From a virus: a stretch of 38,200 nucleotides of DNA. This document shows positions 1 through 38,200 of this stretch, piece by piece. The notes beneath the pieces were generated by a model. It made no database searches, was not told the origin of the DNA, and was given only the letters and a program-made list of their open reading frames with translations. The DNA is taken from IMG/VR virus record IMGVR_UViG_3300028392_000142, positions 1 to 38,200 of that record. One strand, 5' to 3'. Made by a program: the position numbers and the translations under genes. Position 1 is the stretch's first letter. The number at the start of each line of letters is the position of its first letter.

Positions 1-1
1 G

Positions 2-316
2 TGTTTCACTTGCGACCGGGTGGAATACTGGCGTAAAATCCAGAATGGTCACTTTCAGTCAAGAAGGTTTTTATCGACTCGCTTTTACGACTTCAACTGC
101 GCTCCGCAGTGCTACGCTTGTAATGTCGGACTCAGTGGAATGCAGTACGAATATGGCATCAGACTTGACAAAAAGTATGGCGCGGGCACCGCAGACCATG
201 TTGTACAACTATCAAAAGACTTTTGTAAATTCAATTCGGATGAACTGCTAAAAATGATCGACGAAACAGAACAAAAAATACAATTCCTAAGGAAGTTGAA
301 AGACATATGGGATTAA
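2..316 (+). CDS. NinG/HNH-type nuclease, 5'-truncated
   Basis: The reading frame is open from base 2, so the true start lies left of the window; the GTG at 20 would cut off a CxxC pair (CFTC) belonging to the fold. The visible 104 residues contain CFTC, then GHFQSRRF, then CAPQCYACN, a Cys4-type zinc/His layout typical of the lambda NinG / recombination-endonuclease family (HNH superfamily), followed by the family-like GMQYEYGIRLDKKYG stretch and a charged helical tail. Family members act on branched or recombining phage DNA; here it could also be a mobile HNH nuclease sitting among structural genes. The gene ends 24 bases before the next one, which has its own promoter. Family assignment is fairly secure; the exact role is not. 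Confidence 0.75.
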   Translation, partial: CFTCDRVEYWRKIQNGHFQSRRFLSTRFYDFNCAPQCYACNVGLSGMQYEYGIRLDKKYGAGTADHVVQLSKDFCKFNSDELLKMIDETEQKIQFLRKLKDIWD

Positions 317-327
317 ATTAATTTTTG

Positions 328-335
328 TATATTTG
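328..335 (+). promoter_or_regulatory. Bacteroidetes-type promoter (-7 element) upstream of the 341 gene
   Basis: TATATTTG matches TAnnTTTG exactly and ends 5 bases before the ATG at 341. No good TTTG/TTG lies at the usual -33 distance. If the element behaves as in Bacteroides, transcription starts at or within a base or two of the ATG. Confidence 0.65.
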
Positions 336-340
336 TGTAA

Positions 341-1162
341 ATGACAGGTGCTCAATTTTACGATTTGCTGCAGCAAAAAATTGACAAGGCTTACAGTGCT
401 TACATAGACACAACTAAAGCCAATCGATTAATTGAAGAGACAATCCTTAGGTTGTGTGAAAAACTGTATAGTACGTTAGACACACAAAAGGAATATGACG
501 AGTTGTGGAGTTTATTAGTAAAGGATGAAACGAAAGTTGTTACAAATCAGTACTTTGATTTATCTGGCTTGTCTAGAACCTACATGCACTTATTTCGTTT
601 GGGATTTACTTTTGATACTTTGCTTGGAAACTTAACTCGTACTTCAACCGGATCTGGTCCATTTACTACTGTATTTACTTCGACTGGTCACAGCGCAAGA
701 AAAGGGGATACAATTAAAGTAGGATCTAATACTGGTACTGTGGTATCGCATACCAAAACAAAATTTACAGTAACTTCTGCTGCTACATTAGTAACAGGTT
801 CTGTTTATTTAACACGTTTCTTTGAGGGTAACGAGTGGTTCTCAGATCGTAAAAAAGATTCTTATCACGCTCCTACCATTTTTACTCCAAAGTATCAGTT
901 TCAAAATAGAATCAGTGGAAGCAATAACGTAAAGTCGTTGTACATTTATCCTCAGTGTTCTAGTTTGACAATCGATTATATGGCTTTACCTACTGTAGCC
1001 ACCGGTCATATCTTTTTATCAACGGATGCTACAGCAATCACTGCATACACAGAAAAGTTTTTATACAGGTTGGCAGATGAATGTGTATTTACCTATGCTG
1101 AACAAGTTCGCGATGCTGAACTTCATCAGACTTCTGCTCAAAGTATAATGATTAATCCATGA
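341..1162 (+). CDS. Probable tail ring/adaptor protein with inserted beta domain
   Basis: 273 aa, start placed by the promoter 5 bases upstream. The N-terminal 70 residues are helical; then comes a beta-rich Thr/Ser/Gly segment (about residues 100-165, including HSARKGDTIKVGSNTG) that looks like a small barrel inserted into the core; the C-terminal 45 residues are helical again. Helical ends with a beta middle, first position in a chain of three similar-sized genes, and the huge tail protein downstream fit a head-to-tail ring/adaptor protein (T7 gp11-like or crAss-like ring proteins). No motif proves this; the call is from context and predicted architecture. Its last four bases (ATGA) overlap the next gene. 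Confidence 0.45.
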   Translation: MTGAQFYDLLQQKIDKAYSAYIDTTKANRLIEETILRLCEKLYSTLDTQKEYDELWSLLVKDETKVVTNQYFDLSGLSRTYMHLFRLGFTFDTLLGNLTRTSTGSGPFTTVFTSTGHSARKGDTIKVGSNTGTVVSHTKTKFTVTSAATLVTGSVYLTRFFEGNEWFSDRKKDSYHAPTIFTPKYQFQNRISGSNNVKSLYIYPQCSSLTIDYMALPTVATGHIFLSTDATAITAYTEKFLYRLADECVFTYAEQVRDAELHQTSAQSIMINP

Positions 1163-1809
1163 GTACACTTGCTCAAATTGTCGATAGAATTAAATCGAAC
1201 TTAACCGGGGGTATCACAACAGACGAAACTCGTTTCGAAGATGCATTTATTGAATCTAAGATTCACAATCACCGGGCTTCTTATTTGTCTGCTATTTCAC
1301 GTCAGCCTACTAGAGACAGAATCAACGACTCATTTCTTCAAGTCTACCATATAGACTTATTGGAATACGATGTAGAATGTGACGTGGTAAAATTCACTTG
1401 CCCTACTGTAATTCAGTTGGATGAAAGACATGATGGATTCTTTTACGTAGGTCACATTAATGGTTTAAAACCCTTTATTCGGTTGCGTACAAACTACCCT
1501 GCCTTGAGTATGCATTCTTTATTTCAAAAGGAGAAAGAAATCGTTTGGGATTACCGAGCAGATTATGATGGTCAGTGGTATATCAATGTTTACAGAAACC
1601 CCAAATTGACCAAATTATTGGTTATGGCTATATTTAATGACCCAACCGCAGTTCCAAACTATCGTAAAGACATAGATCAATATCCGTTGGACGGCGTTGC
1701 AGAACATGAAATTGTTGATGCGGTAAGTACAGACTTGCTTCATAAAAATATCGGAATGCCAGATATGTTATCTGACTCCGCAGAAATTAACGCCCCAACT
1801 AGGAAATGA
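1159..1809 (+). CDS. Probable tail ring/adaptor protein
   Basis: 216 aa, starting inside the previous stop (ATGA overlap), so probably translationally coupled. An N-terminal helical part (MSTLAQIVDRIKSNL), a central beta-rich part with many aromatic residues, and a C-terminal helical part (about residues 170-210) repeat the layout of its neighbours. It is likely another ring or adaptor layer between portal and nozzle in a short-tailed phage. No enzymatic motif or membrane segment is visible. Without structure prediction, a minor capsid or tail completion protein is equally possible. Confidence 0.4.
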   Translation: MSTLAQIVDRIKSNLTGGITTDETRFEDAFIESKIHNHRASYLSAISRQPTRDRINDSFLQVYHIDLLEYDVECDVVKFTCPTVIQLDERHDGFFYVGHINGLKPFIRLRTNYPALSMHSLFQKEKEIVWDYRADYDGQWYINVYRNPKLTKLLVMAIFNDPTAVPNYRKDIDQYPLDGVAEHEIVDAVSTDLLHKNIGMPDMLSDSAEINAPTRK

Positions 1810-2297
1810 AAATTGAAGATGTGATAGCCGCCGCTTGCGAGGAACTTCAAATAAGTTACTCTGAGAATGCCTTATGGTTTAAGGTATTGGTCAACCAAGT
1901 GATGAGAACATTCCGTTCATCTCATGCTACGCACGTGTACGATATTTTATTGACAGCGGAAGATTCACGCATAACATTGCCTGATGGCTACAATAAATTA
2001 TTAACCGTTCACCTATGCAATGGTGGATTGTACTGCGAAAAATATGATTTTGATATTCAAAATGACTGTATCATTTTTAAATCTCAATTGGGAATTATAG
2101 ATGGTTACAAGTTTAACATAAAATATCGAGGCTTTCCTGTTGACGAACATGGCAACTTGATTTTAAAACCAGAATGGGAAAGAATGTTTGTGGCCTACAT
2201 TGGATGGAAATATTCACGTAGGCATTTTGAAAGGTATGCTCCTGTAATGGATAGTTTCAAAAGAGAATATCAATTACAGCGAGTGGCTAACGTATAA
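1806..2297 (+). CDS. Probable tail ring/adaptor protein
   Basis: 163 aa, overlapping the previous stop by four bases (ATGA). The layout is helix (1-40), beta core with 'LPDGYNKLLTVHL' followed by short strands around residues 55-115, then helix (about 120-158). A helical bundle interrupted by a small beta module with a 'LPD-hydrophobic' turn is characteristic of T7 gp11 / P22 gp4-like adaptors and the ring proteins of crAss-like phages. The gene directly precedes the giant tail gene with a 3-base gap. The call is inferred from architecture and context only. Confidence 0.45.
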   Translation: MKIEDVIAAACEELQISYSENALWFKVLVNQVMRTFRSSHATHVYDILLTAEDSRITLPDGYNKLLTVHLCNGGLYCEKYDFDIQNDCIIFKSQLGIIDGYKFNIKYRGFPVDEHGNLILKPEWERMFVAYIGWKYSRRHFERYAPVMDSFKREYQLQRVANV

Positions 2298-2300
2298 GAC

Positions 2301-5300
2301 ATGTCACAACTGGTAAAGTTAATGCAGTCGGGAGTAATGGATTCTGATGCCGATCCTCAGTTGATTGGGCAAGGAAACTATGTAGATGGTGTAAACATTC
2401 GTCACCGTGATTTAACGGGAGCAAATGTCGGAGGAGTAACGCCAGTAAAAGGAAATAGTTTCATGTCTCCTTGGGATGGAACATCGATTCCTATTCCTTC
2501 TGATTTAACCAAAACCATTCAAGACAACGCCACTTCGTTGGCAGTATTTCGATTTTATATTACTGTATCAGTCGATCCCAATGCTACTTTTAGTGGCAAT
2601 ATTTATCTTCAGAATCTAGGTACTATTTATACGGTTTCGCTTAGTGGTACAGCAAACGTGAGTTTGACTACTTGGAGAAATACATTGGCAGGTGCCCTTC
2701 AAGTATTACTTACGGGTGTCACAAACCCATTTATTATTGGCTCTGTTACTAGCATAACAAGTACGTATGGGTATTTTGAATTGCGTAAGAACCCCGCGGC
2801 CACTCCATCTGCTGCTTTGGTAGATGATGACTTTTTATTATTTGAAGATGGAAATTTAGCTGACATAGTTCAGAAATCAGAATTTGTAGACGGTACAGGT
2901 GCTTTTAAAGTAATTGGAATGCAAAGTGTTGGTAACGATACTTTCATTTGGTCATGTACACCCGAGGTTACATCTGGAAGCCCAGCGCGAACAATTAGTG
3001 AAATCGGAGTATTGGTCTCAAACCCAACCAATGGTACCACTCAATACACAACTTTGCTTCAATGTAAATTACTAGGCTTTAGTCAAAGTTATCAAATTCA
3101 AGCTCAGGTAGAAAAAAGAACCAATGAAGTAATTCTTTACTGGACTGACGATTTTAATAAACCGCGCACTTTAACAGTTCCGTATCCTTACGTCGCCAAT
3201 GGTGTACTTATATCAAACGGAGGTAATATCGACTTTGCCAAAGTAGATCAGCAGTTATCTTATTTTGTAGCCAACCCAAACGCTACGATTGCAATTACCG
3301 GCATAAACGAAGGCGGAGGTTCATTGATTTGTGGTAATAAAAGATACAGTGGGAGGTTCTTAACAGACGATTTGGTAGGTACGGATTATATGTATCCAAC
3401 GAATCCCGTTAACATTTATTCTGCTAAAAAAAGTACTCCTAGTAAAATCTTAGGAGATATCCCGGGGACTCAGACCAATAAAAGTGTTACGATTAAAATC
3501 GACAATATCCCGGTAAACGAATATGCCTATTTTGAATTGGTAGCAATCGAATACGAAGGACAGACATTTACTTTAAAAACAGTACAGCGAGTATTGTTAG
3601 GATCTAACACATCAATTGAAATTACTCACAGTAATAACGGGCAAGATAACTTTCCGTTGGCCCCGGCCGAGTTACTAGCAATTACAGCGAAGTTTACTCA
3701 AGTAAAAACATTGAAGATACATTCAAACCGAATGTTCATGTCCAATGTAGTAGAGCAAACAGATAAAGATTTGAGTGCGTGGGCTCAGACCATTAAACAC
3801 TCTATTGAACAAAAGACAATAGACTCCATATTCCGAAACAACCGAAGCGGTACTGCGGATATGACAAAGCCCTATCCTTTATTTAAATACGGGGAGTATT
3901 TAGATCCATTCAACACTTACACGAATACTTCTTACATGATCAATGATACCTATCGTTTTGGTATTCAAGTTCAATGGAAAGAAACTGGTAAGTGGAGTGC
4001 ACCTTATTGGGTGGATGACATTCGTTTTGATACATTGGCCTACAATGTCACCGATCCCGTGGGTACGCCCGGCTCTTGGAGAAGAACCGCTAACAACATC
4101 ACTACTACAAATTTGGGAGATGTCGATAGTAAATTGGTTTATATTTATTACCCGAAATTCCACAATGTTAATTTAAATTATATTGTAAATGGTGATTATT
4201 TGTATAAACAAATCAAAGCATTTAGGATTGTTAGAAGTAAAAGAATCCCTGAAGTATTGGCTACTGGAATTGCTATTGCAGCAACAAGAGATACTTCTAG
4301 TGCGACAACTGTAATCCCGTTCCATAAAGACTTAGCGGCAGGTTATGCTGTATTTAATACGTATCCGAACAACTTTTGTCGGAGATATCGCACGGGTGCA
4401 CCGGTCGAAAATATACAAGTTGGCGATTTAGATAAATCTGAATTTGCTTATTTTCATTCTCCTGATTTATATTTTAATAATTTTAATTACGCTTATTCTT
4501 CTGGAGATAAGTTAAAGGTATTAAACGTACCTTTTTCGTATGATGAATCCGTTTTACAAGGGCAGTCAGTAGGAGACTTTGAATCTGTGTATGAAGATTT
4601 TACAGGTTATTTTTCTTCGAGTTTAATAAATTATACTGACTTTAATGTTTCCTATGGTCAGAGTTTGGATACAGGGGAGTTAATAACAAGTTTTAATGGA
4701 GGGGCTACAAATGTAAAAAACGGAATTAACGTACCGAGTTCCGGTACTGTAAATGCTTTTTACAGTAATATGCGTTCTTGTATTGCATTTCAATTGGCTA
4801 CAAAACTTTCAACAATTACCGCAGCGTATCAGCCGTTTAGTAAAGAAGGAGTAGTTTACGCTCAGATTTTTAGAGATAAAAAAGCCAATTTAAAATACCC
4901 GATCAATAAAAACGAAAGCAATTACGAGTCAACTGGTCACATGACAGTTTTGACTGGTAATGAAAGGGGCATTTTAAATTCTATTTCTGTATTTGGCGGA
5001 GACGTATTTAATCAAAAGACACATATGTCAGTGAGAATGAGTACTTCTAATCCATCGCCAAAAAATGGTTTTGGCTTGGGTTATTCGTTTTACTCTCAGA
5101 ATGTTTGCAATAGTCAAATGTTCTACGCTGTTCCGCACAACTTAGAGGACGCAGGACCAGGATATATTTTTCCTCAATATTTGGACAAACAAACTACAGG
5201 TTTTGGTGTTACTTATGGACAAATGCGATATGCATTCTTGGGAGCGGGTTCTTACGAACGAGTTTACCAAGGCACTATCGGAGCAGGTTTACTGTACTGG

Positions 5301-6734
5301 CTTGAGTTATGGCCGGAGGTAAGTAATCAAAATAATTACGATACGCAATATAGTTTTATTGATAACACGATTGTAGAGTCAGGATTTGATCCCGCTGTTA
5401 CATACAATGGAGATAAACCTGCGACCGTAATTTGGTCTCAGACCAAAGCAGTAAATGCAAGAAAAGACAACTACCGGGTATTTAAACCAATCGATACAGT
5501 TGACTTAAATTTGAACGAAGGTGAAATTATCAACCACGAAATTCTAAATGGTAATTTGTACACTTGGCAACCATATTCAGTAAGAAGGCAATCGGTTAAT
5601 GAACCTACTGCTTTACAAGGGGCTAGCAGTTCAAGTGTAATTGTGGGTAGTGGTGGAGTCATGTCCTACCCTGGTTTGCAGTTGTCAAGTTTAGGAGCCA
5701 CCAAGAAGTGGGCGATGGTAAAAGGTTCGACAATCTCTGGCGGTGATAGTATGTATTGGTACAACGACCAACTCAGAAAGGTCATTCGCTTTGGAGAAAA
5801 TGGCATTCAGATTATTTCGGATCGCGGAGTAGCGTCATTTTTGAACACATCTGCCAACTGGCTCTCAGATAAAGAACAACCAATTACCGGTTACGGAGTA
5901 AACGCAGGATGGAATGATAGATTTGCTGAAGCGTTATTTACGTTCAAAGCAGTTGATCCAACCATCGTTCAATACGCAATTTATGACAGCACCCCGGCTT
6001 TGATTAACTACACGGTTGGAAATCTGGTTGTCAATAATGATTTGGGTGGCGTATCGTCTGTTTTAAGCGCTACTACTGCCCCTCGGCATATCTCAGGCAT
6101 GAGTTATGTATATCGTTGCAAGTTAGCCCACGTAGCGAGTTCTACGCGTGTGCCTGGAACAGGTGTATCTTGGACTACTTATTGGGATCAGTTAACGCCC
6201 GAGTCAAACCCAAGTTACTACACGATGTTTACTTTGGTGTATGACGAAATCAAAAATGGGTTTATTTCTTTCTTGAGTATGTACCCAAATATTTACGCTG
6301 TTCGCACCAACACTTTCTACACTACAATTCCAAATGCGCAGAATAAGTTATATGTTCAGAATCCAGGCAATTACAATACTTTTTATGGTACTGCATACAG
6401 CGGTAGTATTACTGGGGTTATTAACATTGACCCGAACATGTCAAAAACTTATGAGGCTTTACAGGTGGTTTCTCATACAACTCCAAAAAGATTAGATTTC
6501 ACTACGCGGGACCACGTTTCGTTTTTGATAGACTCAGAATTTGAAAAAAGAGAAGACTTTTATTATGCCCCTGTTAAAAATGATTCAACAATTGCAGGAG
6601 TAAATAGTTCAGATACTAGTAGATTATGGGGCAGATATCTCAAAATTAAGTTTACATTTGAGGGAAATGTATTTCAGAAACTTATCGATTACGTCGTTAA
6701 GTTCCGCTCAAATCATAGGTTGTATAATAAGTAA
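2301..6734 (+). CDS. Very large tail protein, probable nozzle/stabilisation protein
   Basis: 1477 aa, beta-rich throughout, Asn/Thr/Tyr/Gly-rich, no membrane segment and no catalytic motif. The N-terminus, with GQGNYVDGVNIRHRDLTGAN and a following VTPVKGNS, has the 'DARNV...R..G...' flavour of P22 gp10/T7 gp12-type tail stabilisation or nozzle proteins and of the crAss-like 'muzzle', which are beta-propeller based. It follows three ring/adaptor candidates and precedes the internal-protein cassette, the order expected in podoviruses. It would form the distal tail through which the internal proteins and DNA leave. A fibre-bearing hub is the main alternative. The stop is followed by a promoter for the next operon. 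Confidence 0.5.
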   Translation: MSQLVKLMQSGVMDSDADPQLIGQGNYVDGVNIRHRDLTGANVGGVTPVKGNSFMSPWDGTSIPIPSDLTKTIQDNATSLAVFRFYITVSVDPNATFSGNIYLQNLGTIYTVSLSGTANVSLTTWRNTLAGALQVLLTGVTNPFIIGSVTSITSTYGYFELRKNPAATPSAALVDDDFLLFEDGNLADIVQKSEFVDGTGAFKVIGMQSVGNDTFIWSCTPEVTSGSPARTISEIGVLVSNPTNGTTQYTTLLQCKLLGFSQSYQIQAQVEKRTNEVILYWTDDFNKPRTLTVPYPYVANGVLISNGGNIDFAKVDQQLSYFVANPNATIAITGINEGGGSLICGNKRYSGRFLTDDLVGTDYMYPTNPVNIYSAKKSTPSKILGDIPGTQTNKSVTIKIDNIPVNEYAYFELVAIEYEGQTFTLKTVQRVLLGSNTSIEITHSNNGQDNFPLAPAELLAITAKFTQVKTLKIHSNRMFMSNVVEQTDKDLSAWAQTIKHSIEQKTIDSIFRNNRSGTADMTKPYPLFKYGEYLDPFNTYTNTSYMINDTYRFGIQVQWKETGKWSAPYWVDDIRFDTLAYNVTDPVGTPGSWRRTANNITTTNLGDVDSKLVYIYYPKFHNVNLNYIVNGDYLYKQIKAFRIVRSKRIPEVLATGIAIAATRDTSSATTVIPFHKDLAAGYAVFNTYPNNFCRRYRTGAPVENIQVGDLDKSEFAYFHSPDLYFNNFNYAYSSGDKLKVLNVPFSYDESVLQGQSVGDFESVYEDFTGYFSSSLINYTDFNVSYGQSLDTGELITSFNGGATNVKNGINVPSSGTVNAFYSNMRSCIAFQLATKLSTITAAYQPFSKEGVVYAQIFRDKKANLKYPINKNESNYESTGHMTVLTGNERGILNSISVFGGDVFNQKTHMSVRMSTSNPSPKNGFGLGYSFYSQNVCNSQMFYAVPHNLEDAGPGYIFPQYLDKQTTGFGVTYGQMRYAFLGAGSYERVYQGTIGAGLLYWLELWPEVSNQNNYDTQYSFIDNTIVESGFDPAVTYNGDKPATVIWSQTKAVNARKDNYRVFKPIDTVDLNLNEGEIINHEILNGNLYTWQPYSVRRQSVNEPTALQGASSSSVIVGSGGVMSYPGLQLSSLGATKKWAMVKGSTISGGDSMYWYNDQLRKVIRFGENGIQIISDRGVASFLNTSANWLSDKEQPITGYGVNAGWNDRFAEALFTFKAVDPTIVQYAIYDSTPALINYTVGNLVVNNDLGGVSSVLSATTAPRHISGMSYVYRCKLAHVASSTRVPGTGVSWTTYWDQLTPESNPSYYTMFTLVYDEIKNGFISFLSMYPNIYAVRTNTFYTTIPNAQNKLYVQNPGNYNTFYGTAYSGSITGVINIDPNMSKTYEALQVVSHTTPKRLDFTTRDHVSFLIDSEFEKREDFYYAPVKNDSTIAGVNSSDTSRLWGRYLKIKFTFEGNVFQKLIDYVVKFRSNHRLYNK

Positions 6735-6750
6735 TTAAAACATAAATTTG
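6720..6750 (+). promoter_or_regulatory. Bacteroidetes-type promoter upstream of the 6756 gene
   Basis: TTG at 6720-6722, 20 bases, then TAAATTTG at 6743-6750, which ends 5 bases before the ATG at 6756. Both elements and their spacing fit the phylum consensus. The -33 part lies inside the end of the upstream gene. Confidence 0.7.
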
Positions 6751-6755
6751 TAATC

Positions 6756-7388
6756 ATGGCAGGACCTTATCAAGAGTTAGACGGAAACGTAGATAGTATG
6801 CCAGCCGGCAGTCCTTCACCAGTAGGTGGCGGTGGTGGCGGTGGTACGTCGTTGGGCGGTGGTCCATTGGGTATGATGATGGGGATTACTCAACTGGCAG
6901 TGGGACTAAACCAAGCCAGAAAAGCAAAAAAACTACCCTTTCCACAGTACACGGAGGGAATGAAATATGCTTTGCAAAGTCAACAAATGGCAAAAGAAAA
7001 CATGCAAAGAGGATTAGGTTCAGAAAGAATTGCCGGAATGAACCAAGCACTTGATACTCAGAACGCATTGGCTTACCGAAACATTTCGGAAAACTCTCCT
7101 CAAGGAGCAAGTTACTTTGGTCGAGTTGCGGCAATGGATAGAAATACAGGGCAACAAAACATTGTTGGTCAAGATTTAGCGTATCGTACTCAACAACAAG
7201 ATCGTTTTACTCAGGCAAATAGTGCCTTGACGGCAATTCAGCAGCGTTCAATTGAAGCACAAAGATCCTACAAGATCATGGCTCAACAAGCGGCTGGAGC
7301 AGCAATCAAACAAGGAAGTGAAAACTTCATAAAAGGCGCTGAGGGAACAGCACAAATGGGAATGCAAGCAGCAAAAATGATGGTATAA
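6756..7388 (+). CDS. Probable small internal virion (ejection) protein
   Basis: 210 aa. Residues 19-40 form a glycine-rich linker (a run of seven Gly plus SLGGGPLGMMMG), followed by a long Gln/Ala/Met-rich helical region (about 50-210) with no Cys, no charged membrane anchor and a QQQ-rich centre. The size and Ala/Gln-rich helical character resemble T7 gp14-type internal core proteins, and the gene opens a series of small, medium and giant proteins (210, 509, 4123 aa) parallel to T7 gp14-gp15-gp16. A scaffold-like role is the alternative. It has its own promoter; the next gene starts 1 base after its stop. Confidence 0.45.
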   Translation: MAGPYQELDGNVDSMPAGSPSPVGGGGGGGTSLGGGPLGMMMGITQLAVGLNQARKAKKLPFPQYTEGMKYALQSQQMAKENMQRGLGSERIAGMNQALDTQNALAYRNISENSPQGASYFGRVAAMDRNTGQQNIVGQDLAYRTQQQDRFTQANSALTAIQQRSIEAQRSYKIMAQQAAGAAIKQGSENFIKGAEGTAQMGMQAAKMMV

Positions 7389-7389
7389 A

Positions 7390-8919
7390 ATGGCAGACTT
7401 TAATTTAGCAGCGGCTGTAGGTGCCACAGGTGAGGCACCAGATTACGAGAAACTACTGAGCAATTGGCAGAAATCTCGTATTCCTCAAGGTCCAGACTCT
7501 GCTGATAAAGCCCATTTAAGAGATTTATACAAAATGATATCAGTCGATAAAACTGCGTATCATCCAGTATACCAAAAAGAAGTTACAAAAGCAACCCAAG
7601 ATTTTTATCTTACCTACCGTAATGCAAGAGCAAATAATGATGACGATGTAGTTGAGCAAGTACAAACCGCATTTGAAAGATGGAATGAAATTGCAGATAA
7701 TGCAAAGTTAAAAAGTCCAGATTTATTTGCATTAAAAAACAAAGCAGAAGGGGGAGCAAAATCAGGAATATTTGTTTCGCCTAGTGACAGATTAGCAGCA
7801 AATTTATTAAAAGATTCAAAAAGTCCCGAAGATTTTTATGGTAGACTAGAAGCAAATAAAGATGCATTGAACGATGGCTATTTTAATTTTGACTCTCAAA
7901 ATCAAACTATTATAACACCGACTCACCCAACAATTGATTACGATAGAGAATTGAAATCTATTTTGTCAACTAAGAAATTAACTATTGGAGAGCAACAGAT
8001 TAAATCAGCAGATGGCAAAACTACTACCACTCAGTCCGTGCAAGGACTTCCGTTGGATAGACAGGATGCTCGTAAACTGAGAAATTACTATTTGGATAAT
8101 ACAGGCGAGGATCCAGGGGAAGAATATAAATATAATGCTTACGATGTTGGAAAAGAATCTTATTGGAAAACAGATCCAATGATTAAGCAACAATACAGAG
8201 CAACCCACCCTGAGTTTAAAGCACTGAGTGACGATGCACTTTACAATGAATTTTATAAGCAGCACGTCATTCCAAACACCCCAATGGTGGAAAAGACTGT
8301 TTCTTTGTATGCTGGACCACGAACTAGTCTTTATGTAAATACTGCTGAGACTAATGAGCCGGGTACTTTCCAAGGTAGTGCTACAACATTTACCTACGCT
8401 AATGGCAAAACAATCAACAGTAAGCGTACAACAGCATTATCAAAAGATGCAGATGGCGTTGCTGTACAATGGGCAGCCAATCAATATGCAGTAGATAAAG
8501 CAACAGGATTACCAGCGTTTGACGCTAGTGATACTGGTAATTACAATTTCAAGATTGCTAACGTAATGGTTTTGCCTTGTATTAAGGCAAAAGATGCTAG
8601 TGGAAGAATCTATTGGAAACCTTTGGATGCGACGTCAGAATCTGAAGTACAAGCCAACGGTGAATTAGCAAAAGGCTTACGTTACTTGCCATTTGCTGAG
8701 GCCACAATTCAAGAATTGAACATCTCGGCTCTTCCTACGGTAGGTGGAAAGAACATCTTGATGCCTTTGTATGAAGACGGTACTGTTAAAAAAGTAAATA
8801 ATAGCAATGACCAAGGTTCTGCGTTGTTGGGTGCTTTGTTTACCAACAGAAAACTAAACGAAAAAGAAAGCATAAACTGGCGCACTGAGTGGAATAGAAT
8901 GTCTAAACTCTTCAAGTAA
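7390..8919 (+). CDS. Probable internal virion protein, unknown fold
   Basis: 509 aa, soluble, rich in Asp/Lys/Ala/Asn. Predicted helical in the first 150 residues (MADFNLAAAVGATGEAPDYEKLL onward in short helices) and mixed afterwards. No signal peptide, membrane segment or enzymatic motif is visible. It lies one base after the previous stop and is followed by the giant gene, so it is probably the middle member of an ejection-protein cassette. I do not recognise a family. Confidence 0.4.
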   Translation: MADFNLAAAVGATGEAPDYEKLLSNWQKSRIPQGPDSADKAHLRDLYKMISVDKTAYHPVYQKEVTKATQDFYLTYRNARANNDDDVVEQVQTAFERWNEIADNAKLKSPDLFALKNKAEGGAKSGIFVSPSDRLAANLLKDSKSPEDFYGRLEANKDALNDGYFNFDSQNQTIITPTHPTIDYDRELKSILSTKKLTIGEQQIKSADGKTTTTQSVQGLPLDRQDARKLRNYYLDNTGEDPGEEYKYNAYDVGKESYWKTDPMIKQQYRATHPEFKALSDDALYNEFYKQHVIPNTPMVEKTVSLYAGPRTSLYVNTAETNEPGTFQGSATTFTYANGKTINSKRTTALSKDADGVAVQWAANQYAVDKATGLPAFDASDTGNYNFKIANVMVLPCIKAKDASGRIYWKPLDATSESEVQANGELAKGLRYLPFAEATIQELNISALPTVGGKNILMPLYEDGTVKKVNNSNDQGSALLGALFTNRKLNEKESINWRTEWNRMSKLFK

Positions 8920-8959
8920 TTGCCTTAAAGTTATTCGTTTAAATCTTATCTAGGTTTAT

Positions 8960-8967
8960 TATATTTG
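8960..8967 (+). promoter_or_regulatory. Bacteroidetes-type promoter (-7 element) for the giant gene
   Basis: TATATTTG, ending 4 bases before the ATG at 8972, within the only gap (52 bases) of this module. No clear -33 TTTG. It gives the 12.4-kb gene its own transcription start. Confidence 0.65.
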
Positions 8968-8971
8968 TAAT

Positions 8972-11900
8972 ATGCCTGAAGATAAGAAACCAACTCCTGC
9001 TGCCGCAACTCCAACGCCTAAAATCGGGCCGTTAGGCAAGGCGCCAGAAGATCCAAATATGGTTAAACCTGCTAACCTTGGTTCTATTGGTTTTGATAGT
9101 GTACCAACAACTGTTAAAAAACCACTCAGTAAAGAAGGAGTAAAAGTAATCAATAAAGCCGTAAATCAAGTTCGGCAAGCAGAACAACCGATGTCTACCG
9201 CGGCAGAGTTGGAACAACTCCAGGCGACTCGAGAAAAAGAATTACAAATTGCCAAAGAGCAAGGTTACAACATCCAAAACTTATTCAATTCGGCAAAGAA
9301 CAATTTCGGTAAGGTAAGAATTGGCAACGAAGACATCACAAGCCCCGCTGAGTTATTAGATGCTTTACAGGACAGAAACAAAAAAGAATTATTCTATTTT
9401 GATAACCGTCATGCCCTAGTAAATAACTTTGATATTTACACGCTTAATGATTTAGATGCAAAGGTTTCTGGTGGATTAACTACAATTGAAAAGAGTAATT
9501 TAAAAGCACTTCCAGAAAAAACAATCTTCGATTATACAGAAGTTAAGGCTCCTACTTTTGGTCAGCCGGGTTATCGCCCACAAACTGATCCAATGGGAGG
9601 CAGTCAACTTGACCCTCAGAATAAATTTGAGTTAGGTCAAAAGAATTACAGCGCGATTCAGACATTCAAAAAAGTTGTTGCAAACGGATTGAACGTAACC
9701 GCTGATGGAACCAAGTTAAACTCATACCAAGATTACTTTACTTACTTGGCAGACCCTCAGCAGAGAGATGCATATGGACGTAAGTACAACAAGCAACTAT
9801 CAAATTCTGAGTTAGTATCTGCGAGCAATATTCTTAAAGCCAGTCAGATATTACTTGACGGTGCTTCTACCGTGGCGTTAGATTATATGAAGCGACGTGT
9901 AATGGATGATGTTCGTGTTAATACCGCGGACGATCACATTTCAACTACATTGTTGGGCAAGACTGCTACGGTTTATGACGAGGACATAGAGAATCCAAAG
10001 AGTTTGCCGGCCCTTACCGAAGATGATTTAGGTCGTGTGGTGTATGAATATGAAAACGGAAACGAGATAACTTTGAGTGTTGGCAACAACGATAAAAATT
10101 TACAGGACAAAACTGATTACACGTATAAGGATTTAGTAAACTACTATTCTAAATTAGGTTTGACCGGGGATGAAATCGATGCCAAGTTTGCCAAGTACAA
10201 GCAAAATTACATTTACAACCAAGCAAATGGCAATTTACAAATCAAACGTAATGCAGAAGGTTTCTTTGAGAATGAAAAAGGTCAACTGATTTCAAAGTAC
10301 GATCAATCTAAAGAACAGCGCGCACGTACTGAAATGTCAGATGTTGACAATCAGATAGCAGACTTGTACGATGAGTTGAGAGGGATCTACGAATCTCGAC
10401 GGGCTGGGGCTTCAGAAATCGATAAGAAAGCATACGGTCCAACGGTAAGCAAATCTGTATTTGCTAGTAGTCCCACTCTAGGATTAGATGGACAACAGAT
10501 CAAACGCATCAGTGCCATCAACACATCGATTGCTAAACTCAAGCAACAGGCTGGTTACAATGCTCCAGAATTCTTTGATCCTAGCGGTAAGAGAATTGAT
10601 CAACCTGAGCAGTTACAGCAAATAAAGAAAATCTACGATCAAACTCTTGAAGAAGAAAAAAAGAGTGATATTGTATACTTAAAGCAAACGAGAAATGCTT
10701 TGTACGAACAACTCGATATACTTAAGGAGAAGATCGACAAAATCAAAAGCGTTACTAGTAAAATAGAAGTAACGGCTCCAGAAGGATTTGAATATGACAA
10801 CACTCCATATTTTATTAAGTTAACCAGGGCGTTTACTGGCATACTTGGTCAAATTGATGTACAACAGTCAGATACCCAAAAAAGTAACGACGCATATTTA
10901 GGTAAGTTGCTTGATCAATACGGGGATTTAAGTGCAAGAGTTAAAGCAACCAACAAATTAATCTACACCAACACTGATTTAACAAAGCAATCGGAAGATG
11001 GATGGATTAAAACATTTGGAAAATCAACAGCAAAGCAGGTGGCTGAAACATTCACGGGTGATGTCTACAATACAACAAACGATGAAATCGAGCAGACGGC
11101 CAACTTCTTAACTGAAAATGGATACTACGTAAGCCCCGAAATCAAAGAAAAACTGAACACTATTTACGAGAACAAAACAATTGGAGAAGGCTTTTTGGAG
11201 TCATTGAAGATTGGTATTGAAATGAGTGGCTATTCTCGTGGCGGTGCAGCGGAGTTAAAGAATATTTTTACCGGTCAAAAAGCATTGTTGTTACGTTCTT
11301 ATATGATGAGTCGTTATGGACAGACTGGCTCAGCCGCATTCAACTTGATGGAAAGCGCCGTAGTAAAATACGGAGTACCAATCTTTTCTTGGGAGGCGTC
11401 AGGACAATCTGGTAGTGGTGCTGTCGCAGAACAAGTCGGAACTCAGATGTACGACAAGTTAACTGGAGTGATGAAGTTTGGAAATTTGATCCCATCAAAT
11501 ATCTTTGGTCGTTTGATGTATACTGCCGGGCGTACACTTTTTGGTACGGGGGGTCAGATGACAGAAGAAACTTTCTCTAACACCTGGTCAGTAATGCAAC
11601 AAAATGGCTTTGACATCATTGATGCCGTGAAGAGAGCCTACGGTGATACAGAAGACGAACGCTTATTGAATTTACGTGCTACTGCAACTTTGTGTTTCAC
11701 AATGTCAGCATTGAACCTAGAAAATGTAGATTTGGTATTGAAAACCGATCAACAATTCAGAGCACACCTTGATGCTTTAGGTACACCTCCAAGTGCAGTA
11801 GATACTGAAATTTTGCGTATGCTTAACGAAACAATTAAGCATAGTGAATGGGATGAAACGAAAACCCCACAAGTAGTACAGGCGGCCGGAACTACAATGT

Positions 11901-14900
11901 CTGGCGATGTTCCTGTTACCGCTCCTTCACCAACTGCTCAAAACAACATTGAAGGAAGCAGTGCAACGGCAAGTGCAACCCCTAGTTCAAGCGAAACTGA
12001 TGTCAAAGTAGAAAAGCGTCAAGGTAACTTGGGTGAGATATTCTACGTAGCAGAAAACAATGGCGCGATCGACGGCCGGGTATCATACAGATACAATGCT
12101 GAAACAGGAGCACTCGAAGCCAAGGGATTGACTTCTACTTCAGATGGCTTTGTTTCATTAAATGAAGCAACTCAAAAGCATATCGAAAACAAATCGATTA
12201 CCAATGGTATTGCCCCTGCTGCCAAAGTAGAATCATTGGCAAAGCAAAACTTAGGAATCACCGAAGAGCAGACAGAAAATCTGCCCGAGGATAACAATGT
12301 CTTGTATCAGACACCCCAAAACGAAACCGGGCGTAGGAAACAAGAGCGGGTTGATAAAACCGTACAAAGCGCAGAGAAGCGATTCAATGCATCTTTGGCA
12401 CAAAAAGCCCAACGTGTGTTAGGATTGTTTACTGGCGTTGCTGAAAACGTAGACGAAACCGATACTAAGGTTAGACAGAAGATGTCTGACTACCGCAATG
12501 CCATAGGAAATAAATTGCGTGTGAACTTGAGTTCCTTCTTCATCGACGGAAAGGCTGTAATCACAAATTTGGTTGGTAAGAAGATTGGCAAGGTTGCCGA
12601 TTACACAAGTGCATTGTTGAGTGACTTTGATAAGTCGTTTGATGAAACAATTGATACTGACCTAAACACAAATCAGCCGGTTACTCGTAGGAAGTCAGGT
12701 AACGTAATTGACAAATTAAAAGAGGGTATCGCGCGTTCTAATTTCTTTAACGAGAAATTACGCCCGTTGGTCGATGCTGGTAAAATGACAGAGGAAGAAG
12801 CCATTAATAATTTGATGGCTGATATGTTGTTGAACAACGTCAGTGTTGTAAAAGACATCTTTGGAAATGACGCCCCGGCCTACGAGGCATTCAAGTCAAT
12901 GCGTAAAGACTTTAACAATTACGTAGCAAATAAATACACAGGCTCAAATTCTTTTAGTTCCAATGAGAACTTCTTACAGAATACTATCATGTCAGATAGT
13001 ACCACCAAGAACAGAAAGAGTGACTATAATAAAAAAGCACAGGACGTTGCGAATGCTCAGAACAGACGTAACGAGATTGCTGCTACATTATCTGATACAG
13101 GCCAGGGCGTAGATGTCGCGCAAGTGGACGGTGTCAGATTCTTAGATAACGAAATCACCGCAAAAGAGTACTTAGACAACAACAATGTAGACACAGCAGG
13201 TATGACTCCCGATCAAATGATTGCGGAGGCAGAGAAACTTGCTAACTCTTCGGTTAATATGGACACGTACAAGCAAGCGTTGTCTTTAGAAGAAGAGAAC
13301 CAAGCGGCTAAGAAAAAGCATGTTGCTGAGTTGAATAGAATGGCAAAAGGAGTATTTGGTATTAAAACCAACAACCCCTTGCGCAGACGTAAGATGATTA
13401 AGCAAAGACAGTCTATTGCAGCGGTATCTTACGCCTTACTAAAGTCGAACGCGCATCGCGCGGGCATGAGCATGTCAGACTTTATGAAAAATGCAGTAGA
13501 GTTCAAAAAGTATACTGAAGTTGCATTCAACGCTTTGATTCGTCAGAACCAAAATGTAACTACGCTTTACCAAGCAATTGGTAGAGTAGGAGCAGAAAAA
13601 CTCGGTGCCGATTTCAGCAAAGCATTTGAACTCGAAGAGCAGGGCTTCACACAGGAGCAAGTCTTACAGATGACAGGCTTCACTAAAGATGCCAACGGTG
13701 AGTACGTCTATCAAGTTCCTCAAACGGCTGTACCAAAACTAGGTACATTCAACGGAACAATGTTCAATGAGATTGTTCAAAAGGTATTTCCAAACTTCCC
13801 GGCAATACAAACAACGGTTTCCAAAAAGAAATTCCTTCGCTTCAATAATGTAAATAGTGGCACTTATACTATGGGTGACCTGTATATGAGTCATCCTGTG
13901 TTTGATGCGTACCCAGACGCGCGAAGCGTATCGGTTCAAGTGATCAATAAGCCCGGTGCTGATCCGTATCTTTTTGTACCAAATGCTTTTTACAAAGAAG
14001 GTAAGGGTTCTACTCCTGGTAAGATTGTAATAAACACCGCCTCACTTCCTCAGGGAATGACGGGTGCTGATTTAGAAATGGCAGTTGCCGGGCAGTTTCA
14101 GAATGCCATTCAGCACATTGAAGGCGTATACAATCGCCCTCAAAAAGATGCTTTCATAAACCCAAACTCAGTAAGAACAGCGATCAATACTTTGCGTTTA
14201 AATGAAGAGGCGACTAGCGATGACGTAGAGTTTATGAATTCTATGCTCGATGCTTTCCAGAATGCAAGTATCTTCCAGTTCAGTTCGTATCGCAGTGCAT
14301 TCGCAGATATTGCCAACATATTGATTGGGCGTAATATGATGAGTGAAAAGGCATTGGATGTAAACGACGAGTATTCACCAATTTCTTTACTTGCTCAAAA
14401 GTATGGCTTAAACGATTCTGAAACGAAAGAGTTGGCAACCCAGTTCACCAACGCAATCAATAAATTAGAGGCAGCGGACAACCTTGACGCTTCATCTCCC
14501 AATAAAACGAACAACGTCATGAGACTTTGTTTGACTTTGTCGGGGTTAAATGAAAGTCAATTAAACAACTCAGAGTTGTCGGTTAAAGAAGCAATGAATT
14601 TGCTTGAGGCAAAATCATCTTTGACCAACGCGATCTTCAAGAATTTGTTCGAGGGGCCTCAGAGCCTAACTCAAGTGGAGAAAGACTTACTCGCTAAGAA
14701 CCAAGATCAAGTATCTCAAATCAATCCAAGTCCAAAATTAGAAGCAACCTACAGTGATATCCTAGATGGCTACGCAGATTTCGCAGAAGTTTTAAAAGAT
14801 GTTCAACCTTATATGCAATACTTGGATGAGAACGCCAAGGCAAAGTTGCAAGGGTTAATTGATTTGGTAGAAAGGTTAAAGAACAATCCATTCAAGATTT

Positions 14901-17900
14901 TTGAGGCTGCTGATTTAGTAGCGGCAGTTGATAAAATCACAAAGGATCTTGATGCTAAAGTAAGTGATTTATATAACATAGATAATTTTGAAAAAGCAGA
15001 ACCAATTGAACAAGCAATTGTTAATATAAACGCTGCTTGGGATTCAATACAGCAGATTCTACAAGGAGTAACGGAAATATCATCTGCAATTTCGTTTGGG
15101 GATCAGTTAGTAACGTCACAATTCAGTAACCAAGAATCATTTTACCGTGCTTTCCCGGGTATCGACAGCGTTGAGAATGGAATTTTCGATCCTTACAAGC
15201 CGGTATCAGAATTTTCAGAAAGCGAGTTGAAAGGCTTATTGGTTCCGAACTACATGTCAGAAGCAGACTTCGGCAAGAAGTACGAAGCCTTTAAAGTAAA
15301 CTCAAGTGCATTTAAAGGAAGCGTAGCGGATAATTTCATCGGTAAGAAAGAACTTACTACCGCGGCTAAAAATCAAGCATTAGTAGAAGCAAAAGTACAG
15401 GAGTCAATTGCTCGTAACATAGGCACGCAGTTTTACAACAACATCGATAGGGCTTTTGCTACCTTGATGGTTGATCCAAAGGTAAATAAAGTCCAAAATC
15501 CAGTTGAGGCTTGGGATGGTTTACTGAATAAGTACGGAGCCAATCAAAAGGAATTAGCGTTTATGGGTTGGGCTACCTTCAAAAGCGAAAACGCAGTTGA
15601 TGGAAAATTGACATCCGCACAAGTTGAAAACTGGATAAACAGTAATCGAATGAATTTGGGTGTCTTTGATCCTAAGTCTATTGAAGATCAAACAAATGTT
15701 AAAGAGGTTTATTTGTTTAGACCAGTAATGGATGAACCTTATTTGGCAACAGGCATATTAGAGTCAGGGGAATATTTTGAAATTCAGGTTAACCCTACAA
15801 TGATTGAAAATCTGAAATCAGAATTGAATAATATTGTTGATCAAACGTCGGATGAGTTTAAAACCTACAAGCAAGAATTTGAAAAACTTGCTGCGATGGG
15901 TACGATAAACCCCGATGTACCATCAATGAAACAAGCAATAAAATCTGTATTAAATGCTAGGATTCGTGCAATCAGGTCCATATATGAAGGTCCTGATGAA
16001 AAAGACAAAGATATTGTTCCAAACATTATAAATAAATATGAAGAAAATACGATATACTCTGGTGAACTTGATACTTACGGTAAGCCATTTCAAAACAAAA
16101 GTTATCACGAGTTATTGATTTCTTATCCAAATCGTTCGGTTATTAAATCAAATGAAGCAAAGGCAGAGTTATTAAAAACTTTGAATCAACTACAGGAATT
16201 TGAAAAGCAAAGAACGGCACAGAATGCAGCTAATACGGATAGTGAAATTCTAAGTCTTAGAAATAAAATCGACGAATTAAAATCCGAAATTGATATACCC
16301 AACAATTTTAGTCATAACACTGGAACGCAAGCAAATCACTTTGCTGATCCCAATGTTCAAGTGCATGCCCGAGTAAATATTCAAGTCGATGAAGAAGGCA
16401 CTCCATTACTATTCATCAACGAAATACAATCTGATTTAGGGCAAAATATCAATAAAGAGACTACTTATTTACTAAACAAAAAAGTTGCTGAGATTATTTT
16501 GGGACGTAAGTTAAGTGACAAAACAGATAATCCATTAGATGATGCTGGTATTCAAATCGCATTGAATGATGTAAAAATTAAAGAATGGCGTAATAACAAC
16601 AACGACGAAGTTAAAAGCCTAGGTAAAGAAATAAAGGATGAGTATAAAAGGTATAGTGCACTTAATCCTGATCGTTATATTTATGTCGCTTTAAAACATG
16701 CAATCAATTTTGCTATTGAAAATGGGATTACTAAAATTCAAATGAATCGTCCACAGTTTGCCGGATTATCAGTAGGGGCATTAACTAATCGACAATCTAA
16801 AGGATTAGAATTCAATTATAATACCGTCATTCCTAATGCGATTAAAGAACTCCGAAAAACATTAATGTTTGATGATCTTAAAAATACGACTAATGGAACA
16901 ATTGGTAAAAATTATGACCCTTATGATTTGCCTACAAGTGAAAAATTAGGGGAACTTTTTTCATCTTTGTATTCAGCGGAAAAAATAGGGTTTGCTGATC
17001 AATTAGCCAGAGACCCTAATAACTTGGAGTGGAGAGATTCGTTACTTAAAACTGAGTATGGCTTTAATGATTTTGAAATAAGTCAGCCAGGTATTACTAC
17101 ACAAAAGGGGTTTATAAATGTTGGTCAGACTCAATTAGATTGGGTAGCATCAAATTTTGGAAATCCTTTGAGTGGTATAACTACAGAAGAGGTTCTCGAT
17201 ACTTATGGGGAGGATTTTAAAAATACATTCGGGCGTGAAATGACAAAGAAGGATGTTGACCAATTGATGACAGATCCTCGTTTATTTACCTTGCAAAATG
17301 TATTCAAGCAAGCCTATACAAATCAAAACGATTTTATCACAATCAACATTACAGAAAAAACCAAAGATATCGTTGCTGCGGGTATGGCGTTGTTCCAGCA
17401 AGATCAGGCAGGTGCACATGGCGCCACTGTATTCCAAGACCATGGTCCGACCATTATCGCAGCGTTGACAGATGCCAACTTCTCTACTCCATTACACGAG
17501 TTGGCTCACCTTCGTGAGAAGTACATGACTCCCGAGGAGAGATTGATTGTTATGGAAGCGGCCGGTCATGACACTTGGTCTAGAGAAACTTCTGAATACT
17601 TCGCTCGGGGCTTTGAAAAGTATCTGTACGAGGGCATCGCGCCAAGTTCTAAACTTGCAAAGGCATTTGAGAATATGCGTAAGTGGATGTTGCAGATTTA
17701 CGGATCGGTTAAAGGTTCGGACATCGACATTCAGTTGACTCCAGAGATGCGTAGAATCTACGATGCAATGTTGGGTCAGGCCAAAACAACTGCTGTAGCA
17801 AATAAAATCGATATAGACAAATCAATTTACGACGAAATTGCTGTTTTTGCCGACGAAATCAAAGCGAACCCAGAGTTTGCTGGGATTACTGACGGTGAAA

Positions 17901-20900
17901 TGTACAGTGCCTTATTGAAAAAAGGGTTTGACCCGGTTGATTTGCAGGATTATTTCGCGTTGCGTTCTCGTAAAAACGTGCCGACTCAGATGGAAAACAA
18001 AGGTCAGTTCCGTGATGAGGCCAATACCATTCAGAACGAGCAAGAAACAATGCGTACAATTCGTGATGAAAAGGCGTTGACCGAGGAAATCGAGAACATT
18101 GACCCTCTTGATTTGCCTCATATGTTGGAAGCTTTAGAGGATGTGGTGTCAGATGGTGACATTCCATTTGCCATCCTAATCCGTGACTTGCTTCAGATGA
18201 AAGCAAACAACGCAGACCCTCAACAAATCAAAGAGCAATACGCAAAGATTTTAAAGATAGGAACAGGCGTAGGACGTATGCTACAAATGATGCGTCAGTT
18301 GAATGGCGAATCTATCGAAATGAATGCCCGGGGCTTATTCAAAAAAGCAGAAAGAGATGGCAAGGTTATCCCAGAAGGGGGTAAGACTAAAATCTTGGCA
18401 TTGGCTCAGCAACTTGATCAGTTAAAAGAAAAACTCAAGAGTGCACGTGATGCGGCTGCAACAAACCCATTGGGTGTCTCTAAGAACGATCCGACTAAAA
18501 ACAACATCGAATACTTTAAGTCTGTACAAGAAGAGTACAAAGGATTGGTAGAATCTTACGTGAGTGAGCGTATGCCATATGAAGGTACTTCATCATTAAC
18601 AGATTTGTACCGCTCATTGGTAAAAGGTGGATTGATGACTCCGTCTTCTTTCTCCGTGAATACGCTTTCCAACGTAACGAAATTCTTTACCAACTTCGTA
18701 GTTGACCCATTCTTGAGTCGTCCAATCAGTTTCTTAAGAAGCAAGATTACTGGTGAAGAGCAATCAACAAAGAAAGGTTTGCGCGATGCGATGCGTGGTG
18801 TGAAGTACGGATTCCCAAGTGGATTGAAGCGTGCTTGGAAAATCTTAAAGAACGGAAGTGTGATCGAAGCCTACGATAATCCAGGAGCATTTGTTCAGTC
18901 GTTCAATTCATTTAAGTCATTTGCCAACACCGTAGGAATGATTGTTTCATTGGGACAACGTAAACTAGGCTACAATGATTTGACCAACGATGAAATCGCT
19001 AGTACATACAAGATTAAACTTGATCAAGAGACAGGTAAAATCAGTACCAAGGATAGCATCAAGAAAGCGATTGAAGGTTCGTTCGGAGTTATTCCAGATG
19101 TGGTATTCCGCATTATGGGTGCGACGGATGCGGTCTTCAGAGACTACGCTTACTACAGTACTGTAGCCGAGCAGTTCAAAAACCAACCCGATAACAAGCG
19201 TATCGAAACTCAGTTGAAAGATGCTTCTATCCCGGCTGATGAAAAAACAAGGTTGCAAAAAGAACAGCGCGCATTGAGAAAAGCCTATATGGTTTTGAAT
19301 AGTGATTACGGAAACGATGTGGCTAACGCCGATGCGATGCGTTATGTATATACCGTGGACAACGATGTGACCAAAGCAATTGCCGGAATCCAAAAAGGAT
19401 TGTCTTCAACTGAAAAAGCGACCGGTTCTTTCTTACCTAAGGTATTGAAAGTATTGGGTACTGGTGTGGTTCCGTTTACAAAAATTCCTACCAACTATGC
19501 TGTGGAATTGATGGAATTCTTAATCCCAGAGTACGCTTTGTATAAAGTAGGAGTTCAAGGCAAGAAGAGAGTTGTACGTATGCTAAAGGGCGATACTCGT
19601 ACGGCTGAGGAGATTCAATCAGAAAGTTTCACTTCTAACCGTGAGATGGATAGAATCTTGGGTCGCGCGATTGCCGGGGCTACTATTCAGTATGTTGCCG
19701 GGGCTATTGCTCAGAGCGGGGCGGTGTCAGGTTCCCCTGATGACGAGGATAACCAAGGCAAGGCTAGAACCCTAGCGTATAAATTCGAACGTCCTTATTC
19801 TATTAACTTGTCGTTGTTGAAAGCGTATTTCAACGGTGAGCGTAAAGATGCTTTATGGGATCCAGAGAATGATTTAATTGTTGATTATCGTTCATTCGGT
19901 TTGTTCGGTGCTTCTTTGTACTTGCAGAACAAATTCGCTAAGGACAGCGGTAAAGAACCAAATACAGAATTTGCAAACCGTGGTGTATTAGAAAAAGCCA
20001 ACAACATGTTCTTTGGTAACTTCGGAGACGCCGGGGAATATATTTTGGACCAAACTTTCGTAAGAGGTATCAATTCATTCGCCAAAATCCTTACGGAAAC
20101 TGACGAAGATAAATTAGCATCTTCTTTGGCTGACTTCACCATCACCTTGACAGCGGGTATTCTACCAAACACTTTGAGTTTCATTGACAAGATGAACCGC
20201 AAGTACATGGTAGATTACGATGCCAAAGAGGCTCCTTCATTCAAGGCGTTTGGTATGGAAGTAGAAAGCACATTTGCAACTACCTATTGGACCAAGATGG
20301 CAATCAAGTTGTCAGAAAGATGGCCAATGGGAGATCCGACCAAGTTTGTGGACTTGCCATTTGTGGAATCTCAGTTTAATGAAATCCCTGTAAAGGTTGA
20401 TCCATTTGGTATGCCGGTGCTTCAGACCCCCGAAGGAAGCATAATGGGTAAGTTCTTTTACAATACTTTTGATGTGACCAAGGCAACTAGAGGCATTGCA
20501 GGATACGATGTACCCGATTGGGAAGCGTTGGTATACTACGCAACAAAGAAAGGTGAGTTCTGGGATGCGATTCCAAGTCTACCTCCTCGTACTTTGACTG
20601 ACGAGCGCGGAGTAAAATACAAGTTGAACCCTAACGAATACAACAATTATGTAATGTTTAATGCGCTGAAGCGTCGTGAGTTGGTAGAGAAAGCCTTGAT
20701 TAAGAATGGGGTTTACAAAAAATTCATCGACATGGAATCTGAATTGAACATGGATCAAATCAACAAAACCCCAAAGACAGGAAAGGGCAACGTGTTGTTT
20801 GGTTACGAGCAACTAGGATCGGTGTTGAGTACAGTGTATGCCGCTGCGGACAAAGCCTGTACGCTGTCTTACTTTGATTTGATCAGTTCTGAGCGTGAGA

Positions 20901-21343
20901 AAATGCGTAAAGACCAACCCGACAAATACAAAAAACTGGTTGAAGATGAATCTAAATCAGTGTATGGCAAAGCAATCAGTGATAAGATTTACGGTGGACT
21001 TGACGAATCTTCAGCGACCAACAACCACAAAGCAACTGCGGTAAGGCGTGTGAACAATGGTAAGGTTTCTTACCCGTACAAAATTGACGAGCAATCGGTG
21101 TGGACCAACATAACAGAGCAAGAAATTTCCAAATATGTGACTGGCACAATGGCTGATTTGCGTAATTTCACCGTAAAAAATCCTATTGTTCCCAAGTCAA
21201 ATACGGTTACTTTGAAAGATGGTACTCAGATGGTAGTTGAAACCCCGGCAGCAAAAGCAATCCCAAAGGCTGCGGCCTCAGAACAAAAAGGTGGAGGAAA
21301 GCAAGTTACACTATCTGATGGCACAGTAATGATAATTGACTAA
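8972..21343 (+). CDS. Giant large polyvalent protein, probably virion-internal, with zincin domain
   Basis: 4123 aa in one frame. Recognisable parts, by motif memory only: (1) about residues 1634-1720, a domain with 'TMGDLYMSHPVFDAYPD' and 'QNAIQHIEG' that resembles phage HExxH zincins, but the metal site reads GQFQN (1707-1711); (2) about 2450-2570, a domain carrying NEIQSD (E2484), common in large polyvalent proteins; (3) about 2800-2920, an intact zincin: HELAH at 2842-2846, with a Glu at about 2875 in the 'SEYFARGFEKYL' helix as likely third ligand; (4) about 3245-3700, an LPD-type C-terminal region with an Ala/Gly-rich stretch (IGRAIAGATIQYVAGAIAQ in part). The N-terminal 1600 residues are largely helical and unrecognised. 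No RNA polymerase DxDGD motif was seen. Such proteins are thought to be packaged and delivered with phage or plasmid DNA; here it follows two ejection-protein candidates. Confidence 0.8.
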   Translation: MPEDKKPTPAAATPTPKIGPLGKAPEDPNMVKPANLGSIGFDSVPTTVKKPLSKEGVKVINKAVNQVRQAEQPMSTAAELEQLQATREKELQIAKEQGYNIQNLFNSAKNNFGKVRIGNEDITSPAELLDALQDRNKKELFYFDNRHALVNNFDIYTLNDLDAKVSGGLTTIEKSNLKALPEKTIFDYTEVKAPTFGQPGYRPQTDPMGGSQLDPQNKFELGQKNYSAIQTFKKVVANGLNVTADGTKLNSYQDYFTYLADPQQRDAYGRKYNKQLSNSELVSASNILKASQILLDGASTVALDYMKRRVMDDVRVNTADDHISTTLLGKTATVYDEDIENPKSLPALTEDDLGRVVYEYENGNEITLSVGNNDKNLQDKTDYTYKDLVNYYSKLGLTGDEIDAKFAKYKQNYIYNQANGNLQIKRNAEGFFENEKGQLISKYDQSKEQRARTEMSDVDNQIADLYDELRGIYESRRAGASEIDKKAYGPTVSKSVFASSPTLGLDGQQIKRISAINTSIAKLKQQAGYNAPEFFDPSGKRIDQPEQLQQIKKIYDQTLEEEKKSDIVYLKQTRNALYEQLDILKEKIDKIKSVTSKIEVTAPEGFEYDNTPYFIKLTRAFTGILGQIDVQQSDTQKSNDAYLGKLLDQYGDLSARVKATNKLIYTNTDLTKQSEDGWIKTFGKSTAKQVAETFTGDVYNTTNDEIEQTANFLTENGYYVSPEIKEKLNTIYENKTIGEGFLESLKIGIEMSGYSRGGAAELKNIFTGQKALLLRSYMMSRYGQTGSAAFNLMESAVVKYGVPIFSWEASGQSGSGAVAEQVGTQMYDKLTGVMKFGNLIPSNIFGRLMYTAGRTLFGTGGQMTEETFSNTWSVMQQNGFDIIDAVKRAYGDTEDERLLNLRATATLCFTMSALNLENVDLVLKTDQQFRAHLDALGTPPSAVDTEILRMLNETIKHSEWDETKTPQVVQAAGTTMSGDVPVTAPSPTAQNNIEGSSATASATPSSSETDVKVEKRQGNLGEIFYVAENNGAIDGRVSYRYNAETGALEAKGLTSTSDGFVSLNEATQKHIENKSITNGIAPAAKVESLAKQNLGITEEQTENLPEDNNVLYQTPQNETGRRKQERVDKTVQSAEKRFNASLAQKAQRVLGLFTGVAENVDETDTKVRQKMSDYRNAIGNKLRVNLSSFFIDGKAVITNLVGKKIGKVADYTSALLSDFDKSFDETIDTDLNTNQPVTRRKSGNVIDKLKEGIARSNFFNEKLRPLVDAGKMTEEEAINNLMADMLLNNVSVVKDIFGNDAPAYEAFKSMRKDFNNYVANKYTGSNSFSSNENFLQNTIMSDSTTKNRKSDYNKKAQDVANAQNRRNEIAATLSDTGQGVDVAQVDGVRFLDNEITAKEYLDNNNVDTAGMTPDQMIAEAEKLANSSVNMDTYKQALSLEEENQAAKKKHVAELNRMAKGVFGIKTNNPLRRRKMIKQRQSIAAVSYALLKSNAHRAGMSMSDFMKNAVEFKKYTEVAFNALIRQNQNVTTLYQAIGRVGAEKLGADFSKAFELEEQGFTQEQVLQMTGFTKDANGEYVYQVPQTAVPKLGTFNGTMFNEIVQKVFPNFPAIQTTVSKKKFLRFNNVNSGTYTMGDLYMSHPVFDAYPDARSVSVQVINKPGADPYLFVPNAFYKEGKGSTPGKIVINTASLPQGMTGADLEMAVAGQFQNAIQHIEGVYNRPQKDAFINPNSVRTAINTLRLNEEATSDDVEFMNSMLDAFQNASIFQFSSYRSAFADIANILIGRNMMSEKALDVNDEYSPISLLAQKYGLNDSETKELATQFTNAINKLEAADNLDASSPNKTNNVMRLCLTLSGLNESQLNNSELSVKEAMNLLEAKSSLTNAIFKNLFEGPQSLTQVEKDLLAKNQDQVSQINPSPKLEATYSDILDGYADFAEVLKDVQPYMQYLDENAKAKLQGLIDLVERLKNNPFKIFEAADLVAAVDKITKDLDAKVSDLYNIDNFEKAEPIEQAIVNINAAWDSIQQILQGVTEISSAISFGDQLVTSQFSNQESFYRAFPGIDSVENGIFDPYKPVSEFSESELKGLLVPNYMSEADFGKKYEAFKVNSSAFKGSVADNFIGKKELTTAAKNQALVEAKVQESIARNIGTQFYNNIDRAFATLMVDPKVNKVQNPVEAWDGLLNKYGANQKELAFMGWATFKSENAVDGKLTSAQVENWINSNRMNLGVFDPKSIEDQTNVKEVYLFRPVMDEPYLATGILESGEYFEIQVNPTMIENLKSELNNIVDQTSDEFKTYKQEFEKLAAMGTINPDVPSMKQAIKSVLNARIRAIRSIYEGPDEKDKDIVPNIINKYEENTIYSGELDTYGKPFQNKSYHELLISYPNRSVIKSNEAKAELLKTLNQLQEFEKQRTAQNAANTDSEILSLRNKIDELKSEIDIPNNFSHNTGTQANHFADPNVQVHARVNIQVDEEGTPLLFINEIQSDLGQNINKETTYLLNKKVAEIILGRKLSDKTDNPLDDAGIQIALNDVKIKEWRNNNNDEVKSLGKEIKDEYKRYSALNPDRYIYVALKHAINFAIENGITKIQMNRPQFAGLSVGALTNRQSKGLEFNYNTVIPNAIKELRKTLMFDDLKNTTNGTIGKNYDPYDLPTSEKLGELFSSLYSAEKIGFADQLARDPNNLEWRDSLLKTEYGFNDFEISQPGITTQKGFINVGQTQLDWVASNFGNPLSGITTEEVLDTYGEDFKNTFGREMTKKDVDQLMTDPRLFTLQNVFKQAYTNQNDFITINITEKTKDIVAAGMALFQQDQAGAHGATVFQDHGPTIIAALTDANFSTPLHELAHLREKYMTPEERLIVMEAAGHDTWSRETSEYFARGFEKYLYEGIAPSSKLAKAFENMRKWMLQIYGSVKGSDIDIQLTPEMRRIYDAMLGQAKTTAVANKIDIDKSIYDEIAVFADEIKANPEFAGITDGEMYSALLKKGFDPVDLQDYFALRSRKNVPTQMENKGQFRDEANTIQNEQETMRTIRDEKALTEEIENIDPLDLPHMLEALEDVVSDGDIPFAILIRDLLQMKANNADPQQIKEQYAKILKIGTGVGRMLQMMRQLNGESIEMNARGLFKKAERDGKVIPEGGKTKILALAQQLDQLKEKLKSARDAAATNPLGVSKNDPTKNNIEYFKSVQEEYKGLVESYVSERMPYEGTSSLTDLYRSLVKGGLMTPSSFSVNTLSNVTKFFTNFVVDPFLSRPISFLRSKITGEEQSTKKGLRDAMRGVKYGFPSGLKRAWKILKNGSVIEAYDNPGAFVQSFNSFKSFANTVGMIVSLGQRKLGYNDLTNDEIASTYKIKLDQETGKISTKDSIKKAIEGSFGVIPDVVFRIMGATDAVFRDYAYYSTVAEQFKNQPDNKRIETQLKDASIPADEKTRLQKEQRALRKAYMVLNSDYGNDVANADAMRYVYTVDNDVTKAIAGIQKGLSSTEKATGSFLPKVLKVLGTGVVPFTKIPTNYAVELMEFLIPEYALYKVGVQGKKRVVRMLKGDTRTAEEIQSESFTSNREMDRILGRAIAGATIQYVAGAIAQSGAVSGSPDDEDNQGKARTLAYKFERPYSINLSLLKAYFNGERKDALWDPENDLIVDYRSFGLFGASLYLQNKFAKDSGKEPNTEFANRGVLEKANNMFFGNFGDAGEYILDQTFVRGINSFAKILTETDEDKLASSLADFTITLTAGILPNTLSFIDKMNRKYMVDYDAKEAPSFKAFGMEVESTFATTYWTKMAIKLSERWPMGDPTKFVDLPFVESQFNEIPVKVDPFGMPVLQTPEGSIMGKFFYNTFDVTKATRGIAGYDVPDWEALVYYATKKGEFWDAIPSLPPRTLTDERGVKYKLNPNEYNNYVMFNALKRRELVEKALIKNGVYKKFIDMESELNMDQINKTPKTGKGNVLFGYEQLGSVLSTVYAAADKACTLSYFDLISSEREKMRKDQPDKYKKLVEDESKSVYGKAISDKIYGGLDESSATNNHKATAVRRVNNGKVSYPYKIDEQSVWTNITEQEISKYVTGTMADLRNFTVKNPIVPKSNTVTLKDGTQMVVETPAAKAIPKAAASEQKGGGKQVTLSDGTVMIID

Positions 21344-21345
21344 TG

Positions 21346-21376
21346 TTTGAAATAATAATTAAATAAGGTATCTTTG
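21346..21376 (+). promoter_or_regulatory. Bacteroidetes-type promoter upstream of the 21381 gene
   Basis: TTTG at 21346-21349, 19 bases, TATCTTTG at 21369-21376; the ATG follows after 4 bases. Both elements are present at canonical spacing, making this one of the best promoters in the window. Confidence 0.75.
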
Positions 21377-21380
21377 ATCT

Positions 21381-21950
21381 ATGGCTTTAACTATTAACAC
21401 CGCTTCATACAATACCAAAACCGGTATGTATGTTACCGAAACAACTGGTGATTATAATGCTGTAACTAACCCGGGTGGTTTTGGGTCTCCTAACGCCACC
21501 CGTGCGAATATTACAACGATCATATTTGTAATCACTCAGCCCGATGGTTCAACGGTGACCATGGACATTCCTACAACTTTTGTTACAGGAACCTCACGTG
21601 CTTACGATGTTGTAAACCCAGCAAGTGGGGCAAAGGTTACATTGATGGATGGTGTTTACACGGTGTTGGCTACGTACAACACTGGAGTCTTAACCCCTCC
21701 TGTAGTATCTGGACCATTTACAACCACTGAGTATATCTTAAGAGATTACGATTTGCGTTGCGCGATGGGTGCTTTGGCGTTGAAAGACATGAAAGGAACT
21801 GAGTATCAGAAATTAAAGTTAGCGTATGATAGAATGGCACAAGCGTTTGCGTGTGAAGATTATACTTTGACTCAAGAGTTGATGGATGATGCCAACGCAT
21901 TGCTTGATGATTGTAATGGAACTTATTTCAACTGCGGTTGCGGTTGCTAA
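21381..21950 (+). CDS. Small structural-type protein with Cys-rich C-terminus
   Basis: 189 aa. Residues 1-115 are beta-rich and Thr/Val/Gly-rich, like an Ig-type or decoration domain of a virion protein; residues 118-180 are helical (ALALKDMKGTEYQKLKLAY); the protein ends in NCGCGC, three Cys alternating with Gly. The gene opens the fibre/lysin operon with its own promoter. I do not recognise a family; a tail or fibre-assembly component is the likeliest role from position. The C-terminal Cys cluster could bind metal or iron-sulfur, or form disulfides. Confidence 0.45.
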   Translation: MALTINTASYNTKTGMYVTETTGDYNAVTNPGGFGSPNATRANITTIIFVITQPDGSTVTMDIPTTFVTGTSRAYDVVNPASGAKVTLMDGVYTVLATYNTGVLTPPVVSGPFTTTEYILRDYDLRCAMGALALKDMKGTEYQKLKLAYDRMAQAFACEDYTLTQELMDDANALLDDCNGTYFNCGCGC

Positions 21951-21960
21951 TTAAATCAAA

Positions 21961-22269
21961 ATGACAACGACTGAAGTTGGAAAAGCATTTTTGGGTCTCA
22001 GAAAATACTTCTGTGAAATTCAAAACAAGCGTTTAACTGCGTTACAATACGACGTAGCATGTGAGGGCATAGAGGATTTGGAACAGAAACTTCTTTACTA
22101 CATGTTTGTGTTTGAGAGTTTAGACTGTTTTACTGCTACCGAATTAAAGGAAGTAGTAAGTAGAGCCAAAAGAGTAAGTGCAAATTGTGGATCATGTTCA
22201 GTCTCAGATGCTGAGATTGCAGCGTGGTTATTAACCGCGCAAGGAATATCTATTACAGGCAAAATATAA
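21961..22269 (+). CDS. Small helical Cys-containing protein, unknown
   Basis: 102 aa, all helical in appearance, starting 10 bases after the previous stop. It carries six Cys, with CGSCS near residues 80-84 as a CxxC-like pair. No signal peptide. Its predecessor also ends in a Cys cluster, so the two may work together, for example as a complex held by metal or disulfides. Function unknown. Confidence 0.4.
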   Translation: MTTTEVGKAFLGLRKYFCEIQNKRLTALQYDVACEGIEDLEQKLLYYMFVFESLDCFTATELKEVVSRAKRVSANCGSCSVSDAEIAAWLLTAQGISITGKI

Positions 22270-22274
22270 TAATC

Positions 22275-22883
22275 ATGAGTTATACAAGACAACAAATCGA
22301 AATGGCCGTTAAAGCAAAGGGCTACAAGTATTTTGAAAACGGTGATTTTAACATTAACATCATCGGTATCCGCAACTCATCTACTGGTAAGAAAGTTACC
22401 AATGTATTTGACGATCATTTGACTTTATCCTACAAAGAAGGTGGAGTTTGGAAGTTTTTAATATGGGCAGCGACAACCGACCCCGGCACTAAAGGCGTGA
22501 AGGAATTCCACAACGCAGCAGGTGTTGCTCGTTTGGTTCCCGGTCAATATTCTGGTTCTCACCATTTGGGTTTGCACCAAGGTAAGTACGAGGCTCTTAA
22601 ACAGAAGGCTAACGTAAAAGTTTACCGTGACGCCAATAAAGATATGACTTACGATGAGTCTAAAATCCAAGAGGGGATCTTTGGAATCAACATCCACAAG
22701 GCTGGCGCAGATAGTCAGACGGTTGAGAATTGGTCTGAGGGGTGTCAAGTGTTCAAAAAGGCTGCTGATTTTGAAGCGTTTATGGTTATTTGTCGTAAAG
22801 CCGCACAGTTGGGTGGAAATTCTTTTACTTATACTTTGATTGAAAGCAAAGACATCGTAACTGAAAAAAGTACTACTGCTTAA
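22275..22883 (+). CDS. YkuD-like (L,D-transpeptidase/carboxypeptidase-type) lysin candidate
   Basis: 202 aa from the ATG at 22275; a frame extension upstream (ATG at 22224) overlaps the preceding gene by 46 bases and is unlikely to be used. The C-terminal third contains GINIHKAG then ENWSEGCQVF, i.e. His ... Ser-x-Gly-Cys, which resembles the HxxG(15-17)S-H-G-C catalytic signature of YkuD L,D-transpeptidases with the middle His replaced by Glu. An upstream 'SGSHHLGLHQGKY' adds His residues. It sits between structural genes and the tail fibre, a common place for a wall-active enzyme in phages. No signal peptide, so release would need a holin, or the protein may be virion-bound. Inferred peptidoglycan cleavage; moderately supported. 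Confidence 0.5.
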   Translation: MSYTRQQIEMAVKAKGYKYFENGDFNINIIGIRNSSTGKKVTNVFDDHLTLSYKEGGVWKFLIWAATTDPGTKGVKEFHNAAGVARLVPGQYSGSHHLGLHQGKYEALKQKANVKVYRDANKDMTYDESKIQEGIFGINIHKAGADSQTVENWSEGCQVFKKAADFEAFMVICRKAAQLGGNSFTYTLIESKDIVTEKSTTA

Positions 22884-22897
22884 TTCTGGGGTCTCAG

Positions 22898-25444
22898 ATG
22901 GCAACACCAGTGGAAGTAATAGCGTCCGAATTACTTAAATCTGCCATCGATGCAGAGAAACTATTCGGTAAAACGAAAGACCAATCCTATAAGGACAAGG
23001 CTGTTCGTTTACGCAGAATAGTTGTTAACTTACAAGACTTAACAATCGGAACCAGTAGTGTTGCCACACTAAATGATTTAACTGATGTAACAATCAGTGC
23101 TGTCGCTAACGGGCAGATATTAACGTACAACTCAACTACAAGTCAATGGGAAAACCAAAACCCCGCTGTTGTTTCTACCCCTACCCTAGCACAAGTAACC
23201 ACAGCAGGAAACACTACCACCAATGCGATTACTGTAGCAAAGATTACTACTAATGGCTCAATCACTGCGGCCTCACTACTTGCACAAGGAGTATACTTCA
23301 ACAATACACTTGTAGCAGCAGCAAACAATGACGTATTAGTAGGACTAGACATCAATCCTACCTTTACTAATGGTGCGTTTACGGGGGTACAGAACATGAG
23401 TCTTAGAGTAAATTCTCAAGACAATGCTGTTGCCGCCAGATTTGTATCTACTAGCGGAAGTTTGTACATAGTTCCAAGGCTTTCCTCTCTTTATGGTACT
23501 TATATTGGTACCCATAATTCTACACAAACTGCTCAGATTCCATTGTCTCTGAGTGCAAATAAATTCATATTTGACAACGGTAACGTCCTTATTGGAACAA
23601 GCACAGACGCAGGATACAAACTAGATGTGAATGGTACAACAAGATTTAGGGGTACAACATATTATAGTGCTGGATCTACAATTGCTGCTGTTGAGTCGGG
23701 AACAAATATATTTAACATTGTAAGTAACGACACACTAAGTATAGTAACTACTATTACAAATATAGAAAGTACAACACTGAGACTTAAAAACTCTTTTATT
23801 TATGGAAAGTTAGCGGGCGGAGGAGCAAGTTCGTTTAATTTAATAGCAGATGTTAATTCTGTTGGTGGAACAACAAATGCTATATCGTTAAGTGGTGCTT
23901 ATGTTTCACAAGCAAATGGAGCAATTGATATTTTTGCAATTTCACCATCTGTTTCAATAGATAATGGAGGCGGTGATAAAACCCAACGAGTATTCAATGT
24001 ATCTCCTACATATACAAACTCGGTTACATTTGGTACAAGATCATTAACGGGATTTTATTACAACCCAACAATTAGTGGTGCTGGAACTTTTACTTATCAC
24101 AGAGCAATAGAGACAACTAGTGGTGATGTGTTATTAGCAACAACTAGTGGCACCGTGGTAGCAGGCGGCAATACTGTTGTAAACATGAATTATGGGCAAG
24201 TTCCAAAATTATATGTTAGCACTGGTGCTTTTTTAGATGGAATTGTTCAACTCCCAACTTCGTTAAGAATAATGGCTTCTGGTGGGGGTATCAACTTTGG
24301 ACAGCAGTCAGCTCCATCTGCAAACTCTCTTTTATGGTTTGGTAATGATTCAAGTGGTGTTTATTATGGAAACTATGGATCTTTAGGATTAAGATTCTTA
24401 GTGAGTAATGTCGCCCAAATGACGATTGCCTCAAGTACGGGTAACGTCCTCATTAATACCACTACTGATGCTGGGTATAAGTTGGACGTGAATGGGACAG
24501 CAAGATTTAGTGGCAACACATATTTAGCAGGAGACATTTTAGTTTCTAATGGTGGTGGAACAAGATACATTCAATCACCTAATGGGACTATTGGATTTTT
24601 ATCTTCTAATTCAACTGGTTATAATCTTTTTGCAGATAATTCCAAGGTTGGAATTAAGTCAGAACTTTACATCACTAATGATTTAAACTATAACATTGGC
24701 ATAAGATTAAGGACATCTACTACTCAAACATCCCCTTCTGGTTATGGTTATGAATTAAGTTTTCAACCGCAAGTAAACCATGTTCCTACGAACATAGCAA
24801 TAAGAACTTTAGATAGTACTTATGGTGGAAATACTACTGTTCCATCTCCAATATACATTTTTGGTGGTCAAAACACTACAAGTGGAACTTATGCTCATGT
24901 AGTACTTCAATCAGACTTTACAGGCGAAAGAGGTAACGTAGGTGTTGGAACTATATCACCTGCTTACAAGTTTCACATCTCATCTGCTGCGGCTGCTAAC
25001 ATATACGGAACAGTTCAGTCTACCAATGCAAGTGGTACAGCAGCGTGGGTAGCCTTTAACGACCAGAGCGATAACGTGGTTTATCGTGTTTTTGGTTCTG
25101 GGGCCTCAGGCACTCAAATGGGAATATCACTAGCCCGTACAGCATCTCTTATAGCAAACCTCGGAGGAGCAGGATCTTTCTTACTAGGTACATACTCAGC
25201 AACAAACTTTATAATGGGTACAGGTAACGCAGAGAAGATGCGTATCGTAGACTCAACAGGTAACATTCTCATTGCAACCACAACCGACCTAGGAAATAAA
25301 CTAGAGGTAAATGGAAATATAAACTCAACTGGATACAAGATAAACAATACAGCAGGGTACACGGGTACTCTAGTTATCGTAACGAATCCCCCGGGTCAGC
25401 AAAATGTTGACATACGTGGTGGAATTATCGTAAATGTTTTCTAA
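22898..25444 (+). CDS. Tail fibre / receptor-binding protein with repeated NVLI...GYKLDVNG motif
   Basis: 848 aa. The N-terminal 60 residues are helical (probable virion-attachment part), then 'LNDLTDVTISAVANGQILTYNS', a motif often seen at the base of phage fibres, then a Ser/Thr/Asn/Gly-rich beta shaft. Three copies of a motif of the form N-V-L-I-x-T-T-T-D-A-G-Y-K-L-D-V-N-G (about residues 227, 514 and 787) plus a diverged copy (NVGVGTISPAYKFHIS) about residue 680 divide the shaft. No intramolecular chaperone (S74-type) domain is present; the C-terminus ends at IVNVF. The middle, about 23640-24990, is markedly AT-richer than both ends. Likely host-recognition protein. The stop codon TAA is part of the next promoter. 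Confidence 0.7.
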   Translation: MATPVEVIASELLKSAIDAEKLFGKTKDQSYKDKAVRLRRIVVNLQDLTIGTSSVATLNDLTDVTISAVANGQILTYNSTTSQWENQNPAVVSTPTLAQVTTAGNTTTNAITVAKITTNGSITAASLLAQGVYFNNTLVAAANNDVLVGLDINPTFTNGAFTGVQNMSLRVNSQDNAVAARFVSTSGSLYIVPRLSSLYGTYIGTHNSTQTAQIPLSLSANKFIFDNGNVLIGTSTDAGYKLDVNGTTRFRGTTYYSAGSTIAAVESGTNIFNIVSNDTLSIVTTITNIESTTLRLKNSFIYGKLAGGGASSFNLIADVNSVGGTTNAISLSGAYVSQANGAIDIFAISPSVSIDNGGGDKTQRVFNVSPTYTNSVTFGTRSLTGFYYNPTISGAGTFTYHRAIETTSGDVLLATTSGTVVAGGNTVVNMNYGQVPKLYVSTGAFLDGIVQLPTSLRIMASGGGINFGQQSAPSANSLLWFGNDSSGVYYGNYGSLGLRFLVSNVAQMTIASSTGNVLINTTTDAGYKLDVNGTARFSGNTYLAGDILVSNGGGTRYIQSPNGTIGFLSSNSTGYNLFADNSKVGIKSELYITNDLNYNIGIRLRTSTTQTSPSGYGYELSFQPQVNHVPTNIAIRTLDSTYGGNTTVPSPIYIFGGQNTTSGTYAHVVLQSDFTGERGNVGVGTISPAYKFHISSAAAANIYGTVQSTNASGTAAWVAFNDQSDNVVYRVFGSGASGTQMGISLARTASLIANLGGAGSFLLGTYSATNFIMGTGNAEKMRIVDSTGNILIATTTDLGNKLEVNGNINSTGYKINNTAGYTGTLVIVTNPPGQQNVDIRGGIIVNVF
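23577..25325 (+). repeat. Interspersed motif repeats inside the tail fibre gene
   Basis: About 70-base units beginning near 23577, 24437 and 25256 (spacing 861 and 819 bases) encode the NVLI-T-T-T-D-A-G-Y-K-L-D-V-N-G motif, with a weaker unit near 24938. They could guide homologous exchange of the segments between them. Confidence 0.6.
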
Positions 25445-25449
25445 ATTTG
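25442..25449 (+). promoter_or_regulatory. Bacteroidetes-type promoter overlapping the fibre stop codon
   Basis: TAAATTTG; its first three bases are the TAA stop of the fibre gene, and the next ATG (25454) follows 4 bases after the element. No -33 TTTG was found at normal spacing. Confidence 0.6.
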
Positions 25450-25453
25450 TGTT

Positions 25454-25744
25454 ATGATCAAGATTCAAGATGTAATCGTACCAACCAAAGGGACTGCAAA
25501 ATACTTCAATGTTATTGCTTTGAATTTCCCAATGAACCCTTCTTCTGTTACTTTTTACTGGCAGATTTTTTCTGAGGTATCTGAGCCCGCAGATCAATCG
25601 GACGAGCAGCCAACACTAGTACCTGGCGTATCTTTGATGGACGGAAACTTAACAATGGATCAAACAACTTACAATTTATGGAACAACGATGACACTTATG
25701 TCATTGATTGGGCTATCGCACAACTCGGATTTACTAAAATTTAA
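25454..25744 (+). CDS. Small protein downstream of tail fibre, unknown
   Basis: 96 aa, beta-rich, no Cys, no membrane segment; 'FNVIALNFPMNPSSVTFYWQIF' with further aromatic residues suggests a compact beta fold. It has its own promoter overlapping the fibre stop. Position suggests a fibre-associated or tail-assembly protein. No family recognised. Confidence 0.45.
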   Translation: MIKIQDVIVPTKGTAKYFNVIALNFPMNPSSVTFYWQIFSEVSEPADQSDEQPTLVPGVSLMDGNLTMDQTTYNLWNNDDTYVIDWAIAQLGFTKI

Positions 25745-25747
25745 AAC

Positions 25748-26008
25748 ATGATAAACTTCAACAAAAACTTATTGGACCTCGATGGCAAAGAAATCGAAAA
25801 AGCACACATCGGCAAAATTATCGGCAATGCCCTTGTAGGAGCCACTAAAGGAGACGCTTTAAAGTACTGGGGCTGGGCAACTAAAATGAATGCTGGCGAA
25901 GAATTAGACTTGGACAAAAGCGACACCGAAACACTCAAAAACTTTATTAAGGAGTCAGAAGGTTTGACTATCCTTACCAAAGCACAAGCGTTAGAATGTT
26001 TTGAATAA
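25748..26008 (+). CDS. Small conserved-type phage protein, unknown
   Basis: 86 aa, acidic, mainly helical. The sequence pattern (NKNLLDLDGKEI at the start, ATKGDALKYWGWATK in the middle, a Leu-rich 'LTILTKAQALECF' end) looks like a small protein often found near tail genes of phages of many hosts, but I cannot name it with certainty. It begins 3 bases after the previous stop and ends 11 bases before the sensor kinase. Confidence 0.45.
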   Translation: MINFNKNLLDLDGKEIEKAHIGKIIGNALVGATKGDALKYWGWATKMNAGEELDLDKSDTETLKNFIKESEGLTILTKAQALECFE

Positions 26009-26019
26009 CATCGGCTAAG

Positions 26020-27246
26020 ATGAAACTCTCCCTTAGAGCATCAATATCACTGGGTGTGGCCATTCTGATAATGATGGTGTTCTTTGGGGTACAGAGTGCT
26101 GTTGTATTTGGATATTTTGAACCAACCTTATTAATTATAGAGTTCGGGTATGGATGTATCATTGCGTTCATACCCCTTTTCTTTTTTGCGCTGATTGAGT
26201 TTGTGCGCAAAGCGAAATACAAATCGCAGTCTGTTGACGATACATTGAAGGCGATCAACATATCAAACGCTTTAGTGGAGTTGGATTTGGAAGGCAATAT
26301 TCTGAGTGCCAACAAAGTGTTTTGCGCCATTATGGGGTATTCGGCCTCAGAACTTAAAACAATCAAGCACCGGCAACTGAGTGAGCCGATGACAGACGAT
26401 GAATACCGAAACTTCTGGCGCAACCTTAAACTAGGAAAATCAAACACCGGGGAATTCAAAAAAATCAGCAAGAGCGGAGAAATCGTTTGGATATACGGTA
26501 ACTACAACCCAATCAAAGATCCGTACGGTGAGGTGTATCGCGTGATTAAGATTGCTTCGGACATCACCGACAAAAAGAAAATTGAAGGGGAGATCGCCAA
26601 AAAGAACAGTTACTTGGAGCATGCCGCCAAGATTCTACGCCACGACATGCATTCTGGAATCAATACCTACATCCCAAGGGGGTTATCGTCGTTGAAGCGT
26701 CGTTTGACAGACGCCCAAGTGAAAGAGTTGCGTATTGAAGGCCCGTTAAAACTTATCGAAGAGGGTTTGACTCACACTCAAAAGGTTTACAAGGGCGTTA
26801 AAGAATTCACAAATTTGGTTAAGAAAGATGCACAACTGGAGAAGACAGAGTGCAACTTGAAAGATATTTTGCATTCTTATCTGTCATCTACTTCCTATGA
26901 AAAGCAAGTAGTTATAGATGAGATGCCCATTAAATTGGTCAATGAAAGTTTATTCTGCACTGCCGTGGATAACTTGATTCGAAACGGCCTGAAATATAAC
27001 GATTCGCCAACAAAGATCGTTCGTATCTTTGTGGATAATGATTATTTTGTGATACAGGACAATGGTCGAGGCATGTCACAGCAAGATTTTGCGCTGTGGT
27101 CTCAGCCCTACACCCGAAAAGAAGGACAGGAAGAAGCGGGATCGGGTTTAGGACTTAACATCTGTACTGCAATCATGGAAGAACATGGCTTCAAGATAGA
27201 AGTTGAAAAGTTAGAAATAGGCACAAAAATAAAATTAAAGATATGA
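26020..27246 (+). CDS. Membrane PAS sensor histidine kinase
   Basis: 408 aa. Two membrane segments (about residues 8-31 and 37-63) with almost no periplasmic loop, so the signal is probably sensed in the membrane or by the PAS domain (about 82-185; ALVELDLEGNILSANKVF and GYSASELK typical). The dimerisation helix carries the phospho-acceptor in ILRHDMHSGIN, His208. The ATPase domain has the N box (DNLIRNGLKYND, Asn322), the G1 box (DNGRGMS, Asp347) and the G2 box (GSGLGLNI from about 374), so every catalytic element appears intact. Its last four bases overlap the response regulator start (ATGA). A complete sensor kinase inside a phage late region is unusual. The input signal is unknown; PAS domains commonly sense redox state, oxygen or small ligands. 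Confidence 0.9.
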   Translation: MKLSLRASISLGVAILIMMVFFGVQSAVVFGYFEPTLLIIEFGYGCIIAFIPLFFFALIEFVRKAKYKSQSVDDTLKAINISNALVELDLEGNILSANKVFCAIMGYSASELKTIKHRQLSEPMTDDEYRNFWRNLKLGKSNTGEFKKISKSGEIVWIYGNYNPIKDPYGEVYRVIKIASDITDKKKIEGEIAKKNSYLEHAAKILRHDMHSGINTYIPRGLSSLKRRLTDAQVKELRIEGPLKLIEEGLTHTQKVYKGVKEFTNLVKKDAQLEKTECNLKDILHSYLSSTSYEKQVVIDEMPIKLVNESLFCTAVDNLIRNGLKYNDSPTKIVRIFVDNDYFVIQDNGRGMSQQDFALWSQPYTRKEGQEEAGSGLGLNICTAIMEEHGFKIEVEKLEIGTKIKLKI

Positions 27247-27680
27247 TCGATTCTATATTACTGGTTGACGACGAGGACTTGTTCCATTTGGTGTTTGAAG
27301 ATTCATGTTCATTATTGGACATCACGCTTTCTCTTCAAAGTTTAACTTCATCAGATGAAGCAGACCGCTTATTTAAAAAGTGGTTCAACGAAGGCCCGGT
27401 AGATGAAAGACCCGAGTGTGTATTTGTCGACCTCAATATCATCGGTTCATCTTTTGACGGAATTGAGTTAATCAGAAAGATCAACACCGAGTACGGCAAT
27501 GGTGTGGTGATAGGAATCATCTCTTCTTCTGACGACAAACAGGAGATTGAAAAGGCGAAGAAGGTGGGGGCTCAGTTCTGGATCATCAAGTCAGACGAAA
27601 TCGAACCCCGTCTAGAGGCATTCCGTAAGGACTACGAAGGTTATAAAGACAAGACTGCTCCATTTAAAGTGTATAAGTGA
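27243..27680 (+). CDS. Receiver-only response regulator
   Basis: 145 aa, a single receiver (CheY-like) domain: acidic pair Asp9-Asp10 in LLVDDED, phospho-acceptor Asp63 in VFVDLNI, Ser94 in GIISSS (Thr/Ser switch) and Lys116 in WIIKS. No DNA-binding or enzymatic output domain follows, so the output must be a protein-protein contact, plausibly with the downstream membrane proteins. It overlaps the kinase by four bases, which makes it the obvious phosphorylation partner. It could also compete for or rewire host kinases. Confidence 0.88.
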   Translation: MIDSILLVDDEDLFHLVFEDSCSLLDITLSLQSLTSSDEADRLFKKWFNEGPVDERPECVFVDLNIIGSSFDGIELIRKINTEYGNGVVIGIISSSDDKQEIEKAKKVGAQFWIIKSDEIEPRLEAFRKDYEGYKDKTAPFKVYK

Positions 27681-28225
27681 TATCATTCAGCAAGGATACC
27701 TGCAATGAACTGATAGCGTTATACAGAACCAAAAAGATATCGCTAGAGGGTAACATCTTAAAAGTCATTAAGGGTGGGGATGCTGAGTTCTTAAAGTACG
27801 TCGAGGACGCCAAGCAGAGGGACAACGACACTAGACGAAAACGCTTAGAGATCACCAAGCAGGTTCAACAGCAGAACAGAGAGTTAGTTGAGAGCCAGGT
27901 TGACAGGGACAAACTGATGGCAGAATTACAGGTGGCGCTGTCAGATGCCGAAAAACTAAAAGACGCCGCTGTAGAGGATCTAGAGACACATCAAAAAAGA
28001 ACACAGTTCGAATTGGTAGGCTTGATTGTTAAAGTTGCATTAGGTATTATCGGTACTGTTGCATTTCTCACATCTATTTTATACTTTTACGTCATATCTA
28101 AAGGGTTGGATGCCAAGATCATAGAGAGCACTTGGTCGAACCTTTTTGGTATATTGCTAACGAATTCATTTTCTATCATAGGAACAATCATGGGAGTTAA
28201 ATACGCATCGGGTGAAAAGGGGTGA
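27677..28225 (+). CDS. Coiled-coil protein with C-terminal membrane hairpin (two-component operon)
   Basis: 182 aa, starting at a GTG that overlaps the regulator stop (GTGA); no ATG nearby fits. Residues 1-40 form a small globular part, 41-109 a strongly charged coiled coil, then two membrane segments (about 112-140 and 156-176) and a short KG tail. Topology predicts the coiled coil in the cytoplasm, where it could receive the phosphorylated receiver. The gene shares a tight operon with kinase and regulator. Candidate effector or scaffold; a holin-like role is possible because of the terminal hairpin, but unproven. Confidence 0.6.
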   Translation: MISFSKDTCNELIALYRTKKISLEGNILKVIKGGDAEFLKYVEDAKQRDNDTRRKRLEITKQVQQQNRELVESQVDRDKLMAELQVALSDAEKLKDAAVEDLETHQKRTQFELVGLIVKVALGIIGTVAFLTSILYFYVISKGLDAKIIESTWSNLFGILLTNSFSIIGTIMGVKYASGEKG

Positions 28226-28535
28226 TCAAGAGTGGATGGACAGCATGAATCACATCTGCGACAGCCTCGCGGAAATGATGCACCAGAAATTTCTTAAGGA
28301 CATGAACAAGGTCGATGATGCAAACGCTTTGCAATCGTCAACTGTTGAACCTTTGGATACGGATGCTAACTGGTACATGAATGCTCAGAGTTACTTGGTA
28401 CCAGCATTTTTTGTTATTATGCTTACGTTATTTATATTTGGCGCGATGACTTTATTCGATACTCGCAAGGCAAGTAAGAATAAGCATAAGTTAAAAGTTT
28501 TGGATTTTTTAGATGATGAAGATCAATCAAAATAG
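28212..28535 (+). CDS. Single-pass membrane protein, last gene of two-component operon
   Basis: 107 aa from GTG 28212 (an ATG at 28236 or 28245 in frame is possible). It overlaps the preceding gene by 14 bases. An N-terminal helical, Met-rich, charged part (about 1-55), one membrane segment (about 61-82), and a basic, then acidic, cytoplasmic-looking tail (KNKHKLKVLDFLDDEDQ). No family recognised. The overlap and shared membrane location make it likely part of the same signalling unit. Confidence 0.5.
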   Translation: MKRGDQEWMDSMNHICDSLAEMMHQKFLKDMNKVDDANALQSSTVEPLDTDANWYMNAQSYLVPAFFVIMLTLFIFGAMTLFDTRKASKNKHKLKVLDFLDDEDQSK

Positions 28536-28543
28536 AAATTATT

Positions 28544-28551
28544 TATATTTG
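28544..28551 (+). promoter_or_regulatory. Bacteroidetes-type promoter upstream of the 28556 gene
   Basis: TATATTTG ending 4 bases before the ATG at 28556, in the 20-base gap between the signalling operon and the next structural genes. No -33 TTTG at normal distance. Confidence 0.65.
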
Positions 28552-28555
28552 TAGT

Positions 28556-28837
28556 ATGCAAGATATATTCTCACGCACATTAGACTTTCAGAGCGGTTTA
28601 ACCGGCTGTAAAGTTATCTCTGGTACATCAGCAAATACTGGAGGATTCCAAGGTTTCGTAGTTAACGCAGACGCTGTTATTGCAGCGGTTTTGAATCCTG
28701 CGGGGACAGATATTACTTCTGCTCTTGGACTCACTGGAGTAACTCTTAAACAGGGCATGTTGATCACGGCTGCTACTGGCACATTCTTCTCTTCAATCAC
28801 ATTGACTAGCGGTAGTATTGTTGCTTATCTGAAATGA
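28556..28837 (+). CDS. Small beta-rich virion-type protein
   Basis: 93 aa, Gly/Thr/Ala-rich, one Cys, no charge clusters: features of a decoration or spike-base protein. Segments such as VVNADAVIAAVLNPAGTDIT and SSITLTSGSIVAYLK suggest a beta sandwich. Own promoter; the stop overlaps the next gene's ATG (ATGA). Function not proven; probably a surface or tail-appendage component because it shares an operon with the duplicated LamG-like protein. Confidence 0.45.
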   Translation: MQDIFSRTLDFQSGLTGCKVISGTSANTGGFQGFVVNADAVIAAVLNPAGTDITSALGLTGVTLKQGMLITAATGTFFSSITLTSGSIVAYLK

Positions 28838-30447
28838 TCGGGTTCGGCCTAAATATTGGTAATCGGGGAGTCTTTGGTGCTGGTGGTGGTTCGGCCTTCG
28901 ACGCCGACGCTCAAGCATTCTTTGATAGAGTGACGGCTGCGGGTGGAACATTAACCACCACCGAAAAGAACGCAACCAATCAATTGGTGTTAGATATGAA
29001 GTCGGCAAGTATTTGGACACCTATGAAAGCCATTTATCCAATGGTGGGGGCAAGTGCTGCGGCGTGTGCTCAGAATTTAAAATCGTCAAGTTTTACAGGT
29101 ACTTTTACAAGTGGCGTAACCTTTGCGAGTACAGGCGTAACGGGAAACGGAACGAGTGCGTATTTTAATACTGCATATAATCCCGTAACACAATCGGACT
29201 CACAAACAAGTTTTTATATGAGCGTTTACATTAGAACAAATAGTAATGCGGGTAATCCTTACGATATTGGTAATGCTTTATTGGCTTCATCGGGTACAAA
29301 GTTTACAGGAATAATCACAAGGTATGTATCAAATACGCAATATATCGGTGTTGCCGACCCATACGGCACCTCGAACGCTTCTACTGATTCTCGTGGATTT
29401 TATTCGGGTGGGACAAATGGTAGTTCTACGCAAATTTTATACAAGAATGGAACTAATGTATTAAGTGGCACTTCCGCACAACAAGGTTTTCAAAGTAACA
29501 ATTTGTGGGTAATGGCCGCAAACGATGTAGGCGGTTTTGCAACATATAGTAATAAAGAAAACGCATTTGCAAGTATTTCAACGGGTTTATCGCCTACACA
29601 AAATGCTAACTTTTACACCGCAGTACAAACTTTCAACCAAACCTTATCTCGCCAAGTAGGTGCACAAATCGTAAGCGATGCAGATGCACAGGCATACATT
29701 GATAGAGTTTATACAGCAGGTGGAACTTTGACCAATACAGAAGCCAATGCAGTCAATCAATTAACGATTGACATGAAAGCGGCAGGTATATGGACAGCGA
29801 TGAAAGCAGTTTATCCTATGGTCGGTAGTTCGGCTGCTGCTTGTGCTCAGAACTTAAAATCATCAAGTTTTACGGGTACATTTAGTAGTGGGTGGACTTT
29901 TGCTAGTACGGGGGTTACGCCGAATGGAACGAGTGCTTATATGGACACTACTTTTGTGCCTAATACTTTTAGCACAAACAATGCACATTTGTCATTTTAT
30001 TCTCGTACTAATTTAGCAACAGGTACAAGATGGGATATTGGTAGTTTGTCAAGTGACTCAACAAATAATCCAGAATTTTCATTAACATTTGCAAATTCTT
30101 TTGAATCAAATAAGATGTGGGGGTCACTTGGGAATTATAATCAACCAGCATCTTTATTTGTGGGAATATATAATGGATTTGGAAATATTAATAGAACTTC
30201 ATCAAGTGTACAAACTTTATTTCGTAACGGAAGTTTATTAAATACAAATACAACCACTAATGTTTTAACTAATGATACAAATCCTCTTTATATTGGTGCA
30301 TCAAATTTGGGTGGAACTGCACAAAGATTCTCAAATCGTGAATGTGCATTTTCATCAATCGGTGACGGATTAGACAACACCCAAGCATCCAACTTTTACA
30401 CATGCGTACAAACATTTAATACAACCCTTTCTCGCCAAGTAGTTTAA
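28834..30447 (+). CDS. Appendage protein made of two tandem LamG-like units
   Basis: 537 aa. After a 22-residue Gly-rich leader come two similar units, about residues 23-281 and 282-537. Each begins DADAQAF/YxDRV-x-A-G-G-T-L-T, contains 'YPMVGxSAAACAQNLKSS', and ends 'FYTxVQTFNxTLSRQV'. The body of each unit is beta-rich with Asn/Ser/Thr, consistent with a concanavalin/LamG-like jelly roll seen in phage receptor-binding or decoration proteins. The N-terminal third of both units is nearly identical even in DNA, whereas the middle of unit 2 is AT-rich and different. A carbohydrate-binding surface or tail protein is likely. Confidence 0.6.
   Translation: MIGFGLNIGNRGVFGAGGGSAFDADAQAFFDRVTAAGGTLTTTEKNATNQLVLDMKSASIWTPMKAIYPMVGASAAACAQNLKSSSFTGTFTSGVTFASTGVTGNGTSAYFNTAYNPVTQSDSQTSFYMSVYIRTNSNAGNPYDIGNALLASSGTKFTGIITRYVSNTQYIGVADPYGTSNASTDSRGFYSGGTNGSSTQILYKNGTNVLSGTSAQQGFQSNNLWVMAANDVGGFATYSNKENAFASISTGLSPTQNANFYTAVQTFNQTLSRQVGAQIVSDADAQAYIDRVYTAGGTLTNTEANAVNQLTIDMKAAGIWTAMKAVYPMVGSSAAACAQNLKSSSFTGTFSSGWTFASTGVTPNGTSAYMDTTFVPNTFSTNNAHLSFYSRTNLATGTRWDIGSLSSDSTNNPEFSLTFANSFESNKMWGSLGNYNQPASLFVGIYNGFGNINRTSSSVQTLFRNGSLLNTNTTTNVLTNDTNPLYIGASNLGGTAQRFSNRECAFSSIGDGLDNTQASNFYTCVQTFNTTLSRQVV
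28900..30444 (+). repeat. Intragenic tandem duplication
   Basis: Unit 1 spans about 28900-29676 and unit 2 about 29677-30444. DNA similarity is highest where each unit encodes the 'CAQNLKSSSFTGTF' region (near 29070 and 29850), and falls off in the middle of the units. Confidence 0.75.
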
Positions 30448-30475
30448 CAAATATGTCTACACTGTTGTATATTTG
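30443..30475 (+). promoter_or_regulatory. Bacteroidetes-type promoter that decides the HNH gene start
   Basis: TATATTTG at 30468-30475, 4 bases before ATG 30480; a TTTA (30443-30446) 21 bases upstream is a near-match to the -33 TTTG. An earlier in-frame ATG at 30453 lies upstream of the element and would not be on the transcript. Confidence 0.65.
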
Positions 30476-30479
30476 TGAT

Positions 30480-31217
30480 ATGGGAAGACAATGGTCAACA
30501 ATGAAACCATTAGATGCTAACTACATTGTTAGCAACTATGGTAAGAAAACCGTACAGCAAATTGCAACTGATTTAAACGCAACCACAGACAGAGTTCGCA
30601 GGGTGTTAAAAATGCAAGGCGTACCAATGATGGGCAAATCTGAAATGTATGCCAACATCAAGCAATTAAAGTTTGATTACGAGGATGCTTTGTGCGAGGA
30701 TTATAAAAATGGTCTTTCACAAAATGGTTTAGTAAAAAAATACAAGATTGGTGCAGACAAAGTAAAGTTTTTGTTGGATAGAAATGGCGTTGATAGGTTA
30801 AAAGGCAAAGGTGCTTTTATGACAAAAGTTTGGGCAAATGGAAAACGCCAACCAAGAAATTGCAATAAGGGTGGAACTCAAGACATTCACAACGCCTTGT
30901 TTGGTAGATGGAAATCAAATGCTAAATCAAGAAATTACCCATTCACTGTGAGTATCGAATACTTGCAAAGCGTTTTGGAATCTCAAAATTATAAATGTAC
31001 ATTAACTGGCAGCAATTTGTTATGCCCGAAAACATACAATGAAAAGCGTCAAATGACATCTAACCCTTATTTAGTATCTTTGGACAGAATACAGAATGAC
31101 TTGGGTTATGAAGAAGGCAACGTTCAATTTGTTTGTGTATGGGCAAACAAAGCGAGAGGCAGTTATGACAGCAATACATTCAAAGAAATAATCAATAATC
31201 TTAAATTATGTCAATAG
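30480..31217 (+). CDS. Free-standing HNH (homing-type) endonuclease
   Basis: 245 aa from ATG 30480, chosen because the promoter element ends 4 bases before it. The N-terminal half has two helix-turn-helix-like units (KTVQQIATDLNATTDRVRRVL and SQNGLVKKYKIGADKVKFLL); the C-terminal part has YKCTLTGSNL, SLDRIQNDLGYEEGNVQFVC and WANKARG, the degenerate HNH pattern (Asp-Arg-Ile ... Gly-Asn-Val-Gln-x-Val) typical of phage homing endonucleases. It sits between an appendage gene and a small tail-operon gene whose ATG it overlaps by 10 bases, and its base composition is AT-rich, as expected for a mobile gene. It probably nicks or cuts DNA of relatives lacking it. Confidence 0.8.
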   Translation: MGRQWSTMKPLDANYIVSNYGKKTVQQIATDLNATTDRVRRVLKMQGVPMMGKSEMYANIKQLKFDYEDALCEDYKNGLSQNGLVKKYKIGADKVKFLLDRNGVDRLKGKGAFMTKVWANGKRQPRNCNKGGTQDIHNALFGRWKSNAKSRNYPFTVSIEYLQSVLESQNYKCTLTGSNLLCPKTYNEKRQMTSNPYLVSLDRIQNDLGYEEGNVQFVCVWANKARGSYDSNTFKEIINNLKLCQ

Positions 31218-31438
31218 GCTATAAATTATCAGAATCAGAATACAACCAAGTACAGGGGCAGTATTACACCGAATACCAATTTTTTAATTGCGTAGTAGAT
31301 GCAGAAGGTATTTACTTCTTATTTCTCTCTACTGAGGACAAGATCGCCCTTGTGAACACGCAGTGGGCTTGGATCCTTTCTCTTCCAGAGGCAGAGTACG
31401 TACCACCAACACCACCACCATTTCCCCCTACTGAATAA
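31208..31438 (+). CDS. Small protein with Pro-rich C-terminus, unknown
   Basis: 76 aa. It ends in VPPTPPPFPPTE, a Pro-rich tail, after a compact aromatic-rich region. It overlaps the nuclease gene by 10 bases and its stop overlaps the next ATG (TAATG). No family recognised; such short proteins often follow fibre or appendage genes, so a tail-related role is possible. Confidence 0.4.
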   Translation: MSIGYKLSESEYNQVQGQYYTEYQFFNCVVDAEGIYFLFLSTEDKIALVNTQWAWILSLPEAEYVPPTPPPFPPTE

Positions 31439-31722
31439 TGACTGCTCCTAAAAAAATATCGACCAATCCTTTGCCGATTTCGTTTTCGGATTTCAAAAAG
31501 AACCCGATTGCTGCTGTAGCATTTTGTATGTTAGTTGCTGTTTCGTATTTGTACTACGATGTAAAAACCAGTTATTCAGCACAGATTGATAATGCGAATG
31601 CAAAGATCACAGCATTGGAAATAAAGGTAGACAGGATGAGTTCAGCATTAAAGAAATCTGACTCCGCCCTCGCTGCCGCCATTACTGAATTGAGAATCAT
31701 TAATACAGTCAAAAAATTATGA
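31438..31722 (+). CDS. Membrane-anchored coiled-coil protein
   Basis: 94 aa: basic N-terminus (1-24), one membrane segment (about 25-41, IAAVAFCMLVAVSYLYY), then a coiled coil (about 50-90). Cytoplasmic N-terminus with periplasmic coil is the topology of an inner-membrane spanin (Rz), and the next gene is a secreted coiled-coil protein. Start and stop overlap neighbours (TAATG before, ATGA after). Spanin function is inferred from topology only. Confidence 0.45.
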   Translation: MTAPKKISTNPLPISFSDFKKNPIAAVAFCMLVAVSYLYYDVKTSYSAQIDNANAKITALEIKVDRMSSALKKSDSALAAAITELRIINTVKKL

Positions 31723-32144
31723 AACACGTACTAATTATATTCTGCGCCTTGTTTTTGCTAGGAGAATTAATTTTCCCGGTAAAGGCTTTAAACTCTCCCA
31801 ATGTCGATGAGATTGAGGAGATGTTGAAAAATGTCGAGAGCAACATGAAAATGGCCTCTGAAGTTACATCTGTCGCTAAGAAGCAAGGGGAGAAATTGGT
31901 AGAAACAAAAGTTGTAGAAAAGGCAGAGTTAAAAGAAGCGGTAGTAAACGCTGAGGCTAAAGTAGAAGTCATGGAAAAAAAGAACGAAGTTTTCGTACAG
32001 CGCATGGTGGAAATTGGCTTAGATACAACTACTGCCCCTTCAGAAGAGGCCAAGTTAGCGGGACCGATCTATGATGAGTGGTTAGCGTACAGAAAAAATG
32101 GTGGAAAATCAGATTTTGAGTACTACCGTTTGTACAAAAAATAA
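31719..32144 (+). CDS. Secreted coiled-coil protein, possible spanin partner
   Basis: 141 aa with an N-terminal signal peptide (about 1-23, KHVLIIFCALFLLGELIFPV, cleavage near VKA/LN), then a long Glu/Lys/Val coiled coil (about 28-110) and a basic aromatic end (DFEYYRLYKK). No lipobox Cys: the single Cys lies in the hydrophobic core after Phe, so a lipid anchor is unlikely. It overlaps the preceding membrane coiled-coil gene by four bases. Lysis-related or envelope-binding role possible, unproven. Confidence 0.45.
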   Translation: MKHVLIIFCALFLLGELIFPVKALNSPNVDEIEEMLKNVESNMKMASEVTSVAKKQGEKLVETKVVEKAELKEAVVNAEAKVEVMEKKNEVFVQRMVEIGLDTTTAPSEEAKLAGPIYDEWLAYRKNGGKSDFEYYRLYKK

Positions 32145-32175
32145 TTTGTAAATTGAATTCAAAGTTATATTTTTG
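32145..32175 (+). promoter_or_regulatory. Bacteroidetes-type promoter upstream of the holin candidate
   Basis: TTTG at 32145-32148, 19 bases, TATTTTTG at 32168-32175; ATG at 32180 after 4 bases. Full two-part match to the phylum consensus. Confidence 0.7.
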
Positions 32176-32179
32176 ATAT

Positions 32180-32428
32180 ATGAAAAAATTAATTGGATTT
32201 ATTAGCGGAATGTTTACTGACGAAAAGGGTAAACCATCGTCTAAAAGATTCGTAGGAATCGTTGCTGGTTTGATGTTGTGCATCACCATGTATGAAAACT
32301 CATTTACTGAGGCTCACTTTGCTCCTGCTGAATCATTGGTGAACGCTGTTGCTGCTTTAGCATTCGGCTGTTTGGGTTTGGCTAGTGCTGACAAATTCTT
32401 CGGAAAGAAGTCTGATGGCGAAGGATAA
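32180..32428 (+). CDS. Holin-like two-pass membrane protein
   Basis: 82 aa with two membrane segments (about 24-43 and 53-74), a charged N-terminus (KLIGFISGMFTDEKGKPSSK) and a charged C-terminus (KFFGKKSDGEG). Size and topology fit a class II holin; the 'GMFTDEKGKPSSKRF' start looks like small membrane proteins seen in other Bacteroidetes phages, though I cannot name the family. It has one of the best promoters of the window and leads the chain of Lys-rich genes. Holin activity is inferred. Confidence 0.5.
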   Translation: MKKLIGFISGMFTDEKGKPSSKRFVGIVAGLMLCITMYENSFTEAHFAPAESLVNAVAALAFGCLGLASADKFFGKKSDGEG

Positions 32429-32705
32429 TCCCATACCGAAGACTACAAAAGGCAAAAGTGCCAACTACCTACCTACTAAAAAGGGGGCGGGTATGACGGC
32501 AAAGGGCGTAGCAGCCTATAAAAAAGCAAATCCTGGCTCTAAATTAAAAACCGCAGTGACTGGCGAGGTAAAGGCAGGGAGTAAAGATGCAAAAAGACGC
32601 AAGTCTTATTGTGCTCGTAGTGCAGGGCAGATGAAAGATTTTCCCAAGGCGGCCTCAGATCCTAATTCAAGACTGAGACAGGCCCGTAAAAGATGGAAGT
32701 GCTAA
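32415..32705 (+). CDS. Small basic phage protein (DUF6321-like)
   Basis: 96 aa from ATG 32415 (MAKDNPIPKTTKGK), inside the end of the previous gene by 14 bases; an ATG at 32385 would lie deeper in that gene. Very basic, with GMTAKGVAAYKKANPGSKLKT, AKRRKSYCARSAGQM and a final SRLRQARKRWKC, a pattern I associate with the small DUF6321-type proteins of many phages. Function is unknown; the charge suggests DNA or nucleoprotein binding. Its stop overlaps the next ATG (TAATG). Confidence 0.6.
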   Translation: MAKDNPIPKTTKGKSANYLPTKKGAGMTAKGVAAYKKANPGSKLKTAVTGEVKAGSKDAKRRKSYCARSAGQMKDFPKAASDPNSRLRQARKRWKC

Positions 32706-32809
32706 TGTTTAACTGTAATTTTGTTCAGCAAAAGTTAATGGAGATGAATGCCAAGACTCCCAAACAAGGTGGCAAAGTAAAAGTTAAGAAAAACAAACCA
32801 AAGAAATGA
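32705..32809 (+). CDS. 34-aa Lys-rich microprotein
   Basis: Starts in the previous stop (TAATG) and ends in the next start (ATGA). MFNCNFVQQKLMEMNAKTPK followed by a Lys/Val/Asn tail ending KPKK. Too short for reliable family call; supported by the unbroken chain of start/stop overlaps with genes of the same composition on both sides. Confidence 0.55.
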   Translation: MFNCNFVQQKLMEMNAKTPKQGGKVKVKKNKPKK

Positions 32810-32964
32810 AAAAACCAATAAAGAAAGCCGCTGCTAAGAAGATTTCTGAGTACGGAGGAATGGAAAAATATGCTTCTAAAGCCGCTATGAAAAAGCACGA
32901 GAAAGTGGAAGGCAAAAAGGTTGAGAAGAAAGAAAAAATGATGTTTACTAAAAAGAAAAAATAA
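32806..32964 (+). CDS. 52-aa Lys/Ala-rich microprotein
   Basis: Coupled at both ends (ATGA before, TAATG after). 52 aa, 20 of them Lys, including a helical centre (ISEYGGMEKYASKAAMKKHE) and a KKKK end. Likely binds nucleic acid by charge; no family recognised. Confidence 0.55.
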   Translation: MKKPIKKAAAKKISEYGGMEKYASKAAMKKHEKVEGKKVEKKEKMMFTKKKK

Positions 32965-33437
32965 TGGCTATCGAGAAACCAATTATCGGAGCAAAGAAAA
33001 AAGCCGCTAAGGCTAGAATGGCCGATGTAAAAAAAATCCCATCTAGGGGTTTAGCACCTACTGACAAATCAGTAGCGAAAAAAAATGCCGCTAGTGAAAC
33101 AAGTAAAATAAAACCAAAAGGTATATCTGCAAAACCAATGACTGAATTTCCAGATAGTCACTTTGGTGCAGTTCCAACAAGTATGTCTGGCGAAGGAATG
33201 GATGTTTATGCTGCCCATATGGGGGATCATGCCAAGGCAGTTAAGAAAGGCGTTAATAAAATTAACATGAAAAAAAGAATGTCTCCTATCGAAAGAGATA
33301 TTAAAAAGCAAGCCATAATGAAAGCATATCAGTCTGGTTCTGCTAAATCAACCAAGGCTGCTCCAAAAAAGCCAATGGCTAAAACAAAAAGCAAAAGCAT
33401 GCCCGTTAAGAAATCAACGGCTAAATCAACAAAGTAA
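32964..33437 (+). CDS. 157-aa Lys/Ala-rich protein, unknown
   Basis: Basic ends (AIEKPIIGAKKKAAKARMADV; C-terminal KSTKAAPKKPMAKTKSKS region) around a less charged centre, about residues 60-90 (MTEFPDSHFGAVPTS, AAHMGDHAKAVKKGV). The histone-tail-like composition of both ends suggests DNA binding or condensation; the centre resembles nothing I can name. TAATG overlaps on both sides place it in the microprotein chain, of which it is the largest member. Confidence 0.5.
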   Translation: MAIEKPIIGAKKKAAKARMADVKKIPSRGLAPTDKSVAKKNAASETSKIKPKGISAKPMTEFPDSHFGAVPTSMSGEGMDVYAAHMGDHAKAVKKGVNKINMKKRMSPIERDIKKQAIMKAYQSGSAKSTKAAPKKPMAKTKSKSMPVKKSTAKSTK

Positions 33438-33658
33438 TGGCTATCAAGAAAGCACAACCAAAGCCAGTGAAGAATACGGGATCAAGTATGTTCGACTATC
33501 AAAATATTTATAGCGGAGATCCTAAGAAACACCCAGGGATTGCAAAAGCAAAGGCGGATAAAGTAAAAGCAGCCGCTGCAATTGCGGTTTACAAAAAGAA
33601 ATCCGATGCGGCAAAAGTGAAAGCGATTACCGTAGCAAAAGTTAAAAAGAAAAAGTAA
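33437..33658 (+). CDS. 73-aa Lys/Ala-rich protein, unknown
   Basis: Starts and ends in TAATG overlaps. An N-terminal segment (KNTGSSMFDYQNIYSGDPKK) is followed by a Lys/Ala/Val helix (about residues 36-73) ending KVKKKK. No family recognised. Confidence 0.5.
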   Translation: MAIKKAQPKPVKNTGSSMFDYQNIYSGDPKKHPGIAKAKADKVKAAAAIAVYKKKSDAAKVKAITVAKVKKKK

Positions 33659-33807
33659 TGCCACTCGGGAAAAATGTTTCACAAAACGTCAGAGAACTGA
33701 TGAAAAAGAACAAGGCTTATGCAAAACCTGGAGGGAAAAATCCACGGAGCAAAAAACAAATAATTGCTATAGCAATAAGTGCTTCTAAAAGACCAAAGAA
33801 AAAGTAA
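33658..33807 (+). CDS. 49-aa Lys-rich microprotein
   Basis: MPLGKNVSQNVRELMKKNKA, then KPGGKNPRSKKQIIAIAISA and SKRPKKK. The 'GKNVSQNVRELM' and 'RSKKQIIAIAISA' pieces look like the small phage proteins often listed simply as DUF6496-type; I am not sure of the number. Bounded by TAATG overlaps. Confidence 0.55.
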   Translation: MPLGKNVSQNVRELMKKNKAYAKPGGKNPRSKKQIIAIAISASKRPKKK

Positions 33808-33953
33808 TGGCAGGCAAGGCAAAACCCTCAAAAGAGTTAGCGAAGTGGAAACCAAAAGCCAAGCGTAGTCGCCCGGGTGTGGTTTCTAAAAAGAAAAACA
33901 GCAAACTCAAGTCAAGTAAAAACTATCGTAAGGCGTACAAAGGTCAAGGATGA
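33807..33953 (+). CDS. 48-aa Lys/Ser-rich microprotein
   Basis: MAGKAKPSKELAKWKPKAKR, then SRPGVVSKKK and NYRKAYKGQG. Coupled at both ends (TAATG, ATGA). Resembles other members of the chain in composition, not in sequence. Function unknown. Confidence 0.5.
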   Translation: MAGKAKPSKELAKWKPKAKRSRPGVVSKKKNSKLKSSKNYRKAYKGQG

Positions 33954-34096
33954 AAAAGGGTTTGTACGCCAACATAAACGCTAAGAAAAAGCGTATTGCA
34001 GCCGGGAGTGGCGAGAAGATGAGAAAACCGGGGACAAAAGGTGCTCCGACAAACAAAGCATTCATCCAGTCTGCAAAAACAGCAAAGAAAAAATGA
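33950..34096 (+). CDS. 48-aa basic microprotein of a widespread phage/bacterial type
   Basis: MKKGLYANINAKKKRIAAGS, GEKMRKPGTKGAPTNKAFI and a KTAKKK end. The 'KKGLYANINAKKKRI-GSGEKMRKPG-KGAPT' pattern is one I have seen repeatedly in short phage proteins of unknown function. Coupled by ATGA on both sides. Confidence 0.65.
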   Translation: MKKGLYANINAKKKRIAAGSGEKMRKPGTKGAPTNKAFIQSAKTAKKK

Positions 34097-34182
34097 CGCA
34101 AGGGTTTTTATTTGGAGTAATTTTCTGTATAGTTCTATGGCTATTGGGCTATGCCGTTGCCAGTTATAAGCACAAATCATGA
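34093..34182 (+). CDS. 29-aa single-pass membrane peptide
   Basis: MTQGFLFGVIFCIVLWLLGY then AVASYKHKS: one membrane span and a basic end. Coupled by ATGA to genes on both sides. Could be a small holin-type or anti-holin peptide, or an envelope-targeted regulator; size precludes a firm call. Confidence 0.5.
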   Translation: MTQGFLFGVIFCIVLWLLGYAVASYKHKS

Positions 34183-34490
34183 AGTTTCTTACACCAATTT
34201 TACTGGCGATCTTAATCGGTTTGCTGGGTTATCAGATGTTCTTTCAGAAGGAGCCAGATACTAAAAGTGAAATCCTACATTATTTGGATTCAATTGAAAA
34301 GCACAACGAAGTCGTATTCAGCAAAATAGATTCACTAGACCGGCTGAAGCACGAGGAATACAAAGTCTACGAACAACTCAATTTAAAATATGACACAATT
34401 CAAATTGCTATTGACACTATGCCTGACATTGATGGCACAAAATATCTACTCACAATCAGTAGACAGCTTACCCTTAAAGGAGTTGAATAA
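34179..34490 (+). CDS. Inner-membrane spanin-like protein
   Basis: 103 aa: N-terminal membrane anchor (about 4-22, LTPILLAILIGLLGYQMFF) followed by a charged periplasmic coiled coil (about 27-75). This is the layout of an i-spanin (Rz). The last 101 bases also encode the start of the next gene in another frame, the overlapping arrangement known from Rz/Rz1 pairs. Spanin activity is inferred from topology, overlap and neighbourhood. Confidence 0.5.
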   Translation: MKFLTPILLAILIGLLGYQMFFQKEPDTKSEILHYLDSIEKHNEVVFSKIDSLDRLKHEEYKVYEQLNLKYDTIQIAIDTMPDIDGTKYLLTISRQLTLKGVE

Positions 34491-34740
34491 TGAATTCCTC
34501 AAAGGAATAAAGGCTCGAGAGAGAGTGGTAAGTCTGAAGACCATCATTCTATTAGACAGTCAGCAATTGAGTTTGTACAAGGACACAATCGTTCCAAATT
34601 ACAAAAAGGCACTGGACACCTGCAAGTACGAGATCGTTCGTTTAAACGGGGTCATTGATCGCAAGGACCAGGCAATGAAGTTTTACAAGTACGGGTTTAT
34701 TGGAACCACCGTACTTTTTATTTTAAAGTTAATTATTTGA
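34390..34740 (+). CDS. Secreted protein with C-terminal membrane segment, overlapping the previous gene (spanin candidate)
   Basis: 116 aa, starting 101 bases inside the preceding gene in a different frame. The start is supported by a good signal peptide (about 1-23, MTQFKLLLTLCLTLMAQNIY then SQ, the '-SQ' cleavage style common in Bacteroidetes); no later start leaves a sensible protein. Residues 25-95 are helical and charged, and about 100-116 form a membrane segment (YGFIGTTVLFILKLII). An N-terminal export signal with a C-terminal membrane anchor resembles unimolecular spanins, but the Cys at residue 11 is preceded by Leu, so a lipobox is not convincing. The overlap alternatively marks an Rz/Rz1-type pair. 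Confidence 0.5.
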   Translation: MTQFKLLLTLCLTLMAQNIYSQSVDSLPLKELNNEFLKGIKARERVVSLKTIILLDSQQLSLYKDTIVPNYKKALDTCKYEIVRLNGVIDRKDQAMKFYKYGFIGTTVLFILKLII

Positions 34741-34741
34741 C

Positions 34742-34969
34742 ATGAGTTTTGAAGAAAAGGTAAATCCCGCTTATTACAAGAACGGGAAGGTAGAGTGCAT
34801 TGATGCGATCGAGGCGGCTACAATTAACAAAACAGGCTTAGAAGCCTATTGCACAGGCAATATTATTAAGTATCTTTGGAGATGCGAGGAAAAGAATGGT
34901 TTAGAAGACATTGCTAAAGCCAAGTGGTATTTGGATAAACTATACGATCAGATGAATAAAAATGAATAA
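34742..34969 (+). CDS. DUF3310-family protein
   Basis: 75 aa. VNPAYYKNGKVECIDAIEAA, GLEAYCTGNIIKYLWRCEEKNG and EDIAKAKWYLDKLYD match the short phage DUF3310 family (often labelled 'nucleotide kinase-like' or SaV) very well over the full length. Its biochemical role is not established. Starts 1 base after the preceding stop; the next gene starts inside its end (8-base overlap). Confidence 0.88.
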   Translation: MSFEEKVNPAYYKNGKVECIDAIEAATINKTGLEAYCTGNIIKYLWRCEEKNGLEDIAKAKWYLDKLYDQMNKNE

Positions 34970-35150
34970 CTTAGAATCACTATTTAAAAAACTAGAGGAA
35001 TTGGTAGCGTGGCATGATTACTATAACCAACAGCAAAATCCTATCGAAGCAAACAAAGTTCAAAAACAAATTGAACAGTTAAAGAAAACAATTACTGAAA
35101 TAAAAAATGGACAAACTAAAAGCGTTTCTCAAAAAGGTCAACATAACTGA
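34962..35150 (+). CDS. Small coiled-coil protein, unknown
   Basis: 62 aa, helical and Gln/Lys/Glu-rich (LESLFKKLEELVAWHDYYNQ then a second helix ending in KKTITEIKNG). It overlaps the preceding gene by 8 bases and the next by 44. No family recognised; position just before the terminase suggests a packaging accessory, but that is a guess. Confidence 0.45.
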   Translation: MNNLESLFKKLEELVAWHDYYNQQQNPIEANKVQKQIEQLKKTITEIKNGQTKSVSQKGQHN

Positions 35151-35427
35151 GGACGAAGCGATTGAACGCATTCAAGTTCAGATGTTTGACCCAGCCAAAG
35201 ATTTCTATGGAACTTTGGTATCCGCATCCCGTCAGTTGATGGATGCAGTCAAAAGCAAAGAGATTGATTTAGATGACCCTTACTACAAGGCTTTATTCCA
35301 GTTGCTACAGGCAGGGGATAAAATCAACAAGAGTCTGAAACTCGCCCAACTAGAGGCATATCCTTCCGAGGAAGTAGTCGATAGCGAAGTATCGTTTATC
35401 GATCGCATGGCAGGTAAGAAAAAATAA
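35107..35427 (+). CDS. Possible terminase small subunit
   Basis: 106 aa, helical, acidic, starting inside the previous gene and ending in the ATG of the large terminase (TAATG). An N-terminal helical part (KLKAFLKKVNITEDEAIERI), a central helical bundle (about 30-85) and a basic end (DRMAGKKK). Position directly before the large subunit and size fit a terminase small subunit, the DNA-recognition partner. No clear helix-turn-helix can be pointed to, so the call rests on context. Confidence 0.45.
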   Translation: MDKLKAFLKKVNITEDEAIERIQVQMFDPAKDFYGTLVSASRQLMDAVKSKEIDLDDPYYKALFQLLQAGDKINKSLKLAQLEAYPSEEVVDSEVSFIDRMAGKKK

Positions 35428-37265
35428 TGGAAATCCTAACTAAACAGAAGAGTTCAAAGTTCGTCTACGAGGATTGGGCGGCTAAATACCTCATTAACCC
35501 CAACGCCACTCGCAAAGAAAAGGATATCTGGTGGAACACCGAGATGGAATTCTGGCGCACCGGCCGATTTGGATTGACGGGGGCTCAGTATTTCTTTCTG
35601 AGTCAGGCTACAATCAAGGAAGCCACGGGTCTCAGAATCAAACCTATTTGGCGTGACTTGGACGATTTGATCTACCAATCTTACGACGAAGCCAGAAATA
35701 CATATTGGGATTTGATGGTTACCAAACGACGTGAGGCAGGTTTGTCTCTGACCTTTGGGGGAGTGATTCCTGTATGGATATCATTGACCAATCCCGGATC
35801 TACTTCTCTGCTCACCTCCGCGGATAAAACGCGACTCGAGGAAATGTTCAAGGACAAGACTCGTGTAATCTATGATGGCTTGGACGATTACATCCGACCT
35901 TCGGTTATTAGTACACGTCAGAGCGGTTACCTGCATATGGGTCAGTTGGATCAAAAGACAGGAGCAATCTCTGGACTTGACTCAAAGATTATTACCCGTG
36001 ACACGGTGGATAGCCCTCAGTCATTGGAAGCGTTTCGTGCGATGCATATCTTTTTGGATGAGTTCTTTCTTCATCCTAAGGCAGATGTAGTGTATCGTTC
36101 GGCACAGGCGTCAACAAAGAAAGGTTTCATGAAGGTGGCTCCTATTGTTATGGGAGGAAGTGCCGGGGAATCTTCGGTGATAGGTCAGAAGAAAGGAGCA
36201 GAACTTTGGCGGAATGCGGAAACGATCAAGATGCTTACAGTTTTCTTGCCGGGATGGATGGGTATTACGGCGGCGCCAGAACTTGATGCAAGAGGTAAGG
36301 AAACAGGAAAGATAATTAACTTCTGTCCTAATGGATGGAGTGATGAAAAGATTGCTACTGAGTGGATTCTGAGAACCCGCGACAACTTAAATAAACTTGA
36401 GGATAAGAGTTTCTTGGATTCTTTCATCAAACAGTATCCATTGGATATCCAGGAAGTATTTAGTGCCAATGCAAAGGGTGCTTTACCTGCGGATGTGATG
36501 GCTAAATTAAACGAGCAAGAAAGGATTATTCTCGGAAGCCCCCCGCCAATAGAAAAGTGTAACCTGTCGCGCGATGTAAACGAAAAGTTGCAGGTGAGTC
36601 CAGTACAAAACGGCAAGATTCTGATTTTGGAACGCTTCAACCCGCTTCACAAATACATCTGTGGCATGGACCCGATTCCATTCGTCTCGTCGAAGTTGAA
36701 TGATGGCTCTGACAATTGTATTGTGGTGAAGAATTTAGACACCAACCGCTACGTTGCTATTTACAAAGAGCGCGCGCTGGACCCAGATATCATCATGCAC
36801 AACAACATCCTGCTTCAAGATTATTATGGCAAGGCAAAGGTGATGATTGAAGTAAACCGAGGAGGTGTAATCCTCGATCACTATAAACAGCGTAACAGAC
36901 TCGATCTCTTGGCACAGCGACCATCGCTACTGGGAAAGGTTTTCGTTAGCGGAGAACGCTCCTTTGGATGGTATAAGAACGATCATACAGGAGAGAGAGC
37001 CAACTCATACATCATCGATTACTTAAGAAAGTACTGGGACTCAGTTTATTTTATGGAAATCATTGAAGAGGCCAAACTTTACCTAGTAGACAACACGGAT
37101 ATCGTGGATGCTATGGTCTCAGCAGAAATTTACCACCGACAGATCATCGAAAAAGGTAAACGGGATACTGGACCCGAGTTAGAGGTCAAGAAAATCCCGT
37201 TCATTGAGATGGTAGACGGCCGAGCCGTTAGGGTGTGGAAAGAGATTCGTGTGGAACGACGGTAA
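35427..37265 (+). CDS. terL: Terminase large subunit
   Basis: 612 aa. ATPase half: a Walker A-like strand-loop VTKRREAGLS (residues about 98-107; an 'R/K-rich loop, Gly-Leu-Ser' rather than the classical GKT/S), Walker B HIFLDEF with Asp211-Glu212. Nuclease half: acidic residues expected for RNase H-like terminases at Asp415 (CGMDP), Glu475 (MIEVNRGG) and Asp558/Asp561 (DIVDA). It would drive DNA into the prohead and cut concatemers. It begins in the stop of the small-subunit candidate. Its last 38 bases overlap, tail to tail, the DnaA-like gene on the other strand, so there is no room for a terminator between them. Confidence 0.92.
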   Translation: MEILTKQKSSKFVYEDWAAKYLINPNATRKEKDIWWNTEMEFWRTGRFGLTGAQYFFLSQATIKEATGLRIKPIWRDLDDLIYQSYDEARNTYWDLMVTKRREAGLSLTFGGVIPVWISLTNPGSTSLLTSADKTRLEEMFKDKTRVIYDGLDDYIRPSVISTRQSGYLHMGQLDQKTGAISGLDSKIITRDTVDSPQSLEAFRAMHIFLDEFFLHPKADVVYRSAQASTKKGFMKVAPIVMGGSAGESSVIGQKKGAELWRNAETIKMLTVFLPGWMGITAAPELDARGKETGKIINFCPNGWSDEKIATEWILRTRDNLNKLEDKSFLDSFIKQYPLDIQEVFSANAKGALPADVMAKLNEQERIILGSPPPIEKCNLSRDVNEKLQVSPVQNGKILILERFNPLHKYICGMDPIPFVSSKLNDGSDNCIVVKNLDTNRYVAIYKERALDPDIIMHNNILLQDYYGKAKVMIEVNRGGVILDHYKQRNRLDLLAQRPSLLGKVFVSGERSFGWYKNDHTGERANSYIIDYLRKYWDSVYFMEIIEEAKLYLVDNTDIVDAMVSAEIYHRQIIEKGKRDTGPELEVKKIPFIEMVDGRAVRVWKEIRVERR

Positions 37266-37743
37266 CAAGGATGTCTTCTTTTACCTTCTCGTAGACTTTG
37301 GCATAGTGCTTCGAAGACTGCATGAAATTTTCATGTTGCTTTACCGAATGAATCACTGTGCTGTGGTCTTTGCGGAAGATCGTTCCAATCTTTTCGTAGG
37401 TGTAGTGTAGTTCGTTCCTCATATAATACATGACCTGCCTTCGACAATCTACAAACTCTTCCTTTCTTCTGTTGCCACAGAAATCCAATATGGAAATCGT
37501 GTGTACTATGCACGCACAATCAATGACCTGCCTATCGATCGTCTTCAGCACGTTGTAGACGATGATCATGCTCGGTCGTTGGGGTTTGGTAGTGATAGGA
37601 TTCAGCGTACGATTTTTATACTTTAGGTAAAAGGCATTTCTATTGATCGCGCGAATGATGCGATTCGTTTCTAAGGAGTCGAGTTCCAGTTGGTGAACTA
37701 CTAACTCCAATATCTCAGCGGTAAATTCTGCTACGGTAGGCAT
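37228..37743 (-). CDS. DnaA domain IV-only protein
   Basis: 171 aa read on the minus strand. The C-terminal half (about 83-158) contains CRRQVMYYMRNELHYTYEKI and the DnaA signature RKDHSTVIHS (124-133; consensus Gly-x-[RK]-Asp-His-[ST]-Thr-Val), the helix-turn-helix of DnaA domain IV that reads DnaA boxes. The AAA+ ATPase domain is missing; the first 80 residues are helical and unrecognised. It probably binds DnaA-box-like sites of phage or host, either to start phage replication or to control host initiation or transcription. The ATG directly follows the stop of the upstream minus-strand gene (TAA ATG), indicating coupling. Its 3' end overlaps terL by 38 bases. Confidence 0.8.
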   Translation of the reverse strand: MPTVAEFTAEILELVVHQLELDSLETNRIIRAINRNAFYLKYKNRTLNPITTKPQRPSMIIVYNVLKTIDRQVIDCACIVHTISILDFCGNRRKEEFVDCRRQVMYYMRNELHYTYEKIGTIFRKDHSTVIHSVKQHENFMQSSKHYAKVYEKVKEDILVTVVPHESLSTP

Positions 37744-38200
37744 TTAAAATAAGGTTAATTGTTTGGGTTCGATTTCATCAATGATTTTGTAGCATTCCCG
37801 AAAGTAAAATTCGTAATGCAGATTGTAATCTTCGAACTTGGGTACGCTAAAGTACCGGTTGAACAAGACAGTTTTTTGGTTGGCTAGAAGGTGGTGTACT
37901 CGTCCGTCTTCGCATACTTTGAACGAAGTGCCCCCGTCTTTCGTTGTCGAGTAAAACCGAAGAACTTTGCCGTGATTCTCCGTAATAACTGTGTTTTCCT
38001 TCGAGTAGTTGTACTCGGCATGCCAGCCTTTAGTCGCTTTATATCTTCCACAAAAATCATATATGTTGGTGTTTTGTTTTACAGTTGTTTCTATTGGTAT
38101 GTTGTTTAAAAAGTATTGTTCTAATGCTTTGGCTACTACTAAAAATGAATTGTCTTTGTGAAAGTCTTTTACCGTTTCAAAGATACCCTTTCGTTTAATT
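37744..38200 (-). CDS. Partial replication-associated protein with C-terminal clamp-binding motif
   Basis: Open frame of 151 codons on the minus strand from 38199 down to the TAA at 37746-37744; the start is beyond the window, and no Met occurs in the visible part. It reads IKRKGIFETVKDF, then mixed alpha/beta with FCGRYKATKGWH and VLRFYSTTKDGGTSFKV, and ends in EPKQLTLF. The last five residues match the QL[SD]LF pentapeptide by which bacterial proteins bind the DNA polymerase III beta clamp. The TAA is immediately followed by the ATG of the DnaA-like gene. The family is not recognised; a replication or repair factor recruited to the host clamp is likely. Confidence 0.65.
   Translation of the reverse strand, partial: IKRKGIFETVKDFHKDNSFLVVAKALEQYFLNNIPIETTVKQNTNIYDFCGRYKATKGWHAEYNYSKENTVITENHGKVLRFYSTTKDGGTSFKVCEDGRVHHLLANQKTVLFNRYFSVPKFEDYNLHYEFYFRECYKIIDEIEPKQLTLF

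Follow-up and report, generated by a model that had tools for sequence, protein, structure and literature searches.

What would a phage do with eight small, lysine-rich proteins encoded end to end? The question is raised by a chain of nine ORFs, eight of them basic (p1 to p8) and the last a membrane peptide, in the window, the 38,200-nt stretch of IMG/VR record IMGVR_UViG_3300028392_000142 analyzed here. An earlier note placed this chain at 32415–34182, and its ORF sizes and stop/start joints proved exact to the coordinate (Table 1). The eight basic ORFs are 34–157 aa long, with pI 10.2–11.4 and 20–38% Lys. We think it rather probable that the cassette encodes small basic proteins packaged in the virion, with delivery as their likely purpose.

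By its muzzle protein, the window phage is crAss-like. An ORF at 1159–1809 has a weak resemblance to CrAss_Ring_2 (21.4 bits, below the cut-off of 27). A 4123-aa ORF downstream of the muzzle gene (8972–21343), without any Pfam match, is possibly a giant virion or ejected protein of the crassvirus type. Relatives were collected via the terminase, which gave 21 loci in IMG/VR (loci other than the window are given L numbers below). No match to the window terminase was found in 50,697 phage records or among bacterial and archaeal genomes. Since its relatives are limited to IMG/VR, the phage represents an uncultured crAss-like lineage, host not identified. The company that its modules keep suggests that this lineage is aquatic.

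Table 1. Cassette genes, their borders and landmark genes of the window
Feature	Coordinates	Strand	Evidence
Crassvirus muzzle protein, 1477 aa	2301..6734	+	PF25731, E 2.2e-38, 132.5 bits (cut-off 27)
Small membrane protein, 82 aa; fixed left border, upstream	32180..32428	+	99–100% identity in close relatives
p1, 96-aa DUF6321 microprotein	32415..32705	+	PF19846, 49.9 bits (gathering cut-off 28.5); phrog_10346 and others
p2, 34-aa basic ORF	32705..32809	+	62–100% identity in relatives
p3, 52-aa Lys-rich ORF (38% Lys)	32806..32964	+	64–96% identity in most relatives
p4, 157-aa basic ORF, variable slot	32964..33437	+	Full-length in L010 only (87%)
p5, 73-aa basic ORF, variable slot	33437..33658	+	In L010 only (99%)
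p6, 49-aa basic ORF	33658..33807	+	Weak DUF6496/phrog_2423 resemblance (phrog_2423 E 0.026)
p7, 48-aa basic ORF, most persistent cassette gene	33807..33953	+	67–83% identity in relatives
p8, 48-aa 'KKGLYANI' protein	33950..34096	+	phrog_16028, E 4.4e-24, profile 2–49/50
29-aa hydrophobic (membrane) ORF, chain end	34093..34182	+	86–100% identity in close relatives
Two nested-overlapping small membrane/secreted ORFs, 103 and 116 aa; fixed right border	34179..34740	+	91–100% identity in close relatives
Terminase large subunit	35427..37265	+	phrog_6681, E 7.5e-13

Judged by substitution patterns, the cassette ORFs are genuine, conserved protein-coding genes. Median dN/dS, estimated against relatives by the Nei–Gojobori method with synonymous sites saturated in many of the more distant pairs, was 0.10 for p1 (92 comparisons), 0.01 for p2 (4), 0.10 for p3 (14), 0.12 for p6 (3), 0.135 for p7 (35), 0.07 for p8 (90) and 0.04 for the 29-aa ORF (2). 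Single comparisons gave 0.57 for p4 and 0.13 for p5. Values of 0.01–0.14 wherever several comparisons were possible rule out chance Lys-rich ORFs.

All cassette junctions read TAATG or ATGA. The offsets from p1 to the 29-aa ORF are −1, −4, −1, −1, −1, −1, −4 and −4, and the 29-aa ORF overlaps the next gene with an offset of −4. Overlaps of these two kinds thus occupy 9/9 cassette junctions versus 8/28 elsewhere in the window (Fisher p = 2e-4). The first 14 nt of p1 are also part of the upstream 82-aa gene. In the cassettes of seven relatives, −1/−4 overlaps are found at 37 of 56 junctions and spacers of 1–129 nt at the remaining 19, so selection does not act strongly on strict coupling itself. 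The earlier note had read the coupling as a device for equal-dose production. We find no support for that idea, since the overlaps are not conserved and gene content differs between near-identical phages. Conservation in relatives extends to the genes, with their low dN/dS, but not to the strict overlaps or the gene set. AT skew reaches 0.31 at window positions 32001–34000, by far the highest of the window, as the lysine AAA/AAG codons of the cassette would predict.

Cassette gene sets differ among close relatives, between constant left (82-aa) and right (103/116-aa) borders. The right-border pair is spanin-like by layout only. Locus L004 has neither p4 nor p5, and its p2 and p3 are separated by two other basic genes, of 106 and 173 aa; in L005 a 128-aa gene replaces p4/p5; and L007 and L010 carry a DUF5872-like 114-aa gene at the place of p8 (L007 copy: PF19197, E 9.9e-13). 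Across L004, L005 and L007, p4 is replaced or absent and p5 is absent. The p3 gene is kept in most relatives, some of which have unrelated cassette genes flanking it.

Pairs with swapped cassette genes have flanks that are 88.6–99.4% identical. Four pairs yielded 20 alignment breakpoints, and 18 of these are no more than 20 bp from a junction between genes (21% expected); this gives p = 7e-11, or p = 5e-9 for unique breakpoints only, the breakpoints being not fully independent of one another. According to these alignments, the cassette exchanges whole genes at junctions. Several junctions have an A-rich lysine-codon/TAATG sequence in common, and for L004 the ends of p3 and p5 align over about 30 bp. 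Both similarities would allow whole-gene exchange, and the A-rich junctions probably double as short homologies for the swaps. In many distant loci, p1, p3, p7 and p8 retain 67–93% identity where the upstream flank genes show 36–61% (for p7, 67–83% where they show only 36–60%), as expected for horizontal exchange. A cassette protein of one relative has a weak match to phrog_220 ('minor head protein and DNA pilot', E 0.0013), which we take as a lead only.

Relatives in a cultured-phage context were found for p1 and p8 and for none of p2–p5 and p7; a search of 50,697 phage records gave no match to p7. The p1 family has 12 invariant positions among 26 diverse sequences, including C66, W94 and C96. 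Its model has four helices (pLDDT 81.5, pTM 0.58), with no fold relatives in the PDB at E<=0.001 and no PDB sequence match; confident BFVD matches, where named, are other members of DUF6321. For p8, membership of phrog_16028 follows from a full-length profile match together with the core GLYxNI...GSGEKMRKPG..GAPT. This family has 16 invariant positions among 21 sequences, and the p8 model has two helices (pLDDT 78.8, pTM 0.46). The invariant positions of the two families are mostly not lysine, and two of those in p1 are Cys. With 12 and 16 invariant residues, a composition-only reading of p1 and p8 as just lysine-rich is excluded. We also rejected p6 as a member of DUF6496 (PF20106), at 12.7 bits against a Pfam cut-off of 24; its resemblance is to the beginning of these short basic families (DUF6496/phrog_2423). 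No paper by the names DUF6321 or DUF6496 was found in the open literature searched.

Both families are widespread. DUF6321 is present in 384–465 of the records searched, including cyanophage and pelagiphage genomes. Loci of the p8 type number at least 576 in IMG/VR, where 576 of 600 among the matches listed encode relatives. A p1-type gene lies near p8 on the same strand, with a median gap of 9 bp, in 48 of the 80 best p8 loci listed. Among the long-ORF neighbours of p8 that could be named, terminase (18), portal (8) and major head (about 11) genes predominate. DUF6321 genes or modules adjoin terminase, portal or capsid genes in HTVC027P, 023Pt_psg01, DSL-LC05, S-H34, P-TIM68, S-BM1, S-SM1 and S-SZBM1, and some sit between terminase subunits. 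The exception is Ma-LMM01, whose DUF6321 gene is among replication genes. Going by gene order, the p1 and p8 module families share the head-gene regions of unrelated phages.

Records from cyanophages connect these modules to virions. The cyanomyophage T4-GC119 protein strings together basic modules, 'KPGW', 'DACY' and a C-terminal DUF6321. DACY is the N-terminal part of the DUF5872-like protein in the cassette of L007, and the p8-type module is fused with DUF6321 in phrog_11180. Mass spectrometry of the S-CREM2 virion proteome detected ORF137 (4 unique peptides, 4.1% coverage) and ORF160 (7 peptides, 13.1% coverage) (PMC10665884). ORF137 ends in DUF6321 (residues 415–488) and ORF160 contains KPGW and DACY modules; the ORF137 peptides, at such coverage, may originate outside the DUF6321 module. 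In S-SCSM1, protein 29 (517 aa, between terminase genes) combines KPGW, DACY and DUF6321 and is labelled 'virion protein', a label that appears to mark proteins found by mass spectrometry (PMC9602691). The capsid-interior role suggested in the earlier note gains indirect support from the S-CREM2 proteins, the S-SCSM1 label and the targeting sequences on some homologues (below), and the virion list of S-SZBM1 speaks against it. Small Lys-rich proteins yield few usable tryptic peptides, so absence from that list is weak evidence, yet it counts. The list (PMC9146016) has neither the DUF6321 protein 192, which bears a targeting sequence, nor its 707-aa relative 194. Proteins 139 and 136, which are in the list, have none of the modules discussed here.

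T4 internal proteins enter the capsid behind a targeting sequence that prefers aromatic residues at positions 4 and 7, [ILMV] at 8 and Glu at 10, and we scanned for this pattern. The sequence is N-terminal and 10 residues long; targeting depends on positions 4 and 7, and processing on 8 and 10 (PMC9026906). It was found in 7 of 197 DUF6321 ORFs versus 11 of 4670 others (p = 3.5e-6, which is optimistic since some of the seven carriers are related). The 11 other carriers are all one family, which adjoins the DUF6321 gene in S-SZBM1 and S-SCSM1. A cyanophage family of ~105 aa opens with the T4-type sequence MKSF..FLSES beside DUF6321 genes (L115:37312-37629 on the minus strand, L362:44215-44535). 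No cassette protein of the window has such an N-terminus, and the homologues that do are DUF6321 proteins of T4-like phages only. A [LIVMF]xE motif directly precedes the DUF6321 module in 20 of 38 fused proteins (4.7 expected), which suggests release of the module by a prohead protease; there is little or no such excess before DACY and KPGW.

A different leader, 'M[RM].SRGMG.I.PSKMP...GG', begins 103 distinct ORFs, all with pI >= 10.25 (e.g. L180:1780-2055). It precedes at least six unrelated basic modules, including the p8-type, DUF6321 and DACY modules. Most of these ORFs come from a scan seeded with one module, which biases their proportions but not the variety of modules. T4 internal proteins likewise have one leader on unrelated small basic proteins, and from its arrangement the RGMG leader looks like a targeting or leader peptide. 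We found no description of it, and it is on no cassette protein of the window.

The neighbourhood of terminase, portal and capsid genes would also suit late, non-virion factors that help to build the head or to package the DNA and do not reach the next host; partners of terminase or portal that neutralise charge or resemble chaperones would be examples. The DUF6321 protein missing from the S-SZBM1 list agrees with this. We nevertheless consider such factors unlikely, given the module-bearing proteins in S-CREM2 virions and under the virion label of S-SCSM1, and given content swaps between near-identical phages, which are unexpected for an assembly role. Alternatively, the cassette might simply be an accessory-gene hotspot, its products being intracellular takeover proteins that are made late, stay unpackaged and act on the nucleoid, RNA polymerase or ribosomes of the host. 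A fixed slot whose content varies and a basic composition both fit. The recurrent head-gene neighbourhood and the virion association of module-bearing relatives do not, and we give this explanation little credence.

From composition, the earlier note suggested that the proteins perhaps condense phage DNA. In that case many copies of internal peptides would neutralise the packaged DNA without a specific target, like protamines or T4 internal peptides. A Lys content of 20–38% and pI above 10 are in keeping with this, and lysines of T4 internal proteins contact DNA phosphates (PMC3012670). But p1 and p8 have fixed, family-specific residues, 12 and 16 of them, most not lysine and two of them Cys in p1, as well as modelled helices at pLDDT about 80. 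Presence and absence also vary among near-identical phages, and a host-conflict role fits a highly variable gene set better than an obligatory packing role does. We regard condensation as improbable.

If instead the cassette proteins are packaged for delivery, each microgene would supply a compact lysine-rich module, made late. In the window phage, these modules would travel in the head alongside the DNA and probably pass into the host on ejection. There, the changing set would meet changing host defences or host functions; gene turnover may point to an anti-defence or host-takeover role. The cassette would then work like the T4 IPI/IPII/IPIII locus, as free microproteins without the T4 targeting peptide. 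Once injected, T4 IPI inhibits a restriction enzyme (PMC9026906, PMC3012670). As in T4, the proteins are small and basic and the set is observed to vary between related phages. T4 internal proteins are head-associated, whereas the virion evidence for the cassette comes from cyanophage module-bearing proteins only. The window genes differ in forming an overlapping chain without a targeting sequence. Because that sequence was looked for and not found, we do not class the cassette as an internal-protein locus.

Two other systems are comparable. Cyanophage T4-GC119/DUF6321 proteins (phrog_727, 3477, 10346, 11180) have the same DUF6321 module as p1, and fuse it in tandem with the DACY module seen in the L007 cassette. 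They differ from the separate microgenes of the window in that a single large protein, encoded between terminase genes, carries the modules, and these are preceded by Glu-containing sites. The capsid and tail of crassvirus virions are known to hold protein cargo (PMC10172136), and the window phage has the crass muzzle. The cargo proteins gp45 and gp46 and the RNA-polymerase proteins of PhiCrAss001, however, are proteins of 60–277 kDa rather than microproteins, and homology is not expected.

More tentatively, crAss-like, T7-like, pelagiphage and T4-like aquatic phages might share a pool of basic cargo modules kept in three formats, a possibility that we hold with less than even confidence. Some modules would follow a T4-type capsid-targeting sequence or form part of protease-cleavable polyproteins; others would follow the RGMG...GG leader, which would be a second capsid-targeting signal; and others, as in the window, would be encoded by free microgenes shuffled at stop/start junctions. 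In the Synechococcus phage S-RIP2 (L111:5989-6501), a p8-type module runs into signal-peptide/outer-membrane-like sequence within an annotated 170-aa ORF, which is either a fusion or two merged genes.

Tying DUF6321 and its companion modules to the virion would assign a role that can be tested to 'hypothetical' microproteins that are widespread but missed by gene-length cut-offs. If true, crAss-like phages possess an interchangeable repertoire of packaged microproteins, much like the injected anti-restriction proteins of T4, in an order where protein ejection is only beginning to be understood.

Several other genes of the window can be named. Positions 26020–27680 encode a PAS-domain histidine kinase and an adjoining, overlapping response-regulator-like gene (Pfam), unusual cargo for a phage. 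An HNH/endonuclease VII-like gene with an N-terminal DNA-binding part lies upstream of the cassette (30453–31217), and a small DUF3310 (nucleotide kinase-associated) gene lies between cassette and terminase (34742–34969). At the window end, a protein with the DnaA C-terminal helix-turn-helix is encoded on the minus strand (37228–37743).
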